Below, piece after piece: positions 1-64,000 of a DNA stretch of 64,000 nt. A program made the position numbers and the translations under genes. The notes under the pieces were generated by a model. The model worked only from the letters and a program-made list of their open reading frames with translations, did not search any database and was not told where the DNA came from. The stretch spans positions 124,001 through 188,000 of the forward strand of contig MPNQ01000003.1 of assembly GCA_002239105.1 (NCBI GenBank), written 5' to 3'. Position 1 is the first letter of the stretch. Every line of letters begins with the position of its first letter. The stretch comes from a marine group bacterium Sva0996 bin134 (GTDB lineage Bacteria; Actinomycetota; Acidimicrobiia; Acidimicrobiales; Bin134).

Positions 1-3
1 CCA

Positions 4-972
4 CTAGCCGGAGAAAATGTACTGGCAGTCGGACTCGGTTAGGAATGTGCCTTCCGCAGCAACGTTCTCCGCCACTTCGCTAGTCGTGGCGTTGGCCACG
101 ATGACCAGGGGGTTGAAGTCGGCGTGCAGAGCCCAGGCCAGCGCAACCTGACTCAGGTTCAGGCCGAGCCGGCGGCCCACCTCGGCGGCCCGCTCCCGGC
201 GAGCCCAGTTGTCATCGTCGAGATAGCAGCGGGCGGTGTCGGCTAAGTGGCCCTCGGTGGCGCCTTCAAGCTCTTGGCGGGTGATTCGCTCGCTGAGAAA
301 TCCCCCGGCCAGCGGCGACCAGGCCACTACCGCCACCTCTTGTTCTCGATGCCACTCCCGGTCGACGGCCCGGTCGGGGCCGGTGAGGGTGACCACGTCG
401 TCCCAAGGTTCGTCGAGTTGGTCGACAAGGCTGTAGTGGGCGCTGTTGGCCACCGGTCCCGCCAGGTCATGGGCGCTGGCATAGTCAACGGCCGACTTGA
501 TCCTGGGCGTCGACCAGTTCGACACCCCCCACGCTCCGATATGGCCCCGGTCTATGGCGGCATTGACCGCCTCAACGAGACCGCCGATCTCAACAGAGGG
601 GTCGTCGCGGTGGAACAGCCACAGGTCGAGATGGTCGACTCCGATCTGCTGTCGCGACCTGTTGATGTCTTCATTGATGGCGTCGGGATTCACCCGAGGG
701 ACCCAATCGGGGAGTTCAGGATGGCAGCCCTTGGCCGAGATGACGATGCCCTCTCGGCCCCCCCGATGGCGGAGCCATCGACCCAAAATGGCGTCCACAC
801 CGTCGTCGGGGGTGGCGTAGTTGACCGCGGTGTCGAACGCATTGATCCCTTCGTCAACCGCGGCGTCGAGCAAGGCAAAGCGGGACGGGTCGTCAAGGGC
901 AAACAGGCTGATGGCCCCCTGGACTACCCGGCTCATGGGAGTTTGCACCCCAGAAATCTCGATGTACTGCAT
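4..972 (-). CDS. Aldo/keto reductase
   Basis: NAD(P)H-dependent reduction or oxidation of an aldehyde, ketone or sugar; cytoplasmic; substrate unknown. The 322-residue length fits the family. The catalytic tetrad is visible: Asp47 (in FDTAVNY), Tyr52, Lys81 (in ISAKG) and His121 (in LWLFHRDD). Later segments such as GVSNWS and VAWSPLAGG are typical of the (beta/alpha)8 barrel of bacterial aldo/keto reductases. The ATG at 972 overlaps the stop of the upstream oxidoreductase by 1 nt, so the two are co-transcribed and translationally coupled. That pairing with a Gfo/Idh/MocA enzyme suggests sugar or polyol oxidation, which is an inference. The stop codon lies 3 nt from the window edge. Confidence 0.94.
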   Translation of the reverse strand: MQYIEISGVQTPMSRVVQGAISLFALDDPSRFALLDAAVDEGINAFDTAVNYATPDDGVDAILGRWLRHRGGREGIVISAKGCHPELPDWVPRVNPDAINEDINRSRQQIGVDHLDLWLFHRDDPSVEIGGLVEAVNAAIDRGHIGAWGVSNWSTPRIKSAVDYASAHDLAGPVANSAHYSLVDQLDEPWDDVVTLTGPDRAVDREWHREQEVAVVAWSPLAGGFLSERITRQELEGATEGHLADTARCYLDDDNWARRERAAEVGRRLGLNLSQVALAWALHADFNPLVIVANATTSEVAENVAAEGTFLTESDCQYIFSG

Positions 973-1970
973 CAGTCGCTGCCCTCTTCAAAGGGGTACA
1001 CCACTCCGAGGCGGCCTCGGATCTCATCGCATAGTCCAGCCATCTCCAGCGACAACGCCAACGGCATACGATCGCTCTCGGTGCGCCCGCGGCGGACGCA
1101 GTCCACCACCTCGTCGATCTCGTATTCGAACCCGTTGGCCCGATGCGGCATCGTCTCGATCACCTCTTCGCCACCGGCCCGCAAGATGGCCCGATCGGCG
1201 GCCCAAAACACCGGGATCTCGATCGACCCAGCCGTGCCGGCAATCACTGCACTGCTCTCCAGGTCGGAAACTGTGGCACAGCCGAGCTGGGCCAGCCCGC
1301 CTCCCGAGTAGGACGCAGCAATGGACACGATCTCGTCCACACCTGTCTCCCCCACTCGGGCAAGAGCCCCGTATTCGACTGGATGGGAACCGTAGAGCCA
1401 ATGGGCGATGGTCAACGGGTAAACCCCTACGTCAAGCAGGCTTCCCCCCGCAAGGCTTGGATTGAACAGCCGGTGCTCCGGCATCACCGGGACGGAGAAT
1501 CCGAACGAGGCCGTCACCAGCCGCACATCGCCGATGCGGCCCTCGTCTATCCAGCGGCGTACCAGCCCATATATGGGCAGAAACCGGGTCCACATCGCCT
1601 CCATGGCGAACACACCCGCAGCCTGGGCCGCTTTCACAATGCGGGTCGCGCCCGCCAGATTGGGAGCGATGGGCTTTTCAACCAACACCGCCACACCCGC
1701 ATCAATGCCTGCCAAAGCCGCCTCCTCATGAGACGGGTGCGGGGTGCAGATGTACATCGCGTCGAGCTGTTCTTTGTCCAACATCTCCCCCACCGACCCG
1801 TAGCTCGCGGGGATGCCCTGAGCTTGGGCGAAGGCACTGGCCCGACCGCTGTCTCTACCGGCCACCGCCCCGACGTGGGCGCCTTCCACAACCTCCATGG
1901 CAGCAAGAAACTGCCCGGTTATGTGGCCGTGTCCGACCATGCCGAACCGAATGTCGTCTGTATCGCGCAA
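972..1970 (-). CDS. Gfo/Idh/MocA family NAD(P)-dependent oxidoreductase
   Basis: Predicted dehydrogenase of a sugar, inositol or related polyol. The N-terminal Rossmann motif (FGMVGHGHITGQF) lies at about residues 9-21. The family hallmark EKP is present at about residues 98-100 (VLVEKPIAPN), followed by the C-terminal substrate domain with GGSLLDVGVYP, the usual GG..D.G.Y/H signature. Length 332 aa is normal. The start is a TTG at 1970: an AGGAGG Shine-Dalgarno sits 5 nt before it, and no in-frame ATG precedes the Rossmann motif. It is followed with a 1-nt overlap by the aldo/keto reductase. The two probably form a two-step oxidation or reduction unit. Confidence 0.94.
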   Translation of the reverse strand: MRDTDDIRFGMVGHGHITGQFLAAMEVVEGAHVGAVAGRDSGRASAFAQAQGIPASYGSVGEMLDKEQLDAMYICTPHPSHEEAALAGIDAGVAVLVEKPIAPNLAGATRIVKAAQAAGVFAMEAMWTRFLPIYGLVRRWIDEGRIGDVRLVTASFGFSVPVMPEHRLFNPSLAGGSLLDVGVYPLTIAHWLYGSHPVEYGALARVGETGVDEIVSIAASYSGGGLAQLGCATVSDLESSAVIAGTAGSIEIPVFWAADRAILRAGGEEVIETMPHRANGFEYEIDEVVDCVRRGRTESDRMPLALSLEMAGLCDEIRGRLGVVYPFEEGSD

Positions 1971-2091
1971 TCTTGCCTCCTGCGATTAGGCGCGGCCCGA
2001 GGCTACTTGGCTCTTCCTGTTGCGGGCATTACGGAGCCAGGCCGCCCTCCACTACTGTGCCCATGTCGAATCCGCGTCAGAGAACAGTCCC

Positions 2092-2910
2092 ATGAGCAAT
2101 CGAATTGACGGTGACGAGTACCGGGTTTCCGAGGAGGAGAAGGCCCACTTCGCGGAGTGTGGCTACGTGCACCTGAGAGGGCTGCTTACTGCCGAGGAGA
2201 TCAGCGAGCTCGAAAGCACCTACGACCGGTTCTTGCGGCGGGAGATAGAGGTGCCGGGCAAGGACTACTGCGATATGGCTGGCGACTACGGCCGATCCCC
2301 CGAGGATTTCTCAATCATCAACGTCATGCTCCCTCGGCGCTACTTCCCCACGTGGCAAGGCAACATCTACGAGCGGAGGGCGGCATCGGCAGCCCGGCAG
2401 CTGTGCGGCGACGGGATGGCCATCGACTACGACCAACTTCTGGCCAAGCAGCCGTACAAGGAAGATGCCGTGTTCGCCTGGCACCAGGACATGGCCTACT
2501 GGCCCGACACCCCCGACACCCGCACGGCCACGTTCTGGATGGCCATCGACGACTCCACCATCGCCAACGGCTGCATGCGCTTCGTGCCCGCCACCAATCG
2601 GGAACCGGAGCTGCGCTCCCACACTCCCCAGTTCGGGGACCGGGGCGACTCCCATGCCCTGGGCACCGACCTCCTCGAAGGCGACGAGCCGGTCCCCGTG
2701 CCCATCGCCCGGGGGGATGTGACCGTGCACAACGAGCGGGTCATGCACGGCTCCGGCGGCAACTCCACTGCTGGATTCCGCCGGGCCTACGTGATCGCCT
2801 TCCGCTCCCGGGACACCGTGGCCATCGAGCGCCAACTCGGCTTCACCCACAGCCACAACGACAGCGGCGAAGTTCTCGAGCAGGTAGGCGTCGAAGGCCA
2901 AACCCGCTGA
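2092..2910 (+). CDS. Phytanoyl-CoA dioxygenase family (PhyH) Fe(II)/2-oxoglutarate oxygenase
   Basis: Non-haem iron, 2-oxoglutarate-dependent hydroxylase; substrate unknown. The metal-binding facial triad can be read as His131 and Asp133 (in AWHQDMAYW) and His219 (in ERVMHGSGGN). An Arg in the C-terminal FRRAYVIAFR segment is in place to bind 2-oxoglutarate. Length 272 aa is typical of PhyH proteins. I chose the ATG at 2092, because the 24 residues encoded upstream (from 2020) look like out-of-family sequence and the family begins near the SEEEKAHFAECGY segment. It is divergent from the Gfo/Idh/MocA gene and convergent with the GH3 gene. PhyH genes often sit in small catabolic clusters with Gfo/Idh/MocA and aldo/keto reductases, as here. 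Confidence 0.9.
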   Translation: MSNRIDGDEYRVSEEEKAHFAECGYVHLRGLLTAEEISELESTYDRFLRREIEVPGKDYCDMAGDYGRSPEDFSIINVMLPRRYFPTWQGNIYERRAASAARQLCGDGMAIDYDQLLAKQPYKEDAVFAWHQDMAYWPDTPDTRTATFWMAIDDSTIANGCMRFVPATNREPELRSHTPQFGDRGDSHALGTDLLEGDEPVPVPIARGDVTVHNERVMHGSGGNSTAGFRRAYVIAFRSRDTVAIERQLGFTHSHNDSGEVLEQVGVEGQTR

Positions 2911-2944
2911 TCGGGGCCGACCTGCCCCACGACCAACTGTTTCG

Positions 2945-5389
2945 CTAGACCGCCCGTGAGGGGGTGGTGAACGAAGTGCGGTGGTCGAGACGAAGGCTGC
3001 TGGTCAGCCGGAGGCTGGCCCTGAGGGGGAGACCTTCCGATGACGATCCCACCATCAATTCGACGTCGCCTTCTTCGACCACCAATTCGAAGCTGCGGTC
3101 AAGAAAGGCGAGCTGGCTGGTATCGAAGTCGAACTCCACTCGCCTGCTCTCTCCGGGCTCTAGCGACACCCGGTGAAAGCCAGCCAGTTGGCGCACGGGA
3201 CGGGTAATCGACCCCACTACGTCTCGCACGTAGAGCTGCACCACCTCGTCCCCGGCGCGATCGCCAGTGTTCAACACTGAGCAACTGATCACAACCACCT
3301 CTCCGGCGCGGGCGCTGGTGGCAGACAGGGTGAGATCTCCGATCTCAAAGGTGGTGTAGGAGCGGCCGTGGCCGAAGGCCCAGGCTGGAGCGCTGGGTCC
3401 ATCGACATAGGCGCGGTCGGACGATGACCCGCTGCCGTGCTTGTGCCCGTGATACGTCGGCGATGCGCCCACGCCGGCAGGAAACGACACAGGCAGCTTG
3501 CCACCGGGGTTCAGCTCGCCGAACAACGCCGAAGCAATCGCCTCAGGTCCCTCAAGGCCGGGGTGCCAAACCTGGAGGATGGCTCTGGCACCGGCAAGGT
3601 CTCCCGCGATATCGAGAGGCCGGCCGCTAACCACCACCGCAACAGTGGGCACCCCGGCATCGATCACCCGCCGCACCAGTTGGGACTGCGCACCGGGGAG
3701 CTCAAGCGTCTTGCGGTCCCGGCCCTCCCCCCCGGTGGCGTCGCCCACCCAGCCGGTCTTCTCGCCTACGGCCAACACCACAACGTCGGCAGTTCGGGCT
3801 GCCTCCACCGCTTCGTCGATGCCGTCTTCGTCAAGCCGGGTCCAGTCACAGCCCTTCACGCTCGTAACCGGCGCGTATTGGGCAATGGCGCCGGCAATGG
3901 TGCTCATGTCTGGGTACAGGCCTCCAATCGCCCGATCCAGCTCGACCGGGTCGATGATGGCGCCAGTGCTGTGAAAGACCCTGGCTACCGCGTCCAGGGT
4001 GGGATCGGGAGCGGACTCATCGGCCGAACCGTCGGCATCATCGGTGCCTCCGAAGATTCCGGCCATCGACCCCCCGAGACCCTGAGACAGCGCCATACCG
4101 AGCTCGATGCCCGCGGGCGGGGTGTACGCCGCGAAAAGGCCCCGCAGGGTGTCGGCCATCGGCCCGATCACCGCCACCGATCCGACATCGGGGCGGAGCG
4201 GAAGGGTGCCGTCATTCTCCAGCAACACCAATGACGCGTCGGTGATGGTTCGGGAAAGCTCCAGCGCCGCTGGCTGGTTGAAGGCCTCAGCAGCCCGGTC
4301 GGGATCCACGGTGGGAGAGTCCATGAGGCCGACCTGGAAGCGCTGGATGAGAGCCCGTTCGACGGCTAGGTCAAGCCCCGATTCGTCGAGTTCGCCGTTT
4401 CGGATCGAAGCGGGCAGCGAGGAGTAGCAGATTCCCGTGGGCAGCTCGATGTCGAGCCCCGCTGACAGGGCCACTACTCCGGCTTCGGCATCGGTAGCGG
4501 CCACGGCGTGGGGCTGGCGGAGCCGGACCACCGCCGAGTAGTCGGCCACCACGCAGCCCTGGAAGCCGAGTTGGCCGCGAAGCAGGCCGGTGAGGATCTC
4601 GGGAGATGCGGCCACCGGCACTCCGTCGATCTCGGAGTACGAGTTCATCACCGACGCCAGTCCGGCATCGCGGATGGCACCCTCGAAGGGCAGGGCGTAC
4701 ACCTCGTGCACCGCACGCGGCCCGATGGGGCTGGCTGTCTGGTTTAGGGCTCCTTCGGTGTAGGAGTAGCCGAGGAAGTGCTTGCCGGTGGCGATCGTTC
4801 CTTTACCCAGATCGTCGGTCTGCATGCCGCGGACGAAGGCAATGCCCATCGCGGCGCACAAGAACGGGTCTTCCCCGTAAGTCTCGTGAACTCGGCCCCA
4901 ACGGGCGTCCCGGTTCACATCCAACACCGGCGAGAGCACGTGATTGATGCCAACCGCCCGAGCCTCACGGCTGGCCACCCCAGCCATCTGCTCGATGAGC
5001 TGTGGCTGAAAGGTGGCCGCCAGGCCGATAGCGGTGGGGAAGGCGGTGGCGGAGTCGTGGGCCAGGCCGCACAGCGCCTCGTTGTGAACCATGGCCGGAA
5101 TCCCCAACCGGGTGTGGTCCCGCAACCACTCTTGGATTGAGTTGATGGCCGAGGCCAATTCCCGGGGCTGTCGGGCGAGACCCCCGCCCATGCAGATGTG
5201 GCCCACTCCGTGGGGAATCAATTGGCTCATCTTGTCGGGATCGGGGCCGGATTGGCCCATGAACATTGCCGGGAAAACGCCCACTACTTGGGCGGCCTTT
5301 TCCTCCAGGGACATGCGCGACAGCAGTTCAGCCACCCGCTCGGAGATGGGCAGGCTGGAGTGCAGATACGGAGGGGCTGCCTCGGTCAT
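2945..5389 (-). CDS. Glycoside hydrolase family 3 beta-glucosidase/xylosidase-like enzyme
   Basis: Retaining exo-glycosidase that removes terminal sugars from beta-glycosides. The order is a GH3 N-terminal barrel (residues about 30-330), an alpha/beta sandwich domain (about 385-640) and a C-terminal fibronectin-III-like domain (about 690-800, TSARAGEVVVISCSVLNTGD). The nucleophile is Asp283 in GFQGCVVADYS. KHFLGY and the RDARWGRVHETYGEDP region are classic GH3 substrate-pocket motifs. No signal peptide is visible, so it is probably cytoplasmic and acts on imported oligosaccharides or glycosides. The 814-aa length is normal for the three-domain form. The ATG at 5389 has a GAGG a few nt upstream. 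It lies between the binding lipoprotein and the PhyH gene. Confidence 0.95.
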   Translation of the reverse strand: MTEAAPPYLHSSLPISERVAELLSRMSLEEKAAQVVGVFPAMFMGQSGPDPDKMSQLIPHGVGHICMGGGLARQPRELASAINSIQEWLRDHTRLGIPAMVHNEALCGLAHDSATAFPTAIGLAATFQPQLIEQMAGVASREARAVGINHVLSPVLDVNRDARWGRVHETYGEDPFLCAAMGIAFVRGMQTDDLGKGTIATGKHFLGYSYTEGALNQTASPIGPRAVHEVYALPFEGAIRDAGLASVMNSYSEIDGVPVAASPEILTGLLRGQLGFQGCVVADYSAVVRLRQPHAVAATDAEAGVVALSAGLDIELPTGICYSSLPASIRNGELDESGLDLAVERALIQRFQVGLMDSPTVDPDRAAEAFNQPAALELSRTITDASLVLLENDGTLPLRPDVGSVAVIGPMADTLRGLFAAYTPPAGIELGMALSQGLGGSMAGIFGGTDDADGSADESAPDPTLDAVARVFHSTGAIIDPVELDRAIGGLYPDMSTIAGAIAQYAPVTSVKGCDWTRLDEDGIDEAVEAARTADVVVLAVGEKTGWVGDATGGEGRDRKTLELPGAQSQLVRRVIDAGVPTVAVVVSGRPLDIAGDLAGARAILQVWHPGLEGPEAIASALFGELNPGGKLPVSFPAGVGASPTYHGHKHGSGSSSDRAYVDGPSAPAWAFGHGRSYTTFEIGDLTLSATSARAGEVVVISCSVLNTGDRAGDEVVQLYVRDVVGSITRPVRQLAGFHRVSLEPGESRRVEFDFDTSQLAFLDRSFELVVEEGDVELMVGSSSEGLPLRASLRLTSSLRLDHRTSFTTPSRAV

Positions 5390-5430
5390 CGCACCTCGTC
5401 GGAGGGGCGCATTCGCACGCCGAGCACCGC

Positions 5431-6879
5431 TTAGTTGACGGGTAAGAAGTCGTCGGCGGCGGCGTCATAGGCAAGGAGAATTGGAGCGCTGTCGCCGATG
5501 TCGAACTTGCCAGCCTCTATTGATGCCGACGAATTGGCCGTCACGTCGAGACTGAGACCACCTTCGGCGGCCGCCCTAAACGAATCGTTGGTGAGATCTG
5601 GCCCGGCAGCCGTAGCAATCTGCGTGAATATCTCCACAGCTTGGCACGCCCAAATGGTGGTGTTCAGATTCACCGGTTCATCACCCTCGGGGTCGACATT
5701 GACGACTTCGCCCGACGCCGCTTCGAAGCGGTCGATGCAGGATACAACGCTTGGATCCCCCGCCTTGGCGAGATCTTCGAATCCCACTGAACCGAGCGCA
5801 TAGGCACCTTCTAGGGCATCGGTCGTGTAGCCGAGGTCGCGATAAAGTTCGGGGTCGACGCCGCTTCCTCTGGTTGCCACCAACCTGGGGCGATATGGAC
5901 TCCGATCAATGCCAGAGACCACGTTGAGAGCCGAACCGATTCCCACCGCGAGGATTACCTCGGCCCCGTCGGCCTGCCACCGCTGGGCAAAGGCCTGCAT
6001 CTCGGCTTCTGAGGCGGCAATGTCACCCCCACTGTCGGTGGATTCGGTTTCTGACACCACATCGACTCCGGCGGCCACCAGGGCGTTGACGTAGTGATCC
6101 CGCTCACTTCCCGTGTCCGCGGCGGCATGCACCGCCACCGGACCATCCAGGATCCCGGCATCGATCAGCAACTGGACGCTGATTGCCGCGCCGCGGGCAG
6201 GGAGCGCGCCTGGGCCGATGGCCACAGCCTTGGACCGGTCGAAATCCTCTTGGCTGACCCCGAAGGTGTTGATAAAGATCGTTTCGTTCACGTCGGTGAA
6301 ACAGGTCAGATTGGTGAGCAGCGGACCCATGGCCGCAAACACTTCCTCATCTTGCGTCAGCTTCACGCAGGCCGCCTCCGTCTCGACATCCCCTAGGGGC
6401 GAATACCCCACCATGACCGGCTCAAGTCGGCGACCGAGAACCCCACCGCTGGCGTTAACCTCGTCGATGACGGCCTGCCACTTGGCTTCCACGTCGCCGT
6501 TGCTGCGGCCGATGACGGTGAGATCGATGATCACGATGCCGATCTTGATCGCCTCAGAGGTCACGCCCCGGAACGAGTCGGTCAGCACAATCGGCTCAGG
6601 CTCGGCTGGCTCTTCCTCGGTCTCCGGCGCCTCAGCCTGCTCGTCTGCGGGCTCAGGAGCCTCTGTCGCCGAAGGAGCATCCTCGGTGGCCGGCTCTTCC
6701 GACTCGTCTGCGGGCTCAGGAGCTTCTGTTGGTGGGGGCGCGGTCTCAGGCACAGCTTCTTCCGGCTGGGTCTCAGGTTCCTGAGCACCGCCGTCCGAGG
6801 CAGGCTCTGAATCTCCGCCGCCGCACGACGCGGCCAACATGAGCAGAACGGTGATAATTCCTATGAGTCGTAAGCGCAC
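5431..6879 (-). CDS. Liv/HAAT-type ABC transporter substrate-binding lipoprotein
   Basis: Periplasmic-binding-protein-type receptor (branched-chain amino acid/amide family, Peripla_BP_6) anchored outside the membrane. Lipoprotein signal: basic N-terminus, hydrophobic core and lipobox LAASC, with the modified Cys at about residue 20. A Pro/Glu/Ala-rich linker of some 70 residues, with TEAPEPADE occurring twice, separates the anchor from the binding domain. That domain starts at IKIGIVIIDLTVIGRSNGD and carries YNALVAAGVDVVSETE-like Peripla_BP_6 features. I prefer the GTG at 6879, because GGAGG lies 9 nt upstream and the TTG at 6897 overlaps that Shine-Dalgarno. It is divergent from the fused transporter genes and is the natural receptor for that importer. 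The ligand is unknown, and glycosidase neighbours leave open that it is not an amino acid. Confidence 0.9.
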   Translation of the reverse strand: MRLRLIGIITVLLMLAASCGGGDSEPASDGGAQEPETQPEEAVPETAPPPTEAPEPADESEEPATEDAPSATEAPEPADEQAEAPETEEEPAEPEPIVLTDSFRGVTSEAIKIGIVIIDLTVIGRSNGDVEAKWQAVIDEVNASGGVLGRRLEPVMVGYSPLGDVETEAACVKLTQDEEVFAAMGPLLTNLTCFTDVNETIFINTFGVSQEDFDRSKAVAIGPGALPARGAAISVQLLIDAGILDGPVAVHAAADTGSERDHYVNALVAAGVDVVSETESTDSGGDIAASEAEMQAFAQRWQADGAEVILAVGIGSALNVVSGIDRSPYRPRLVATRGSGVDPELYRDLGYTTDALEGAYALGSVGFEDLAKAGDPSVVSCIDRFEAASGEVVNVDPEGDEPVNLNTTIWACQAVEIFTQIATAAGPDLTNDSFRAAAEGGLSLDVTANSSASIEAGKFDIGDSAPILLAYDAAADDFLPVN

Positions 6880-6923
6880 GGCTGCATCCCTCCGCAAAGG
6901 TCTAGCCCCTTACGTTTTCACAT

Positions 6924-6929
6924 TAGGTT
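6924..6929 (+). promoter_or_regulatory. Leaderless-type -10 box (TAGGTT)
   Basis: TAGGTT ends 6 nt before the ATG at 6936, so the predicted transcription start falls at or next to the start codon. It supports the 6936 start over the in-frame ATG at 6957. No good -35 is evident. Confidence 0.45.
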
Positions 6930-6935
6930 GGGGAT

Positions 6936-7970
6936 ATGCGACGGGACTCCGGCACGATGCAGATAACCGTCCAACTCCCAGACCGCTCCGGCGAGCCGGT
7001 TTACTTCGGCGCTCCTTTTGAGCCGCCCGCCGGACGGGTGCTCCACTGCTGGGGCCAGCTCGGCGTGGAGGATCGACCCCACCTGGTCGAAGACGGCGAA
7101 CTAGTCGAGTACGAAGCCACCATCGAACCCAAACCGGGGGTGGTGAGCACCTATGCCCACGTCCACGACACCAGCGACGGAATTCTCGACGCCTTCTGCC
7201 AAGGGGCCAGCAACCTATCGGCCAAGCGCCCCCACACCCCGCTGATCGTGGGGCTTCACGTCCGCCCAGTCGAGAGGGTGGTGGCCAAAGGGGCCTGCGA
7301 TGAATCGCTGCGCCGAATGGCTCGGTGTCTGCGGGATCTGGGCATGCCCGTGTGGCTGCGGATCGGCTATGAGTTCAACCTCAGCTTCGACCCCCACGAC
7401 ACCGAGGCCTACAAGGACCTCTTTCCCCACATCGTCGAGCTGTTCAAACAAGAGGAGGCTCAAAACGTGGCCTCCACGTGGTGCTCTGCGGCCGGCTCGT
7501 TCCAGTTTCGAGACCCGTTCGACTGGTGGCCTGGAAATGAGTACGTCGACTGGGCGGCCATGGACGTGTTCGCCCCGATTGGCTTTGAGCGCTCCGAGAC
7601 ATCCGCCTATCTCGACCGGTGCCGGGAAGAGAGGAAACCGGTGATGATTCCCGAGTCGTGTCCCTTCTTCTTCGATTGGAATCTGGTCGATCCCGACCGC
7701 CCCGAGTCGTTTCGCGACGGGCTGCTCGAGATCGGCGACTTCGAAGACCAATGGGCCTGGTACAAGGCCATGTTCGAACTGGTCCGGCGTCGGCCCGAGA
7801 TCAAAGCCCTGACAGTGATCGCCACCGATTGGCGGGACGGCATGTTCCCGTTCTACGGAGACACCAGAATCGGCTCTTGGGAGGGCCTGCCCCACCGCTA
7901 TGCCGCCGCGTTGTCCGACCCGCGCTTCATGCACCGACAGGAGTCCCAAGATCTGTTCGAGCACCGATAA
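6936..7970 (+). CDS. Glycoside hydrolase-like (beta/alpha)8-barrel protein
   Basis: Probable glycosidase or glycosidase-derived protein; exact family not assigned. The WLRIGYEFN segment (about residues 138-146) matches the strand-4 region of GH26/GH5-like barrels, where the Glu is the acid/base. A second candidate Glu sits in PVMIPESCPFF (about residue 240), in the position of a nucleophile strand. FAPIGFE and WRDGMFPFYGD are other barrel-like pieces. There is no signal peptide, so it is cytoplasmic. The start at 6936 is supported by a -10 box 6 nt upstream; ATG 6957 is the alternative. It ends 24 nt before the MFS-LivF gene, which suggests one transcript linking glycoside processing to the transporter. 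The enzymatic role is inferred from motifs only. Confidence 0.8.
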   Translation: MRRDSGTMQITVQLPDRSGEPVYFGAPFEPPAGRVLHCWGQLGVEDRPHLVEDGELVEYEATIEPKPGVVSTYAHVHDTSDGILDAFCQGASNLSAKRPHTPLIVGLHVRPVERVVAKGACDESLRRMARCLRDLGMPVWLRIGYEFNLSFDPHDTEAYKDLFPHIVELFKQEEAQNVASTWCSAAGSFQFRDPFDWWPGNEYVDWAAMDVFAPIGFERSETSAYLDRCREERKPVMIPESCPFFFDWNLVDPDRPESFRDGLLEIGDFEDQWAWYKAMFELVRRRPEIKALTVIATDWRDGMFPFYGDTRIGSWEGLPHRYAAALSDPRFMHRQESQDLFEHR

Positions 7971-7994
7971 GCAAACCACCGGGAAGGGGGGTAG

Positions 7995-10172
7995 ATGACC
8001 GACGCCGCCAGCGACGACGCCGGCGCCCTTTCTCGCCGGGTTATTGACAGCCAGACAGATCAGACCGGCGCCGACGATGAGGTGATATTTCCCGACCACG
8101 TCCTTCCCGGTGTGGGCGGCGAGCAAATGTCGCTGCGGGAAGGGCTGGCCAAAGGCGGAATAGCCACCTTCCTCGTCCTGTTGATCCTCAACAGCCTCGA
8201 TGAGCTCGAATCGGCGGCGCTGTCGGTTCTCGCTCCCGAAATCCGCGACAGCTTCGGCGTAGGCGACGGGGTCATCGTCTTCTTGGGCGCCGCCTCGGTG
8301 TCGTTCGTGTTCCTCGGCGCATTGCCCATGGGCTGGCTCGCCGACCGATTCCGCCGAGGACCGGTCATCGGGGTGGCCAGCCTCGCGTTCGGCCTCTTCT
8401 CGCTGCTTTCCGGCCTTGCCCGCCATGTGGTGGTGTTCTTCTTCGCCCGGCTCGGAACCGGAATCTCCAAGTCCAACACCCTCCCCGTCCACAACTCTCT
8501 GATAGCCGACCAGTACCCGATCGGCGTGCGAGGCCGCATCGCGTCGCTCTCCATCATGTCCGGGCGCACGGTGAGCATCATCAGCCCGGTGCTTGTCGGC
8601 GGCATCGCAACCCTCGTCAGCTGGCGGTGGACCTACTACACCCTGTGGATTCCGGTGGCCGTGGTGGCGGTGTTGGCGTTCCGGCTCCCTGAGCCGGTGC
8701 GAGGCCAGTGGGAGAAGACCGACGTATTGGGCAAGACGGGTGGCGATGGCGACTCGGCCCCCATCTCGCTTGAGGCCGCGTTCGCCCGGCTGAACAAGGT
8801 CGCCACCCTGCGCACCGTGCTACTCGGCTTCGCCGCTCTGGGCTTCGGACTCTTCAGCCGACCAGTGCTCACATCCTTGTTCCTAGAGGACGAGTACGGA
8901 CTGGGCCCGTTGGGCCGAGGCACCCTAACCACGGCGTCGGGGGTCGGGGTCATCGCCATCATGCCGCTTGTCGGGCGGCGTTTCGATCGCCTCTACCGCG
9001 AGAACCCCACCCGGGCGATGGGCTTGATCGGTGCGCTTGTCTTGCCCTCGGCGCTGTTGCTGCCCCTCCAGTTCAACATGCCCAACCCGTGGCTCTTCGC
9101 CGTGTTGGACGTTCCCGGCTCGCTGATGATGTTCGCGGCGTTCGCCATGGTCGGACCTCTCATGCAAGCCGTGGTGCCCTACCGGCTTCGGGGCATCGGC
9201 TCGGCGCTTTCCACGCTGTACATCTTCTTCATCGGCGCGGCTGGCGGCGGCCTGCTGTCGGCCATGGTGATCGATGCCAGCGGCCCGAAGACCACCATCC
9301 TGGTGCTCGGCCTGCCCTCCACCATCGTCGGCGGCGCCTTCATGTTGAACGGCGCCCGCCACATAAGGCGCGACCTGTCGCGCAACGTGGCGGAGATACT
9401 CGAAGAGCAGGCCGAACACGACCGCCAACGAGAAGACCCCGAACACATCCCTGCCCTGCATTTGGCTGACGTCGACTTCAGCTATGGCAACGTCCAAGTG
9501 CTCTTCGATGTCGGCTTCGAAGTCCGCAAGGGCGAGACCCTGGCCCTGCTGGGCACAAACGGCGCCGGCAAGTCGACCATTCTGCGGATCATCGCTGGCC
9601 TCGGCACTCCGGAACGGGGAGTGGTGCGCCTGAATGGCCGCACCATCACCTTCTCCACCCCCGAACAGCGAACCGAGATGGGAATCCAGACTCTCTTGGG
9701 GGGAAGCGGCGTATGGGCGCCGCTCAGCGTGCTCCACAACCTGGAGATGGGGACCTATCAGCTCCGAGACGACAAGGCCGAACGGCAGCGTCGAATCGAG
9801 CACGCCCTTGAGCTGTTCCCCGAACTGCGCTCCCGCCTCGACGACCGGGCCGACGCCCTGTCGGGCGGCCAACAACAGATGCTCGCTCTGGCCCGGACAC
9901 TGTTGTGCCAGCCCGAAGTCCTCCTGATCGACGAACTGTCCCTCGGCCTCGCTCCTACTGCGGTGGCCGAGCTCATGGGCCACATCGAGCGGCTCCAATC
10001 GACCGGGCAGACCATCGTCATCGTCGAGCAGTCGCTCAACATCGCCCTGGAATTGGCCGACCGGGCCGTGTTCATCGAGAAGGGCCAGGTGAGGTTCGAA
10101 GGCCCGGCCTCTGAACTGGCTGAGCGCGACGACCTGGTCAGAGCCGTTTTCTTGGGAGACGAGGGGGGCTGA
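7995..10172 (+). CDS. MFS permease fused to LivF-type ABC ATPase
   Basis: One 725-aa chain joins a major-facilitator domain (residues about 50-455) to a complete ABC ATPase (about 480-725). MFS part: repeated hydrophobic helices and the loop-2 signature GWLADRFRRG between helices 2 and 3. ATPase part: Walker A GTNGAGKS at 520-527, signature LSGGQ at 622-626, Walker B VLLIDELSLGLAP, and an EQSLNIALELADRAVFIEKG C-terminus that is typical of LivF. The ATG at 7995 follows AAGGGGGG. The stop overlaps the ATG of the LivHMG fusion by 1 nt, so both proteins belong to the same importer. In ordinary Liv systems LivF is a separate small protein, and the role of an MFS domain here is unknown. Confidence 0.92.
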   Translation: MTDAASDDAGALSRRVIDSQTDQTGADDEVIFPDHVLPGVGGEQMSLREGLAKGGIATFLVLLILNSLDELESAALSVLAPEIRDSFGVGDGVIVFLGAASVSFVFLGALPMGWLADRFRRGPVIGVASLAFGLFSLLSGLARHVVVFFFARLGTGISKSNTLPVHNSLIADQYPIGVRGRIASLSIMSGRTVSIISPVLVGGIATLVSWRWTYYTLWIPVAVVAVLAFRLPEPVRGQWEKTDVLGKTGGDGDSAPISLEAAFARLNKVATLRTVLLGFAALGFGLFSRPVLTSLFLEDEYGLGPLGRGTLTTASGVGVIAIMPLVGRRFDRLYRENPTRAMGLIGALVLPSALLLPLQFNMPNPWLFAVLDVPGSLMMFAAFAMVGPLMQAVVPYRLRGIGSALSTLYIFFIGAAGGGLLSAMVIDASGPKTTILVLGLPSTIVGGAFMLNGARHIRRDLSRNVAEILEEQAEHDRQREDPEHIPALHLADVDFSYGNVQVLFDVGFEVRKGETLALLGTNGAGKSTILRIIAGLGTPERGVVRLNGRTITFSTPEQRTEMGIQTLLGGSGVWAPLSVLHNLEMGTYQLRDDKAERQRRIEHALELFPELRSRLDDRADALSGGQQQMLALARTLLCQPEVLLIDELSLGLAPTAVAELMGHIERLQSTGQTIVIVEQSLNIALELADRAVFIEKGQVRFEGPASELAERDDLVRAVFLGDEGG

Positions 10173-12997
10173 TGGCGCTGGGTTTCCTCGAAGCCAACCG
10201 CCAGCTCATCTTCGACGGGGCGGTGAACGGCCTGGTGTACGGGATGCTGGCCATGGCCATCGTCCTGATTTTCCGCTCGTCCCGGGTCATCAATTTCGCG
10301 GCCGGAAACATGGGCCTACCCGGTGCCGGTCTGTTGGCACTGCTGGCACTGCGCTGGAACGTTCCCTTTTGGGTAGCGGTGCTCACCGCCATCGCGGTGG
10401 GCGCTCTGTTCGCCGCCGTGGTGGAGACCGGAGTGGTGCGCCGGCTGTTCACCGCTCCGAGGGTGATCCTATTGGTGGCCACCATCGGGGTCGCCCAGCT
10501 TGCTCAGGGCATCCTGCTGGCCTACCCCGACGTCGGCGGCGGCATCGGCACCCGCTATCCCGTCATCATCGACACAACCTTGACCGATGTGGCAGGGCTC
10601 TTCGTCACCGGTCAACAGCTCAGCGCGCTGATCGTCGCCCCCCTGGTGGCGATTGCGCTCGGCGTGCTGCTTGACCGGACCCCCTACGGCCGAACGGTGC
10701 AGGCCACCGCGGCCAATCCCGATTTGTCGCGAGTCTCGGGCATCAAGCCGAAACGGGTATCGCTCACCATCTGGGTGATCGCCGGGGTGGTGTCCACCAT
10801 CGCGGTGATCCTGCTCTCTGCCGACCGCAGCGTGAGCGGGCTGGAGACGGTGGGACTCACCACCATGGCCAACTCACTGGCCGCAGCGGTGATCGCCCGG
10901 ATGCGATCGTTCCCGCTCGCCCTGGCCGGAGGCGTGGTGGTCGGCGTGACGTTCTCGCTGGTCAAGTTCAACTATCCGGTTGAGGGCGGGCTCTTCGAGT
11001 TCGTCTTGCTGATCGGCGTGTTGGTGGCGGTGGCGGTCCAGGGTCGTCGGGACGACGACGCTCCAGGGCGGTACTCGTTCGCTCCCAAGGTCCGCCCCAT
11101 TCCCCAGCATCTGCTGTCCATCTGGTGGGTCCGGCACCTGGGCAAGATCGCCCTGGGTCTGGCTGGGTTGGCCGCGGTGCTGCTGCCCATTGTCGTTTCC
11201 ACCCCGTCACGGCAGATCACCTACGCCACCATTCTCGCCTTCGGGATCTGCGCGGTCTCGGTGGCCATCATCACCGGATGGGCGGGACAGCTATCGCTGG
11301 GCCAGATGGCCTTCGCCGGAATCGGCGCCGTCGCCGCGGCTTCGTTCCAACGGGGCATCCAAATGGACATCGGCTGGGGCAACAGCCGGCTGATCGACTT
11401 CGAAGCCAGCGGCATTCCCTTCGCCGCCGCGGTTGTCCTGGGATCAGTCATTGCCGCCGGGTTTGCCGGGCTGGTGGGCGTGGGCGCACTGCGGGTGCGC
11501 GGCCTTCTGCTCGCCGTGGCCACGTTTGTTCTCGCCCTGGCCACCGAGGAGTACCTTTTCCGCCGGCCCATCTTCAGCGATGGAAACACCACCTCGGTCT
11601 CCTTTCGCCGAGGCCAGGTGTTCGGGCTCGACCTCGACAGACAGCGCACCTACTACTGGCTACTGCTCGGGATATTGACAGTGGTGCTAGTGGCGGTGGC
11701 CCGCATTCACCGCAGCCGCTTTGGCCGGGCCATCCGGGCCCTGCGGGACAATGCCGACGCCGCGGCGGCCTACGGGGTTCGCCCGGCGCGTACCAAGCTG
11801 GGTGCCTTCGTCCTGGCCGGCGCGGTTGCCGGGCTTGGCGGCGGTCTTTTGGCCGGAGTGATCCACGAAGTTCCCCTGACTGGTCGCTTCTTCGGAACCG
11901 GGGAATCCCTGCGGCTTATCTCCATGGCCATCATCGGCGGCATCGGCGCCACCATCGGGCCGGTGTTCGGCGCGCTGTGGGTGATCGGCCTCCCTGCCTT
12001 CGCTCCCACCAACCGGCTGATCCCCCTGTTCACCTCGGGCGTCGGCCTGCTGATCCTTCTTCTGTATTTCCCCGGCGGACTCGCTCAAATCGCCTATTCC
12101 GCCCGCGACCGGATCGTGGCCTGGTTGGAAGTCCGCCGACCACCACCCCCGACCAAGCAAATCCACTCCGTGCCCACCGCGCTAGCGGTTCCGGCCGCGG
12201 TGCCCGACACCTCTGAACCGGCGCTGCGGGCAACCGGGATTTCCGTGCGCTTCGGCGGCCGATTGGCGGTTGACAACGCCCACATCGAAGTGGCCCCCGG
12301 TGAGGTTGTGGGGCTCATCGGCACCAACGGCGCCGGCAAGTCGACTCTGATTAACGCCATCGGCGGTTTCGTCCCATCCAAGGGCCGCGTCGAGCTCTAC
12401 GGCCGGCCGATTCACCGCCTCAAGCCTGCCGAACGGTCCCAACGAGGACTGGGCCGCACATTCCAGGCTGCAACCCTGTTTCCCGAGCTCACCGTCCGAG
12501 AGACCGTCTTGGTGGCCGCCTCCTCTGCTGCGGCCCCCAATCCAAAGGGACTCTTGACCGCGGGCCGCACTAAGCAGAGCAACGGCTCCTCACAGGCCCA
12601 AGCCGACGATCTGATCGACTTCCTCGGTTTGGGCCGCTACGCCGACCGCCAAATCGCCGACCTTTCCACCGGCACCCGCCGAATCGTCGAACTCGCCGGA
12701 CTCCTCGCCCTCAACGCCCAGATGTTGTGCCTCGATGAGCCCACTGCCGGAGTGGCGCAGCGAGAGGCCGAGGCCTTCGGCCCCCTCATCGTTGAAATCC
12801 GCCGCCATCTCAACGCCTCCTTGCTCATCGTCGAGCACGACATGCCGCTCATCATGTCGATCAGCCACCGCGTCTACTGCCTCGAAGCCGGCTCCATCAT
12901 CGCCCAGGGAACACCCGCCGAAGTCCGATCCAACCCCGCCGTCATCACCAGCTACCTAGGCCTAGACACCCGCGCCATCCACCGCAGCGACGCCTGA
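10172..12997 (+). CDS. Fused LivH-LivM-LivG branched-chain amino acid-type ABC importer
   Basis: A single 941-aa chain carries both permeases and one ATPase of a Liv-type importer. LivH spans about residues 1-300, with FRSSRVINFAAGNMG near the start, the usual LivH N-terminal motif. LivM spans about 335-650, with ITGWAGQLSLGQMAF and IRALRDNADAAAAYG, the EAA-like coupling segment. LivG spans about 690-941, with Walker A GTNGAGKS at 717-724, the degenerate signature LSTGT typical of this LivG group, and Walker B MLCLDEPTAGV. Together with the MFS-LivF protein and the divergent binding lipoprotein it makes a full importer from three polypeptides. The spacing of 107 bp before the helicase gene marks the end of the operon. 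Confidence 0.95.
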   Translation: MALGFLEANRQLIFDGAVNGLVYGMLAMAIVLIFRSSRVINFAAGNMGLPGAGLLALLALRWNVPFWVAVLTAIAVGALFAAVVETGVVRRLFTAPRVILLVATIGVAQLAQGILLAYPDVGGGIGTRYPVIIDTTLTDVAGLFVTGQQLSALIVAPLVAIALGVLLDRTPYGRTVQATAANPDLSRVSGIKPKRVSLTIWVIAGVVSTIAVILLSADRSVSGLETVGLTTMANSLAAAVIARMRSFPLALAGGVVVGVTFSLVKFNYPVEGGLFEFVLLIGVLVAVAVQGRRDDDAPGRYSFAPKVRPIPQHLLSIWWVRHLGKIALGLAGLAAVLLPIVVSTPSRQITYATILAFGICAVSVAIITGWAGQLSLGQMAFAGIGAVAAASFQRGIQMDIGWGNSRLIDFEASGIPFAAAVVLGSVIAAGFAGLVGVGALRVRGLLLAVATFVLALATEEYLFRRPIFSDGNTTSVSFRRGQVFGLDLDRQRTYYWLLLGILTVVLVAVARIHRSRFGRAIRALRDNADAAAAYGVRPARTKLGAFVLAGAVAGLGGGLLAGVIHEVPLTGRFFGTGESLRLISMAIIGGIGATIGPVFGALWVIGLPAFAPTNRLIPLFTSGVGLLILLLYFPGGLAQIAYSARDRIVAWLEVRRPPPPTKQIHSVPTALAVPAAVPDTSEPALRATGISVRFGGRLAVDNAHIEVAPGEVVGLIGTNGAGKSTLINAIGGFVPSKGRVELYGRPIHRLKPAERSQRGLGRTFQAATLFPELTVRETVLVAASSAAAPNPKGLLTAGRTKQSNGSSQAQADDLIDFLGLGRYADRQIADLSTGTRRIVELAGLLALNAQMLCLDEPTAGVAQREAEAFGPLIVEIRRHLNASLLIVEHDMPLIMSISHRVYCLEAGSIIAQGTPAEVRSNPAVITSYLGLDTRAIHRSDA

Positions 12998-13089
12998 ATC
13001 AGCCTCAAGAGCAGCAAGTACCCGCCGGAACCAGTTCAGATCCACGCCGACACCAAGACGGTCGCTAGCTGTTCGGGGAAACACGGGGC

Positions 13090-13095
13090 TACGCT
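13090..13095 (+). promoter_or_regulatory. Possible -10 box (TACGCT) before the helicase gene
   Basis: TACGCT lies 9 nt before the ATG at 13105, and no Shine-Dalgarno is visible in between, consistent with a leaderless or near-leaderless transcript. Weak evidence on its own. Confidence 0.3.
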
Positions 13096-13104
13096 CGCCG
13101 GGCG

Positions 13105-16100
13105 ATGGGCCGACTGGAAGAACTCACCAAGGGCGCCCGTGTCAGAGGTGTTGCCCCCATTGAGGTAGTAACGGTGATCGACGCCGAATGGATCGGCTCG
13201 GATGCCGTCAACCTCACCTACGAGGACGACAGCGGGAATGTTGAGCGGGAGATCGTCTATCGCTCCAAGGAGTCGGAGCTTTCCCTCGACGGCGAAGGCC
13301 GGCCGTGGTCATTTGACACCGACCCGGAGCTGTTCACCCTGGTAGCTGAGGCCAAGCGGATCAGCCTGGCCCATCTGTTCGACCCCTACCTGGCCACCTA
13401 CACCAGCGATGTCGATCCGCTCCCCCACCAAATCGAGGCCGTCTACAAGGAGATGCTGCCCCGCCGCCCGCTCCGATTCCTACTGGCCGACGATCCCGGT
13501 GCGGGCAAGACCATCATGGCCGGACTGTTAATCAAGGAGCTGATCGTTAGGGGCGACCTCGACCGGTGCCTGATCGTGGTTCCCGGCGGGCTGGCCGAGC
13601 AGTGGCAAGACGAGCTGGGCGAGAAGTTCGGTTTGGAGTTCGAGCTGTTGACCCGAGCCATGATCGAGGCCACCCGCTCGGGCAACCCTCTGGCCGAGCG
13701 GCCCCGGCTGATTGCCCGCCTTGACATGCTGGCTCGAGACGAAGACCTCCAAGCCCAGCTCGACCGTACCGACTGGGATCTCGTAGTCGTGGACGAGGCT
13801 CACAAGATGTCGGCCACATTCCGAGGCGACGACGTCGAGCAGACCAAGCGTTACAAGCTCGGGCGACGCCTCGAAGCCGTAGCCCGCCACTTCTTGTTGA
13901 TGTCGGCCACGCCCCACAACGGCAAACCCGAGGACTTCCAGCTGTTCATGGCTCTTTTGGACGGCGACATGTTCGCCGGCAAGTACCGCCGAGGCGCCCA
14001 CAGCGACAAGCCGGCCAAAGACCTGATGCGCCGCCGCATCAAAGAAGACTTGCTCCGCTTCGACGGCACCCGGCTATTCCCCGAACGGGAAGCCACCACC
14101 GCCAAGTACACGCTGAGCCCGGCCGAGCACGACCTGTACGAGCACGTCACCGAGTACGTCCGCAACGGAATGAACCGGGCCGAACAGCTCAAGAAGGAAG
14201 GCGAGGGCCGCCGCTCAGCCGTGGTCGGTTTTGCCCTCACCATCTTGCAGCGGCGCCTGGCATCTTCACCTCGGGCCATCTTGCGCTCCCTGGAGCGCCG
14301 ACGCGATCGCTTGTCGGCCCGCTTGGCAGAAGCAGTACAAGCACGGGACAACCCGGCTTTGGCCAGCAAAGACGAAATCGAAATGCTGGGTCAGGTTCCA
14401 GAGGGCTTCCGCCCGTCGGACTTCGACGAGTTCGATCCCGATGAGCTCTTGTCCAGCGAAGAGGAGGAGTTCGAAGAGCAGATCGAGGTCGAGGCCACCC
14501 CCGCCCGAACACTCGCCGAGCTGAGGGCCGAGATCAGCGACCTCGACGGCCTCGTCCAGCGCGCCCAGGTCTTGTACCGCCGGGGCGACGACCGAAAGTG
14601 GGACGAGCTGTCCAACCTCTTGCAGAACACGCCCGAGATGCTCGACGAGCACGGTCGCACCAAGAAGCTGATCATCTTCACCGAGCATCGGGACACGCTC
14701 GACTACCTCGTCGAAAAACTTGGCCGCCTTCGGGGACGAACCGACGAGGTGGTCGACATCCACGGCGGTGTTCGCCGCGAGAAGCGCCGCCAAGTGCAGG
14801 ATCAGTTCACCCAAGACGACCGAGTGCGCATCTTGGTGGCCACCGATGCCGCCGGTGAGGGTCTCAACCTCCAACGTGCCCACCTGATGGTGAACTACGA
14901 CCTTCCGTGGAATCCCAACCGCATCGAGCAGCGATTCGGACGCATCCACCGCATCGGCCAAACCGAGGTGTGCCGGCTTTGGAACCTCGTGGCCGAGAAC
15001 ACCCGCGAGGGCCAAGTGTTCGAGCGATTGCTGGAGAAGCTGGATGAACAGCGAAAGGCCCTGGGCGGCAAGGTGTTCGACGTGCTGGGAGAGGCATTTT
15101 CCGACAAGTCGCTGCGAGAGTTGCTCATTGAGGCAATCACCGCCGAGGAGCCAGCCATCCAACAACTCCGCATGACGGCGGTGTTGGACGCCACGGTGGG
15201 AGACCGGACGAGGGAGCTGATCCAAGATCAGTCGCTCCTCTCCGATGAGCTGAGCGATGCGGTGATCGCCGACATTCGAGAACGGATGGAACGGGCCCAA
15301 GCCATGCGCCTGCAACCCAGCTTCATCCGGCGGTTCTTCTTCGGGGCGTTCGACTTGCTGAACGGCAAAGTCACCAAGCGGGAAGCGAATCGCTGTCAGA
15401 TATCCCGAGTGCCCCAAGCCTTGCGGAACTGGGATATCGGCCATGGCCGAGGCCGGCTTCTCCCAAGCTATGAGCGCATCTGCTTCGAGCGTGAAGAGAT
15501 ATCGGTTCCCGGGCGGCCCATTGCCGACTTGGTTTCACCCGGCCATCCCTTGCTCGATACCACCATCGGCGCGCTGTTGGAACGCCATGGGTCGCTCCTC
15601 CAAAAGGGCAGCATCTTGATCGATCCCGAGTCCACCTCCGAAGTGCCCAGAGTGCTGGTATTTCTAGAGCACGAGATCGTCGACGGCACCGCCGTCAACG
15701 GTGGACATCGCAGGGTGGTGTCCAAGCAATTCGAGTACGTGGAGATCACCGAAGACGGCGAAGTCGAAGACGCCGGTGAGCACCCCTATCTGGACTGCCG
15801 CTCCCCCGATCCCGACGAGCTCCAACTACTGGCCCCGTTGGCAGATGTCGATTGGGTTCGGGACACGCTCGCGGCCACCGCTCTCAATCACGCTGTCGAA
15901 CACAACGTCCCCTCCCACGTCGCTGATGTAGAGGGCCGAATCCACTCCCAAGTTGACCGGACCCTGGAGGCCGTACGCCAGCGCCTCACCGAGGAGATCA
16001 GCCATTGGGACACTCGAGTGCTGCGACTCAAAGACGACGAGTTGGCCGGCAAACCCAACGCCCGCATCAACTCAGCCAGGGCACGACAACGATCCGAAGA

Positions 16101-16638
16101 AGCTCAGCTGCGGCTGGAGCGGCGAGAAGAAGAACTAGCCCGTCAGCGCAAACTCTCGCCGTTGGCCCCCCGAGTAGTCGGGGCCGCCTTCATCGTTCCC
16201 GAGCGACTGCTCGCCAAGCTCGGGGGCACCCCACCACCCGAGCACCCCATCGACACCACCCGAACTGACCGCCTCGCCGTCGATGCCGTCCTAGCCGCCG
16301 AGCGGTCCCTAGGCCGAGAGCCAATCGAGATGCCCCACAACAACAAGGGCTTCGACATCGAAACCCGAAACCGAGATGGCCGCATCCTCACCATCGAGGT
16401 CAAAGGCCGTGTGGCCGGAGCCCGCGACTTCTCCATCACCCGCTCCGAGATCATCTGCGCCCTCAACAAATACGACCGCCACATCCTCGCCCTCGTCGAA
16501 GTCTCCGAAGACGACACCACCACAGTCCGCTACCTCTACGACCCCTTCACCGGAAGAGAGGCTGAACCCAGCCCCGCCGAATACAAACGCACCCTCGACT
16601 GGCAGACCTACTGGGAGCTTGCTGAATCGCCGCGGTGA
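13105..16638 (+). CDS. SNF2/DEAD-like helicase with C-terminal DUF3883 nuclease-like domain
   Basis: Predicted DNA translocase/helicase of a defence locus. Order: short N-terminal domain; SNF2-type ATPase with Walker A DDPGAGKT (129-136), DEAH box (230-233) and LLMSATPHNGK; helicase C-terminal lobe with TDAAGEGLNLQ and the HRIGQ motif VI (about 578-618); a helical, charged middle; and a DUF3883-like tail. In the tail GFDIETRN (from 1082) and IEVKG (1097-1101) form a D...ExK pattern like PD-(D/E)XK nucleases. Length 1177 aa. It is the first of three same-strand core genes (with the DUF1156 methylase and the DUF499 ATPase). The architecture recalls DrmD-like defence helicases, but no DISARM DrmA, DrmB or DrmC is present. 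Confidence 0.92.
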   Translation: MGRLEELTKGARVRGVAPIEVVTVIDAEWIGSDAVNLTYEDDSGNVEREIVYRSKESELSLDGEGRPWSFDTDPELFTLVAEAKRISLAHLFDPYLATYTSDVDPLPHQIEAVYKEMLPRRPLRFLLADDPGAGKTIMAGLLIKELIVRGDLDRCLIVVPGGLAEQWQDELGEKFGLEFELLTRAMIEATRSGNPLAERPRLIARLDMLARDEDLQAQLDRTDWDLVVVDEAHKMSATFRGDDVEQTKRYKLGRRLEAVARHFLLMSATPHNGKPEDFQLFMALLDGDMFAGKYRRGAHSDKPAKDLMRRRIKEDLLRFDGTRLFPEREATTAKYTLSPAEHDLYEHVTEYVRNGMNRAEQLKKEGEGRRSAVVGFALTILQRRLASSPRAILRSLERRRDRLSARLAEAVQARDNPALASKDEIEMLGQVPEGFRPSDFDEFDPDELLSSEEEEFEEQIEVEATPARTLAELRAEISDLDGLVQRAQVLYRRGDDRKWDELSNLLQNTPEMLDEHGRTKKLIIFTEHRDTLDYLVEKLGRLRGRTDEVVDIHGGVRREKRRQVQDQFTQDDRVRILVATDAAGEGLNLQRAHLMVNYDLPWNPNRIEQRFGRIHRIGQTEVCRLWNLVAENTREGQVFERLLEKLDEQRKALGGKVFDVLGEAFSDKSLRELLIEAITAEEPAIQQLRMTAVLDATVGDRTRELIQDQSLLSDELSDAVIADIRERMERAQAMRLQPSFIRRFFFGAFDLLNGKVTKREANRCQISRVPQALRNWDIGHGRGRLLPSYERICFEREEISVPGRPIADLVSPGHPLLDTTIGALLERHGSLLQKGSILIDPESTSEVPRVLVFLEHEIVDGTAVNGGHRRVVSKQFEYVEITEDGEVEDAGEHPYLDCRSPDPDELQLLAPLADVDWVRDTLAATALNHAVEHNVPSHVADVEGRIHSQVDRTLEAVRQRLTEEISHWDTRVLRLKDDELAGKPNARINSARARQRSEEAQLRLERREEELARQRKLSPLAPRVVGAAFIVPERLLAKLGGTPPPEHPIDTTRTDRLAVDAVLAAERSLGREPIEMPHNNKGFDIETRNRDGRILTIEVKGRVAGARDFSITRSEIICALNKYDRHILALVEVSEDDTTTVRYLYDPFTGREAEPSPAEYKRTLDWQTYWELAESPR

Positions 16639-16823
16639 CGGCCTACGCCCTCCCACCTGAAACTCCAAGCAAGCAAATCGACAGCACTTCAGCATCTCGG
16701 CTGCGGAAGGCACGCGGCCAAACAGCCAAACAGTTCGCTAGATTGCTCTGGCAAACCAAGCTCGTGGTCTGCGAAGATGGTTCGTCCTACTGGCACTATG
16801 GATGCGAGACAGGAACCTGATCA

Positions 16824-17300
16824 GTGGCAACAAGCAGGCACTATAGCGACGACGAGCTTGCCGAGCTTCGGTCAGCGCCAAAGCGTGTGACCAACCCGGG
16901 CGCACACTGGAAGGAAAAGCCTGGGCATCGTCAGCGCAACTTTCGAGCATGCGACCAGCAAGACGACTCAGTTCGCTTCTCGATTTACCAACGACAGAGT
17001 CTCCACGACGACAACGACTTCTCTTGTGGGATCGAATTCATCCCCAGGGTTGGGGCACGTCTGACCTTGGCACGCTACAACGGGCCAAGCCATCGGCACG
17101 GTGAGATTGTCTATCGTCCGCACATTCACCGCACCACAGCTACAGCGATCGCGGCAGGCAAGAAACCTGAGTCAGAGGCGGACGAGACCGACCGATACAC
17201 CAATCTCGAAGGTGCCTTGAGATGCTTGGTTGAGGACTTCCACCTAAAGGGGCTCAGCATCTCGAACAACAATCAAGCGAGTCTCTTCAATGGCCCTTGA
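16824..17300 (+). CDS. Uncharacterised 158-aa protein (DUF6978-like), partner of DUF1828 gene
   Basis: Function unknown. No signal peptide or membrane segment. The middle contains LARYNGPSHRH and RPHIHR, then a DRYTNLEGALRCLVEDFHL stretch. From memory this pattern resembles the DUF6978 group, small proteins encoded next to DUF1828 genes; a profile search would settle this. The GTG at 16824 has AGGA 9 nt upstream. The gene overlaps the next one by 11 nt (17290-17300), so the two are translated together. The pair sits between the helicase and methylase of the defence island, and the two-gene, overlapping layout is like a toxin-antitoxin or effector-immunity pair. That reading is inference only. 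Confidence 0.78.
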   Translation: MATSRHYSDDELAELRSAPKRVTNPGAHWKEKPGHRQRNFRACDQQDDSVRFSIYQRQSLHDDNDFSCGIEFIPRVGARLTLARYNGPSHRHGEIVYRPHIHRTTATAIAAGKKPESEADETDRYTNLEGALRCLVEDFHLKGLSISNNNQASLFNGP

Positions 17301-18069
17301 CAGAGACGCCCTAAGAAGGCTCCTGTGCGAACGCCTCTGCCAAGAGGTAGACGTTGAGCAACGCCCAGACGGCGAGTTCATGCTGCGCACACACTTCGAG
17401 TTTCCCGACGGTGACAGCTACCCCTTCTATTTGGCGGAAGCTCCCTCTGGAGGACTCCGCCTCTCAGACCGCGGCCACACCCTGATGCACATCAGCTACG
17501 AGCACGATGTCGACTCTTTTCTTGATGGAACTCGCGGAATGCTCATGGAGCGAATTACGTCTGAAACCGGTCTTGTGCGAGAAGACGGGGCATTCCACCT
17601 TGAGACATCCGCGGAAAGACTCTCCGAAGCCATCTTCACCTTTGGGCAGGCATTGACGAGAATCTACGACTTGACATTGCTATCCCGCTCAAACGTCGGA
17701 TCGACCTTCTACGACGATCTAGCTGACTGCCTCTCTGGTCTTGTTGATGCCGAGAGGATCCAGCGTGATTATCAGCCTGAGGTGCCCAATGCCGAGGCCT
17801 ATCCTGTGGACTACCGAATCAAGGGCCAAAGCGATGTCCCGTTGTTCCTCTACGGAGTGCCTAACCGCGACAAGGCGCGGCTGACAACGATCATGCTTAG
17901 CTATTTTCACCTGCATAAGCTCCAATTCGAATCGATCATCGTATTCGAAGACCAGGCTGAAATTCCGAGAGCCGATCTCGCGAGGCTTTCAGATGTCGGT
18001 GGAGACATGATTTCTTCGCTGGACGCCACCGACGATCTCGCCCGGAAGCTCGAGCAACGAGCGGCCTAA
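17290..18069 (+). CDS. DUF1828/DUF1829 domain protein
   Basis: Function unknown. The N-terminal half (residues about 1-95) fits DUF1828: an acidic start, then YPFYLAEAPSGGLRLSDRGHTL, with the typical LSDxGxT element. The C-terminal half (about 130-255) fits DUF1829, including VDYRIKGQSDVPLFLYGV and a following strand-rich region (FESIIVFEDQAEIPRADL) that looks like a compact alpha/beta domain. The ATG at 17290 lies inside the end of the 158-aa gene, giving an 11-nt overlap. The family is found in phage-related and accessory regions, which fits its place in the island. Beyond the overlap and domain calls I see no catalytic motif. 18070-18279, downstream, is AT-rich and holds no gene I can support. 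Confidence 0.82.
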   Translation: MALDRDALRRLLCERLCQEVDVEQRPDGEFMLRTHFEFPDGDSYPFYLAEAPSGGLRLSDRGHTLMHISYEHDVDSFLDGTRGMLMERITSETGLVREDGAFHLETSAERLSEAIFTFGQALTRIYDLTLLSRSNVGSTFYDDLADCLSGLVDAERIQRDYQPEVPNAEAYPVDYRIKGQSDVPLFLYGVPNRDKARLTTIMLSYFHLHKLQFESIIVFEDQAEIPRADLARLSDVGGDMISSLDATDDLARKLEQRAA

Positions 18070-18279
18070 TTCACACATTGGTGGATAGGACTTCGATTTA
18101 CGCTCTCACTAATCGCGCGCTGGCCAGACTACACATAGCACTACCGAGCATTATCCAAAAGGGCGAGCACTGGCAATCGGTGAGGCCCGGTAATATTTTC
18201 CTAACTAGAATAGTTTAGATGAGACTTATGATCCAAGTAGAGCACTCGGCCCTTATATCTCTTAGCACCAAGTGTTATA

Positions 18280-19176
18280 TTAACCAATTCCATTGGCTCC
18301 TGCTATCCAATTCGCAAAATCAGGTATGACGCCGCCCGGATGTTCTTTGGGGTGATAGGCAACGAACCTGACCGCTGATTCCCAAGTCAAGTGGTTGATA
18401 TATTCTACTAAAGAAGGGGATATTGTGACATGAGGGTCTTGTTCAGCCGTTAGTGCAGCACAAATGTAGCGACCTAATGGTATCAACAATAGATCTGAGT
18501 CGCCGATCGCAAGCCCATCTCTTGGGCCTGTCTTACCTGTCTTCCTGCAATGATTTACTAACGGCGAATCGCAAAAGGAAAATCCAGATTGCCCTTTCAT
18601 CGGTCTAATAATTTGAACATAGAAGGGTTCGAATATCTCAAGTGATGTGTTGTATATGTGTAGCATTCTGTCGACTTGGCTCAAATTTGAATCTACCATG
18701 AATTCACCTCTGACCAAAACTAGTTCTTGGAGTTCACCTTCCCTGGATTCTCTACCATACTCCTTTCGAAACATCTGCTTAAGTTGTTCATCCGATTCTG
18801 CCTGTCTGGCATAGTCATCTATAAATTCTGGTTCAAACCGAAGGGCGGCATCTCGAATTGATTCACTTCGAGCAAAGTGCAATGCTGCAATTGCTTTGAT
18901 GGCTGCGGTGGCTTCAACATCGAGATTAGCGTTAGTATCCGTCACTCGACGCATATTTCGAATCGACATATTCTCTATGCGGCCCCACTCTTCGTCCACT
19001 TCATCTCGGAGTTGACCCTTTGAATCAGCAAATGTGCTGTGTGACCTGGCGACAAATGCGTGGCGGATTCCAACTTCCTTGCGGGTACGATTTAGCTTGT
19101 CGACCAGAATGATGCGTTCTCCATCGGCAAAACCTCTCTGATAACCCCGTGCCACATAGTGCTGATGCCTTCCCAC
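18280..19176 (-). CDS. DUF4238 domain protein, GC-poor
   Basis: Uncharacterised DUF4238 family, recognised by the N-terminal GRHQHYVARGYQRGFAD (family pattern xxHHYVPxxYLxxF), the long helical middle and the conserved GFSFCDSPLV near residue 220. I place the start at GTG 19176, because AAGGGAAGGG lies 9 nt upstream and the family begins right there; an ATG at 19233 would add 19 residues. Base composition is clearly poorer in GC than its neighbours, with many AT-ending codons (Ile ATA/ATT, Asn AAT), a sign of recent transfer. It is transcribed against the flanking core defence genes and lies in the insert between the helicase and methylase. DUF4238 genes recur in accessory loci; molecular role unknown. 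Confidence 0.85.
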   Translation of the reverse strand: MGRHQHYVARGYQRGFADGERIILVDKLNRTRKEVGIRHAFVARSHSTFADSKGQLRDEVDEEWGRIENMSIRNMRRVTDTNANLDVEATAAIKAIAALHFARSESIRDAALRFEPEFIDDYARQAESDEQLKQMFRKEYGRESREGELQELVLVRGEFMVDSNLSQVDRMLHIYNTSLEIFEPFYVQIIRPMKGQSGFSFCDSPLVNHCRKTGKTGPRDGLAIGDSDLLLIPLGRYICAALTAEQDPHVTISPSLVEYINHLTWESAVRFVAYHPKEHPGGVIPDFANWIAGANGIG

Positions 19177-19423
19177 GACTATAACCCTTCCCTTGCGGAA
19201 CCGAATATGATCCGATACATGAGATGCCTGCATACAGATCTACTTGCGTGGTGTTCAACCAGCAGTCTCTCAGCGCTGTTCCCTGCTCCCCAACACCATT
19301 GCGCAGCCGAGAATTGGCTCTAAGCAAGCCGATTCTCCAATTGCCCGAGATTCTCCTGGCCTTAGAAGGCGCATCTAGGCGAGGGAGGACAAGCTCACAC
19401 CGAACGGGTAGGGTGCGCGTCCT

Positions 19424-22189
19424 GTGGGGTACCGGCGGAAGCTAATTGAGGTGGCGTTGCCGCTGGATGCCATCAATGCGGCATCAGCTCGAGAGAAGTC
19501 GATTCGGCATGGGCATCCTTCAACGCTCCATCTGTGGTGGTCGCGCAAGCCATTGGCTGCCTGCCGGGCGGTGCTGTTCGCGTCGCTGATAGATGACCCT
19601 TCTAGCCAGCCCGACAGGTTTCCCACTGAAGCGGCCCAGAATGCCGAGCGGAAGCGTCTATTCGAGCTGATCGAAGAATTGGTGGTGTGGGAGAACAGCA
19701 ACGACCCAGAGGTCCTGGTGAAGGCCCGGGCAGAGGTCGCGGCGAGCTGCGACGGTCATCTTCCACCAGTGCTCGACCCGTTTGCTGGCGGCGGCAGCAT
19801 CCCCTTGGAAGCCCAACGACTCGGGCTGGAAGCGCATGCCAGCGACCTAAATCCAGTTGCAGTGCTGATCAACAAGGCCATGATCGAGATCCCGCCACTC
19901 TTCGCCGGACAACCGCCCGTTCATCCGGACCCCGAACGGCCACTCGCGCTTGGCTCATGGCCTGGAGCACAAGGCCTCGCCGCCGACGTCAAGTACTACG
20001 GACAATGGATTCGGGAACAGGCCGCAGTTCGCATTGGTCACCACTATCCCAAGGTCGAACTCCCCGCTGAGCATGGCGGTGGCCAGACCGCCGTCATCGC
20101 CTGGCTGTGGACCCGTACTGTCACTTGTCCTAATCCGGCCTGCGCGGCAGAAATACCACTGGCGTCGACATGGTGGCTGTCAAAAAAGAGCAGGCAGCCA
20201 GTGTGGGTGGACCCCGCCATAGACCCTGTATCTCGCACTGTTGACTACCGAATCGGCACGAATGCCAGCGGCCCACCGCAGGCACCCAAGCAGGGCCGGG
20301 CGCAATTCCGCTGCATATTCTGCGCTGCCGCTGTCCCCAACGACTATGTGAAAGCCGAAGCCCAGGCTCACCAGCTTGAAGCCCGTCTCACCGCCATAGT
20401 CGCAGAGAACGGTCACAGACGCGTCTACCTGCCACCTAACGCTGATCACGAAGCTGCCGCCCGCAACATCTCCAAACCCCCTAACCCACCTACCGGTGCA
20501 ATTGCCAACGATCCCCGAGCGATCACGGTCACAAACTGGGGCTTGTCGGAGTGGGCTGACCTGTTCACCAATCGCCAACTCACTGCCCTATGTGTGTTTG
20601 CCGACTTGGTGAGCGATGCCCAAGAGCAAGTCCTCGGCAACGCACTATCCGCAGGAATGAAAGACGACCCTACTCCGCTAAGCGACGGCGGCTGCGGTGC
20701 AGCGGCCTACGCTGAAGCCGTTTCGGTGTACCTGGCATTTGCGGTGTCCAAGTGCGCAGACAGGGGCTCGGGCATGTGTACTTGGGACATCAGCAGAGGT
20801 CTTCGCAGCACCTTCGCCAGGCAGGCGTTGCCAATGAACTGGGATTATGCGGAGACAAACCCGTTCTCTGATTCAGCGGGCAATTGGTCTTCGATGGTCG
20901 ATTTCGTTCACAAGGCACTGTCTGAAACCCCTGCAACTGGTTCGGCAACAGTGATGCAACGGGAAGCATCATCCCCCAGCGTGTCGCCTGTAGTGGTATC
21001 GACCGACCCGCCCTACTACGACAACATCGGTTACTCCGATCTCTCGGACTTTTTCTATATGTGGTTGCGCCGAAGTGTGGGCGGGGTGTTCTCAGAGGTC
21101 TGCTCGACTCTACTGGCACCGAAGTCTCAAGAGCTGGTCGCCGCCCCGTATCGCCACAACGGCGACAAGAGACGGGCCAAGCAATTCTTTGAGAGTGGGT
21201 TGGAAGAGGTGTTCACCCAACTTCGCGATGTCCAGGATCCTCGGTTTCCGATGTCGGTGTTCTATGCATTCAAACAAGCCGAAACAACTGACGATGGCGG
21301 CACAGCGTCCACTGGATGGGAAACCATGCTGGAGGGCCTAATCGGGTCGGGATTCCAAATTACCGGTACCTGGCCGGTACGCAGCGAGTTAGCCAGTCGG
21401 ATGCGCTCGCAGCAGAGCAACGCTTTGGCATCGTCAATCGTGCTGGTTTGTCGACCTCGGCCTGGCGATGCGCCGCTCACCTCGCGGAGAGAGTTTTTGG
21501 ACCGGCTCACCTCCGAACTGCCTGATGCACTCTCCCACTTGAGGGATGTCAACATTGCACCCGTTGATCTGGCACAAGCCGCCATCGGCCCGGGCATGGC
21601 TATATATTCCCGATACTCAAAGGTGATAGAAGCTGACGGCAACCCCATGGGAGTGAGAGCCGCGCTCGCCGCTATCAACCAAACTCTCGACGAAGCCCTC
21701 GAGAGCGCTGAAGCCGACTTGGACACCGATACCCGATGGGCTCTGACCTGGCACTCACAACACGGCTTCCAATCTGGGGACTACGGCCTTGCCGAACAGC
21801 TCTCCAAGTCTCGCAATACCTCCGTTGCAGGTCTCGTTACAGCAGGCATCGCCGCCTCCCACTCCGGCAAGGTACGCCTTCTTGCTCGTGAGGAGCTCGA
21901 CGAAAACTGGAGTCCCGCCGACGATCATCGCCTCACCGTGTGGGAGGTCGTCCAGTATCTGATTCGCGAGCTTGAAATAGGCGGAGAACAACCCGCTGCG
22001 GACCTCCTGCGCCAAGTCGGTGGCCTCGTCGAACCCGCCCGCGAACTCGCCTACCGCCTCTACCACACGTGCGAACGCAAGGGTTGGGCCTCCGACGCCC
22101 TCGCCTACAACAGCCTCGTCTCCGCCTGGCCCGAACTAACCCGCCTAGCCAACAAACCCCCCACCGACCAGACCACCCTAGGCCTTTAG
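19424..22189 (+). CDS. DUF1156 adenine-specific-type DNA methyltransferase with zinc ribbon
   Basis: SAM-dependent DNA amino-methylase of the COG1743/DUF1156 family. The DUF1156 N-terminus is textbook: KLIEVALPLDAINAASAREK, then HGHPSTLHLWWSRKPLAACR. Catalytic pieces in order: SAM-binding DPFAGGG at 118-124; a Cys4 zinc-ribbon-like region at about 235-300 (CPNPAC and CIFC); and motif IV DPPYYDN at 528-534. Length 921 aa is normal. The start is GTG 19424. It is one of the three same-strand core genes of the island. DUF1156 and DUF499 proteins are recorded as neighbours in predicted anti-phage loci, so this enzyme is likely the self-marking modification arm. The recognition sequence is unknown. 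Confidence 0.94.
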   Translation: MGYRRKLIEVALPLDAINAASAREKSIRHGHPSTLHLWWSRKPLAACRAVLFASLIDDPSSQPDRFPTEAAQNAERKRLFELIEELVVWENSNDPEVLVKARAEVAASCDGHLPPVLDPFAGGGSIPLEAQRLGLEAHASDLNPVAVLINKAMIEIPPLFAGQPPVHPDPERPLALGSWPGAQGLAADVKYYGQWIREQAAVRIGHHYPKVELPAEHGGGQTAVIAWLWTRTVTCPNPACAAEIPLASTWWLSKKSRQPVWVDPAIDPVSRTVDYRIGTNASGPPQAPKQGRAQFRCIFCAAAVPNDYVKAEAQAHQLEARLTAIVAENGHRRVYLPPNADHEAAARNISKPPNPPTGAIANDPRAITVTNWGLSEWADLFTNRQLTALCVFADLVSDAQEQVLGNALSAGMKDDPTPLSDGGCGAAAYAEAVSVYLAFAVSKCADRGSGMCTWDISRGLRSTFARQALPMNWDYAETNPFSDSAGNWSSMVDFVHKALSETPATGSATVMQREASSPSVSPVVVSTDPPYYDNIGYSDLSDFFYMWLRRSVGGVFSEVCSTLLAPKSQELVAAPYRHNGDKRRAKQFFESGLEEVFTQLRDVQDPRFPMSVFYAFKQAETTDDGGTASTGWETMLEGLIGSGFQITGTWPVRSELASRMRSQQSNALASSIVLVCRPRPGDAPLTSRREFLDRLTSELPDALSHLRDVNIAPVDLAQAAIGPGMAIYSRYSKVIEADGNPMGVRAALAAINQTLDEALESAEADLDTDTRWALTWHSQHGFQSGDYGLAEQLSKSRNTSVAGLVTAGIAASHSGKVRLLAREELDENWSPADDHRLTVWEVVQYLIRELEIGGEQPAADLLRQVGGLVEPARELAYRLYHTCERKGWASDALAYNSLVSAWPELTRLANKPPTDQTTLGL

Positions 22190-22226
22190 GCGTCGGCTCA
22201 ATGTCTGTCAATTGCAATTGCCATCC

Positions 22227-23246
22227 TCATACTCGAGGGACCGCCTTAAGGTGCCAGCCTTCCCCGGAGCCCAGAAGGCGTAGAACAACATAACTCTTGA
22301 TATGAGGGTGTTTGGCAATTGCCCATATCTGGTCGAAGCAGCCAAATTCGATGTCTGCCAGTTCTGAGAGTGACGGTACTTGGGAGCCTGCATCTAGGAG
22401 ATCAGCGAGTTGCCAACCGGCCGAGCCTTCGAGCATCACCGCAAGCCACTTCGCACCAGGCGCGTTCTCCATCTGGCTCTTCGCTGCTTTCCTGTTGATG
22501 CAGTTGCGGACAGTCGGCAAGAGCGGATCGAGCCAGCCAAAGGACGAATCACCAGTTGATGCATGAGCGATGATCGCCCCAAGTCCTGAATCAACCGATT
22601 CAGGGGTCTTGACCACACTCACTTCCCGAGCGGATTCAGGATTCCAGAAGGACTCTGGATACCAATGTCCTTGTCGTCGGACCCCTTCGACAACCTGAGC
22701 TTCGAAGTCATCGTGAGCCAATCCGCCCGGTTGCTGCGCTAGTTCACGAGCCACGCTTTCTAGGAATCCGGGACGGTTAATGATCAACATGGCAGAAACA
22801 AGCTGATCATTGGCAGCGACCAGCATCTCCGCTGGTGTACCCCCACCGGTCTCCACACTGCTCAACAGATTCACCAGCGCTTCAACCAGCTCCTTGACAG
22901 GCCTCTTCTTGTTGTCGGCGGGATGATGGTCAGAAACCCATACATGCCACTCAAAACACAGCCGCGAGTCCGGCCAGCGCTTTGGCTTATGGCGCTTCAT
23001 CCCGGATTCTGGATCGATTGTCACCTCAGACATCTGCGCCCAGAAGCTCAATTCGGCCTCGTCAGCAGCCAGCGTGACCTCGACATCGGCTACCCGCCCG
23101 TTTGCCAATGTCACCCGCCAGTCAGGCGTTGGCATACCGCCCTCAGGCTTCAGCCTCTGGTAACCCGCTACATCCTCAATTCCGCAGATGGCGTCCATGG
23201 CAGCTTGTTCATCAGGTCTGACGCCGTCTTTGCGCACAAGGGACAA
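22227..23246 (-). CDS. Uncharacterised 339-aa island protein
   Basis: I do not recognise a family. It is soluble, with no signal peptide or membrane helix. Residues about 40-58 (PDWRVTLANG, then VADVEVTLA) resemble the core of a PD-(D/E)XK fold, with PD followed by E-x-T, but the usual final Lys is replaced by Thr, so nuclease activity is doubtful. The rest is helical with scattered Trp. The start is TTG 23246, with GTG 23237 as an alternative. It runs opposite to the core genes and its end faces the methylase end (37 bp apart, convergent). Its place between methylase and DUF499 ATPase suggests an accessory of the defence island. Confidence 0.7.
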   Translation of the reverse strand: MSLVRKDGVRPDEQAAMDAICGIEDVAGYQRLKPEGGMPTPDWRVTLANGRVADVEVTLAADEAELSFWAQMSEVTIDPESGMKRHKPKRWPDSRLCFEWHVWVSDHHPADNKKRPVKELVEALVNLLSSVETGGGTPAEMLVAANDQLVSAMLIINRPGFLESVARELAQQPGGLAHDDFEAQVVEGVRRQGHWYPESFWNPESAREVSVVKTPESVDSGLGAIIAHASTGDSSFGWLDPLLPTVRNCINRKAAKSQMENAPGAKWLAVMLEGSAGWQLADLLDAGSQVPSLSELADIEFGCFDQIWAIAKHPHIKSYVVLRLLGSGEGWHLKAVPRV

Positions 23247-23365
23247 CGCTACCCGGCTGCAAGCCGAGAGCAGTTTTGATATCCGTATCTGGTTCGCCTT
23301 GACACCACGTTGTCACTATCCCTTCGTACACTGCGTGGACTTGTCGAACCTCTAAAGGAGAACTC

Positions 23366-24046
23366 GTGACGTCAGGAGCCATAGCCACCTCTCTGTTGGC
23401 CGCCGCATTGCTGCCCGGCGCCCTCTTCCAGTGGGGCTTCGAACGCAACGCTGGGCGATACGGCATAGGTCTCAAGGACCGTATTTTGCGAGTAACGGGA
23501 ACCTCAGCGTTATTTCTTGCCATGTTCGCGTGGCCTCTTCACTGGCTCTACGCAAACTACTGGGATCAGATAGCAGCTGGAAAAATTCTGCCCCGACTGA
23601 TATATGCCATTCCCATAATCTACTTGCTTATTCCTTCAATCATCGGATGGATATACGGCTCAAGTTTGAAGAAAGAAAAGGCATGGGCACGAAAACTGGC
23701 AGGTACTAACAGATTCCCTACAGCCTGGGACTATGCCCTGTCTGGACGCAAGGGCGGATGGATTCGATGTCAACTCAAGTCAGGCATTTGGGTTGGAGGC
23801 TTGTTTTCTGACCTAAACAGTGGCGAAGACGTCAAGAGCCATAAGAGATCATATGCGAGCGGATATCCAGAAGCTCACGAGTTGTATCTGTATCCCACGG
23901 TCCTCATGGATAGAGAGACTGGTGAATTCAAGACTAGAGAAGACGGACAACCATTGCTCGGTATCGGTGGACTGTTGCTGTTCGGCGAAGAAATCGCTAT
24001 TGTAGAATTCATAGACACACTGGATTGGAATGGGGAGCATGCCTAA
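23366..24046 (+). CDS. DUF6338-like membrane protein
   Basis: Predicted membrane protein of unknown function. Three hydrophobic segments in the first half: about residues 4-22, 46-66 and 78-98 (IYAIPIIYLLIPSIIGWIYG). A soluble C-terminal domain follows, with AWDYALSGRKGGWIRCQLKSG and VGGLFSD, then YASGYPEAHELYL, which I recognise as the DUF6338 pattern. The GTG at 23366 follows AAGGAG with a 5-nt gap, a strong ribosome site. The last 8 nt overlap the start of a 56-codon gene (24039-24209). The pair forms a self-contained cassette in the interval between the methylase and the DUF499 ATPase. GC content is lower than in flanking core genes. Confidence 0.85.
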   Translation: MTSGAIATSLLAAALLPGALFQWGFERNAGRYGIGLKDRILRVTGTSALFLAMFAWPLHWLYANYWDQIAAGKILPRLIYAIPIIYLLIPSIIGWIYGSSLKKEKAWARKLAGTNRFPTAWDYALSGRKGGWIRCQLKSGIWVGGLFSDLNSGEDVKSHKRSYASGYPEAHELYLYPTVLMDRETGEFKTREDGQPLLGIGGLLLFGEEIAIVEFIDTLDWNGEHA

Positions 24047-24209
24047 GAGACCCAGCCAGGAACATCGTGATTTTAGGGGCGGATACTATCCCACAGAAGT
24101 GGTTGTCGGGCCACCACCGCCTGGTCCTGCCTTGGATGCACCGAGGCCCGGCCAGCAGGACCCACCTCCGGCGAGCACGCAAGACTCTGCTGACCCCCCC
24201 TCTGACTAA
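24039..24209 (+). CDS. 56-aa Pro-rich small protein, overlaps DUF6338 gene
   Basis: Short reading frame starting ATG inside the last codons of the DUF6338 gene (8-nt overlap) and ending TAA at 24207-24209. The product is disordered and Pro-rich: a basic start (MPKRPSQEHR), an aromatic patch (RGGYYPTEVVVG), then runs of Pro, Ala, Gln and Asp to the end. The overlap gives translational coupling, and the coding potential looks real because the third positions are GC-biased and the sequence is not a shadow of another gene. From memory, DUF6338 genes elsewhere are followed by similar small GYxP proteins. Function unknown; it could be a partner or regulator of the membrane protein. Confidence 0.65.
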   Translation: MPKRPSQEHRDFRGGYYPTEVVVGPPPPGPALDAPRPGQQDPPPASTQDSADPPSD

Positions 24210-24270
24210 CTGTCCTGCCAAAACGACACCCCTAGAATCAAGAGAGCCGAGGGCAGTAGCCCGAGGAAGT

Positions 24271-24310
24271 GGAGCCCGGTACCTCTCCGGACGGTGAGTG
24301 GCCGGGCTCC
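24271..24310 (-). terminator. Hairpin after the minus-strand gene fragment
   Basis: A perfect 9-bp stem, GGAGCCCGG (24271-24279) with CCGGGCTCC (24302-24310), closes a 22-nt loop containing CTCTCCGGACGGTGAG. It lies just past the stop of the minus-strand fragment. There is no clear U-tract, so it is terminator-like rather than a canonical intrinsic terminator. Confidence 0.5.
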
Positions 24311-24316
24311 TGCGCG

Positions 24317-24574
24317 TCAGGGAAGGCACCGATCTACATCCTTAACGTGCTCAACAAGTTCGCGAGCCCTCTGGCGCCAGTTCCCCCCAGCCCCATAGGC
24401 CCATGCCAGGGTATCTGCGATCCACAGGATCGGTTCCTCGCCAGGCCCGAGATGGGCGTAGGTCAAACTGGCTGGCGCTTGTCCAAGGCGCTTCGCTTGA
24501 GCAATCTGGGATTCTTCTCTAGCATCCTGGCTGATTTCCCGGCGTTCGAGTACTACCATCTTCGTTCTGCTCAC
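24317..24574 (-). pseudogene. C-terminal fragment, minus-strand copy (85 codons)
   Basis: The reading frame ends in a segment EEPILWIADTLAWAYGAGG followed by NWRQRAREL, which I recognise as the tail of a larger actinobacterial family (DUF3800-like or similar; not certain). Only the tail is present: the first 40 residues do not look like a complete N-terminal domain and no good ribosome site precedes GTG 24574. The homologous tail on the other strand (24551-24694) shows that both are remnants of an inverted duplication. It could still be expressed as an 85-aa protein, so the call of fragment is likely but not proven. Confidence 0.5.
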
Positions 24575-24694
24575 GAGCCCATCCTGTGGATCCCCGATGC
24601 GGTGGCGTGGGCTTGGGGACGCGGAGGGAACTGGCGCAGACAGGTCGAGCGTCTCGGCCTCATCAGCAGCCTCACACGAGTCAAGTTGCCATAG
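24551..24694 (+). pseudogene. C-terminal fragment, plus-strand copy
   Basis: 48 codons from YYHLRSAHEPILWIPD onward, including AVAWAWGRGGNWRRQ, ending at TAG 24692-24694. It aligns well with the tail encoded on the minus strand at 24317-24574 (shared EPILWI, AWA, GGNWR). The frame continues upstream for a while without matching anything recognisable, and no start or domain is visible, so this is a truncated gene end. Confidence 0.5.
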
Positions 24695-24703
24695 ACGCGC
24701 AAA

Positions 24704-24737
24704 ACCCGGCCGCTCACCGTCCGGAGAGGAGCCGGGT
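24704..24737 (+). terminator. Hairpin after the plus-strand gene fragment
   Basis: Stem ACCCGGC (24704-24710) with GCCGGGT (24731-24737). The loop is close to the reverse complement of the loop in the hairpin at 24271-24310. It follows the stop of the plus-strand fragment by 9 nt, which explains it as the copied terminator. Confidence 0.45.
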
Positions 24738-24823
24738 CTACTTCCTCGGGCTAGTGCCTTCGGCCCATCAAGTCTGCCCCAATTGCCATACGAACTTCAA
24801 CCCTCCGGCTCTACTGCACTACT

Positions 24824-25021
24824 TCAGCTGGCGTGCGGCCAGCCATTTGGCCTCAAGATGGCGACCTGCATCACTCCTGGCTCGTCATTGCCCAAGAACT
24901 CACCGGAATCCCACCGTCGTGCGAACTCTGAACCGTCCACGTTCAAGAGCCGACGGGCTGCGTCGTCGAAAATTTCCCATTGCTCTTCGTCGGAGATCAA
25001 TTCAAAGCTCACGCCAGCCAT
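24824..25021 (-). CDS. Small 65-aa protein, actinobacterial type
   Basis: Acidic, soluble protein of unknown function. The segment LISDEEQWEIFDDAARRLL followed by FARRWDSGEF and VMQVAIL is a pattern I have seen in short actinobacterial proteins of similar size, so it is probably a real gene rather than chance. The ATG at 25021 has GGGAG about 11 nt upstream. It is transcribed away from the DUF499 gene across a 158-bp divergent spacer. Its presence inside the island suggests an accessory or antitoxin-like role; nothing in the sequence proves that. Confidence 0.6.
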   Translation of the reverse strand: MAGVSFELISDEEQWEIFDDAARRLLNVDGSEFARRWDSGEFLGNDEPGVMQVAILRPNGWPHAS

Positions 25022-25179
25022 TGCCTTGCTCCCTAAGCTCGTTTCGGCCTCGGTAACGAATCATATCGACACCTGGTCTCCGACCGAGGATGGAGAATCG
25101 AGACTTTGCGCTGATTTGTGACACCCGCCGCACTACCGGCAACAGGTTTGCAGCCAGTCACATGGAGTAGAAACAGGGC

Positions 25180-28100
25180 GTGGCACTTTCTAATCATGAG
25201 CGGGTGGGCAAGGCGATGGTCTTGCTGGGTGAAGGGCTGGCGCCATTTGTAGCCCGTGAGTGCGAGGTGGAGTTCGGGGAGGACTGGACCACTGGGGTTC
25301 AGCGGGCCGACTCCCGGAGCGGGGGCCGGGCTCGCAAGGTGAACCCTGTTGATCCCCAGTTCTTGTTGAAGGTGATGTGGGATGAGTGGCAGACCATTTT
25401 CCGCAAGAAATTGGGACGGACGGAGCGCAACTACGTTTCTGAGTTGCAGGATGCCAGAAACAAGTGGGCCCACAACGAGGCCTTCACCGCTGACAGCGCA
25501 TTGCGGGCGATGGACACGGCCAAGCTCTTGCTGGAATCGGTTGGCGCCGGCCCCCATGCCGCGCAAGTGGACAAGCTCTACCAAGAGTTGTTGCGTCAGC
25601 GATTTGAAGAGCAAGCCCGCAAAACGCAGAAGAAAGCGGCAGCGGCTCAGAGCACGGCCCAACAGAAAAGCCTGGCGCAAACCGGTCTGCCCGCATGGCG
25701 GGAAGTGGCGGAGCCCCATGACGATGTGGCCTCGGGCCGATTCCAGCTCGCCGAGTTTGCCGCCGACCTGCATCAGGTGTGGCGAGGCGAGGCCCCAATT
25801 GAGTACGACGACCCCGCTGAGTTCTACCGGCGCACCTATATCACCGAGGGGCTGTCCAGCCTGATTGCAGGAGCGGCCCGCCGGTTCAGTGGAAGCGGCG
25901 GCGACCCTGTCATTCAGCTACAGACCAACTTCGGCGGTGGCAAGACCCACGCCCTGATCGCTCTCTACCACCTGGCAGGAGAAACGCCGGTTACCCAGCT
26001 CAAGGGTGTCGAAGAGCTATTGGCCGGCAACGGATTGGAGCTGCCCAGCGAAGCGATTCGTCGGGCCGTACTGGTCGGACACCAGCTCCTCCCTGGAGAG
26101 ACTTCTGTCAAAGAAGACGGGACCGTGGTCAACACCTTATGGGGAGAGCTGGCCTATCAGCTTGGCGGGGCTGAGGGATACGCCTTGGTGGCCGAAGCCG
26201 ACCGCACCGGCACCAGCCCTGGGGCGGCCCTCACCGACTTGCTCCGGGAATTCTCGCCGTGCCTGGTGCTCATCGACGAGTGGGTGGGCTACGCCCGCCA
26301 GCTCTACGGCGTGTCCGGCCTGCCCGCCGGGTCGTTCGACGCTCATTTCAGTTTCGCCCAGGCCCTTACCGATGCGGCCAACAACACCCCAGGCGCCCTG
26401 CTGGTGGCCACCATCCCGTCATCGCAGATCGAGGTCGGCGGTGAGGGAGGCCAGGCAGCGCTCAAGAGGCTGGAGAACCTGTTCGCCCGGATGCAGGCCA
26501 ACTGGCGCACGGCCACCGCTGAGGAGAGCTTCGAAATCGTCAGAAGGCGGCTGTTCAAGGATCTGGCACCTGAGGCGTCGGCCAATCGGGATGCGGTGGT
26601 GAAGGCCTTCAGCGAGCTGTACCAGAAGCAATCAAGCGAGTTCCCCTCCGAGTGCAAGGAGGGCGACTACCAGCGCCGGATGAAAGCCACATATCCAGTA
26701 CACCCCGAGCTGTTCGACCGGCTGTTCGAAGAATGGTCCGACCTAGAGCGATTCCAGCGCACCCGCGGCGTGTTGCGGTTGATGGCCGAGGTTGTCCACA
26801 GCCTCTGGATCAATGACGACCCCAACTTGTTGATCCTGCCGTCCACCATCCCCATCGACGACAGCAAGGTGTCCGAGGAGCTGCTCCGCCATTTGGAAAG
26901 CGAATGGCGGACAGTGGTGGAAGCCGACGTAGACGGAGACAATGCCCTACCGTTGAAGCTGGACAAGGAGAACCCCAATCTGGGCCGTTTCCTTGCCGCC
27001 CGCAAGGTGGCCCGCACGGTCTACTTCGGATCGGCCCCGTCGCAGCACGCCGCCAACAAGGGGCTCGACGACCGGTCAATAAAGCTCGGCTGCATCCAAC
27101 CGGGCGAGGAACGGCCCGCCATTTTCGGTGACGCCCTCCGCAAACTGTCAGACCAGGCCTCCTACCTCTACCGAGATGGTGCCCGCTATTGGTATGCCCT
27201 CCAAGCCAACGTCAACCGGATCGCCCGAGACCGGGCAGAGGGCCACTTCAACGACGCCGACGTGGATGATGAGATCCGTCGCCGCCTAGATGTAGCCCTC
27301 CAAGGCAACCCAGGCCAGTTCGCAGGCGTTCACAATTGCCCCCGCTCACCCGCCGATGTGCCTGACACCGACGAAGCGCGCCTTGTGGTCTTGGACCCGA
27401 CTTCGCCCCACGACAGCAAGACCGAACAGAGCGAAGCCCTCAAGGTGGCCCAGCAAGCGCTGGTAGAGCGCGCCGGAGGGGCGAGACAGCATCGCAACAT
27501 GCTGGTTTTCTTGGCCGCCGATGTAACCCGCTTGGGCGACCTGCGCCAGGCGGTTCGCAGCCACTTGGCCTGGCAGTCCATTCGAGACGATGCCGAGTCT
27601 TTGAGTCTCGATCCGCCAAATGCCCGCCAAGCTGAGTCGAAAGCGGCAGATGCCGACGAGACGGTGGCGTCGCGGATTCCCGAGACCTACATCTGGGTAC
27701 TGAACCCATCGCTTCCCCCCGACAACCCGACTGGCGAAGTCCGATGGGAGACGGCCCGGGTGACCGCTTCGGGGCCGTTGGCCGAGCGGGTGTCCCACAA
27801 GCTGGTCCACGACGAGTCGCTTATCCCGGCTTATGGCGGCACACGGCTGCGGTGGGAGCTCGACCGGATCCCCCTCTGGAGGGATGACCCAGGTCAGACC
27901 GGCGACAAGAAAGTGGCCATATCGGTCAACCAGCTCTGGAGCGACATCACCCAGTATCTCTACCTGCCCCGTCTTGTTCGACGCTCGGTATTGGAAGACG
28001 CCATCCGCGACGGGGTGCAGTCAACCGTTTGGGCCACCGATGGGATCGCCTACGCCGAAGGACACGATGGAGGGCGCTTTGTCGGCCTCCGAGGTGGCGA

Positions 28101-28524
28101 GATGCTGGCTGCCATCGCCCCCAGCGGCCTAGTGGTCCATCCCGATGCTGCCAACTCCCAGATTGAGGCGGAAATAGCCGCACGGGCGAGAGCAATGGAA
28201 GACGAGGCTGGCGGTACCGTTACTGCCCCCGTCGGAACCGAATCAGAAGAGGATGGGGAAGGGGAGCCTTCCGAACCCGCCGGGCCTAGGTTGCCAACCC
28301 GCTACTACGGCCGGGTCACTCTCGGCTCCGACCGCTGGACTCGAACCGCGGCCGACATCGCCGAGGCCATCGTGAACCAACTCGCCCAAGCCGAAGACGC
28401 CAAAGTCTCCGTCACCATCGAGGTAGAGGCCACCGCCGAAGAAGGCTTCGACGACGGCGTCCAGCGCACCATCACCGAGAACGCCGCCACCTTGAAGTTT
28501 GACGACAGCGACTTCGAAAAATGA
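25180..28524 (+). CDS. DUF499 AAA-type ATPase with N-terminal Swt1/HEPN-like domain
   Basis: Large P-loop ATPase of the COG1483/DUF499 family, third core gene of the island. Residues about 1-120 form a helical domain of the Swt1-HEPN kind, with RNKWAH at 93-98 fitting the R-x4-6-H HEPN active motif. The ATPase part follows: Walker A GGGKT at 252-256 in NFGGGKTHAL, and Walker B LVLIDE with the acidic pair at 366-367. Residues about 480-850 are the helical DUF499 body. The C-terminus is acidic (EESEEDGEGEP-like stretch), then a short basic-acidic tail. Length 1114 aa is normal. GTG 25180 is the best start, though its ribosome site is weak. HEPN domains are mostly RNases, so this protein may hold the toxic effector; that is inference. 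Confidence 0.93.
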   Translation: MALSNHERVGKAMVLLGEGLAPFVARECEVEFGEDWTTGVQRADSRSGGRARKVNPVDPQFLLKVMWDEWQTIFRKKLGRTERNYVSELQDARNKWAHNEAFTADSALRAMDTAKLLLESVGAGPHAAQVDKLYQELLRQRFEEQARKTQKKAAAAQSTAQQKSLAQTGLPAWREVAEPHDDVASGRFQLAEFAADLHQVWRGEAPIEYDDPAEFYRRTYITEGLSSLIAGAARRFSGSGGDPVIQLQTNFGGGKTHALIALYHLAGETPVTQLKGVEELLAGNGLELPSEAIRRAVLVGHQLLPGETSVKEDGTVVNTLWGELAYQLGGAEGYALVAEADRTGTSPGAALTDLLREFSPCLVLIDEWVGYARQLYGVSGLPAGSFDAHFSFAQALTDAANNTPGALLVATIPSSQIEVGGEGGQAALKRLENLFARMQANWRTATAEESFEIVRRRLFKDLAPEASANRDAVVKAFSELYQKQSSEFPSECKEGDYQRRMKATYPVHPELFDRLFEEWSDLERFQRTRGVLRLMAEVVHSLWINDDPNLLILPSTIPIDDSKVSEELLRHLESEWRTVVEADVDGDNALPLKLDKENPNLGRFLAARKVARTVYFGSAPSQHAANKGLDDRSIKLGCIQPGEERPAIFGDALRKLSDQASYLYRDGARYWYALQANVNRIARDRAEGHFNDADVDDEIRRRLDVALQGNPGQFAGVHNCPRSPADVPDTDEARLVVLDPTSPHDSKTEQSEALKVAQQALVERAGGARQHRNMLVFLAADVTRLGDLRQAVRSHLAWQSIRDDAESLSLDPPNARQAESKAADADETVASRIPETYIWVLNPSLPPDNPTGEVRWETARVTASGPLAERVSHKLVHDESLIPAYGGTRLRWELDRIPLWRDDPGQTGDKKVAISVNQLWSDITQYLYLPRLVRRSVLEDAIRDGVQSTVWATDGIAYAEGHDGGRFVGLRGGEMLAAIAPSGLVVHPDAANSQIEAEIAARARAMEDEAGGTVTAPVGTESEEDGEGEPSEPAGPRLPTRYYGRVTLGSDRWTRTAADIAEAIVNQLAQAEDAKVSVTIEVEATAEEGFDDGVQRTITENAATLKFDDSDFEK

Positions 28525-28615
28525 AGCACCCCTCTGACCCCAAGCTGTTGCTGCCCCTTCTTACTCTGTGGGGACTAGTCAATCCCCTGAAGGAGTACTT
28601 GCGAAGAGGGCTCTG

Positions 28616-28708
28616 ATGAAAAACAAAGTCGAGACGACGGGCACCAACATCGGGCCCGTCGCGCTGCGACAGATTCGAGAACTCATCGCCGACTTGCTCG
28701 GACTCTGA
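28616..28708 (+). CDS. 30-aa reading frame or gene remnant
   Basis: ATG 28616 follows GAAGAGGG with a 5-nt gap, a fair ribosome site, and the frame ends at TGA 28706-28708. The product contains NIGPVALRQIRELIADLLGL, an amphipathic helix-like end. It could be a tiny gene or the remains of a longer one disrupted at the edge of the island. Nothing else is recognisable in 28525-28836. Confidence 0.25.
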   Translation: MKNKVETTGTNIGPVALRQIRELIADLLGL

Positions 28709-28836
28709 CCCCGCCAGATCGACGGCGAGCCTGCTGGCCTTGGTCGCCTGCGAGCACTACGGTCAGGTATCGCTCGGACATGGCGCAGGGCGAAGCGCCA
28801 AACCTGGCCGGGCGAACCGGCTCTCGCGGAGAAAAC

Positions 28837-29991
28837 GTGATCATCCTCGCAAACGGCAAGACGAACGAGGTCTCACAGCGGACCGACGACACGGAGGCCC
28901 TGTGGTTGCGACTCGGCGAGCTGCCCGACGCCACCAGCTGGCAGATGAAGCCGCAGGGCGCGTGCCTGGGCGAGCTGTGCGTGCCGCTGCCGGAGGACAA
29001 GCGTGAAGAGTGGATCGCCGACGCCGACGACTGGGTGTGGTTCTGCTACTCGGAATTTGCTGACATGATCGGCCAGAAGCACGTGCGCGACGGCGACGTG
29101 TGGAGCCTCGGCTCGGTGCCCGAAGTCCGTCGATCCGGGCTGGAGAACGCAATCGCCCCCGACTTCGAGATGACCGACCGCAACGGCAGCACGCTGAGGC
29201 TCTCAGACCTCCGTGGCCACAAGGTGGTGCTGTTCACCTGGTCGTCGTGGTGAGGCTGCCGCTTCAGCCTGCCGGTCTGGCAGGAGTTGTACGAATCCAT
29301 CGGTCCGGACCGGTTCGAGTTGGTCAGCGTGGCCCAGGACTCGGGGGGCCCCACCGCTGTTGACAAGTGGTTCGACCGGGCCTCGCCGACCTACCGGTGC
29401 GTTGTCGACCCGACACACGAGATCAGCTCGCTGTTCGGCTGGGTGAACGTGCCGTCGGCTGCGTGGATCGACGAGAACGGGCAAATCGTTCGCAGCAACG
29501 AAGGGGTCTACCCGGCTGAGACGACCATCGGGTTCGGCCTGGGCAAGGTCCGCATGGGCGATGACTCATTCGCCGAGGCGACCCGCGACTGGATCGAGCG
29601 GGGAGCCGACAGCGAGCACGTCTGGTCGAGCAGGGAACTAGCCGAGCGGCTCAAGCCCGTCGACGACGACAAGCTGCTGGCAGAGGCGACGTTCAAGCTG
29701 GCGCTGCACTTCGAGGCCGTGGGCGACAGCGAGCGTGCCATGAAGCACTTCGCCGCAGCGCAGGAGTTGGCACCCGACAACTGGAACTACCAGCGGCAGG
29801 GTTGGACCCACAAGGGGACGGGCTATGCCTTATTGCAAATGCTGAAGCGGATGAACCACCTGCGCAAGACCACCGACAAGAGCTTCTACGACCCCACGGG
29901 GCTGCCCGGCGAGAACCATCACCGGTTCACCGAGCCCGAGTGGCTGTGGACGCCCGCCGTGCGGCGGCTCAAGCAACTCGTCAGCCGCTAG
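28837..29991 (+). CDS. Predicted selenoprotein: thioredoxin-fold redoxin with in-frame UGA (Sec) and C-terminal TPR-like region
   Basis: AhpC/TlpA-type redoxin. One frame runs from GTG 28837 to 29991 if the UGA at 29251-29253 is read as selenocysteine (Sec139). Upstream of UGA: APDFEMTDRNGSTLRLSDLR and VVLFTWSSW, the classic strand before a thioredoxin active site. Downstream, in the same frame: GCRFSLPVWQELYE, so the active site reads W-Sec-G-C-R, where relatives have W-C-G-C-R. After the redoxin fold (to about residue 235) comes a TPR-like helical pair (LAEATFKLALHFEAVGDSERAMKHFAAAQ). GTG 28837 has GGAGA just upstream; ATG 28780 is an alternative. A SECIS-like hairpin starts 14 nt after the UGA. 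Simple gene calling would split this into two pieces, near 28780-29253 and 29287-29991. No Sec machinery lies in this window. Confidence 0.82.
29251..29284 (+). promoter_or_regulatory. Sec UGA codon and bacterial SECIS-like hairpin
   Basis: UGA at 29251-29253; after 14 nt a 6-bp stem CCUGCC (29268-29273) pairs with GGCAGG (29279-29284) across the 5-nt loop GGUCU (29274-29278). The E. coli fdhF SECIS also has GGUCU in its apical loop, about 18 nt after its UGA; here the distance is 20 nt. Position and loop sequence match what SelB recognises. Confidence 0.78.
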
Positions 29992-30028
29992 GAGACTGCT
30001 GAGCAATTGGGGTTTGGGTGCTCGCAAA

Positions 30029-30133
30029 ATGCCTCTATTCCCAATACTGGGGCGTGTGCTGAGAGAGGTAGACGAAATGGAGCTGCAAGCCCAACTCCAT
30101 GAAGCCCAAGCTCGACAGCGGAAACAGGAGTGA
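30029..30133 (+). CDS. 34-aa reading frame, possible remnant
   Basis: ATG 30029 to TGA 30131-30133. The product is amphipathic with a Gln/Glu-rich helix (MELQAQLHEAQARQRKQE). No Shine-Dalgarno is visible and no family is recognised. It may be a fragment of a longer gene. The rest of 29992-30180 shows nothing. Confidence 0.2.
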   Translation: MPLFPILGRVLREVDEMELQAQLHEAQARQRKQE

Positions 30134-30180
30134 TTGTCTGCCGCGTTGATTTCCGCGCAGAACAGCTCGGGCAGGTCATC

Positions 30181-30186
30181 TAGTCT
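30181..30186 (+). promoter_or_regulatory. Leaderless-type -10 box (TAGTCT)
   Basis: TAGTCT is followed by 6 nt and then the ATG of the M1 aminopeptidase. No ribosome-binding site precedes the ATG, so the mRNA probably starts at or next to the start codon. Confidence 0.45.
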
Positions 30187-30192
30187 CACTCG

Positions 30193-32715
30193 ATGGTCGA
30201 CGCCTCCTCGAACCCTTATCGGCTGCCTCAGACGGTGGTGCCGCGGCGGTATGAGCTGCGGTTGGAGCCGGATCTGGAGACCTTCACATTCGCTGGGACG
30301 GTCAAAGTGGATGTCGAAGTGCTGGAGCGGGCGGACGAGATCGTGCTCAATGCGGCTGAGTTGGAGATTGCCGGCGGGGACCTAAACGGAGTGGCGCTGG
30401 CCGGCATCGACTACGACGACGAACACGAGCGGGCGGTGCTGCGGCTGGGTGAGCCGGTTTCGCCCGGGCCGGCCCGGCTGAGCCTGGCGTTCACCGGAAC
30501 GCTCAATGACCAGCTTCGGGGGTTCTACCGCTCCACGTTCACCGACGATGACGGCGATGAGCGGGTGATCGCCACCACGCAGTTTGAGTCAACCAATGCC
30601 CGGCGGGCGTTCCCGTGCTGGGACGAGCCTGACCTGAAGGCAACTTTCGAGGTGACCCTGGTGGTGCCCGACGATCTGATGGCGGTGTCGTCTGGGGCCG
30701 AGATCGACTCCCAGCTCACGGGCGACGGTCGCCGGTCGGTGTCGTTCGCCCCCACCATGGAGATGTCCACCTATCTGCTGGCCTTCATTGTCGGCCCGCT
30801 GGAAGCCACCGATCCGGTGGACATAAACGGCACACCGCTGCGGGTCCTGCACCCCGTGGGCAAGGGCCATCTCACCGAGTTCGCCCTGGACGCCGGAGCG
30901 TTTTGCCTCGACTTCTTCGAGGACTACTTCGCCATCGACTACCCCGGCGACAAGCTCGACTTGGTGGCCATCCCCGACTTCGCCTTCGGGGCCATGGAGA
31001 ACATGGGTTGCGTCACCTTCCGGGAGATCCTGCTGCTCATCGACCCTGACAGCTCCACTCAGCAAGAGCGGCAGACCGCGGTAGACGTGATCGCCCACGA
31101 ACTGGCCCACATGTGGTTCGGGAACCTGGTGACCATGAAGTGGTGGAACGGCATCTGGCTCAAGGAGGCCTTTGCCACGTTCTGCGAGATGCTGGCGGTG
31201 GACGCCTACCGCCCCGACTGGAAACGCTGGCTGGCGTTCGGATTGTCTCGGGCCGCGGCCTTCGATGTGGACGCCCTGGCCGCCACCCGGCCCATCGAGT
31301 ACCCAGTGGTCTCCCCCGCCGACGCCGAGGGCATGTACGACCTGCTCACCTACGAGAAGGGCGCCGCTGCGGTGCGGATGCTGGAGCAATTTCTCGGCCC
31401 CGACGAATTCCGCGACGGTGTCCGCCACTATCTCCAGCGCCACTCCTACGCCAACACCGAGACCCACGATTTGTGGGATGCCCTGACCGAGTCCACCGGC
31501 GAGCCCGCCCGAGACGTCATGGACTCATGGATCTTCCAGGGCGGCCACCCCGTGGTGACTGCTGCGAGGGACAACAGCGGGACGATCACGCTCAGCCAAA
31601 GTAGGTTCCGCTACGACGGGCAGCCCGACGACGCCCGCTGGCAGGTTCCAGTGGTGGCCGCCGCGGGCACAGGCACCGGTCAACGCACCCAACGGCTGGT
31701 CCTGGAAGGCCCCGAGGCCCTCGATGCCATCAACCCCGACTGGGCCATGGTTAACCCGACCGCCGACGGCTTCTACCGGGTGGCCTACGAAGGCGGATTG
31801 CTGGACCGGCTGCTGGAGGGCGGTCCCGAGCTGAACCCGCTCCAGCGATACGTGCTGGTGGACGATCAGTGGGCCCTAACGGTGGCCGACCGGCTAGCCG
31901 TGGCCGACTATGTTGCCTTCGCCGAGCGCATGGCCGCCTCGGAGGATGACCTGGCCGTGTGGCGCCGACTGGCCGGCACGCTGGGCACTCTCGACCACAT
32001 GGTTTCCGACGACGGGCGCGCTGGACTCCAGGCCCGGGTGAGCGCCATGGTCGGCCCGGCCTGGGCCCGGGTGGGCTGGGAGCCCGCCGCCGGTGAGAAC
32101 GACCGCATCGGCGAGCTGAGGGGCGTGCTCGCCCGCACCCGGGCCGTGGGAGGCAACGACGCCGAGGCCATCGCCCGATGCCGGGCGCTGATGGCCGCTG
32201 AGGGCGTCGACCCCGCATTGGCCGCCGCCGCCATTGCCGTAGTAGCCGCCACCGGCGACAGGGCCGACTACGACGAGATCCGCCAGCGCCTCCAAGATGC
32301 TCCCACCCCGCAGCTCAAGCTGCGCTACCTGATGGCGCTCACCGCCTTCAACGATTCAGCCCTCATGGACCGCACCCTGGCCGCCACCCTCGACGGCACC
32401 GTACGCAGCCAAGACGCCGGATTCGTGCTCCGAGGCTGCCTGGAAAACCGCGACCTCGGCCCCCAGGCATGGGATTTCATAACCACGCACTGGGACAGCA
32501 TCAACCAACGCCTCCCCAGCGCCATCGTCCCCCGAATGCTCGGCGGCATCAGCGCCCTATCCACCCCCGAACTGGCCCAATCAGTGCAGACCTTCCTAGA
32601 CACTCACCCCGTCCCCCAAGGCCCCCTAATCGTCGCCCAACACCTAGAACGCCAAAAGGTCAACGTCGACTTGCGAAGACGAGTCCAGGAGGCTCTGGGA
32701 ACGAAAGAGAACTGA
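30193..32715 (+). CDS. M1-family zinc aminopeptidase (aminopeptidase N / puromycin-sensitive type)
   Basis: Removes N-terminal residues from peptides; cytoplasmic, with no signal peptide. Exopeptidase motif GAMEN at 266-270. Zinc site HELAH at 302-306 with the third ligand Glu in WLKEAF, 18-19 residues on. An N-terminal saddle domain precedes the catalytic domain and an ERAP1-like helical C-terminal domain (about 540-830) follows. Length 840 aa is right for the family. The ATG at 30193 lacks a Shine-Dalgarno but has a TANNNT box 6 nt upstream. It is convergent with the hopanoid operon. A second, secreted M1 protein lies at 57144. Confidence 0.96.
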   Translation: MVDASSNPYRLPQTVVPRRYELRLEPDLETFTFAGTVKVDVEVLERADEIVLNAAELEIAGGDLNGVALAGIDYDDEHERAVLRLGEPVSPGPARLSLAFTGTLNDQLRGFYRSTFTDDDGDERVIATTQFESTNARRAFPCWDEPDLKATFEVTLVVPDDLMAVSSGAEIDSQLTGDGRRSVSFAPTMEMSTYLLAFIVGPLEATDPVDINGTPLRVLHPVGKGHLTEFALDAGAFCLDFFEDYFAIDYPGDKLDLVAIPDFAFGAMENMGCVTFREILLLIDPDSSTQQERQTAVDVIAHELAHMWFGNLVTMKWWNGIWLKEAFATFCEMLAVDAYRPDWKRWLAFGLSRAAAFDVDALAATRPIEYPVVSPADAEGMYDLLTYEKGAAAVRMLEQFLGPDEFRDGVRHYLQRHSYANTETHDLWDALTESTGEPARDVMDSWIFQGGHPVVTAARDNSGTITLSQSRFRYDGQPDDARWQVPVVAAAGTGTGQRTQRLVLEGPEALDAINPDWAMVNPTADGFYRVAYEGGLLDRLLEGGPELNPLQRYVLVDDQWALTVADRLAVADYVAFAERMAASEDDLAVWRRLAGTLGTLDHMVSDDGRAGLQARVSAMVGPAWARVGWEPAAGENDRIGELRGVLARTRAVGGNDAEAIARCRALMAAEGVDPALAAAAIAVVAATGDRADYDEIRQRLQDAPTPQLKLRYLMALTAFNDSALMDRTLAATLDGTVRSQDAGFVLRGCLENRDLGPQAWDFITTHWDSINQRLPSAIVPRMLGGISALSTPELAQSVQTFLDTHPVPQGPLIVAQHLERQKVNVDLRRRVQEALGTKEN

Positions 32716-32771
32716 GGCAGGGTGGGGGGTGGCCCGGCTCAGGGCGCCCGCCGCCCGGAGTTCATCGAGGA

Positions 32772-32801
32772 CGGCGGGCTGGGCCGGGACAGGACCCGCC
32801 G
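32772..32801. terminator. Possible bidirectional hairpin between convergent genes
   Basis: Inverted repeat CGGCGGG (32772-32778) and CCCGCCG (32795-32801) with a 16-nt loop, in the 102-bp gap between the ends of the M1 aminopeptidase and hpnH genes. No U-tract. Confidence 0.3.
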
Positions 32802-32817
32802 CCCTGCCGGACGCGCG

Positions 32818-33825
32818 CTAACCAGTCCCTACCGCGGCGCGTATGGACTCGCGCAGCGACTTCATGGTGGCGAACACCGCAGTGGGCTCGTACCCGCAGT
32901 GGGCCATGCAGTTTTCGCAGCGGGGGTCCCGGCCTCGGCCATAGCTGTCCCAGTCGGTGGTGTCGATCAGCTCTTGATAGGTCTCGGTGTAGCCGTCGGA
33001 CATCAGGTAGCAGGGCCGCTGCCAGCCGAACACCGAATAGCTGGGAATGCCCCAGGCGGTGCACTCGTACTCCACCTTGCCCTCGAGGAAGTCCAAGAAC
33101 AGCGGCGTGTGGTTCAGCCGCCATTTCTTGCGCTTGCCCTCGGAGAAGGCGTCTTGGAAGAGGCGCTTGGTCTGCTCCACCGGCAAGAAGTGCTCCTGGT
33201 CGGGGGCCTTCTCATAGGCGTACCCCGGCGAGATCATCATGGAGTCGACTTCTAGGTCGTCGTTCAAGAAGTCGAGCACGCTGCGCACGTCTTCGGGGCT
33301 GTCGGTGCTGAAGAACGTGCTGTTGGTGGTGACCCGGAACCCCTTGGCCTTGGCCTCGTTGACGGCCTCCACCACCTCGTCGAACACCCCTTCTCGGGCC
33401 ACGGCCAGGTCATGGCGCTCCTGGAGCCCGTCCACGTGGACCACGAAGGAGAAGTAGGGCGACGGCTTGAACTTGTCGATCTTGCGCCGCAGCAGCACTG
33501 CGTTGGTGCACAAGTACACGAACTTCTTGCGCTTGATCAGCTCGTCCACCATCTCGTCGATCTGGGGGTGCAGCAGCGGCTCGCCTCCAGCGATGGACAC
33601 CATCGGGGCACCGCACTCCTCCATGGCGCCTACGGCTTCATCAACGCTGACCCGCTTGCGCAGCACCTCGGTGGGGTATTGGATCTTTCCGCAGCCGGGG
33701 CACTCCAAGTTGCAAGCGAACAGCGGCTCCAGCTCCACGATCAGCGGAAACTTGTCGCGGCGGCGCAGCTTGTTCTTGAACACGTAGGTGCCAACCTTGG
33801 CCGCTTGTCTCAGCGGAATGGGCAT
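32818..33825 (-). CDS. hpnH: Adenosyl-hopene transferase, radical SAM protein HpnH
   Basis: Attaches a 5'-deoxyadenosyl group from SAM to hopene, giving adenosylhopane, the first step to extended C35 hopanoids. The radical-SAM cluster motif CxxxCxxC is at Cys38, Cys42 and Cys45 in FACNLECPGC; the start MPIPLRQAAKVGTYV is characteristic of HpnH. Length 335 aa is typical. It is the last gene of the operon; AGGAGG lies 10 nt before the ATG and 1 nt separates it from the hpnG stop. No other extended-hopanoid genes (such as hpnO) are seen here. Confidence 0.96.
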   Translation of the reverse strand: MPIPLRQAAKVGTYVFKNKLRRRDKFPLIVELEPLFACNLECPGCGKIQYPTEVLRKRVSVDEAVGAMEECGAPMVSIAGGEPLLHPQIDEMVDELIKRKKFVYLCTNAVLLRRKIDKFKPSPYFSFVVHVDGLQERHDLAVAREGVFDEVVEAVNEAKAKGFRVTTNSTFFSTDSPEDVRSVLDFLNDDLEVDSMMISPGYAYEKAPDQEHFLPVEQTKRLFQDAFSEGKRKKWRLNHTPLFLDFLEGKVEYECTAWGIPSYSVFGWQRPCYLMSDGYTETYQELIDTTDWDSYGRGRDPRCENCMAHCGYEPTAVFATMKSLRESIRAAVGTG

Positions 33826-33826
33826 G

Positions 33827-34384
33827 TCAGACGACCTCCTTGGTCAGCACTGGCGTCAACCTACTAATGGTGCGCAGTGCTCTATAGATCCTTGCGGGGG
33901 CGGCCGCGGTTTTGAGTTCGCGGCTGGGGGTGTCGGTCACCACCCGCACTACTGCTGCCGGACCACGATGATGCTCCAACAGCCAAGCCGACTCCATATC
34001 GACCGCTACCGCGCCTCGATCGGCCAGCTCTTGTCGGCGCGGGCCGACGGCCAGCTCGGACACGCTGGCCACCGGGCCGACGTGCACGGTGAATCCGGCT
34101 TCCTCCAGGCCCTTGGCCACCATTTCGGCAAGGGGCAGGCCAATCGGCGCCACATCGTCGGCCGACACCTCGGTGGCCACCACCACATCGCCCGGCTCGA
34201 TGCCCTCAACCACGGCCCCGCCCATGCCGACCACAGCCACTGGCCCGTGATTCGGCTCGACTCGACGGCTCGGCTTGGGCCCCATGCCGGTGCACACCAC
34301 CGTCGCCTCACCATCACCTCGGCGGATGCCCCTTCGTGCCGCTCTAGCCTCCATGGCCAACGGGCAAAACACCATCAGAGTCAC
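33827..34384 (-). CDS. hpnG: Adenosylhopane nucleosidase HpnG (MTAN-like)
   Basis: Predicted to release adenine from adenosylhopane to give ribosylhopane. It resembles the MTA/SAH nucleosidase-purine phosphorylase fold: GMGPKPSRRV and VVGMGGAVVEGIEPGDVVVA carry the Gly-rich phosphate/ribose loops, and AVDMESAWLLEH has the Met-Glu pair that contacts ribose. Length 185 aa is on the short side for the fold but usual for actinobacterial HpnG. The GTG start at 34384 overlaps the shc stop by 4 nt (GTGA), so translation is coupled. The position between shc and hpnH supports the assignment. Confidence 0.88.
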   Translation of the reverse strand: MTLMVFCPLAMEARAARRGIRRGDGEATVVCTGMGPKPSRRVEPNHGPVAVVGMGGAVVEGIEPGDVVVATEVSADDVAPIGLPLAEMVAKGLEEAGFTVHVGPVASVSELAVGPRRQELADRGAVAVDMESAWLLEHHRGPAAVVRVVTDTPSRELKTAAAPARIYRALRTISRLTPVLTKEVV

Positions 34385-36267
34385 CCTTTACCGCTGGTCG
34401 CCCGCACCCAGCGGCCTAGGGCCATCACTGGGAACACCAGGCGGTACAGGTGGTAGCGGATGTAGAAGTCTCCGGAGAAACCGGTCCCGGTGTACCAGGG
34501 CTCGTCCCAGTCGCCGTCAGCGCGCTGATTGGCCACCAACCAAGCCACCCCTCGACGAGCTGCCTCCCCCTCAGCCCGGCCGGCAGCAATCAAGGCCAGC
34601 AGCGCCCACGCAGTCTGCGACGGGGTGGTCTCCCCGCGGCCCCGCCAGTTCTGGTCGGTGTATGAGCGCATGTCCTCGCCCCAGCCGCCGTCGGGGTTCT
34701 GCACCGACTCCAGCCACCGGCAGGCCTTCACCACTCGGTCGTCGTCAGTCGGCACCCCTGCGCTGATGAGTGCCGGGACCGCTGCGCCGGTGCCGTAGAT
34801 GTAGTTGGCCCCCCAACGCCCGAACCAAGATCCGTCGTCCTCCTGCTCGGCGCTCAGCCACTGAACCCCCCGGTCCACTGCCTCCCGGTCCACCGGCAAG
34901 CCCAGCCTGTCGGTGTCCAGCTCGCACAACATCTCCACCACGTGGGCGGTCACGTCAGCCGACGGCGGGTCGATGACCTCACCGAAGTCGCAGAAGGGGA
35001 GTTCGGCCACCAGTGGGGAGCAGTTGTCGGCGTCGAATGCCGCCCAACCGCCGTCAGCGCACTGCATCCCCTGAGCCCACACCACCGCTCGCTCCAGCGC
35101 CTTTTGCACCGGCTTGGCATCGGGATGGCGGATTCGGCGCAGGGCCAGGGCCACCTCGGCCGTGTCATCCAAGTCGGGGTAGTAGTTGTTTTCGAATTCG
35201 AACGCCCACCCGCCGGGGGCCAAATGGGGGCGCTGCTCAGCCCAGTCGCCGACGACATGAACCTCTTGGTCCAGCAGCCAGCGGGCTCCAGCCTCCATCT
35301 GCGAATCGTCTGGCTCCAAGCCAGCGTCGGCTAGGGCCACCAGGGCCAAACAGGTATCCCACACCGGCGATTGGCAGCATTCCAGCCGGCGCATGTCGTC
35401 TTCGACGATGGTCCAGGCGTCGAACCCCTCCAGCCCTTTGGCCAGAATCGGATGCTTCAGGGAATAGCCCCGCACGTACAGGGCCAGCAGGGAGTACACC
35501 CACGGTGGCTGAATGCCACCCCAGCAGCCGTCAGCCTCTTGGCGGGCGACAATCCACTGCTCAGCCCGGCTCAGCGCCCATTGTCGCAACCGCTGGTACG
35601 GACGGTTCTCATAGATATGCAGCGCCCGGTCGATGCGTTGGAATCTCCGGGCCACCGTGCCGTTCCGGGCGAGCTCTCTCTCCGGGGGAAGGGCGCCTGT
35701 GCGGATCTCGTCCAGGCTGATTCCCATGGAGCGCACGGGGCGGTAAGCACCCACGACGGTCAACGCCACCACGGTCTGACGGGCCCAGCAGGCAAAGTCG
35801 TAGATGTTCAACGGCACGTTCTTGGGCAGAAGGACCACCTCAGGGGGCAGGGCGGGGAGGTCTTCCCACCGCCACAGCCCGAACAGCGCCATCCAGACCC
35901 GGGTGAACACCCGGCTGCGCTCCAGGCCGCCCTCGCCGCGGATATACGCAGCCGCCTTGGCCATGTGGTCGGCGTCGACGGGATCGCCGGCATAGCGCAG
36001 CGCCCAGTAGGCCTCAACCGTTACCGACAAGTCGGCCGGACCCTGGAAGTAGGTCGACCAGGTGCCATCAGCCCGTTGGCTGTGGCGAATCCAGTTTGCC
36101 GTCTGTCGGGTGATCTCCGGGTCGGCGATGCCCAAGAACTCCCGCAGAAACAGATCCTCGGCCTCAATGGATACGTTGGTCTCCAGTTCGTCCTTCCACC
36201 ACCCCTTGGCGTCTTGGAGGTTCAAGAGCCGATCGCGGGCCCTGGCCAGGGATTGCTCTGCACTCAT
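34381..36267 (-). CDS. shc: Squalene-hopene cyclase
   Basis: Cyclises squalene to hopene (and hopanol) at the cytoplasmic membrane. The protonating motif DxDD is visible as Asp365-Leu-Asp367-Asp368 (in YYPDLDDTAEVAL). Several QW repeats of the terpene-cyclase barrel are present, such as WLSAEQEDDGSW and WLESVQNPDGGWGED; DWDEPWYTGTGFSGDFYIRYHLY near the end is the typical SHC C-terminus. Length 628 aa is normal. It overlaps the upstream prenyl synthase by 1 nt and hpnG by 4 nt. Confidence 0.97.
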   Translation of the reverse strand: MSAEQSLARARDRLLNLQDAKGWWKDELETNVSIEAEDLFLREFLGIADPEITRQTANWIRHSQRADGTWSTYFQGPADLSVTVEAYWALRYAGDPVDADHMAKAAAYIRGEGGLERSRVFTRVWMALFGLWRWEDLPALPPEVVLLPKNVPLNIYDFACWARQTVVALTVVGAYRPVRSMGISLDEIRTGALPPERELARNGTVARRFQRIDRALHIYENRPYQRLRQWALSRAEQWIVARQEADGCWGGIQPPWVYSLLALYVRGYSLKHPILAKGLEGFDAWTIVEDDMRRLECCQSPVWDTCLALVALADAGLEPDDSQMEAGARWLLDQEVHVVGDWAEQRPHLAPGGWAFEFENNYYPDLDDTAEVALALRRIRHPDAKPVQKALERAVVWAQGMQCADGGWAAFDADNCSPLVAELPFCDFGEVIDPPSADVTAHVVEMLCELDTDRLGLPVDREAVDRGVQWLSAEQEDDGSWFGRWGANYIYGTGAAVPALISAGVPTDDDRVVKACRWLESVQNPDGGWGEDMRSYTDQNWRGRGETTPSQTAWALLALIAAGRAEGEAARRGVAWLVANQRADGDWDEPWYTGTGFSGDFYIRYHLYRLVFPVMALGRWVRATSGKG

Positions 36268-37265
36268 CAGAAGTCCCTCCCTACGATGAACTGGGCCAGA
36301 GAACGCATCTCCTCCACCGCCTCGGACACCACCGAAGGGAATTGGGAAACTGAATCGAGGGCCGACATCGCTTGTCCGAGGTGGGTCCGGGCCAGCGCCT
36401 GGGTGCCCTCCCGACCACCTCCCACATCCACCAGGGCCCGGGCCGCGCTCACATCTTTGGCTTCCAACTCGGGACGGGTATAGAGATCGGCCAGATCATC
36501 GGCTACTGAAGTGCCGCTGTTGAGCGCGATCACCACCGGCACCGACTTCTTGCGCTCCCGCAGATCAGCCCCCGCGGGCTTCCCGGTGCGCTCGGGATCA
36601 CCCCATATGCCCAGCAGATCGTCCACCGCCTGAAACGCAATCCCCATATGCATGCCGTAGTCGGCCAATCTCTCGACGACTTCGTCATCAGCCCCGGCCA
36701 AGATGGCCCCCACCGATGAGGCGTATGACAGAAGCGCTCCGGTCTTGCCCTGCTCCATGGCCAGGCATTGCTCCAGAGTGATGTTGGGCATCTCCTCAAA
36801 GGCCATGTCCATGCTCTGGCCGGCGATCATGGCCGAAATCGCCTCAGCCAAATGCTTGGCTGCTTTGACCCTGGGCGGGGTGGGGTCGGACAGCAAGGTT
36901 TGGAACGCCAAGGCGTGGAGGGCATCTCCGGCGATTACGCCGACGCCGACCCCGAATTTGGCCCACACGGTGGCCCGGTGTCGGCGCTCGGCATCGTTGT
37001 CGATGATGTCATCGTGGATGAGCGAGAAATCGTGGATTAGCTCAATGGCCACCCCTCCCGGAACCCCAGTCTCGGAGGGAGCGCCTGCGGCCTCGGCTGA
37101 CAAGATGGCCAGCGCAGGGCGAGTTCCTTTGCCCCGACCCTGGAAGTGGTACTCGGCAGGCACCCTCAGTTCGGTGCACAGGCCGCCTAAGGCGGCGGCA
37201 ATGGCAGGGTCGACCAAGTTTCTGGCCCTCTCAAGAATGGCCGGAGTCTGCGATCCACCGCTCAT
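36267..37265 (-). CDS. Polyprenyl (farnesyl-type) diphosphate synthase
   Basis: Class I trans-prenyltransferase that makes prenyl diphosphate, most likely farnesyl diphosphate, for the downstream squalene steps. The first Asp-rich motif follows His84: DDIID at 85-89 (HDFSLIHDDIIDND). The second is DDLLGIWGD. The GKGTRPAL segment is typical. The ATG at 37265 overlaps the hpnE stop by 4 nt (ATGA); upstream in-frame codons do not belong to the family. About 332 aa. The chain length cannot be read with certainty from sequence. Confidence 0.94.
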   Translation of the reverse strand: MSGGSQTPAILERARNLVDPAIAAALGGLCTELRVPAEYHFQGRGKGTRPALAILSAEAAGAPSETGVPGGVAIELIHDFSLIHDDIIDNDAERRHRATVWAKFGVGVGVIAGDALHALAFQTLLSDPTPPRVKAAKHLAEAISAMIAGQSMDMAFEEMPNITLEQCLAMEQGKTGALLSYASSVGAILAGADDEVVERLADYGMHMGIAFQAVDDLLGIWGDPERTGKPAGADLRERKKSVPVVIALNSGTSVADDLADLYTRPELEAKDVSAARALVDVGGGREGTQALARTHLGQAMSALDSVSQFPSVVSEAVEEMRSLAQFIVGRDF

Positions 37266-38704
37266 GCAATGGTCCTTTCTCTTTGGTCTTGCCCAGAGGG
37301 CATCAATGCGTCGGCGCCGTGGCAGTGATCCAGCGCGAGGCGGGCCGCCTGATTGCCGGAGCGGACCGCACCTTCCATGGTGGCCGGCCAGCCGGTATCG
37401 GTCCACGCCCCGGCCAAGAACAGGCCGTCAATGGCGGTGGTCGGACCGGGACGAAGCCGACGGGTGCCAGGACGGCCGGCAAAGGTGGCCCGGTGCTCTC
37501 GGGTCACCACTGCATCCAAGACTTCGGCATCGGCTGAGAGGGGGAATAGGTCGGCCAGAGCCGAGCGATAGCGCTCGATCATCTCGGCAGGCCGGTCGCC
37601 GATCTCATCGAACGCGGCCGACTGCGAAACAGCCAACACCTGCTCGTCGCGGCCTTCGGTACCTGTGATCTCCTCGGGTTCGTCCGCAGCCCAGTGGGCG
37701 GCCTCGGTGCGGTCGAACACGAACTGCACCGGCGAGTCAAGAGCCGCGGCAAAGGGCACGTCCATAACGCGGCGGTCGAACACGAAATGCACGTTGGCAA
37801 TGGGAGAGATCCCCAGGTCGGCCAGCTCGGTTTGCCGGGCGACAGTGTCGGGGGGCAGGCGGCGGCCCGCGACGTCGTGGGGCACGGCGAGGATCACCGC
37901 GTCGGCCTCGATCCGCTGCCCGTCCACCTTCACCGAAGGGCCGTCGCCCACAGATTCCACCGGGGCTTGGAGCTCGATTGTCCCTCCTTGGGCGGCGATC
38001 ACCCGGGCGGCCGCATCGCCGTGCAGGGCAGACAACGGCACCCGAGTCCAGCCCAAATCGCCGGAATCGGCGTCGTCCAAGAGCCCGGTGCGAAAGACCT
38101 TCACCGCCAGGCTCAGCGAGGCGTCGTCGGCCTTCAAATTCACGGTGGGCAAGCAGATCAGGTCCCACAAACGGGCGACGGCCTGGTCGGACTCTCCCCG
38201 AAATCGAAGCCAACCGCCGAAGCTCATCTCGTCGGTTCCGGGATCGTCGGGATCAAGGCGGCGCAGGGCCAGAGCAGTGCGAACCGCCCGCAGCCGGTCA
38301 CCCACCGAAAGCGGGCCGTAGCGCAGGAGCGACCGGGCTAGGTGCAGGGGAGCCGGGGCGCCGGTACGGGAGATACTCGCCGGGCGGCCGCCGGGACGGA
38401 TCACGGGAACCGACAGCCGGGACTGCTCGGCCACTTGGTCGGCTGCTCCCAAGCGGTCCAAAAAGGCCCGATACTCGGTACAGCACCGCATGAACACGTG
38501 CTGGCCGTTGTCGAACCAGCGGCCGTTGCGCTGGAACGACCAGGTCGCCCCGCCCAATCGGGGGGCCCGCTCATACAGCGTCACCTGGGCCCCGCCGTCG
38601 GCGGCGGCCACCGCCGCGGCCAAACCAGCCAATCCACCTCCGACCACCGCAACCTTCGGTGTCACGTCCGGATCGGTCGTCAGCCGGGAACCCGTCGGAC
38701 TCAT
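37262..38704 (-). CDS. hpnE: Hydroxysqualene dehydroxylase HpnE
   Basis: FAD-dependent amine-oxidase-fold enzyme that converts hydroxysqualene to squalene. Dinucleotide-binding motif VAVVGGGLAGLAAAVAAA begins at about residue 18, followed by ERAPRLGGATWSF. WFDNGQHVFMRCCTEYRAF and, near the C-terminus, LFLAGAWTDTGWPATMEGAV are typical of the HpnE group. I set the start at ATG 38704, which overlaps the hpnD stop (ATGA); longer frames upstream are out of family. About 480 aa. Confidence 0.95.
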   Translation of the reverse strand: MSPTGSRLTTDPDVTPKVAVVGGGLAGLAAAVAAADGGAQVTLYERAPRLGGATWSFQRNGRWFDNGQHVFMRCCTEYRAFLDRLGAADQVAEQSRLSVPVIRPGGRPASISRTGAPAPLHLARSLLRYGPLSVGDRLRAVRTALALRRLDPDDPGTDEMSFGGWLRFRGESDQAVARLWDLICLPTVNLKADDASLSLAVKVFRTGLLDDADSGDLGWTRVPLSALHGDAAARVIAAQGGTIELQAPVESVGDGPSVKVDGQRIEADAVILAVPHDVAGRRLPPDTVARQTELADLGISPIANVHFVFDRRVMDVPFAAALDSPVQFVFDRTEAAHWAADEPEEITGTEGRDEQVLAVSQSAAFDEIGDRPAEMIERYRSALADLFPLSADAEVLDAVVTREHRATFAGRPGTRRLRPGPTTAIDGLFLAGAWTDTGWPATMEGAVRSGNQAARLALDHCHGADALMPSGQDQRERTIA

Positions 38705-39555
38705 GTCGTGACACCGGCCAGACTGCGGAGTGCCACCCAGGCCTTCTCCCTGGTGGGCAACGACATCCGCCCCTCTAGTACCGCCGTGGGGGAAGCTGCG
38801 ATTCGGGCCAACAGCCGGTGGTAGATCCCGGCCATCGCCCCAGTACAGGCTCGGCTGCGGTGGTCCAGCATCTTGAGCAGCTTCAGCCCTTCGGCGAAAC
38901 GCCGATCGGCCCGCTCCGCCTCGAATGACACCAGTGCACCAACCGCATCGGTGGGCCCGGTCAGGTCGGGGGCGCAGCCGAATTGCTCGATGTCGTCGGC
39001 CGGCAGGTAGACCCGGCCCATGCCCCGGTCCTCCACTATGTCGCGCAGGATATTGGTGAGCTGAAGGCCCACGCCCAGCACATCGGCCAGTTCGCTGGCC
39101 TCTTCGGCATCGCCGGTTGTTCCGAAGACCCCCAGCGACAGGCGGCCTACCGATCCGGCCACCAGCCGGCAATACTGCTCTGTTTCCTCGATGGTGGTGT
39201 ACACCTTCCCAACCGCGTCCTGTTCACAGCCGTCAACGATCTCGTTCAGCGCGGCCACCGGGATGGGGAAACGGCCAATGGCATCGCCCAGCCCGACCAG
39301 CACCGGGTCTTCAGAGTCGCTGACCCCGCCATTGGCCAGAGTGTCGATGTCGGACCGCAGTTGGGCCAACTGGACGAGTTTTTCGTCTTGGGGAAGGGGA
39401 CCGTCGCCCACATCGTCGATGCGCCGGGCCATGGCATACAGAGCGGACATGGCCAGGCGCTTAGGCTTGGGCAGCAGCCGGATGCCGTAGAAAAAGTTGC
39501 GGGCCTCAGTCCGAGTGATCTCCTCGCACCGTTTATAGGCGTCGGCTGTCCTCAC
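38701..39555 (-). CDS. hpnD: Presqualene diphosphate synthase HpnD
   Basis: Condenses two farnesyl diphosphates to presqualene diphosphate. Squalene/phytoene synthase fold with a first Asp-rich motif in ARRIDDVGDG (about residues 45-54) and the second around ILRDIVEDRGMGRVYLP (about residue 165), both magnesium-binding. RTEARNFFYGIRLLP at the start is the HpnD pattern. Length 284 aa is normal. Its ATG overlaps the hpnC stop by 4 nt. Confidence 0.95.
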   Translation of the reverse strand: MRTADAYKRCEEITRTEARNFFYGIRLLPKPKRLAMSALYAMARRIDDVGDGPLPQDEKLVQLAQLRSDIDTLANGGVSDSEDPVLVGLGDAIGRFPIPVAALNEIVDGCEQDAVGKVYTTIEETEQYCRLVAGSVGRLSLGVFGTTGDAEEASELADVLGVGLQLTNILRDIVEDRGMGRVYLPADDIEQFGCAPDLTGPTDAVGALVSFEAERADRRFAEGLKLLKMLDHRSRACTGAMAGIYHRLLARIAASPTAVLEGRMSLPTREKAWVALRSLAGVTT

Positions 39556-40454
39556 CTTCGCCTCCAGCGCGTAGCGGCGTCGCGCGCGGCGCGAACCGTT
39601 TTGGCGTCGGTCAACCGGTGGAGGGCGACCAGCCGGACAGCATGAATCGAAGTCCGGACCTTCGACGGGGTCCGCAGCTTTCTCAGCACGTCGTAGTCAG
39701 CTCCAGCAATGGCATCCAACGCGGCCAATCCCCCGGCGGCATAGCCAGCCACCGTCACCCTGGCCCACCCGCTGAGGGAGGCCACCAACGGCTCACCTCG
39801 GCACAGCAGGCCGCGAGCGCTGTCGCACTGGTGGGCCACTAGCTTGCGGAGCGGCTTCGATGCCCTTTCGGCCCCAAGATCATCCTCATCCACACCGAAG
39901 CGGGATAGCTCGTCGGCCGGGAAGTAGATGCGGCCCTTTTCGGTGTAGTCCTCGCCGATGTCCTGAAGGTGCTCCACCAACTGGAGCCCGGTGCACACCG
40001 CGTCGCTGAGGGCGATGCGCTCGGGGGTGGCCGCGTCGAAGACCGCCAGCACCAGCCGACCCACGGGGTTGGCCGACAGCGTGCAGTACTCGGCCAGTTC
40101 GGCCTGGGTCTGATAGCGGTGCTTGCGCTGGTCAACTCGATTGGCCTCGATGAGGGCCAAGAACGGCTCATCGTCGATGTCCAGTTCGGTGAGCGAACCG
40201 GTGAGCTGCGACATCACCGGGTGGGTGGCGCCACCGGTGCGGGCCAGGTAGAGCTCGGCTTCGAGCCAGTCCAGCGCGGCCAAGCGGTCGCCGTCGTACT
40301 CGTCCCCGATGTCGTCCACGAGGCGGGCGAATCCGTAGACGGCCAACAAATGGGCCCGGGGACGCGCCGGTAGGGCCTTCAGCACAACCGGAAAATTCTC
40401 GCTTCGGCTCTGGGCCATAATCGAGTTCAAATCGAACTCGACTTCGGTCTTCAC
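39552..40454 (-). CDS. hpnC: Hydroxysqualene synthase HpnC
   Basis: Converts presqualene diphosphate to hydroxysqualene, the step before HpnE. Squalene-synthase fold: SENFPVVLKALP at the N-terminus is characteristic of HpnC, the first Asp-rich motif is RLVDDIGDE, and the second lies in LQDIGEDYTEKGRIYFP. Length 300 aa. The GTG at 40454 has a G-rich Shine-Dalgarno (GGGGGG) about 6 nt upstream. It is the first gene of the hopanoid operon, behind a 140-bp promoter region with two inverted repeats. Confidence 0.95.
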   Translation of the reverse strand: MKTEVEFDLNSIMAQSRSENFPVVLKALPARPRAHLLAVYGFARLVDDIGDEYDGDRLAALDWLEAELYLARTGGATHPVMSQLTGSLTELDIDDEPFLALIEANRVDQRKHRYQTQAELAEYCTLSANPVGRLVLAVFDAATPERIALSDAVCTGLQLVEHLQDIGEDYTEKGRIYFPADELSRFGVDEDDLGAERASKPLRKLVAHQCDSARGLLCRGEPLVASLSGWARVTVAGYAAGGLAALDAIAGADYDVLRKLRTPSKVRTSIHAVRLVALHRLTDAKTVRAARDAATRWRRR

Positions 40455-40549
40455 AACGCCCCCCGCTGTGGCTCATTAGCCCCGGTCAACCCGCTGGTCA
40501 GCGAGCTAGCCGGGACATTGCGAATGTTGTCTAGAGCGATGGCCACCTA

Positions 40550-40579
40550 GTTGTGAACAACAAAGTGACCATCAGGTCA
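40550..40579 (-). promoter_or_regulatory. Two adjacent inverted repeats in the hopanoid operon promoter
   Basis: GTTGT-GA-ACAAC (40550-40561) and TGACC-ATCA-GGTCA (40566-40579) are both perfect. They lie in the 140-bp gap between the regulator gene and hpnC, about 100 bp upstream of the hpnC start. Symmetry and spacing fit operators for TetR-type dimers; a possible -35/-10 (TTCACA, 18 bp, TAGACA on the minus strand) overlaps the first repeat. Confidence 0.5.
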
Positions 40580-40594
40580 TCTTTTTGTACGCGC

Positions 40595-41389
40595 TCAATC
40601 CAGGTCTGTCAAGGCAATGACCGCCCCGGCGTCATCGAAGTTGGGACGATCGGCGAAGCGGCCCATGAGACTCTCGGCGAAAATGTGGGCGATGGCGTCC
40701 ATTATGAGGGCGCCGGCGAGCCGATGGCCCCGGGGATCGTCGGACAGAGCTTCTCCGAGCCGCTCGGCCAGCCGCCAGAACACCCGCTGGGCGGCGGCGG
40801 CATGTTCCACTTGGCCCTGCACCGAGCGCTTGGCCACCTCGAGCATGATGGGAAGTCCCGGCAAAAGGGTCTCAGCCAGGCGGCGGGTGAGCTCTTCTCG
40901 GCTCAGGCCGACCTGGCCGTCGACCGCGGCGGCGAATTCCTCGGCGGTGTTGTCCACCACTGCTTCCACCGCTTGGAAGAACAGATCTTGCTTGGAGCGG
41001 AAATAGCGGTAGAACGTTCCCTTGGCCACCCCGGCCTGAGCACAGATATCGGACACGCTCACTTCGGTGTAGCCCCTCAGGGCGAACTCCTGAATAGCCA
41101 CGTCCCGCAACTGCTCGCCGCTGTCCGCCAAGTTGGCCACTTCGGCATGGTCGGGGTTCTCGGCGTTCATGATCTGGGCAATATGGCGCAGCGGGAGGCG
41201 GTGTCGTTCTCGCAAATCCCTGATCCGCTCCACCGCGTCAGCGTGGCGCTGGCTGTAGAAGAAGCGGTTGGCCGCGGCTCGGCGGGGCGCGGGCAGAAGG
41301 CCCAGCCGTCGATAGTGGTGGATGGAAGCCGCTGGAACCCCAGTGCGGGCTACCAGCTCGCTGATGGGGAACTCGCCGGGAGTGCCCAT
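40595..41389 (-). CDS. Hybrid MerR-TetR transcriptional regulator
   Basis: One protein with two DNA-binding domains. N-terminal MerR-type winged helix, about residues 6-70: FPISELVARTGVPAASIHHY followed by RRLGLLP. Then a complete TetR N-terminal domain, about residues 85-135: RDVAIQEFALRGYTEVSVSD, AGVAKGTFYRYF and SKQDLF. The last 130 residues are TetR-like helical ligand domain. The start is ATG 41389; TTG 41410 is an alternative. It is immediately upstream of, and in the same direction as, the hopanoid operon, so it could control it, or the ferredoxin genes on the other side. The ligand is unknown. Confidence 0.88.
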   Translation of the reverse strand: MGTPGEFPISELVARTGVPAASIHHYRRLGLLPAPRRAAANRFFYSQRHADAVERIRDLRERHRLPLRHIAQIMNAENPDHAEVANLADSGEQLRDVAIQEFALRGYTEVSVSDICAQAGVAKGTFYRYFRSKQDLFFQAVEAVVDNTAEEFAAAVDGQVGLSREELTRRLAETLLPGLPIMLEVAKRSVQGQVEHAAAAQRVFWRLAERLGEALSDDPRGHRLAGALIMDAIAHIFAESLMGRFADRPNFDDAGAVIALTDLD

Positions 41390-41456
41390 GACTCCACTCT
41401 TATTCGCCAAGCGGCTCCACCGCCAGCGCGTCGCAAAATCTTGTGGCCGCTTTTGC

Positions 41457-42656
41457 TTATTCCTGCTCGGCGATTTTGATCGCCTCTTCGAAGCTGGTGC
41501 CCTGTTCTATGAGGTTGCGGTACTTCATCACGTGTCGGGGTCGGTTGAAGCCGAGCACGCCGACCAGGCGGCCAGCCCGGCCGTAAAGGGCGGCGAACCG
41601 CCGTTCTTCGGTTGATCCGGTGATGATGCGCACCTCGTCATCGGGCCGGGCCCGGCCGGCCAACTGGATCTTGCGGTCGTATTGGTCGCTCCAGAACCAC
41701 GGCACCGGGGTGTAGGGCTGGGCCTCGTCGTCGGAGACCAGCAGACGGCGCACGGCGTGCTGGCCCTGCTCGATGGCGTTGTCCCAATGCTCCACCCTCA
41801 TGGTCTCGCCGAACAGACGGTTGGGCCAGCGGGCTACGTCCCCGGCGGCGGCGATGCCGGGCGCGGCCAGGCAGGTCTCGTCGCACACCACGCCGTTGTC
41901 CAGTTCCAGGCCTGAGCCTTCCAGCCACTCGTTGTTGGGGATGACTCCGATGCCCACCACCACCACGTCGGCGTCCACCGAGGTGCCGTCGCTCAGATTT
42001 ACCCGCTCCACCCGGCCGTGGCCGTCGAATCCGTCGACGCCCACGCCGAGCCGCAGGTCCACCCCGTTGTCCCGGTGTACGTCGGCGCACACCGTGCCGA
42101 TCTCGTTGCCCAGGATGCGGCCCAGTGGCACCGGCAGGGCCTCGATTACCGTCACGTCCAGGCCCCAGCCCCGGGCGGTGGCGGCCACCTCTGCGCCTAT
42201 GAACCCGGCGCCCACTACGGCCACACGCTGGGGGGAAGCCTCCAATTCGGCGCGGATGGCCAGGCAGTCGTCCAGGCCTCGCAGGGTGTAGATACCTTCC
42301 AGGCCGCCGGTGGGCAGCTCCCGGCAGCGGGCCCCGGTGGCGATAAGGATGCCGTCGGCGGCCACCGTGGAGCCGTCGTCGAGGGTGACGGTGCGGCTGG
42401 CGACGTCAAGCCCGACGGCCCGGCGACCCAGCCGCCAGTCGGCCTCCAATTCCTGGAGGGCATCGTCGTCGGAAAGCGCGACGCGATCCGGCTCCCAATC
42501 CCCGGCGAGGAGCTGTTTGGAAAGGGGAGGCCGGTCGTAGGGCTGGTGGGGCTCATCGCCGATGATGGTGATGGCCCCGTCGAAACCGTCTCGCCGGAGC
42601 GTCTCCGCCGCCCGGGTACCGGCCAGCGACGCTCCGACAATTGCTAGAGAGCGCAG
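41457..42656 (-). CDS. FAD/NAD(P)-dependent ferredoxin reductase, non-AUG start
   Basis: Transfers electrons from NAD(P)H to the adjacent ferredoxin. Two Rossmann motifs: the N-terminal FAD motif LAIVGASLAGTRAAETLR, and the NAD motif VAVVGAGFIGAEVA; the conserved ATGARCREL and AAAGDVARWPN follow. The only standard start codon (TTG 42449) would remove the entire FAD-binding N-terminus, although the frame stays open back to 42656 with perfect family sequence (YDRPPLSKQLLAG). The likely start is CTG 42656, 10 nt after a GGAG that lies in the ferredoxin stop region. About 399 aa. It pairs with the ferredoxin gene, 7 nt upstream, as in P450 or oxygenase redox chains. Confidence 0.88.
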   Translation of the reverse strand: MRSLAIVGASLAGTRAAETLRRDGFDGAITIIGDEPHQPYDRPPLSKQLLAGDWEPDRVALSDDDALQELEADWRLGRRAVGLDVASRTVTLDDGSTVAADGILIATGARCRELPTGGLEGIYTLRGLDDCLAIRAELEASPQRVAVVGAGFIGAEVAATARGWGLDVTVIEALPVPLGRILGNEIGTVCADVHRDNGVDLRLGVGVDGFDGHGRVERVNLSDGTSVDADVVVVGIGVIPNNEWLEGSGLELDNGVVCDETCLAAPGIAAAGDVARWPNRLFGETMRVEHWDNAIEQGQHAVRRLLVSDDEAQPYTPVPWFWSDQYDRKIQLAGRARPDDEVRIITGSTEERRFAALYGRAGRLVGVLGFNRPRHVMKYRNLIEQGTSFEEAIKIAEQE

Positions 42657-42663
42657 CGGGGGA

Positions 42664-42864
42664 TTACTCCTCGGCGACGGAGATGGCCTGCTTGGGGCAG
42701 CGTTGGACTGATTCGTTCACTCGCTCGCGGGCCTCATCCCCCGGGGTCTCGTTCAGCAGGTACAAGAAATCGTCGTCGCGCACCTCGAAAACATCAGGAG
42801 CGACCTGCATGCAAATGGCGTTGCTCTCGCACAGGTCGTAGTCCACGACCACCCGGTATCCCAT
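42664..42864 (-). CDS. [3Fe-4S]-type ferredoxin
   Basis: Small electron carrier of 66 residues. Cys12, Cys18 and Cys56 (in YDLCESNAICMQVAPDVF and RCPKQAIS) make the three-Cys pattern C-x5-C...CP of single-cluster ferredoxins that serve cytochrome P450s. The ATG at 42864 has GGAGG 5 nt upstream, which decides it over the longer frame starting at 42918. Followed 7 nt later by its reductase. No P450 gene is present in this window. Confidence 0.93.
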   Translation of the reverse strand: MGYRVVVDYDLCESNAICMQVAPDVFEVRDDDFLYLLNETPGDEARERVNESVQRCPKQAISVAEE

Positions 42865-42987
42865 CGGATCCTCCCATCTCCCAAAAAGACACCCCGACCC
42901 TACCCAACCAACCCCCACCCCGTCACCATCAAGCTGCCATAGGTAAGACGAAATTGGCTCCGGCTGTGACCGCTTAGGGCACCCAAC

Positions 42988-43341
42988 TCAGAGGCAGAAG
43001 TGCTGGGTGTAGGTGCGGATTTCTTGGCGGGCGGTGGCTACGGCTTCTTCTAGGGCGAAGGCTTTGCTGAACAGCTCGCGGAGGTCTTCTATTTCGCCGA
43101 TCTCTCGGGAGGCGTTGGCCACGGTGGTTACCGCCTCGCGGATGTCGGGGGGTGCGGCATCCTCTAGTGACTCCAACTGGGCCAAGTCCCCCTCGCCTTC
43201 CGCAGGCCGCATCCCCACCCCGTCTTCGGCCAGCTCGCAGAACGCCACAATGTCGCCTTTGTCCTCGCTGCCACATGACACTGCCCCTAGCAGCAGCAGC
43301 GCCAGGCCCATTGGAATCAGGGCCCGGAGGGGAAGGGTCAT
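42988..43341 (-). CDS. Small putative lipoprotein
   Basis: 117-aa protein with a signal peptide (MTLPLRALIPMGLALLLLGA) and a Cys at residue 23 in GAVSCGSED, an acceptable lipobox. The mature part is acidic and helical, ending in CL after another Cys pair possibility (FCELAED and HFCL), which may form a disulfide. No family recognised. It stands alone between the ferredoxin unit and the thiolase operon. ATG 43341 is the first codon giving a proper signal peptide; longer readings upstream are implausible. Confidence 0.75.
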   Translation of the reverse strand: MTLPLRALIPMGLALLLLGAVSCGSEDKGDIVAFCELAEDGVGMRPAEGEGDLAQLESLEDAAPPDIREAVTTVANASREIGEIEDLRELFSKAFALEEAVATARQEIRTYTQHFCL

Positions 43342-43358
43342 CCCACTAGCATGCCCCG

Positions 43359-44525
43359 TTAGGAGGTGGGCTTGTCGGAACCGACGATCCACATGGCGTA
43401 GTACTGGGCTCCGCCTCCGTAGGCGTGGCCGAAGGCCTTGCGGGCGCCGTCCACTTGGTGGTCGCCAGCCATGCCCCGAACCTGGAGGGCGGCCTCGGCG
43501 AATCGGATCATTCCCGATGCTCCGATCGGATTGGAAGAAAGCACCCCGCCCGAGCAGTTCACCGGCAGATCGCCGCCGTCGAGATGGGTGGCGCCCTCCT
43601 CCACCAGCTTCCAGCCGTCGCCGATCTCGCAGAACCCCAGGCTCTCCAGCCACATCGGCTCGTACCACGAGAACGGCACGTAGATCTCCACCGCGTCGAT
43701 TTCGGCCCGACGGTCGGTGATGCCAGCCTGGGCGAACACGTCGTCGGCGCAGTCCCGGCTGGCCTGGGGGTTCACCTCGTCGCGCCCGGGGAAGTTGTTG
43801 GCCTCGCTGCGCAATGCCGTGCCGTGGATCCAGGCCACCGGCTTGGTAGAGGCGTCCCCGGCGGCCTCGTCGCCCAGCACCAGCGCACACGCTCCGTCCG
43901 ATGATGGACAAGTTTCTGAAAACCGCACCGGCTCCCACAGCATGGGCGACTCCACCACCTGGTCGAAGGTGAGTTCCTTTTGCTGAAGATGGGCGTAGGG
44001 ATTGCGCAGCGCGTGCTGGCGGTCTTTGAACGCCACCATGCAGCCGATCAGCTCGGGGGCATCAGTGCGGGCCATGTACTGGCGGATGATGGGCGAGAAG
44101 TAGCCGCCGGCGCCGGCGTTGATCGACACTGAGAATGGCTGGGGCAGCGACAGCGCCCAGGTGGCGTTGGACTCCGACTGCTTCTCGAACCCCAGGGTGA
44201 GCACTCTGCGGTGGATTCCGGCCTGCACCAGCGAGGCGGCCACCACGGCGGTAGACCCGCCCACCGATCCTGCGGTATGAACCCGCAGCAGCGGCTTGCC
44301 CACCGCCCCCAGCGCCTCGGCCAGGAACAGCTCGGGCTGCATAACCCCTTCAAAGAAGTCGGGGGCCTTGCCCACCACCACCGCGTCGATATCGTCCCAA
44401 CCCAGCTCAGCATCCTCCAGGGCCCGGTAGGCGGCCTCCCGCACCAGGCCGGGCAGCGACACGTCGCCTCGGGTGGTTTGGTACTTGGTCTGGCCGACCC
44501 CCAGCACCGCGGTGCGCTCGGCCAT
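43359..44525 (-). CDS. Thiolase-fold protein, lacks the nucleophilic Cys (Ltp2/SCP-x-like)
   Basis: 388-aa member of the SCP-x/lipid-transfer thiolase group. The fold is clear (KTKYQTTRGDVS-like start, ALEDAELGWDDIDAVVVG, SDGACALVLG, SSNPIGASGMIRFAEAAL). At the nucleophile position, where thiolases have AC-x-SG, the sequence is HTAGSVGGST, with no Cys; the GHP of the active site is replaced by SNP. So Claisen chemistry is unlikely, and an aldolase or scaffold role like that of mycobacterial Ltp2 is possible. The ATG at 44525 overlaps the stop of the upstream partner by 1 nt. It is the second of two such genes. Confidence 0.9.
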   Translation of the reverse strand: MAERTAVLGVGQTKYQTTRGDVSLPGLVREAAYRALEDAELGWDDIDAVVVGKAPDFFEGVMQPELFLAEALGAVGKPLLRVHTAGSVGGSTAVVAASLVQAGIHRRVLTLGFEKQSESNATWALSLPQPFSVSINAGAGGYFSPIIRQYMARTDAPELIGCMVAFKDRQHALRNPYAHLQQKELTFDQVVESPMLWEPVRFSETCPSSDGACALVLGDEAAGDASTKPVAWIHGTALRSEANNFPGRDEVNPQASRDCADDVFAQAGITDRRAEIDAVEIYVPFSWYEPMWLESLGFCEIGDGWKLVEEGATHLDGGDLPVNCSGGVLSSNPIGASGMIRFAEAALQVRGMAGDHQVDGARKAFGHAYGGGAQYYAMWIVGSDKPTS

Positions 44526-45580
44526 CACTCCCCCTCCATCACGCACACCAGATTCTGCTGGAGGTACAAGCCGGAGGCTGCGTGGCCCAGCACTCGGTCG
44601 GCTCGGCCGTCGTGGATCTGTTGCGCGGCATCGGCGATGCGCATGAGGCCGGCGGCCATCATGGTGTGGCCGGCGAGCGCGCCACCGCTGGCGTTGACCG
44701 CGGTTTCGGGTACCAGCCCCAGCTCGACCTCCAAGATGTGCTCCTGGGTGGTGAACGGGGCGGCCAGCTCGGCGGCGTCCAAGCGGTCGTCGCCCGCTCC
44801 GGCCTGGGCCGCGGCTTTGTGGGCGCTGGGCGCCCGGGTGAGATCGCGGACTCCAGGCTGGTGGGGATCGATGCGATGGTCGATGCCTTTGATCCACGCT
44901 GGTCGATCGCACAGCTCCCGGGCCCGGTCGCCGGCGGCCAGCACCACGGCCACACCCCCGTCAGCAGAGGCGGCACAGTCGCTGGGCCGCAGCGGGTCGG
45001 CGATGGGTGCCTCGGCCAACACGTGGTCGACGGTGGCCGCAGCGGAGGATCGCACGGCCAGCGGATTTTCGGCCGCGCCGTTCAGGCTGCGGACGGCGAT
45101 CTCAGCCAATCGCTGCTCGCTCACTGCTCCCGACTCCAACATGATCCGGGCCTGGAGGCCGGCCATGGCGAAGGCGTCGGGCCACAGCGGCCCCAGGTAG
45201 TAGGGGTCGAGCTGGGTACTCAGCACGTCGCGCAGCGAGCCGGGCGACGACTTGCCGTAGCTGTACACCAGCGCGGTGTCCACCGCGCCGATCTGGAGCT
45301 TCACCCACGCCTCGTACAGAGCCCACGCGCCGTCCATCTCCACGTGGCTCTCGCTGATGGGCGGGACCGCACCCACCGCGTCCAGGGTGTGGACAAATGA
45401 GAACGCCTGTCCGGCCAGAAAGTCGCTGCTGCCCGAGCAGGTGAAGCCGATGTCATCCTGCGTCAGGCCCACGGCGCCACGGGCCTGGTTGATGAGCGGC
45501 ACCATCAACTCCACCTCAGTGGTGTGGGTGAGCGCCTTCTCCTGGTGCTGGGCCACCGAGACAACGGCGATGTCGCGCAT
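44525..45580 (-). CDS. Second thiolase-fold protein, also Cys-less
   Basis: 351-aa SCP-x-like thiolase-fold protein. N-terminal HHxxxxE-like strand start RDIAVVSVAQHQEK, then VGLTQDDIGFTCSGSSDFLAGQ. Where a nucleophilic Cys would sit, the sequence is SHVEMDGAWALY, again without Cys. NASGGALAGHTMMAAGLMRIADAA retains the His of the active site, unlike its neighbour. It overlaps that neighbour by 1 nt and the upstream DUF35 gene by 1 nt, so the two thiolase-like chains and DUF35 proteins are made together, probably as one complex. Confidence 0.9.
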   Translation of the reverse strand: MRDIAVVSVAQHQEKALTHTTEVELMVPLINQARGAVGLTQDDIGFTCSGSSDFLAGQAFSFVHTLDAVGAVPPISESHVEMDGAWALYEAWVKLQIGAVDTALVYSYGKSSPGSLRDVLSTQLDPYYLGPLWPDAFAMAGLQARIMLESGAVSEQRLAEIAVRSLNGAAENPLAVRSSAAATVDHVLAEAPIADPLRPSDCAASADGGVAVVLAAGDRARELCDRPAWIKGIDHRIDPHQPGVRDLTRAPSAHKAAAQAGAGDDRLDAAELAAPFTTQEHILEVELGLVPETAVNASGGALAGHTMMAAGLMRIADAAQQIHDGRADRVLGHAASGLYLQQNLVCVMEGE

Positions 45581-46173
45581 CAGCCCTGGTCTCCCTCGGC
45601 CTGTTTAGCGTGCCAAGCGTTGGTGCCGGCTGCCGTGACTGGCACGTCGGGCTCCCCGGTGGGCTCCCAGTACAAGATGTTCTCCGCGGTGCGGCCCAAC
45701 TGGTCGTCGGGCTTCCACACCGCCCGCACCCGCATCCCCATGCGTACTTGCGCGGTGTCGATTCCCCCCACCAAGCCAAGGAAGCCGATGTCGGCGCCGT
45801 CGAGGTGGATCCAGGCGCTCACATAGGGGATTTCCAGGTCGTCTCGGCCCGGAATCGGCAAGCGGGTCACACAGAAGCCCCCCACATGGCCGGTGTCGGG
45901 CAACTCCACATAGTCGGGGGTGGCCGCGCCGTGGCGGGGATCCACGCCCCGCGGAGGTACGAACACTGCGCCGTCCACCGGGGAGCGCTGGCCGAGGATC
46001 TTGCGGTCGGCGAAGGCGTTCAGATAGCCGGATGAGGCATCACCGGGAATGAAGTCGTACTCCAGGCGGATGGGGGTGCGTACCGACCGCACCAGCTCCA
46101 CACCGGCCAGCTTCTCGGGCAGGCTCACCTCGCCCGAAAGCGCCGCAGGAGGAACACTCGGATCGGCGCTCAT
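45580..46173 (-). CDS. DUF35 OB-fold protein (acyl-CoA-associated), 1
   Basis: About 197 residues. DUF35 proteins partner thiolase-like enzymes; ChsH2-DUF35 with Ltp2 in steroid side-chain cleavage is the known case. Here EYDFIPGDASSGYLNAFADRK is followed by an OB-fold core (VPPRGVDPRHG, CVTRLPIPGRDDLEIPYVSAWIHLDGADIG, GMRVRAVWKP). The zinc-ribbon Cys pairs of some DUF35 proteins are absent. The start is ATG 46173, overlapping the next gene by 4 nt. Confidence 0.85.
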   Translation of the reverse strand: MSADPSVPPAALSGEVSLPEKLAGVELVRSVRTPIRLEYDFIPGDASSGYLNAFADRKILGQRSPVDGAVFVPPRGVDPRHGAATPDYVELPDTGHVGGFCVTRLPIPGRDDLEIPYVSAWIHLDGADIGFLGLVGGIDTAQVRMGMRVRAVWKPDDQLGRTAENILYWEPTGEPDVPVTAAGTNAWHAKQAEGDQG

Positions 46174-46616
46174 TGGTCTGCTCCCTCGGGCACAAAACCC
46201 TCCAGATCGGCGATGTGCCCCTCCCGCTCGGACCGCCACCGGGCAGTAACCCGCATCCCCACCGCCAGTTCATCAGGGCCGCTCACCAACAGCCCATGGA
46301 CCATTGGGGTGGCGGCTCCGTCCAGGCGGATCAATCCCAGTCCGTGGGGCCTGTCCCACGGCGACTGGGATCGGGGCGGGTCAACCCAGGTCCAGCTCAC
46401 CAATTCGCCGCCCGGGCCCACCTCTACCAACTCGGTCAGCGGTTCAGAGCTCTCTGGGTCGTATTCGGTGGGCGGGCACAGCACCGTTCCGTCGGGGCGG
46501 CGGATGCCGAGGATGATGCCCTCTCGCAGTCCGGTCAAAAAAGCACCTATCACCGGGCCGGTGGTCCGGGTGAACGGGTACTCCAGCACCAAGTCGGCCC
46601 GAAGCCGCTCCGCCAT
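46170..46616 (-). CDS. DUF35 OB-fold protein, 2
   Basis: 148 residues, a second OB-fold DUF35-type chain: EYPFTRTTGPVIGAFLTGLREG, GIRRPDGTVLCPPTEY, then an OB core ending VGMRVTARWRSEREGHIADLEGF. It has the LVSWTWVDP and HGLGLIRLDGA segments of the group. It overlaps the first DUF35 gene by 4 nt, with the stop of this gene inside its start. Together the operon makes two thiolase-like and two DUF35 chains, a matched set. Confidence 0.85.
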   Translation of the reverse strand: MAERLRADLVLEYPFTRTTGPVIGAFLTGLREGIILGIRRPDGTVLCPPTEYDPESSEPLTELVEVGPGGELVSWTWVDPPRSQSPWDRPHGLGLIRLDGAATPMVHGLLVSGPDELAVGMRVTARWRSEREGHIADLEGFVPEGADQ

Positions 46617-46620
46617 GCGA

Positions 46621-46983
46621 CTACTGGGCTCCGTCTACGGAAATAGTGCCAGCGTCTGTGTCGATGACCACCGTGGTCCCGTCGGCCGGCTCGTCGCCGT
46701 CGAACTCCACCCCCATGAGGCATGGGATCTGGAAGTCCCGGCTGATGATGGCCAGGTGGCTCTCAATGTCGCCCGACCGGCACAGGATCCCAGCCAGGTC
46801 GGCCTCGATGGGGGCCAAGAACGTGGCCCCCGCGTCTTTCACCAGCGCCACCGTCTCGGAGGCGACGTCATCGCCGGCATCGAGCACTGCGATCACGTCG
46901 TCGGGGGTGTCGAAGCGCACCAGCCGTCCTTGGCCGGAGATCCCGGAGAAAACCGAGCTTCCCCGGCCCACAACACCGCCCAT
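46621..46983 (-). CDS. Stand-alone PEP-utilising mobile (swivel) domain protein
   Basis: 120 residues that match only the phosphohistidine swivel domain of PEP-utilising enzymes. The signature region SGDIESHLAIISRDFQIPCLM fits the family pattern with the phosphorylated His in SHLAI. The nucleotide-binding and PEP-binding domains are missing from this gene and its neighbours. It is 4 nt from the DUF35 gene and probably the first gene of the thiolase/DUF35 operon. Such free swivel domains occur in comparable operons in actinobacteria (from memory); their role is unclear. Confidence 0.85.
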   Translation of the reverse strand: MGGVVGRGSSVFSGISGQGRLVRFDTPDDVIAVLDAGDDVASETVALVKDAGATFLAPIEADLAGILCRSGDIESHLAIISRDFQIPCLMGVEFDGDEPADGTTVVIDTDAGTISVDGAQ

Positions 46984-47021
46984 CAGAACTCGCTCGCTCT
47001 GTGATCAGCCAGCATCATGCA

Positions 47022-48104
47022 TCAGAACTCGATGACCTGGCGCACAACCTCGCCGTTGCGCACCGCCTCTAGGGCCGGGTTGATCTCGTCGATGGTGATT
47101 CGCCGGGTGATCATGCTCTCCAAGTCCAGCCGGCCGTTCTTCCACAACCGCAGCAGCCGGTGGAAGTCGGTGCGCACGTCGGTGCCGCCGTAGTACGAGC
47201 CGACCAGGGTCTTCTCGTTGTAGAACAACTCGAAGGCGCTGAATGACACCATCTCCTCCATGCGGCCCACTCCTACGATGCAGCAGGTGCCGCCCCGCCG
47301 GGTCATGTCGTAGGCAGTGCGCATCAGCGCGGGAACGCCGACGCACTCTAGGGCGTAGTCGAATCCGTCGCCGCCGGTGATCTCGTTCTTGGCCCCCTCC
47401 AGTTCTTCGGGCAACACCGCGTGGGTGGCCCCGAAGGAGATGGCCTCGTCGAGCTTGGCCGGGTTCTTGTCCACGGCCACGATCTCAGCCGCCCCGGCGA
47501 TCCTGGCACCCTGGATGGCGGCCACGCCCACGCCCCCGGCGCCGATCACCACAACCGACGAGCCGGGGCTGACCTTGGCGGTGTTCATGGCCGCACCGGC
47601 CCCGGTCATCACCCCGCAGCCGATGAGAGAGGCCACGTCCAGAGGGATGTCGGGATCGATCTTCACCACTCCCTGGCGGGGCATCAGCATCTTCTCTGCG
47701 AAGGTGCCCGCTCCGGCCATTCCCCCGATCTCCTGGCCTCCCTGGGTGAACTTCATTCGGGCCATGGAGCCGAAGGTGATGTTGGAGCAGAGGTTGGGCT
47801 GATTGCGGCCCGTGCAATAGACGCAAGTCCCACAAGGCGGAGACCACACCACGATCACATGGTCGCCAGGAGCCAGGTCGTCCACATTGGAGCCCACCTC
47901 CTCGATGATCCCCGCTCCTTCGTGGCCGAGCACCGCCGGCGGGGCCTGGGGAATGGTCCCGTTCATGGCCGACACGTCGGAGTGGCACACCCCGGTGTGG
48001 GTGATCTTGATGGCTACGTCATCAGGGCCCAAGTCCAACATCTCGACGTCGTCACACACGTCCAGATTGATTTCGCCCACTTCTCGCATTATCGCCGCAA
48101 GCAT
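47022..48104 (-). CDS. Zinc-dependent alcohol dehydrogenase (class III / NDMA-type MDR)
   Basis: Oxidises an alcohol, probably a long-chain or aromatic one. Catalytic zinc Cys in TGVCHSDVSAMNG and His in GHEGAGIIEEVG; structural zinc Cys cluster in PPCGTCVYCTGRNQPNLC; NAD motif VVIGAGGVGVAAIQGARIAG. 360 aa, normal for the MDR family. The start may be ATG 48104 or MREVGE at 48089. It lies 39 nt upstream of the swivel-domain gene and may head the operon, as an alcohol-to-aldehyde step before CoA chemistry. Confidence 0.94.
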   Translation of the reverse strand: MLAAIMREVGEINLDVCDDVEMLDLGPDDVAIKITHTGVCHSDVSAMNGTIPQAPPAVLGHEGAGIIEEVGSNVDDLAPGDHVIVVWSPPCGTCVYCTGRNQPNLCSNITFGSMARMKFTQGGQEIGGMAGAGTFAEKMLMPRQGVVKIDPDIPLDVASLIGCGVMTGAGAAMNTAKVSPGSSVVVIGAGGVGVAAIQGARIAGAAEIVAVDKNPAKLDEAISFGATHAVLPEELEGAKNEITGGDGFDYALECVGVPALMRTAYDMTRRGGTCCIVGVGRMEEMVSFSAFELFYNEKTLVGSYYGGTDVRTDFHRLLRLWKNGRLDLESMITRRITIDEINPALEAVRNGEVVRQVIEF

Positions 48105-48162
48105 TGGAGGATCGTAGGCCGCGCCCGCGCTCTACGACACACCTAACGGCCAGACAGACCAC

Positions 48163-48168
48163 TACCCT
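48163..48168 (+). promoter_or_regulatory. Possible -10 box (TACCCT)
   Basis: TACCCT lies 8 nt before ATG 48177, and no Shine-Dalgarno is present between. Consistent with a leaderless transcript of the divergent two-gene unit. Confidence 0.3.
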
Positions 48169-48176
48169 CGTCAGCC

Positions 48177-49334
48177 ATGCCGCAGACCATTCCGCTGGAC
48201 ATCGAAGAGCTGAATCTCCAAGTTGAGTTCTGGGACATCCTGGTCTCGGAAAACTCCAAAAAGCGCACTGGTCTCACGTCGGGGCTGATCCCGGTACGGG
48301 AGTACACCGGCTACTCGGGCATGGAGGCCTGGCTGCGCTGGCCCGACATCCTGGCCCGCTGCGACGAGGTGATGGAAGCGTCCGAACTCGGAGCCAAGAT
48401 GCGGGGCCCGGGCACACAGACCACCAACGCCCACCCGTTCGCACTGGCCTGCATCCCGTTCGGCGGCTGGCGGGCCCTGGAGGAACTCTCGGCCATGGGG
48501 CTCACCACCCAGGTGGACGATGTGGAAGACCGGGTGCGGTTCCTCCTCGACTACTGGATGCGGTGGGTGGAGCCGTGGAGGGGCGACGGGTTCCGCTCGT
48601 GCTGGGACGCGGCCGACACGCTGCAGACCTGCGATCCCGACATCATCGACACCCTGTACGAGGCCGCATGGCCGGTGGAGGGCGCCAGCGAGAACCGAAC
48701 GGCTCGGCGGTTCGTGGCCGGGCTCCAGCAGTACTTGTTCCTGCTGTATCTGGACACCCGGCTGGGCACGGGAGACACCGGTCCCTACCCGCTGCCCAAC
48801 GGCCGTCACATGATCGTGCGGGAGTTCTCGTCGCTGGCCCAGAGCTGGATTCCATGGAGCCACGTGGCCGCCGATGTCCCCTACCAGAACATGGTGGTGG
48901 GGCTGGTGTTCCGGCCCGGAATCCATAACCGCGTGAGCGACCTGTCCACCACGTTCTCGGTGCCGGCCGACAACCTGGCCTGGCTGGAGGCCATTTCGGT
49001 GTTCGACTCCCAGCCCGGCGGCAAGCTGGTGCCGGTGGACAAAGAGGAGATGCCCGACATCCTGGCCGCCATCAAGAAGGCCCAGGCCGACGCTTACCGG
49101 TTGATGAACACTTGGACCTTCGAGGAGAAGGTCCGCAACGGCACCTATGTGTACTTCCGGGGCCTGATGTGGCCGTTCACCAACATCCTGGGTATCGACG
49201 ACGAATTCGACTGGTCGATTCCCCACCCCCACACCGCCGAGACGGTGTGGCCCGTATTCGCCGGCGGCCTGCCCGACCAAGAAGACGCCGAAGAGGTCCC
49301 CTTCCCGATGTTCCCCCGGATAAAAGGAGCCTGA
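48177..49334 (+). CDS. Uncharacterised 385-aa protein, operon partner of LLM oxidoreductase
   Basis: I do not recognise this family. It is soluble, acidic and Trp-rich, with no signal peptide. Notable pieces are VREYTGYSGMEAWLRWPDIL, a QQYLFLLYLDTRLGTGDTGP stretch and FRPGIHNRVSD. No cofactor motif is evident. It ends 4 nt before the LLM gene, whose Shine-Dalgarno lies within its last codons, so the two are certainly co-transcribed. Third positions are strongly GC-biased, as in real genes here. It is probably specific to actinobacteria using F420; that is a guess from context. Confidence 0.85.
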   Translation: MPQTIPLDIEELNLQVEFWDILVSENSKKRTGLTSGLIPVREYTGYSGMEAWLRWPDILARCDEVMEASELGAKMRGPGTQTTNAHPFALACIPFGGWRALEELSAMGLTTQVDDVEDRVRFLLDYWMRWVEPWRGDGFRSCWDAADTLQTCDPDIIDTLYEAAWPVEGASENRTARRFVAGLQQYLFLLYLDTRLGTGDTGPYPLPNGRHMIVREFSSLAQSWIPWSHVAADVPYQNMVVGLVFRPGIHNRVSDLSTTFSVPADNLAWLEAISVFDSQPGGKLVPVDKEEMPDILAAIKKAQADAYRLMNTWTFEEKVRNGTYVYFRGLMWPFTNILGIDDEFDWSIPHPHTAETVWPVFAGGLPDQEDAEEVPFPMFPRIKGA

Positions 49335-49338
49335 ACCT

Positions 49339-50349
49339 ATGAAGTTCGACATGGCGCTTTCGGGCGAATTGGAGGGAATCCGAGACCAGGCCGAGGCGTA
49401 CGAGGCTATGGGGGTCGACGGGGTGTTCACCTTCGAGGGCCAGCGCGACGTGTTCTTCCCGCTGGTGGCCGCCGCCGATCACACCGGGCTCGACCTCTAC
49501 ACCAACGTGGCCATCGCCCTGCCCCGCAGCCCGATGCATTTGGCCTACCAGTCGTTCGACCTGCACCGGCTGTCGGGCGGGAAGTTCGCCCTGGGCCTGG
49601 GATCGCAGATCAAGCCCCACATCACCAAGCGCTACAGCGCAGTGTGGGACCGCCCGGTGGCCCAGATGCGAGAGCTGATGGCGGCCACCAAGGCCATATT
49701 CGCCTGCTGGCAAGACGGCGAGCGGCTCGACTTCCGGGGCGATTACTACACCTTCACCCTGTCCACCCCGATCTTCGAGCCCGGTCCGCTGGAGTGGGGG
49801 GCACCGCCCATCTGGGCCGGCGCGCTGGGTCCGAAGATGACCCAGATGACCGCCGAAACCGCCGACGGCATCCTGATCCACCCGTTCTGCTCCGAGCATT
49901 TTCTGCGGACCAAGACGAAGCCCGCAGTGGAAGCGGGATTGGCCGCCGCCGGGCGCACCGGGGACGACTTCACCTTCGGCGTGGGGGTGATCGTCGGCCT
50001 CTATGACGACGACGCCGACGAGGCCCAAAGGCTGGCAGTAGAACAGCGCTGCCGTTCCAACCTGGGCTTCTACGGCTCCACCCCGGCCTACCGGGTGGTG
50101 CTCGACGCCCACGGCTGGGGCGGGCTCCAAGACGAGCTGAACCTGCTCACCAAGCAGGGCCGCTGGGCCGAAATCGGCGACGTCTGGGACGCCGACATGG
50201 TCCACACCCTCAGCGTGCAGGGCACACCCACCGAGGCCGCCACCGAGATCCTCCGCCGCTTCGGCGCCCTAGCCGACCGCATCCACCTTTCCCTCCACGG
50301 CGCCCCCCAACCCCTGGTAGCCGAGCTGTTCGCCAACCTGAAGGGCTGA
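49339..50349 (+). CDS. LLM-class flavin/F420-dependent oxidoreductase
   Basis: Luciferase-like monooxygenase fold, most likely using coenzyme F420 or FMN. KFDMALSGELEGIRDQAEAY starts the barrel; HRLSGGKFALGLGSQIKPHI and GPLEWGAPPIWAGALGPKMT with ETADGILIHPF are typical of the TIGR03617-like subgroup of actinobacterial LLM proteins. Length 336 aa is normal. ATG 49339 follows AAGGAG with a 9-nt gap. It follows the unrecognised 385-aa gene and faces the MFS operon end. Confidence 0.93.
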   Translation: MKFDMALSGELEGIRDQAEAYEAMGVDGVFTFEGQRDVFFPLVAAADHTGLDLYTNVAIALPRSPMHLAYQSFDLHRLSGGKFALGLGSQIKPHITKRYSAVWDRPVAQMRELMAATKAIFACWQDGERLDFRGDYYTFTLSTPIFEPGPLEWGAPPIWAGALGPKMTQMTAETADGILIHPFCSEHFLRTKTKPAVEAGLAAAGRTGDDFTFGVGVIVGLYDDDADEAQRLAVEQRCRSNLGFYGSTPAYRVVLDAHGWGGLQDELNLLTKQGRWAEIGDVWDADMVHTLSVQGTPTEAATEILRRFGALADRIHLSLHGAPQPLVAELFANLKG

Positions 50350-50387
50350 GCGTCAGCCTTCGGGCCGGAGTGCCCCCGTCCCGAGGT

Positions 50388-50687
50388 CTAGCCCGGAGGC
50401 TGGATGTGGGCTTCTACCCGATTGGCGGCCTCGTCGATCCAGCCTTTGGAGTTGGCGTAGGCCAGCATGCCGTCGAACTGGGCCTGCCACTCGGCGTCGG
50501 CGGCGTCGCCAGCCAAATCCCGCACGAAGGCGATGTCGATCCACAGGTGGTTGTCCCGTTCCGAGGCGGCGGCCCGTCCTCCGAAGGCCGCCACAGCGGC
50601 GGCCACGTCGCCGTCGATTGCCACATGGAACTCCCGGAAGTTGCTCTCATCTTCGAGGGTGATCGTGTCGGCAATGGCGATGAACAT
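50388..50687 (-). CDS. Small 99-aa protein downstream of MFS transporter
   Basis: A compact soluble protein, no family recognised. MFIAIADTITLEDESNFREFHVA suggests a ferredoxin-like or dimeric alpha-beta barrel fold, but this is a guess. It is acidic, with no Cys. The ATG at 50687 is 4 nt after the MFS stop, so it is co-transcribed with the exporter. It runs convergent with the LLM gene. Confidence 0.7.
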   Translation of the reverse strand: MFIAIADTITLEDESNFREFHVAIDGDVAAAVAAFGGRAAASERDNHLWIDIAFVRDLAGDAADAEWQAQFDGMLAYANSKGWIDEAANRVEAHIQPPG

Positions 50688-50691
50688 GCCC

Positions 50692-52083
50692 TCAGCCTTG
50701 CGCTTGTCGAGGGCGGGTGTCGATCCGGAGGGAGAAGGGCAGAGACAGGGCGGCGGTGACGACCACCATGCCCATGAGCAGGTCGATGGCCTCCGATGCC
50801 GAGGCGGCGGTGGTGGCGAAGGTGAGCCCGAGGGCCACTCCTATGGTGGTCGCCACCCGCTGAGCAGTGAAGTTGATGCCGGTGGCCAATGAATGCTGGT
50901 CAGCAGGCACATCGGTGACCGACGCGGCCATCAAGGACGGGAAGACCATGCCAGTGGCCACCCCGATTATGGTCATGCCGGTCACGAACACGGCGGCATT
51001 GGGTTCATCGCCCAACACCACCCACAGCATGATGGTGCCGCCGACATAGATGGCGGTGCCGGGGAGGATGAACATGCGATGGCCGGTGCGGTGGGCGATC
51101 CGGCCGATGAGCACGCCGACCACCCCGGCAAACAGCGCCAGCGGCGCCACTGCAAACCCGCCCTCTATGGGGGTCCACCCCCAAGACCTGATGATGATCA
51201 CGGTGAAACCGAAGAACATGGCGAACCAAGACGACGCGAAGATCAGCATAGAAAGGTTGCTCCGCCGAACATTGGGAAAGCGGAACAGTCGCAGCTCCAC
51301 CAACGGGTTCGGGTGATTCCATGTCCGCTGCACGAACAGCCCGAAAACGGCCAAACCCCCGATGATGCTGCCCCCTACCTTCCAGTCAGCCCAGCCCCAC
51401 GGATCACTCTGCACGATGCCCAGGGTGACCAGCGCGGTGGCCGCGGCCACCATCAGCCCACCGAGGGGGTCGGGCAGCGCCCGAATGTCGGCGCTGCGGG
51501 ACTCCCGGTAAACCAACGGCACCACAACCAGGACGAACAGGCAGAACGGGATATTCAGCCAGAACATCCACTCCCATCCCAGCCACTCGATGGCCAATCC
51601 GCCCACCGGCGGGCCGATGGCTGACGACGTCCCACCGGCCACCGCCCAGATCCCGATGGCCAGCGGCAGCCGGCTGGCCGGCATCGTGGCCAGCAGCAAG
51701 GCCACCGCGGCCGTGTTCACCGCCGAAGCGCCCAGGGCCAGCACCGCCCGGGCACCGATCAGCACTCCCACCGAGGGGGCCAGCCCGCCCACCACCGAGC
51801 CGGCCAAGAAGAGCAGGGTGCCGACGAGCAGCATCCGCCGCCGCCCCAGCTTGTCGGCCAAAACACCGGCGGGTACCAGGGTGGCCGCCCCGACGATGGT
51901 GAATATGTTGGTGACCCACGACAGGGTTGGGTCGGAGACACCGGGGAATGCCTCCCCGAGTGCCGGGTAGCCCACCGTCATGATCGACAGGCCGATGCCG
52001 GTCAGCGAGGCCGCGATGACCAGTACTGTCAACCCGATAGCCGGATGCCCGGTGACTGGTTGGGGGGCGGCCGCTGCGGTCAC
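50692..52083 (-). CDS. MFS multidrug-type exporter (DHA2, about 12-14 TM)
   Basis: 463-aa major-facilitator protein with many hydrophobic helices. Drug:H+ antiporter features are visible: LADKLGRRRMLLVG (loop-2 signature) and ALGASAVNTAAVALLLA, the motif C area; WLNIPFCLFVLVVVPLVYRES is the usual helix 6 end of DHA2. GTG 52083 is the start. Substrate unknown; it might export a toxic lipid or aromatic intermediate of the surrounding catabolic genes. Followed by the 99-aa gene. Confidence 0.93.
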   Translation of the reverse strand: MTAAAAPQPVTGHPAIGLTVLVIAASLTGIGLSIMTVGYPALGEAFPGVSDPTLSWVTNIFTIVGAATLVPAGVLADKLGRRRMLLVGTLLFLAGSVVGGLAPSVGVLIGARAVLALGASAVNTAAVALLLATMPASRLPLAIGIWAVAGGTSSAIGPPVGGLAIEWLGWEWMFWLNIPFCLFVLVVVPLVYRESRSADIRALPDPLGGLMVAAATALVTLGIVQSDPWGWADWKVGGSIIGGLAVFGLFVQRTWNHPNPLVELRLFRFPNVRRSNLSMLIFASSWFAMFFGFTVIIIRSWGWTPIEGGFAVAPLALFAGVVGVLIGRIAHRTGHRMFILPGTAIYVGGTIMLWVVLGDEPNAAVFVTGMTIIGVATGMVFPSLMAASVTDVPADQHSLATGINFTAQRVATTIGVALGLTFATTAASASEAIDLLMGMVVVTAALSLPFSLRIDTRPRQAQG

Positions 52084-52158
52084 CTAGCGTTTGCCCACAG
52101 GGAGTTCGGCGATGATTTCCTGGGCACGAACGGCCACGCTAGACGAGGTACCAGCAAC

Positions 52159-53007
52159 ATGAGCAGCGAGAGTACAGAAGGCACCGTCACCGAGGTCCTC
52201 GGCGGCGACATCCTGGTGGCCCAAGACGGCGGCGTGCTCACCCTCACCTTGAACCGGCCGGACGCCCACAACGCCATTACCCCCGACCAGCGGAACTTCT
52301 TGGCCGAAGAGTTCGCCCGGGCCAGCGAGGACCTCGCCGTTCGAGCCGTGATCTTCACCGCGGTAGGCAAGGGGTTCTGCACCGGTGCCGATCTACGCAT
52401 GTCCCGGCCCGACCCGGTGCGGCCTGAGGGGGCCCCTGCCCGAGCAATCTTGGATGGCGCTCGAGGCATCAAGACCGGGGCTCAGAAGCTGGTAGCAGCC
52501 ATCTTGGACTGCGAAAAGCCGGTGATCGCCGCGGTCAACGGCACCGCCGCGGGCATGGGAGTGCACATGGCTGTGGCCTGCGATCTGGTTATAGCCGCCG
52601 AGGGGGTCCGGTTCATCGAGGTCTTCGTGCGCCGGGGCCTGGTGCCCGATGCCGGCGGTGTGTACTTGCTGCCCCGCCTGATCGGCCCCCAGAAGGCCAA
52701 GGAGCTGATGTTCTTCGGCGACGACGTGAGCGCGGCCGATGCGCACGCCATGGGGCTAGTGAACCGGGTGGTGCCCCCCGAAGAGCTGATGCCTACCGCC
52801 CAAGCTTGGGCTAAGCGGCTGGCCTCCCAGCCCACCAAGAGCCTCACCATGAGCAAACTGCTGGTGAACCGCAGCTTCGAGACCAGCCGTCAGACCATGT
52901 TCGAGATGGAGGCCTGGGCCCAAGACCTGCTGATGGCCGGCGAGGACGCCATGGAGGGGGTCGACGCTTTCAAGGAGCGGCGCGACCCCAACTGGAAGGG
53001 CTGGTAG
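52159..53007 (+). CDS. Enoyl-CoA hydratase/isomerase family protein
   Basis: Crotonase-fold hydratase acting on a CoA thioester. The oxyanion-hole pieces are GKGFCTGADL and NGTAAGMGVHMAVACDL; ARRGLVPDAGG-like FVRRGLVPDAGGVYLLPRLI follows, as in the family. Length 282 aa. ATG 52159 has GAGGT 9 nt upstream; the frame upstream (52045-52158) is out of family and overlaps the divergent MFS start. It is convergent with the first acyl-CoA dehydrogenase gene (3 bp apart). Confidence 0.94.
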   Translation: MSSESTEGTVTEVLGGDILVAQDGGVLTLTLNRPDAHNAITPDQRNFLAEEFARASEDLAVRAVIFTAVGKGFCTGADLRMSRPDPVRPEGAPARAILDGARGIKTGAQKLVAAILDCEKPVIAAVNGTAAGMGVHMAVACDLVIAAEGVRFIEVFVRRGLVPDAGGVYLLPRLIGPQKAKELMFFGDDVSAADAHAMGLVNRVVPPEELMPTAQAWAKRLASQPTKSLTMSKLLVNRSFETSRQTMFEMEAWAQDLLMAGEDAMEGVDAFKERRDPNWKGW

Positions 53008-53010
53008 CTG

Positions 53011-54153
53011 CTAGCGGGCCTCGGCCAGGGTGCGGCCGATGGCCGCCAGTTGGCGGCTGCCGCCACCGAAGGTGTTCTCCAACTGCTTGACCCACAAGAA
53101 GTAGCGGTGCACGGGGTAGTCGATATCAGCCCCCATTCCCCCGTGCAGGTGCTGAGTGGCATGCACCACCCTCTGGCCGGCATCGGCCGACCACCACTTG
53201 GCCACCGCGGCGGCATCGGCGATCTCGGCGGCTGGACGGCCCTCGTCGATGAGCCAGGCAGCCTGGAGGAGGGTGACCCTCATGCAGTCGGTGTCGATGT
53301 AGCAGTCTGCCGCCCGCATGGACACCCCTTGGTTGGTGGAAAGGGGGCGGCCGAACTGCTCCCGCTCCGAGGTGTAGGCCGCGGCCATGGCAGTGGCCTC
53401 CTCACAGCACCCCAGCGCCACCGCGGCCACCGCCACCTGGGCCCGAGCCAGGGTCCACTCAACGATCGACCGACCGTCGGCGCCGCTCAGCATCGCGTCT
53501 TCGCCGACAACCACCGACTGGAACGAGAGCTCGCCGTGGAACTCTCGGTTGGTGGTCTCGCTCAACGCCACCTCCACCCCATCGGCGTCGAGATCCACCA
53601 CAAACACGGCCAGACTTTCGTCGTCGCGGTCGCTCACCACCCGCACGGGCAACAAAACAGCATCGGCCACCCCGGCGGTTGGAACCGCGGGCTTGGAACC
53701 GTTCAATTCCCAGCTGCCGTCGTCGCGGCGAGCCGCGGTCACCGACGGAGAAAATGCGTCGTCGGCCCCCCACTCTGAGAACGCCCCGGTCAGCACCGCG
53801 TGCCCCGAGGCCACCGGGCCGAGCCACCGATCTCGCAACTGCGGTGAGCCGAACTCGGCTATGGGCATGGCCCCCAACACCAGCGTGGGCCACAACGGCA
53901 CCGGTGCCACCCTGCGGCCCTGCTCCCGCAGCACCAACGCGATTTCAACCATGCCGAGCCCGAGCCCGCCGTGCTCCTCGCCGATGGCCACCCCCAGCAA
54001 ATCGGAGCCAGCCAGCGCGGCCCACAGCTCCCGGTCGAACCTATCGGCGGTGCGCTCCACCTCCGCCACCCGGTCGGCACCCGCTGAACCGGAGAACACC
54101 TGCTCGGCCAACGCGGCCACCGCGTCCTGCGCCTCGCTGTAATCGAAGTTCAT
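53011..54153 (-). CDS. Acyl-CoA dehydrogenase 1
   Basis: FAD-dependent alpha,beta-dehydrogenation of an acyl-CoA. 380 aa. The N-terminal helical domain is followed by the beta-domain, with LTGAFSEWGADD and DGSWELNGSKPAVPT, and the C-terminal helical domain with SEREQFGRPLSTNQGV. The catalytic Glu position near the C-terminus appears as GGMGADIDYPVHRYF, where many paralogues have E-Y. It is 37 nt after the second dehydrogenase gene, so the two form an operon, and probably a heterotetrameric pair like FadE26/27 or FadE28/29. Confidence 0.93.
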   Translation of the reverse strand: MNFDYSEAQDAVAALAEQVFSGSAGADRVAEVERTADRFDRELWAALAGSDLLGVAIGEEHGGLGLGMVEIALVLREQGRRVAPVPLWPTLVLGAMPIAEFGSPQLRDRWLGPVASGHAVLTGAFSEWGADDAFSPSVTAARRDDGSWELNGSKPAVPTAGVADAVLLPVRVVSDRDDESLAVFVVDLDADGVEVALSETTNREFHGELSFQSVVVGEDAMLSGADGRSIVEWTLARAQVAVAAVALGCCEEATAMAAAYTSEREQFGRPLSTNQGVSMRAADCYIDTDCMRVTLLQAAWLIDEGRPAAEIADAAAVAKWWSADAGQRVVHATQHLHGGMGADIDYPVHRYFLWVKQLENTFGGGSRQLAAIGRTLAEAR

Positions 54154-54190
54154 CGGGAGCTGCTCCCCTGCGCCTCGCTGGAATCGAATT

Positions 54191-55378
54191 TCATCGCCGA
54201 CCGCCCCGGGTCATTTGGAGCCCGGTCCAGGCCACGATCTCGCGCTGGACCTCGTTGACCCCTCCCCCGAACGTGTTGATCTGAGCGGTGCGGGCCGCGG
54301 CCTCCACCCGCCCCGCCAGCAGAGCCCCAGGGCTCCCCTCACGGAAGTGGGCGCCCGCTCCCAGCACCCCCAGCATCAGGTGATAGATGTCACTCACCGC
54401 CTCGGTGCCGTACACCTTCACCGCCGACGCCCGCGCCGGGGGCAGCGAATCGGCGGCCACCGCCGCGGCCATCTGCCAGTTCAGCAGCTTCATGGCCTCC
54501 AACTTGGCGTGGCACCGGGCCAGGTCCATTTGCACCCACCCTTGGTCGAGCACCGCCGCCTCGCCCCCGTCGGCGGCTGGGGTTTCGGCCGCCCATGCCA
54601 CCACCTCCTCGTAGAGATGAAACGACAGCGCCCCCACTGCGGCCAGCCCTACTCGCTCGTGGTTGAGCTGGCTGGTGATGAGCTTCCACCCCTCGTTCTC
54701 CGCCCCCACCAGGTTGGCGGCCGGAACCCTCACCTCGTCGTAGTAGGTGGCGGTGGTGGTGGCGTTGCCCACCGTCACAATGGGTGTGAAGGAGAAGCCG
54801 GGGGTGTCAGTGGGCACGATGATGATGGAGATGCCCTTGTGCTTGGGGGCGTCGGGATTGGTGCGACAGGCCAGCCAGATGTAATCAGCCTCATCGGCGC
54901 CGGAGGTAAACATCTTCTGGCCGTTGATCACCCATTGGTCGCCGTCTCTCACCGCCTTGGTGGACAGAGACGCCAGGTCGGTGCCCGCGCCCGCCTCGCT
55001 GTAGCCAATGGCAAAGAGGACATCGCCGCTCAGAATACCCGGCAGATAAGCAGCCTTGTGCTCCTCGGAGCCGTGGGCCATCAGCGTGGGCCCCACGGTG
55101 TTGAGGGTGACGAACGGCATGGGGCAGCCCGACCGCTGAGCCTCGTCGAAGAAGATGAACTGGTCGATGGCCGACCGCCCCTGGCCGCCGTAGGCCTTGG
55201 GCCATCCGAGACCCAGCATTCCGTCTCGCCCTAGGCGGCGGAAGATCTCCCGCCGGACCGGGCTGGTTTCATGGGCGCCTTGGAGTGCTTCGCTAACCTC
55301 ATCGGTCATCAGGTCGGCGAAGTACGCCCTCAGCTCGTCGCTCAGCGTGCGCTGTTCGTCTGTGTAGTCGGGATGCAC
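54191..55378 (-). CDS. Acyl-CoA dehydrogenase 2
   Basis: 395 aa, first gene of the pair. N-terminal DYTDEQRTLSDELRAYFADL, then LGLGWPKAYGGQGRSAIDQF. The FAD-binding strand region has LFAIGYSEAGAGTDLASLSTK and DGDQWVINGQKMFTSGAD, as in classic acyl-CoA dehydrogenases. C-terminal GGVNEVQREIVAWTGLQM ends the protein. GTG 55378 is the start. With the hydratase and thiolase-like genes it completes most steps of a beta-oxidation-like cycle for an unknown acyl-CoA. Confidence 0.94.
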   Translation of the reverse strand: MHPDYTDEQRTLSDELRAYFADLMTDEVSEALQGAHETSPVRREIFRRLGRDGMLGLGWPKAYGGQGRSAIDQFIFFDEAQRSGCPMPFVTLNTVGPTLMAHGSEEHKAAYLPGILSGDVLFAIGYSEAGAGTDLASLSTKAVRDGDQWVINGQKMFTSGADEADYIWLACRTNPDAPKHKGISIIIVPTDTPGFSFTPIVTVGNATTTATYYDEVRVPAANLVGAENEGWKLITSQLNHERVGLAAVGALSFHLYEEVVAWAAETPAADGGEAAVLDQGWVQMDLARCHAKLEAMKLLNWQMAAAVAADSLPPARASAVKVYGTEAVSDIYHLMLGVLGAGAHFREGSPGALLAGRVEAAARTAQINTFGGGVNEVQREIVAWTGLQMTRGGRR

Positions 55379-55445
55379 CGAGCCGCGACGCTACCAACGT
55401 GGGAGGCGGCGTACCCCCCTGCGGAGCGTTTGATCTGGTTGAAAC

Positions 55446-55817
<372 letters not shown>

Positions 55818-55893
55818 CTATCAGGTCAATACAAAACTGGCAACAACCACAAGATATTGGGTTTTTTGAGGCAATATTGTGCTTTATGAGTTA

Positions 55894-55908
55894 GTACATT
55901 GGTACAAT
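55894..55908 (+). promoter_or_regulatory. GTAC-ATTG-GTAC palindrome overlapping a -10 box
   Basis: The symmetrical GTAC-N4-GTAC (55894-55905) overlaps TACAAT (55903-55908), a near-perfect -10 whose predicted transcription start falls on the GTG at 55915. The layout suggests autorepression by the GntR protein through steric block. Short GntR regulators bind GT...AC sites. Confidence 0.5.
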
Positions 55909-55914
55909 CTAGCT

Positions 55915-56310
55915 GTGCGGATTTGGATTGATGAGAACGCTCGTATCCCGCCCTATGAGCAGCTGCGGGCCCAACTCCGCCTGATGGTCTCATCCGGCCA
56001 GCTCAAGCCCCGCGAGCGGCTGTCGCCCATCCGATCGCTGGCCGGAGAGTTGGGGCTGGCGCCGGGCACCGTGGCCCGGGCCTACCGGGAGCTGGAATGG
56101 GAGGGCATTGTCGAGGGGCGGGGCCGGGCAGGCACATTCGTGGTCAACGAACCTCCGGTGGCGTTTTCGGTCGTGGAACGCCAGTTGGCCGATGCCGCCG
56201 AGGTGTTCGCGGCCGAAGCCGACCGACTCGGCGCCGGACAACAAGCCGCCTTGCTGGCTCTGGAGACCGCCTTCGCGGCGCGCTCCGATCCCGACCTCGA
56301 CGCTGAATAA
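55915..56310 (+). CDS. Short GntR/YtrA-type regulator
   Basis: A GntR winged helix (residues about 1-75) with almost no ligand domain: PPYEQLRAQLRLMVSSGQL, PIRSLAGELGLAPGTVARAY and GRAGTFVVNEPP are typical of YtrA-like repressors. Residual C-terminal helices (about 80-130) would be for dimerisation. 131 aa. GTG 55915 fits the conserved start and its predicted leaderless promoter; the longer frame (55879) is not needed. YtrA repressors often control transporter genes; here the neighbours are P-II and a class II aldolase. Confidence 0.88.
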   Translation: MRIWIDENARIPPYEQLRAQLRLMVSSGQLKPRERLSPIRSLAGELGLAPGTVARAYRELEWEGIVEGRGRAGTFVVNEPPVAFSVVERQLADAAEVFAAEADRLGAGQQAALLALETAFAARSDPDLDAE

Positions 56311-56332
56311 TCCCTTTCAGGCGTTCAAATGC

Positions 56333-57115
56333 TCAGCCCAAAACCACTGAGGGGTCGGGCACCAGGTCGCGGGCCAGCCACTGGAACATCCGCCAGCCAT
56401 TGTCCATCGAGAACAATGAGGCTTCCACCTCTTTGGCGGCTTCCTCGCTGATGGGCTTGGCGTCGGGGGCCTTCACATGAACTTCGGCCACCCGCTCGGC
56501 AGCCACAAACCACCCCACGGCCTCGCCAGGAGAGCGCCCGCCGGTGAGCAGTCCATGGTTGCGGAGGATGCACACCCGGCTGTTGCCCATGGCCTGGGCT
56601 ATGGCCTCGCCGCCGGCCACGTCGTCCACCTCGAGGTTCTCGCCGTTATAGAGCGATTGGTCGAATACGAAGGCGCACGACTCCTGGCTGATGGCCTGAA
56701 ATGGGGCCACGTTGGCCGACCACGATGTGCCGTAGGGAGTGTGGGTGTGAGCGGCCGACGCCAGATCGGGCCGGGCGTTCAGGATGGGCCAGTGGATGTG
56801 GTAGGCCGCGAAATTCACCCCGTTTTCGAGCGGCCCGGCCACGCCCTGGCCCTCGGGTCCCACCAAAGTGAGGTTGTCGATGGTGGCGTCGCCGAAGCGG
56901 ATGCCGTAGCCCAGCACCCAGAAGTGGTCGGTGAGGATCGGATCGCGGGCGGTGATGTGGCCATCTCCGATCTGCCCCCAGCGCATGGCGGCGAAAATGC
57001 GGTAGCCGATAGCCGCCTCCCACTTGCGGAGCAGGCGCAGTTCCTCAAGGTCGGTGAACTCAGGAGGAACGGCGTCGTAGGTGACGCCGGGATAGCGATC
57101 TAGCCGTAACGCCAT
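56333..57115 (-). CDS. Class II aldolase/adducin family protein
   Basis: Metal-dependent aldolase-like or lyase protein of about 260 residues. Zinc ligands as in fuculose-phosphate aldolase: the HTHTPYGTSWS segment supplies two His and a third sits in RNHGLLTGG; the HIHWP segment may take part. Catalytic Glu-like position around GDGHITARDP. The start is ATG 57115; longer frames upstream run into the divergent M1 gene promoter. It ends 22 nt past the end of the convergent GntR gene. Substrate unknown. Confidence 0.92.
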   Translation of the reverse strand: MALRLDRYPGVTYDAVPPEFTDLEELRLLRKWEAAIGYRIFAAMRWGQIGDGHITARDPILTDHFWVLGYGIRFGDATIDNLTLVGPEGQGVAGPLENGVNFAAYHIHWPILNARPDLASAAHTHTPYGTSWSANVAPFQAISQESCAFVFDQSLYNGENLEVDDVAGGEAIAQAMGNSRVCILRNHGLLTGGRSPGEAVGWFVAAERVAEVHVKAPDAKPISEEAAKEVEASLFSMDNGWRMFQWLARDLVPDPSVVLG

Positions 57116-57131
57116 TTGTCGATGATACCCG

Positions 57132-57137
57132 TAGGCT
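57132..57137 (+). promoter_or_regulatory. Leaderless-type -10 box (TAGGCT)
   Basis: TAGGCT is followed by 6 nt and then GTG 57144 of the secreted M1 peptidase. No Shine-Dalgarno intervenes. Confidence 0.45.
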
Positions 57138-57143
57138 GACCGG

Positions 57144-58715
57144 GTGATCGCCAGAAAACTGCTTGTCTGCCTGGTTTTTCTGGCGGCGCTGGCGGCCGGA
57201 TGCAGCGATAGTTCCGCGCCGCCTATCACTCCGACGCCTGCGGCCTCTCCCTCACCGACCTCTGCACCCATGCCCGATGTCACCCCCGCACCGACGTCCA
57301 CACCCGTGCCGTCCCCCTCCCCCACACCCCCGTCAGCACCGGCAATCCCTGCTCCTACCCCCACAACCAGCCTGGTCCCGACGACCCCACCCGCCCCGGT
57401 CGATCCCTTAGCCGGGGTGGGCGACAGCTTCTACCCGCTGTTGGGCAACTCCGGCTACGACGTTCTCCACTACGACATCGATCTCGATGTGGAGCCTTCG
57501 GCCAACACCATCGATGCCGTGACCACCTTGACCGCGGTAGCTGCCGCAGACCTGGCCGCATTCAACCTCGACTTCCACGGGCTGAATGTGAGTCGAGTAG
57601 CGGTCAACGGGACGGAGACCGGGTTCTCCCGCGATGGCCAGGAGCTGACGATTGAGCTAGTCGAGCCGATCTCATCAGGAGCACAGTTCACAGTCGCCGT
57701 CTCCTATTCGGGAACCCCCCAGCCAATCGACGATCCCGGTGTTCCGTACAAAGCACTGGGGTGGCACTCGGACCAAGGCGTCATCTACACGGCCAGTGAG
57801 CCCTCAGGGTCGATGACGTGGTACCCCAGTAACAACCACCCAACCGACAAGGCCAACTTCACGTTTCGAATAACCGTCCCCGACGGTGTAACGGCCGCAG
57901 CCACCGGCCTGCTTACTGATGAGATTTCGGCCAATGGTCGGACCACGACCACATGGCAGATGAACGACCCGATGGCCACATATCTGGCCGCGGTGTACAT
58001 CGGCGACTTCGAACGCCACGAACAACGGTTGGACAACGGCCTGTTGATCCGCGATTACGTCCCCCGCGGCTCTGACGCTTCAGTTCTCGACAGCTTGGCC
58101 GTCGCCCCCGAGGCCATCCGCTTCTTCGAGGAGATCCTGGGGCCGTATCCATTCGACGCCTACGGCACCATTGTGATGCCATTCCCCCTCGGCTTCGCTC
58201 TAGAGAACCAGACGCTGTCGATCCACGGCCCCGACACCGTCTACCCGTATGTCATCGCCCACGAGGTGATCCACCAGTGGATGGGCGACTCAGTGACCGT
58301 CGATGACTGGAGCCATATCTGGCTGCACGAAGGCTTCGCCCATTATTTGGGCCTGATGTTCATCGCCGACTTCACCGGCCAAGAACTTGAGGCCCTCATG
58401 GCCGGGGAGCACCTTGAGCTCACCGCGGCGGAAACATCGCCGCCGGGCGCTATCCAAGCCCACGAGCTATTCGATTTCAATACCGTGTACCGCCGCGGCG
58501 CCCTGACGCTGCACGCCCTGCACACGCTGGTCGGAGACGATCTGTTCTTCAGCATCGTCCGCACCCATTACGACCAATCTGCCGGAGGCAACACCAACAC
58601 CGACCTCTTCCTTGAAATTGTCGACGACCTTGCCGGCACTGGCGCCGTCTCACTAGTCGAGTCGTGGCTGTACGACCCGGAGATGCCCGGCATTGTGAGT
58701 GGTCCAACCTTGTGA
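57144..58715 (+). CDS. Secreted M1-family metallopeptidase lipoprotein
   Basis: 523-aa extracellular aminopeptidase-like protein. Signal peptide ends at the lipobox LAAGCSD, about Cys20, so it is membrane-anchored outside. A Pro/Ser/Thr-rich linker follows (about 25-85, many PTP and PSP repeats), then the M1 fold. Zinc site HEVIH at 373-377 (VIAHEVIHQWMG) with the third ligand Glu in WLHEGFAHYL. The exopeptidase loop reads GFALENQTLS, equivalent to GxMEN. Short for M1, as the C-terminal helical domain is missing; that is normal in this actinobacterial group. GTG 57144 has a TANNNT box 6 nt upstream. Confidence 0.94.
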   Translation: MIARKLLVCLVFLAALAAGCSDSSAPPITPTPAASPSPTSAPMPDVTPAPTSTPVPSPSPTPPSAPAIPAPTPTTSLVPTTPPAPVDPLAGVGDSFYPLLGNSGYDVLHYDIDLDVEPSANTIDAVTTLTAVAAADLAAFNLDFHGLNVSRVAVNGTETGFSRDGQELTIELVEPISSGAQFTVAVSYSGTPQPIDDPGVPYKALGWHSDQGVIYTASEPSGSMTWYPSNNHPTDKANFTFRITVPDGVTAAATGLLTDEISANGRTTTTWQMNDPMATYLAAVYIGDFERHEQRLDNGLLIRDYVPRGSDASVLDSLAVAPEAIRFFEEILGPYPFDAYGTIVMPFPLGFALENQTLSIHGPDTVYPYVIAHEVIHQWMGDSVTVDDWSHIWLHEGFAHYLGLMFIADFTGQELEALMAGEHLELTAAETSPPGAIQAHELFDFNTVYRRGALTLHALHTLVGDDLFFSIVRTHYDQSAGGNTNTDLFLEIVDDLAGTGAVSLVESWLYDPEMPGIVSGPTL

Positions 58716-58732
58716 CCCACTAGAACAGGGGC

Positions 58733-59389
58733 ATGGCCCATTTGAACTTGAGCGCTGATGAGGTGCTCACCACTACCCGAGCAGTGCGTCGGAGGCTGGA
58801 TACTTCCCGGCCGGTGGCGCCGGAGTTGATCACCGAGTGCCTGGAGATCGCCGTGCAGGCCCCCACCGGGTCGAACCGTCAGAACTGGCGGTTCATGGTG
58901 GTCACCGACCCTGACCTCATTGCCGCCTTGGCCGACCTGTACCGCCGAGCCGGCGAGGTGGCAGGGGACTACCTGGGCGTGCTCCCCCGGCTGGATGTGC
59001 CCGACCCCGCCCAGCTGGAAGCCACCAACGAGAAGATGTACGCCTCGGCCGGCCACCTGTCCGAACACCTCCATGAAGTGCCGGGCATGTTGATCCCGTG
59101 CCTGGCCGGAAGGGTTTGGGACCACCCACCGGTAACGGTGGCTTCCCACGTGGGGTCGGTGATCCAGGCCGCGTGGTCGTTCATGCTGGCCGCCCGGGAG
59201 CGGGGTATCGGCACGGTGTGGACCACAATCCACCTGTGTTACGAGCAAGAGGCTGCCGATCTGCTGGGCATCCCCTACGACGAGGTTATGCAACTGGCCC
59301 TCATCCCCTTCGCCCACACTGTCGGCACCGACTTCCGCCCCGCCCGCCGGGAGCCCCTGGAGCTGGTCACCCGCTGGAACCGCTGGTAG
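58733..59389 (+). CDS. Nitroreductase family FMN protein
   Basis: Flavoprotein that reduces nitro or quinone compounds with NAD(P)H; actual substrate unknown. 218 aa. RAVRRRLDTSRPVAPELITE and QAPTGSNRQNWRFMVVTD are the FMN-binding start; the C-terminus has RERGIGTVWTTIHLCYEQ and LGIPYDEVMQLALIPFAHT typical of the family. ATG 58733 follows AGGGG. It is 17 bp after the M1 gene and may be in the same transcript. Confidence 0.93.
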   Translation: MAHLNLSADEVLTTTRAVRRRLDTSRPVAPELITECLEIAVQAPTGSNRQNWRFMVVTDPDLIAALADLYRRAGEVAGDYLGVLPRLDVPDPAQLEATNEKMYASAGHLSEHLHEVPGMLIPCLAGRVWDHPPVTVASHVGSVIQAAWSFMLAARERGIGTVWTTIHLCYEQEAADLLGIPYDEVMQLALIPFAHTVGTDFRPARREPLELVTRWNRW

Positions 59390-59415
59390 GAGAGCCAGCC
59401 GGTAGCGTGGCGCCG

Positions 59416-59451
59416 ATGACGAGCCGCGGCGCCGACTGCCAGCCGACGTGA
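59416..59451 (+). CDS. 11-aa upstream reading frame (possible leader peptide)
   Basis: ATG 59416 encodes MTSRGADCQPT and stops with TGA 59449-59451, which overlaps the GTG (59448) of the DUF418 gene as GTGA. TAGCGT (59403-59408) lies 7 nt before this ATG and could be its leaderless promoter. Overlap and position suggest translational coupling. It contains one Cys; Cys-containing leaderless leader peptides occur in mycobacteria, so an attenuation role is conceivable. Existence is not proven. Confidence 0.35.
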   Translation: MTSRGADCQPT

Positions 59452-60587
59452 CCTCGAAAGCCCCACATTCGGAGCCAGTCTCGGCGGGGGATCGCAACAC
59501 GACGCTCGATGCTGTGCGGGGCGTGGCGGTGCTGGGCATCCTGACCATGAACGCGGTGTCCTACGGGCTGGACATGGCCTCCTACTTCAACCTCGACGCC
59601 GGCGGCTCGCGCACCTGGCTCGACTGGGCCATCGGTGGCATGGGCGAGATTTTCTTCGACCAGAAGTTCATGGGGCTGTTCTCGCTGCTATTCGGGGCCG
59701 GAATCGTGATGTTCACCGACCGGACGGCGGCCAAACAACGGCGCCCTGTCGGGCTCAGCCTGTGGCGCAACACGCTGCTTTTGGGCATCGGCATCGCCCA
59801 CATGGTTCTGTGGCAGGGCGACGTGCTGGTTCTGTACGCGATCTGCTCGCCGCTGCTCATCTGGGCCCGGCGGCTTCGACCGGCGACGTTGATGGCGATC
59901 GGCGCGACCCTGGTGGTGTCGGCGGCCGTCGTCTCAGTGCTGGTGCAGACAACCATCGACAATCCGGACAGCGAACTCGGCGGCTTGTGGTTCGAGGGCG
60001 ACATGTCCGACGAGGTGGGGCTGTGGTTCTTGTACGACTTCGGGGCCCGGGCACTGGGCATGATGCTGATCGGCGTCGCCCTGTACCGCAGCGGCGTCAT
60101 CACCGGCGAGCGCCCCCGCCGCTTCTACATGCGGACCGCCCAGTGGGGGCTGGGCGTTGGGCTGCCGCTGTCGGTGGCCGGTTTCGCGGTGGTGGCCGCT
60201 AGCGGTTTCTCCGGCGACTGGGCCTTGGCCGGGGCCGCCCCGAACACGCTGGCCACCATCCCGCTCAGCCTCGCCTACCTCAGCCTCATCGCCCTGTGGA
60301 GCCTCCGGGCCGAGTCCAGGTTGCAGGGGCGAGTGCGGGCCGCCGGCCGCATGGCCCTCACCAACTACCTCACCCAGACCGTGATGGGCATCATCGTGCT
60401 GCGGGTGGTGTTCGACGACATCGACTTCAGCCGCAGCCAAATCGCGGTGTTCATCCTGGCCGCGTGGGCCGTGCAACTCTGGTGGTCGCAAGCCTGGCTG
60501 TACCGCTTCCGCTTCGGCCCCGCCGAATGGCTCTGGCGCTGCGCCACCTACCGCCGCTGGCAACCCCTGCGAGCCTCGACGAGCTGA
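59448..60587 (+). CDS. DUF418 membrane protein
   Basis: 379-aa integral membrane protein of unknown role. The start TTLDAVRGVAVLGILTMNAVS is the classic DUF418 N-terminus; MGLFSLLFGAGIVMFTDR and LLIWARRLRP are also typical. About eight to ten hydrophobic helices follow, with the C-terminal YLTQTVMGIIVLR and WWSQAWLYRFRFGPAEWLWR, a family hallmark. GTG 59448 overlaps a short upstream frame. Function is unknown in the family as a whole. Confidence 0.93.
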   Translation: MTSKAPHSEPVSAGDRNTTLDAVRGVAVLGILTMNAVSYGLDMASYFNLDAGGSRTWLDWAIGGMGEIFFDQKFMGLFSLLFGAGIVMFTDRTAAKQRRPVGLSLWRNTLLLGIGIAHMVLWQGDVLVLYAICSPLLIWARRLRPATLMAIGATLVVSAAVVSVLVQTTIDNPDSELGGLWFEGDMSDEVGLWFLYDFGARALGMMLIGVALYRSGVITGERPRRFYMRTAQWGLGVGLPLSVAGFAVVAASGFSGDWALAGAAPNTLATIPLSLAYLSLIALWSLRAESRLQGRVRAAGRMALTNYLTQTVMGIIVLRVVFDDIDFSRSQIAVFILAAWAVQLWWSQAWLYRFRFGPAEWLWRCATYRRWQPLRASTS

Positions 60588-60640
60588 CTCGTCCAAGGGC
60601 CAGCTCGCCCAACCCAGCCCGCACTGGCCACCGCCGCCCA

Positions 60641-60646
60641 TAGGAT
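60641..60646 (+). promoter_or_regulatory. Leaderless-type -10 box (TAGGAT)
   Basis: TAGGAT is followed by 6 nt and then ATG 60653. No Shine-Dalgarno is present, so the transcript should begin at or near the start codon. Confidence 0.45.
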
Positions 60647-60652
60647 GCCGCC

Positions 60653-61060
60653 ATGGACCCTGCGAAAGCACTCGACTACGTCCGGGAGAACACCAACGCG
60701 GTGCTGGCCACCGTGCGGGGCGACGGCACCCCCCAGATGTCGCCGGTCACCCTGGCGGTGGTCGACGACACGGTGGCGATGAGCACCCGGGAGACGGCCT
60801 ACAAGACCAAGAACCTTCGGCGCGACCCCCGCAGCTGGCTGTGTGTGTTCCCCCGGAACTGGTTCGGCGACTGGGTGCAGATCGAGTGCCGAGCCGAGAT
60901 CATCTCCGGCCCCGAAGCGATAGAGCCGCTGGTGGAGTACTTCCGCACCCTGCGGGGCGAGCACCCCGACTGGGACGAGTACCGCCAAGCCATGGTCACC
61001 GACCAGCGCTGCCTAGTCCGCTTCCACATTGAGCGCGCCGGCCCCGACCGTTCGGGGTAG
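60653..61060 (+). CDS. PPOX-class F420-dependent oxidoreductase
   Basis: Small split-barrel flavin/F420 protein of 135 residues. NTNAVLATVRGDGTPQMSPV is the canonical start of the pyridoxamine-phosphate-oxidase-like fold, and AMSTRETAYKTKNLRRDPR is the phosphate or F420-binding strand. The family reduces or oxidises diverse substrates with F420H2. ATG 60653 has a TANNNT box 6 nt before it. With the LLM enzyme it implies F420 use in this organism. Confidence 0.93.
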   Translation: MDPAKALDYVRENTNAVLATVRGDGTPQMSPVTLAVVDDTVAMSTRETAYKTKNLRRDPRSWLCVFPRNWFGDWVQIECRAEIISGPEAIEPLVEYFRTLRGEHPDWDEYRQAMVTDQRCLVRFHIERAGPDRSG

Positions 61061-61102
61061 CTGCCACACCTGTGTCTCCATCAGGTTCATAATGAGGACG
61101 AA

Positions 61103-61783
61103 ATGTGCGGAAGATACAGCCTGACGGCTAGCCCGGCAGAGCTTGCCCAGCGGTTCGAATTCGAGTTCGACAGCGACACAGAAGCCGTCAGCCAGAGGTA
61201 CAACATCGCTCCCACCCAGCAAGTCCTGACTGTCGTGGGCGGCGAGCCGCGCCAAGCACGCTTCATGCGCTGGGGTTTGATCCCCCGATGGGCCAAAGAG
61301 GCATCCACCGGCCGGCCCCTCATCAACGCAAGGGCGGAAACGGTGGCCGAGAAGCCCTCATTCCGCGACTCGCTAAAGCGTCGCCGCTGCCTGGTCCTGG
61401 CCGACGGCTTCTACGAGTGGCAGAAGAGGGGCGACACCAAGCGCCCCATGCGAATCGTCATGCGATCCGGTGAGCCCTTCGCCTTCGCCGGACTCTGGGC
61501 AGAGTGGAAAGACCCGGCCGGCAGCACCATCGAATCGTGCGCCATCATCACCACCGAGGCCAACGACCTGCTCCGGCCAATCCACCACCGGATGCCGGTC
61601 ATCCTGACCGACGAATTGGAAGGCCCATGGTTGGACACCGCCCTCGATGACAGCACCACGCTGACCCAATTCCTCGCCCCCTACTCAGAAGACGCCATGG
61701 AGGCCTACGAGGTGTCCCGCCTAGTCAACTCCGCATCCAACAACGTCCCCGAAGTCACTGAACCAGTGGGGCTTGGCATATAG
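61103..61783 (+). CDS. SOS response-associated peptidase (SRAP/YedK/HMCES)
   Basis: Forms a covalent link with abasic sites in single-stranded DNA through Cys2, shielding them during replication. MCGRYSLTASPAEL gives Cys2 after Met removal; RYNIAPTQQVL, INARAETVAEKPSFRD, GFYEWQKRG and the IHHRMPVIL motif (His and catalytic environment) complete the family set. 226 aa. ATG 61103 is preceded by GAGGA and a CATAAT box at 61088-61093. Stand-alone gene. Confidence 0.96.
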   Translation: MCGRYSLTASPAELAQRFEFEFDSDTEAVSQRYNIAPTQQVLTVVGGEPRQARFMRWGLIPRWAKEASTGRPLINARAETVAEKPSFRDSLKRRRCLVLADGFYEWQKRGDTKRPMRIVMRSGEPFAFAGLWAEWKDPAGSTIESCAIITTEANDLLRPIHHRMPVILTDELEGPWLDTALDDSTTLTQFLAPYSEDAMEAYEVSRLVNSASNNVPEVTEPVGLGI

Positions 61784-61830
61784 GCCGATAGCAGAACAGC
61801 CGGGAATCAATTCGAGGTGGGTTGCCAGCC

Positions 61831-63054
61831 TCAGTTGCGGAGCACCGGGCTGTGCTGAGCCAACTGATAGGTAGTTGTCCCGCAATCAGGAAAGGGATCG
61901 GGCGGGGCGTTGATTCGGTAGCGGCTGCGGAAGCTCTCCACGACTTGCCAGTTGCAGTCGTGGACCAAGTGATGGCAGCCGGGACAGAGTTGCGCCAGGT
62001 TGTCGACATCGGTGGGGCCATCGTCGGTCCAGTGTTCGATGTGATGGGCCTCGCACCGCTCCGACGGGGAATTGCAGCCGATGCATCCGCCATCGCGAGC
62101 CGCCAGCACTATGCGCTGGGCCAGAGATGCCGACCGCTTGGACCGGCCCAGCCACAACGGCTGGCCATCAGCGTCGGCGAATGCGGTGTAGACATCGGCA
62201 TTGGCCACAAGCCGGGCCAATTTCTCCGGGGGCACGGGCTGCCCGTCGTCAAGTCGAGGCTGGCCGAGTTTTCCGGTGACCGTGTCGTACTCAGAGATAA
62301 TCAACAGCGATGCTGGCGTAGCCCTCGTCATTCCGTTTCGGGTTATCAGCTGCTCAAGTGCATCGGCGTTCCGCTGCAAGTAGGTGATCTTGCTGTCAGG
62401 CTTCTCGTCGCGGCGGAATGCCTCGGCCATCTTGGCCCAAGCCAAGCTGACCTCTCGTCCAGCCATGTAGTCGAGGTGGGCGAACAGCTTCCACGATCCA
62501 TCAGGCTCCTGGGTCATGGATGCTCTGCGGTCCTGGCGCTGCTGCTGGTACTTGGTGTAGTCCCCCTCTTCGACCCGCTCCCAGCGCAAGGCGTACCGCG
62601 ACAGCAGATCGGCGGGCACAGCTTTCGCGCTGTCCAAAATGACCTCTTCGCTGCGGTAGTCGGGCTTCCCCGCCACCCGGTCGATCACCCGAGCATGCCC
62701 CGAAGTGATCTCACCAGCAGCGAGCGCCTCCAACGTCGCCGGAAAATTCTCCGACAACGAAACCGCCAACTTCACATCTGAGCTGGCCCGCCCCGCCGAT
62801 TCCAAAACCCGCTCCCGCAACACCGCCGACGTCTCCCGGCAAGTAGTGCGACGGGCTCGCTCAGCCAACGCCTCGGCTAACTCCCCCTCAATCTGAGAGC
62901 GAGCCCGGCCAAGTCCCTCAATTCGATCATCCAATTCCTCGATCGACAGCTCACCAACATCCTCGCGGAATACACAAACCGCAACCTCTGGCTTCAAACC
63001 AGAAACATCGATAGTGGTTGCGGCTCCAAAACCCGCTACACCTGTGAACTCCAT
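61831..63054 (-). CDS. DUF222-HNH endonuclease (13E12-type)
   Basis: About 407-aa protein of the abundant actinobacterial DUF222/HNH group, often moved as repeat-like elements. The DUF222 helical half (residues about 30-290) has ARTTCRETSAVL-like and LAAGEITSGHARVIDR patterns. The HNH end has two Cys pairs (GCIGC and CPGC) around CEAHHIEHW, the H-x-x-H and the DNLAQLCPGCHHLVH tail. ATG 63054 is supported by a TATTAT box 7 nt upstream; GTG 63075 is an alternative. It lies beside the CRISPR array, but the two are not a known functional pair. Confidence 0.93.
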   Translation of the reverse strand: MEFTGVAGFGAATTIDVSGLKPEVAVCVFREDVGELSIEELDDRIEGLGRARSQIEGELAEALAERARRTTCRETSAVLRERVLESAGRASSDVKLAVSLSENFPATLEALAAGEITSGHARVIDRVAGKPDYRSEEVILDSAKAVPADLLSRYALRWERVEEGDYTKYQQQRQDRRASMTQEPDGSWKLFAHLDYMAGREVSLAWAKMAEAFRRDEKPDSKITYLQRNADALEQLITRNGMTRATPASLLIISEYDTVTGKLGQPRLDDGQPVPPEKLARLVANADVYTAFADADGQPLWLGRSKRSASLAQRIVLAARDGGCIGCNSPSERCEAHHIEHWTDDGPTDVDNLAQLCPGCHHLVHDCNWQVVESFRSRYRINAPPDPFPDCGTTTYQLAQHSPVLRN

Positions 63055-63061
63055 CCCAGCA

Positions 63062-63067
63062 ATAATA
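63062..63067 (-). promoter_or_regulatory. Leaderless-type -10 box (TATTAT)
   Basis: TATTAT on the minus strand, 7 nt before ATG 63054 of the HNH gene. No Shine-Dalgarno. 63068-63224 holds no further gene. Confidence 0.4.
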
Positions 63068-63224
63068 CAACCCACCTGCGACAGTTACCCCCGACAAACA
63101 TTCAACTCTCCAATTCAGCTATTCCTACACATAACGTCACGAACAATGCGAGATATGGATATGGGGTAGTCCTTTGTGTACCCACACATACGTCGTTACT
63201 TGTGTACCATCGCAAAAGTTTTAG

Positions 63225-64000
63225 TCTCAAAGAAGGGGGGGTCCAAAGATCCCCCGAACGTCAAGAACGAGTCGACGAACTCGGCTTTTCGCTGCCTTCA
63301 ATGAAGGAGGGTCCAAACCCCCCAATTTCCGGGCCGCAGACCACTGCGTCACACTGCCGTGCCCTTCAATGAAGGGGGGGTTCTATAACCCCCCGAACGG
63401 CGACATCTGTGTCGTCGTCGGGAATGACGACCTTACTTCAATGAAGGGGGGGTTCTATAACCCCCCGAACTACTACTTTCTGCTTTCGATAACCGCAGCG
63501 ATTACACTTCAATGAAGGGGGGGTTCTATAACCCCCCGAACCGGACCCCGTAAAAGCTTCTACCTCACCAACGGCGAACTTCAATGAAGGGGGGGTTCTA
63601 TAATCCCCCGAACGGCCTCGGCCATAACTACCCAGAACAGAGCCCAGGAGCTTCAATGAAGGGGGGGTTCTATAACCCCCCGAACATCGTTCACCACCGA
63701 CGGCTATGAGCCCTATTTGGCGGCTTCAATGAAGGGGGGGTTCTATAACCCCCCGAACAGGAGGTGGCCCACATGGCCGCTTCCGCCACCCAGCAGCTTC
63801 AATGAAGGGGGGGTTCTATAACCCCCCGAACAACGGTCGTCGAACCTCTTTGAAATGTGGGATGACCGCTTCAATGAAGGGGGGGTTCTATAACCCCCCG
63901 AACCAGCATCACCGCCACCTGGGCGCCCGCCTCTGACGGGCTTCAATGAAGGGGGGGTTCTATAACCCCCCGAACGTCCTGAGATCACCGTGTACACATC
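63225..64000 (-). CRISPR. CRISPR array, 35-nt repeats, open at the right edge
   Basis: Eleven repeat copies of 35 nt start at 63225, 63296, 63364, 63436, 63507, 63579, 63651, 63724, 63797, 63869 and 63941. The nine from 63364 on are near identical (one, at 63579, has a T for C change); the first two are degenerate. Spacers are 33-38 nt, mostly 36-38. Each repeat has an 8-bp stem, GGGGGGTT with AACCCCCC, and a CTAT loop on the plus strand. The degenerate copies mark the leader-distal end, so the leader should lie to the right of 64000 and transcription should run leftward. On the minus strand the repeat begins GTTC and ends CATTGAAG, resembling many Type I/III repeats. No cas gene is in this window, so the type is not assigned. 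Confidence 0.95.

Follow-up and report, generated by a model that had tools for sequence, protein, structure and literature searches.

A predicted selenoprotein of the UGC-motif ResA/TlpA-like kind, with a constrained bSECIS-type hairpin, in an uncultured member of the Acidimicrobiia

The gene at 28837-29991 of the window, the 64,000-nucleotide stretch of contig MPNQ01000003.1 (positions 124,001 to 188,000) analysed from the marine group bacterium Sva0996 bin134, almost certainly encodes a selenoprotein with selenocysteine (Sec) at residue 139. The product is a putative thiol-disulfide oxidoreductase of the UGC-motif ResA/TlpA-like kind. The prediction is drawn from sequence comparison: the in-frame UGA is conserved at a position that carries Cys in other homologues, the hairpin behind it is constrained, and part of the Sec machinery is encoded in the genome, the remainder lying at the matching locus of congeners. 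With this gene, uncultured Acidimicrobiia gain a well-supported selenoprotein subfamily, one that standard gene callers would break into two ORFs. The features of the locus are the following.

28825-28836, + strand: Shine-Dalgarno-like GGAG and spacer ahead of the GTG start (GCGGAGAAAAC before GTG)
28837-29991, + strand: predicted selenoprotein gene, 384 aa and TAG stop; orthologues are 73-88% identical through the TGA
28837-29142, + strand: N-terminal domain, about residues 1-102, with C43-x4-C48 invariant in 41 aligned homologues
29143-29610, + strand: ResA/TlpA-type thioredoxin-fold domain, about residues 103-258 (Pfam AhpC-TSA; DsbE/ResA structure matches)
29251-29253, + strand: in-frame UGA at residue 139, predicted to be read as Sec, in W-S-S-W-U-G-C-R; TGA in 34/34 close homologues, Cys in nine
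29257-29259, + strand: Cys141, the U-G-C partner Cys, conserved without exception in 41 aligned homologues
29268-29284, + strand: candidate bSECIS hairpin, stem 29268-29273/29279-29284, loop GGUCU at 29274-29278
29665-29811, + strand: TPR-like helical C-terminal region, residues about 277-325 (weak TPR_2 match; helices in the predicted model)

The initial annotation described two coding pieces in one frame, parted by the UGA at 29251-29253, and the sequence is exactly so: 138 codons from the GTG at 28837, the TGA, 245 further codons and a TAG at 29989-29991, which gives 384 codons over 28837-29988. Comparable CGGAGCAAAC and CCGGAGCAAAT precede the aligned GTG in the orthologues L071 and L074, respectively. 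When the TGA is read as a residue, a single AhpC-TSA/Redoxin domain extends across it (Pfam, E=3.1e-16), whereas the halves taken singly match AhpC-TSA at 7e-6 and 1.5e-4. The dN/dS values between the window gene and five orthologues are 0.14-0.42 upstream of the UGA and 0.17-0.30 downstream, which shows purifying selection on both halves of the gene.

The family is found (E<=1e-30) in 79 of the 198 genomes of the order that were searched, and 69 of these 79 encode a copy containing a single in-frame TGA. The active site was read in 49 fetched homologues, the partial piece L084 being without the site. It is U-G-C in 40 of them and C-G-C, at the same place, in nine. The proposal that the UGA occupies the active-site Cys position of a redoxin is thus borne out by the alignment, in which WUGC stands against WCGC and the Cys of the nine homologues falls exactly at the UGA. 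A second scan, of GTDB species genomes, gave 34 close homologues covering the site (73-88% identity, 34 genomes, mostly labelled Acidimicrobiia or Acidimicrobiaceae). All 34 carry TGA at residue 139, including L130, which has two extra stops and may be frameshifted. About 35 more remote homologues likewise have TGA at this codon, and so does one deltaproteobacterial sequence from the GTDB scan, more distant than the 34. The family offers Sec and Cys versions in a clear series, in which the accessory cysteines are conserved. The UGA copies occur almost always with selA, which is found in 66 of the 69 genomes with a UGA copy and in two of the nine with Cys copies only (Fisher p=1.5e-6, phylogeny ignored). 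The three UGA genomes without selA are the window's own and two others, which are 78% and 83% complete.

The hairpin CCUGCC-GGUCU-GGCAGG begins 14 nt past the UGA and has a folding energy of -10 kcal/mol (shuffle z -3.3). When its 56-nt context is folded as a single sequence the stability is not unusual (z -0.84), and for this hairpin the comparative evidence outweighs single-sequence folding. The apical loop of the E. coli fdhF SECIS is GGUCU. The window hairpin resembles that element in its short stem, its GGUCU apical loop and its position soon after the UGA. On the other hand, conservation in the window family is limited to a 6-bp upper hairpin, and most members have CGUGU or CGGGU loops. 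The loops of 41 UGA homologues are CGUGU (21), CGGGU (11), GGUCU (six) and AGGUU (three), with G in the second place and U in the fifth constant throughout. Consequently, the hairpin first proposed for this site stands in its 6-bp stem, its GGUCU loop and its 14-nt distance from the UGA, but the loop sequence is not a conserved mark of the family (6/41). The published bSECIS model allows a stem of 4-16 bp, a loop of 3-9 nt with G in the first two positions, a loop 16-37 nt after the UGA and a minimum free energy of at most -7.5 kcal/mol (PMC13188914). The window hairpin lies within these limits, with 6 bp, GGUCU, 20 nt from UGA to loop and -10 kcal/mol.

Because the hairpin coincides with codons for a conserved L-P-x-W-Q, the effect of protein conservation was separated out by a null in which synonymous codons are drawn at the set's own usage (2000 draws). 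The full stem is present in 40 of 41 UGA homologues, against a null mean of 15.3 and a maximum of 25, and in two of nine Cys homologues, where 1.7 are expected; this control, like that of the co-occurrence with selA, ignores relatedness. The full stem is also kept in 32 of 35 loci of the GTDB scan. The stem codons are among the least synonymously variable of 89 columns (Leu CTG 40/41, Asp GAC 32/32, Gln CAG 39/40), and synonymous choice is free in the Gly and Cys codons straight after the UGA. With so little variation in the stem, there is little covariation: a single two-sided change, in L054, where CTG..CAG has become TTG..CAA and pairing is kept. These patterns indicate that the hairpin is under synonymous-site constraint. 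The two Cys homologues that retain the full SECIS-type stem are L081 and L082 (both TGC); the stem may be left over from a change of Sec to Cys. selA is present in the genome of L081 (G143) but not in that of L082.

The Sec machinery, for which the initial annotation proposed a search, is recovered in part. The genome contains a tRNA-Sec and a SelD that is itself encoded with a UGA in the active site (GAGUAGK). The assembly yields no selA with the TIGR00474 and PF03841 profiles, and of selB just the final portion, located where the 5.2-kb contig C77 ends. This fragment is spread over two frames and the sequence quality is therefore poor there. The contig is collinear with the corresponding stretch of three congeners, which have an intact selA-selB at that place; in the one read fully, a complete selB and then selA follow directly beyond; selA is present in all five congeners searched. 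As C77 ends inside selB and is collinear with loci where selB and selA follow, the most plausible reading of the missing selA and the bulk of selB is an assembly gap. The best SelB-family match, on contig C58, was rejected as EF-Tu; it sits in a rpoB-rpoC-rpsL-fusA-tuf region.

The absence of selA and of a full selB from the assembly would suit a UGA that is a true stop, one ORF having been split by gene decay or by an assembly error. This reading is already very unlikely from the comparative evidence and deserves hardly any credence: 34 other genomes and about 35 more distant homologues have TGA at the same codon, both halves are under purifying selection, and the hairpin is constrained. UGA readthrough contexts exist in bacteria, and the codon might be read as Trp or Cys by near-cognate suppression and not as Sec. 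Such a decoding is just as improbable in view of a conserved hairpin at SECIS spacing, the genome's tRNA-Sec and Sec-type SelD, and the near-complete co-occurrence of UGA copies with selA. The original judgement that Sec insertion is likelier than a chance stop or decay is accordingly strengthened by the Cys homologues, the constrained hairpin and the presence of tRNA-Sec and SelD. In the selenoprotein reading, SelB with Sec-tRNA would bind the hairpin at 29268-29284 and the ribosome would read the UGA at 29251-29253 as Sec. Sec139 would replace the N-terminal active-site Cys of the thioredoxin fold and would most likely make a selenenylsulfide with Cys141 during the catalytic cycle. Both the actual insertion of Sec and the cycling of the U-C pair are what we infer from the locus.

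The selenoprotein could also be a peroxiredoxin-like Sec peroxidase and not a disulfide oxidoreductase, which is possible but rather unlikely. The AhpC-TSA Pfam match agrees with a peroxidase, and the family was named Prx-like in a 2008 survey (PMC2398784). In the AlphaFold2 model built from 41 homologues (pLDDT 87), the structures that match the central domain (VIA) include PrxQ/Bcp-type peroxiredoxins at Z about 12. The alignment with ResA/DsbE structures, however, is a little closer (Z 14-15), and TlpA reaches about 13; NCBIfam names the family ResA-like, and the residues leading to the Sec, W-S-S-W-U, show no peroxiredoxin PxxxTxxC/U motif. The reaction would thus be disulfide (or possibly peroxide) reduction and, judged by the fold of the model, disulfide reduction is the probable one. 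ResA, CcmG and TlpA oxidoreductases have CxxC and are not known to carry Sec. The central domain of the window protein shares their thioredoxin fold (Z up to 15), whereas the protein differs from them in its U-G-C and in its added N- and C-terminal domains.

The N-terminal domain has a predicted fold (pLDDT 82), no Pfam match and no Foldseek match with E below 0.1. In VIA its top match is 5h3k, with a Z of 7.7 and an rmsd of 4.1 across 94 residues, which lies in the range of chance and was set aside. In the 41 aligned homologues C43 and C48 show the same invariance as the active site, which suggests that the pair may be a second redox centre. That Cys43-x4-Cys48 hands electrons to Sec139/Cys141 in the same chain is a guess and a doubtful one; if true, the protein would be a selenium-dependent reductase with two centres, complete in itself and of a type so far uncharacterised. 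In the C-terminal region, the TPR_2 match (E=0.0034) is below Pfam's cut-off.

This kind of selenoprotein is already described, and the subfamily member is newly added. A 'Prx-like (UGC-containing)' selenoprotein was reported in 2008 in the GOS survey (PMC2398784), and the catalogue of a 2026 review lists a 'UGC-containing TlpA disulfide reductase family protein' (PMC13188914). The window protein resembles these entries, at the level of the family, in combining a Pfam00578/cd02966-type fold (PF00578, E=3.1e-16) with U139-G140-C141. Residues 27-328 match NCBIfam NF041054, WAxxUGC_long, a 'ResA-like WAxxUGC motif-containing protein' (E=1.3e-79), and the architecture and the active site are the same. 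The window protein differs in its C-terminal tail and in having W-S-S-W in place of W-A-x-x: its motif is W-S-S-W-U-G-C and that of the orthologue L070 is W-A-S-W-U-G-C, the model motif being WAxxUGC. Its score of 268 bits does not reach the curated cut-off of 300. Together with the orthologues L071, L072 and L074 it scores 261-269 bits, and these four proteins are therefore not NF041054 equivalogs. Such scores place the window protein in a neighbouring subfamily of the NF041054 kind.

The same genome contains a paralogous second UGA gene of the family (WUGCA; G000:C1:37791-38813, L027:3791-4813), which is common to three of five congeners at 82-90% identity. Orthologues of the window gene (74-85% identity) are present in other families of the order, none was found in the five congeners searched, and its flanks have nothing in common with those of five orthologues, giving no functional hint. 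This distribution makes horizontal transfer or repeated loss possible. No plasmid match for the window gene was found. Upstream, 25180-28524 encodes a large protein with Swt1-like HEPN and DUF499 domains. Downstream, on the - strand, 32818-36267 carries genes for a Radical SAM/DUF3463 (HpnH-like) protein and a squalene-hopene cyclase, which suggests synthesis of hopanoids.

Follow-up and report, generated by a model that had tools for sequence, protein, structure and literature searches.

An Ltp3/Ltp4-type thiolase-fold gene set and a conserved swivel domain–X385 gene pair adjoin in an acidimicrobial genome

The stretch of DNA analysed here (the window, 64 kb) carries at 43359–46983 on the minus strand the five genes listed in a preliminary description, all of which were confirmed. 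The run is headed by a Zn alcohol dehydrogenase (47022–48104, minus strand; PF00107/PF08240), whose best NCBIfam match, TIGR03989, scores 311 bits and lies below the cut-off of 440. It continues on the same strand with SWV, a stand-alone phosphohistidine (PEP-utilizers mobile) swivel domain of 120 aa (46621–46983; PF00391, E 3.4e-10), two OB_ChsH2_C chains, DUF35a (46170–46616) and DUF35b (45580–46173), and two thiolase-fold proteins, the Ltp4-type (PRK07937) ThlA of 351 aa (44525–45580) and the Ltp3-type (PRK08313) ThlB of 388 aa (43359–44525, ATG at 44525). The DUF35b frame is open to 46239, its likely true ATG being at 46173. As neighbours from ThlB to SWV overlap by 1–4 nt or are 4 nt apart, the five genes are likely to form a single transcript. 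On the plus strand lie X385 (48177–49334), the product of which belongs to a protein family without Pfam match, and, in line with it, an F420-dependent LLM-class oxidoreductase (49339–50349; TIGR03617, 394 bits, above the cut-off of 278). An enoyl-CoA hydratase/isomerase family protein (52153–53007, plus strand; PF00378, E 1.4e-57) and a pair of acyl-CoA dehydrogenases assigned by Pfam (53011–54153 and 54191–55378, both minus strand) are found 6–10 kb from the ThlA, ThlB and DUF35 genes. Named relatives of the host lineage include a sponge symbiont.

The swivel domain had initially been described as lacking an obvious partner, but X385, encoded just outside the five-gene interval, proves to be a consistent one. 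Scanning genome contigs with two peptide patterns, we obtained 57 loci; SWV adjoins X385 in 51 of them, and the remaining six end at contig edges. One genome (L192) contains a natural SWV-X385 fusion, and a swivel gene is likewise found next to two remote X385 genes. Because only these two patterns were used, the 57 loci undercount X385: tblastn later gave records from Rhodococcus and proteobacterial plasmids. Seven of the nine tblastn records were examined (H3 and H4, whose matches have the same query range, identity and score as that of H2, were left out), and in six of the seven a swivel domain lies beside X385 or is fused to it; for the Novosphingobium X385 no swivel was found within 8 kb. 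A literature search reaching few subscription papers yielded no paper on the pair.

No credible Pfam or NCBIfam match was obtained for X385 in 41 members of the family, and a PDB sequence search gave no useful match. The AF2 model (pLDDT 91.4) has no PDB match at E ≤ 0.001 (best Foldseek E 0.9) and a best VIA-align Z of 4.2, values that do not by themselves prove a new fold. The fold search with X385 gave no match to an RPH chain, although a missing match does not exclude an RPH-like fold. In a model of the SWV-X385 fusion the swivel part reaches Z 13–15 to the pyruvate kinase C-domain and the RPH swivel, and the pTM of 0.84 would fit a docked swivel.

The two-component phenolic dikinases HpeHI, CreHI and PpsAB as well as rifampin phosphotransferase offer the closest comparison, with a phosphohistidine swivel acting between split components, a conserved His and an occurrence in catabolic clusters. 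In HpeHI, CreHI and PpsAB, however, one component joins the swivel to an RPH-like substrate domain and the other is the ATP-grasp chain, whereas SWV is free, X385 is without an RPH-chain match and the host genome is without PPDK_N. The PPDK_N ATP-grasp domain gave 0 matches in the host genome, ruling out a PPDK_N protein as swivel partner there; the only other PF00391 copy in this genome belongs to a 524-aa PEP-utilizers_C protein. Among 13 other SWV-X385 carriers, PPDK_N is present in eight and absent from five, including the single-contig genome G415. Plasmids of R. oxybenzonivorans and Rhodococcus sp. 008 encode an ATP-grasp+swivel protein near the SWV-X385 module, and a gene annotated as pyruvate, phosphate dikinase accompanies the module in R. 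pyridinivorans and R. opacus B4. The absence of a PPDK_N donor from the host genome and from G415 would suit a regulatory or non-phosphorylated pair in which the swivel is merely a structural mobile domain. We consider this unlikely, though still worth weighing, since the swivel His (His76 in SWV) is conserved in 51/51 loci, the Rhodococcus plasmids join the module with an ATP-grasp+swivel protein, and six of the 32 invariant columns in the X385 alignment are Arg. From these features we infer that SWV and X385 form a small-molecule phosphotransferase, with X385 as an acceptor component of unrecognised type.

ThlB scores 667 bits against NCBIfam NF006180 (PRK08313; cut-off 514) and ThlA 497 bits against NF005924 (PRK07937; cut-off 419). 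As the preliminary description had stated, neither has the nucleophilic Cys: the nucleophile loop reads HTAGS in ThlB, with Gly86 aligned opposite the Cys of SCP2-thiolase, and SHVEMD in ThlA. The GHP motif is GHT in ThlA and SNP in ThlB, the loss in ThlB having also been noted before, so that both residues of canonical and SCP2 thiolases, the nucleophilic Cys and the GHP His, are missing from ThlB. Homologues with the Cys in place, which would speak against an aldolase, were looked for among the aligned relatives and found in 0 of 41 ThlB rows and 0 of 39 usable ThlA rows, and the GHP-His position of ThlB is Asn in 40/40 rows and never His (motif counts leave out two ThlA rows and one ThlB row that are cut or misframed there). 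The absence of the Cys across relatives shows that the motif loss in ThlA and ThlB is not a sequencing fault; judged by these alignments, loss of Cys and GHP is common to the whole family.

A different residue is retained. Tyr282 of ThlB, within YVPF, is kept in 40/40 rows; at this position ThlA varies among rows and here has Ala273 (AAPF). We equate Tyr282 with Tyr294 of TcLtp2 (6ok1, rank 17 in the structure comparison), a placement made via SCP2 and BbsB alignments and the motifs given in PMC12329534, where the tyrosines of Ltp2 YDHF and Sal YDCY are catalytic. Since ThlB keeps the Ltp2/Sal-type tyrosine and ThlA does not, ThlB is likely to be the catalytic subunit and ThlA a non-catalytic partner. 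ThlB shares with Ltp2-ChsH2(DUF35) and Sal-Shy(DUF35) the Cys-less thiolase fold, a DUF35 partner and the Tyr at the catalytic position. Those enzymes differ in having a single aldolase chain without a second thiolase-like chain, a DUF35 fused to a hydratase, and the motif YDHF or YDCY; neither motif occurs in ThlB or ThlA, and ThlB, with YVPF, lacks the second catalytic residue of those enzymes.

Both DUF35 chains match PF01796 (OB_ChsH2_C) above the Pfam cut-off (E 2.9e-11 for DUF35a and 3.7e-10 for DUF35b). Their translations contain no ribbon Cys set of a C4 zinc ribbon and no PF12172 match; among relatives, 10 of 56 DUF35 frames retain the zinc-ribbon motif. The two chains are fused in many relatives and can thus be read, from their sequences, as the halves of the usual double-DUF35 protein, split here.

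The same order, DUF35-ThlA-ThlB, recurs in the 40 aldolase loci fetched from relatives (L067–L106), each with two DUF35 domains except the contig-cut L079. In the mycobacterium-like L067 a KstR-type box lies between genes, and the locus encodes P450, acetoacetate-decarboxylase-like, LLM, double-DUF35, ECH and AMP-binding proteins; its layout fits the Rv3515c–Rv3523 table of PMC6429209. KstR-boxed loci are the top phylum matches to NF005924, and in mycobacterium-like genomes the KstR-boxed cluster, which includes genes for a P450, an F420 oxidoreductase and a double DUF35, is the Rv3520c/Rv3521/ltp4/ltp3 layout. On grounds of layout and family, PRK08313 and PRK07937 are equated with Rv3523 and Rv3522. 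Like Ltp3-Ltp4 (Rv3523/Rv3522) with Rv3521 of sterol-degrading Actinomycetes, our locus has two Cys-less thiolase-fold subunits in identical order after a double DUF35, both above the NCBIfam cut-offs, with ECH and LLM oxidoreductase nearby. Unlike that system, it has the DUF35 halves as separate genes that have lost the zinc ribbon, SWV, X385 and the alcohol dehydrogenase as extra neighbours, and no sign of a sterol substrate. There is no match to the KstR-type operator TNNAACNNGTTNNA in the window, which rules out KstR control of its genes and means that a sterol substrate cannot simply be assumed here; the operator is a regulatory feature and not part of the enzyme. Wilbrink 2012 is said to be a study of ltp3/ltp4. 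The literature consulted describes Ltp3-Ltp4 as acting on the sterol side chain and calls it a heteromeric aldol-lyase (PMC6678751), giving neither structure nor assay. The four Thl/DUF35 genes are an Ltp4/Ltp3-type pair with a split double-DUF35, a known system and not a new one. The earlier suggestion of a new Ltp2-like aldolase or carbon-carbon lyase needing DUF35 is well supported as to type, given family cut-offs and gene order, but not as to novelty.

The nearest solved structures include BbsB-, SCP2- and PhlC-type chains, and DUF35 partners also serve BbsB and PhlC (PMC12329534), so ThlA and ThlB might instead resemble BbsAB or PhlABC and act as a thiolase or acyltransferase of the Claisen type that uses an unusual nucleophile. 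This is improbable in our estimation: ThlB lacks the nucleophile Cys, the loop Cys and the GHP His, its aldolase-type Tyr is invariant, and aldol cleavage is what the literature assigns to the class.

The preliminary description had also grouped the swivel domain with the four chains for which it suggested a complex. SWV lies 4 nt from DUF35a and directly precedes it in 11 of the 57 X385 loci, all from the window's genus except L164, so that SWV and the aldolase genes are probably co-transcribed in this genus; the same proximity could be taken to mean a five-chain complex with SWV as a working or structural aldolase subunit. We judge that very improbable, as SWV occurs in only 4 of the 40 aldolase loci, all from the window's genus, while the large majority of SWV loci have X385 and no DUF35/Thl neighbours, G413 and G396 likewise keeping SWV and X385 with DUF35/Thl missing. 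On this distribution SWV as an aldolase subunit was rejected, and SWV appears to belong with X385 and not with the aldolase complex. A non-degradative role of ThlA, ThlB and DUF35 as scaffold or acyl-CoA binder without C-C cleavage, for which the loss of all recognisable catalytic residues in ThlA might speak, is highly unlikely given that HTAGS, YVPFSW and the SNP segment of ThlB are near-invariant across the sampled phylum and that a hydratase and two acyl-CoA dehydrogenases are close by.

Taken together, it is quite probable that two separate modules adjoin here, an acyl-CoA retro-aldolase of the Ltp3/Ltp4 class (ThlB, ThlA, DUF35a and DUF35b) and a phosphotransfer module of SWV and X385. 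In the proposed pathway the acyl-CoA dehydrogenase pair and the enoyl-CoA hydratase would make a 3-hydroxyacyl-CoA, which the heteromeric ThlB/ThlA/DUF35 enzyme would cleave at the alpha-beta bond. Tyr282 of ThlB, at the place of the catalytic tyrosine of Ltp2 and Sal, would accept the hydroxyl proton, with ThlA as a degenerate partner and DUF35a and DUF35b as scaffold halves. Aldol cleavage would release a ketone or aldehyde and a shorter acyl-CoA, and the adjacent alcohol dehydrogenase may handle the carbonyl product. In the manner of split small-molecule dikinases, the SWV His may pass a phosphoryl group from a donor protein to a small molecule that X385 binds, and the two modules may have come to share an operon in this genus. 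Of all this, family membership, conserved residues, gene order and the link between SWV and X385 are observed; the activities, the roles of the single chains, the donor and the substrates are proposals. Going further, and with slightly less than even confidence, we propose that SWV and X385 represent a new class of small-molecule phosphotransferase, made of a free phosphohistidine carrier and an acceptor-binder of unrecorded fold, which would be old in Acidimicrobiia chromosomes, would have been disseminated by catabolic plasmids in Rhodococcus and Proteobacteria, would phosphorylate a hydroxyl or carbonyl compound, and would here be wired into the Ltp3/Ltp4-type retro-aldolase pathway.

The aldolase result assigns to the Ltp3/Ltp4 class an entire clade of Cys-less thiolases that carry no marks of the sterol regulon, and it predicts the catalytic subunit. 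The very consistent SWV-X385 gene pair gives an orphan-looking swivel domain a concrete partner. This linkage points to an enzyme of a little-known type that phosphorylates small molecules; it also suggests that substrates are activated by an unstudied route in Acidimicrobiia and on catabolic plasmids.

The two thiolase-fold proteins lie at the end of a minus-strand run comprising, in transcription order, a Zn alcohol dehydrogenase (48104-47022), the 120-aa stand-alone PEP-swivel domain SWV (46983-46621), the OB_ChsH2_C chains DUF35a (46616-46170) and DUF35b (46173-45580, counting from an internal ATG as likely start), ThlA (45580-44525) and ThlB (44525-43359). Because the genes are so closely spaced (gaps of 38 and 4 nt, then overlaps of 1-4 nt), the alcohol dehydrogenase through ThlB likely form a single operon. 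On the opposite strand, X385, a member of an uncharacterised protein family (48177-49334, +), and an F420-dependent oxidoreductase (49339-50349, +) diverge from the same 72-nt intergenic region. Farther along, past the oxidoreductase, come a gene for an enoyl-CoA hydratase and a pair of acyl-CoA dehydrogenase genes. Close relatives in the genome scan were mostly Acidimicrobiia MAGs, including Candidatus Poriferisocius aerobius.

ThlB scored 667 bits against NCBIfam PRK08313 (cut-off 514) and ThlA 497 bits against PRK07937 (cut-off 419), i.e. the Ltp3 and Ltp4 types. At E<=1e-80, PRK07937 turned up in 37 of 396 genomes sampled from the whole phylum; within the genus, 18 of 22 genomes have it. 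In 40 regions selected from these hits DUF35, ThlA and ThlB are consecutive (a contig edge cuts ThlB in L097 and DUF35 in L079), and except in the truncated L079 every locus has two DUF35 domains, in one fused frame or in two; the two chains of the window are thus a split version of a conserved double-DUF35 protein. A zinc ribbon, retained in 10 of 56 related DUF35 frames, is missing from the translations of both DUF35a and DUF35b. A further, more distantly related Ltp4/Ltp3-type pair lies on another contig of the genome; it has a fused double DUF35 and is cut by contig ends (G000:C25:424-1470, loci L002 and L097; G000:C63:218750-219301, L003). In another genome, G415, some 25 kb separate the two systems.

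The preliminary description had reported both proteins as Cys-less and the GHP motif as lost in one of them, and this is borne out by the alignments: in ThlB the position of the nucleophilic Cys is Gly86 (41/41 aligned rows) and SNP or a similar triplet replaces GHP, putting Asn at the His position (40/40), while the ThlA loop lacks Cys in all 39 usable rows. Since the Cys is missing throughout the aligned relatives of both proteins, its loss marks the class and is not a novelty of this genome. The HDCF loop of SCP2-thiolase is YVPF in ThlB (YIPY in two rows), and Tyr282 of ThlB is kept in 40/40 rows; the corresponding position in ThlA is variable (Ala273 in the window). The catalytic Tyr lies in YDHF in Ltp2 and in YDCY in Sal, according to an excerpt of PMC12329534. 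We infer that ThlB would be the catalytic chain, with Tyr282 as a putative base or acid, and ThlA its probable degenerate partner.

Around the pair in locus L067, from the mycobacterium-like genome that scores best for PRK07937, are a P450, an acetoacetate-decarboxylase-like protein, an LLM oxidoreductase, a double-DUF35 protein, an ECH and an AMP-binding enzyme. Between its DUF35 and LLM genes stands a TAGAACAGGTTCTA box, a pattern that we take to be KstR-type; the exact pattern has no match within the 64-kb window. The window proteins are 66% (ThlB) and 51% (ThlA) identical to those of L067, and in trees the window group clusters with L092 (same order), apart from the KstR-boxed clades. The gene set of L067 is that of the Rv3515c-Rv3523 layout (fadD19, echA19, cyp142, Rv3519, Rv3520c, Rv3521, ltp4, ltp3) as given in a section of PMC6429209. 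Ltp3-Ltp4 is described in part of PMC6678751, citing Wilbrink 2012, as a heteromeric aldol-lyase cutting branched sterol side chains between C24 and C25, and passages of PMC10398937 report that 4-HBC is still formed in M. neoaurum ltp3 and ltp4 knockouts. For the window, the two acyl-CoA dehydrogenases, together with the hydratase and alcohol dehydrogenase genes, suggest a putative beta-oxidation route for some branched or cyclic acyl-CoA, whose last step would be retro-aldol cleavage.

Other features were noted in the genome. A regulator combining a MerR-type N-terminal domain and a TetR-type domain in one chain (40595-41410, -) lies by a ferredoxin and a ferredoxin reductase, and a minus-strand run at 34381-40454, presumably encoding squalene-hopene-cyclase-like, prenyl-synthase-like and squalene/phytoene-synthase-like proteins, is likely a hopanoid cluster. 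Large helicase-like, methylase-like and ATPase-like genes seen by eye at 13105-28524 (+) are possibly a defence island (GC is 52-61%, lower in part, at 16-26 kb), and Cas2-, Cas1/Cas4- and Cas3-like genes, likewise recognised by eye, at L112 7522-16643 (G000:C63, ~195-204 kb) are likely a CRISPR-Cas locus.

A swivel profile built from the genus matched 18 of its 22 genomes and, across the 396 phylum genomes, 4, one of them the window's own. In the three of these that belong to other genera the swivel directly adjoins an X385 homologue away from aldolase genes, and two genomes of the same genus (G413 and G396) have SWV and X385 with the DUF35 and Thl genes missing there, which speaks against the swivel as part of the aldolase. 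The earlier proposal of Ltp2-like chemistry is well supported as to type, but not as to a swivel joined to the aldolase. Nor is the swivel an orphan: a scan with the X385 alignment over one genome per species (84,980 species) gave 57 loci, with SWV adjacent in 51 and X385 at or near a contig edge in the other 6. The two genes share a strand in 36 of the 51 (among them L192, one fused frame of ~540 codons, L165, in reverse order, and L203, with a frameshifted X385) and diverge in 15; the swivel His is conserved in 51/51. Two remote X385 homologues from a whole-genome search each have a swivel frame alongside. Of 38 loci from Acidimicrobiia and related lineages beyond the close group, 26 have a malate-dehydrogenase-like frame near the pair, 20 an SCP2-like frame and 18 a DUF7064/7065 protein.

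None of 41 X385 members had a credible match in Pfam or NCBIfam. The AF2 model of X385, a confident one (pLDDT 91.4, pTM 0.90), found no relative in structure searches (Foldseek best E 0.9; a second search best Z 4.2); in a model of the SWV-X385 fusion (pTM 0.84) the swivel part matches the swivels of pyruvate kinase and rifampin phosphotransferase (Z 13-15). The nearest described logic is the split phosphotransfer via a swivel of HpeHI, in which, as part of PMC12167813 states, an ATP-grasp chain works with a substrate+swivel chain to phosphorylate hydroxyacetophenones, and the reaction requires the His of the swivel. Counting against phosphotransfer in this organism, the ATP-grasp donor domain PPDK_N is absent from its genome; among 13 other carriers it is missing from 5, including a single-contig assembly. 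Phosphotransfer is supported by neighbours on plasmids, e.g. ATP-grasp+swivel proteins, found by tblastn with X385 (9 plasmid records). On R. oxybenzonivorans pRB98 (L211, 6930-18421), a single catabolic cluster combines three SWV-X385 modules, one of them fused and the others split, with genes for CoA ligases, a biotin carboxylase and an ATP-grasp+swivel protein; in Rhodococcus sp. 008, consecutive genes encode X385, SWV, a 198-aa protein, a DUF7065 protein and an ATP-grasp+swivel protein. On plasmid RPME01 of the fuel-ether degrader Methylibium petroleiphilum (L219, 6081-16675), genes for MeaB and for cobalamin-binding and AMP-binding proteins lie near the pair, which is possibly tied to tertiary alcohol metabolism. 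In Novosphingobium, no swivel lies within 8 kb of X385. DUF7065 proteins recur near the module in L211 (weakly), L218, L219 and Acidimicrobiia.

The aldolase part is a split-DUF35 member of a known, little-characterised class, and for the swivel part the evidence suggests a phosphotransfer module yet to be characterised; the more interesting lead, X385, sits 1.2 kb beyond the genes to which the preliminary description had been confined.
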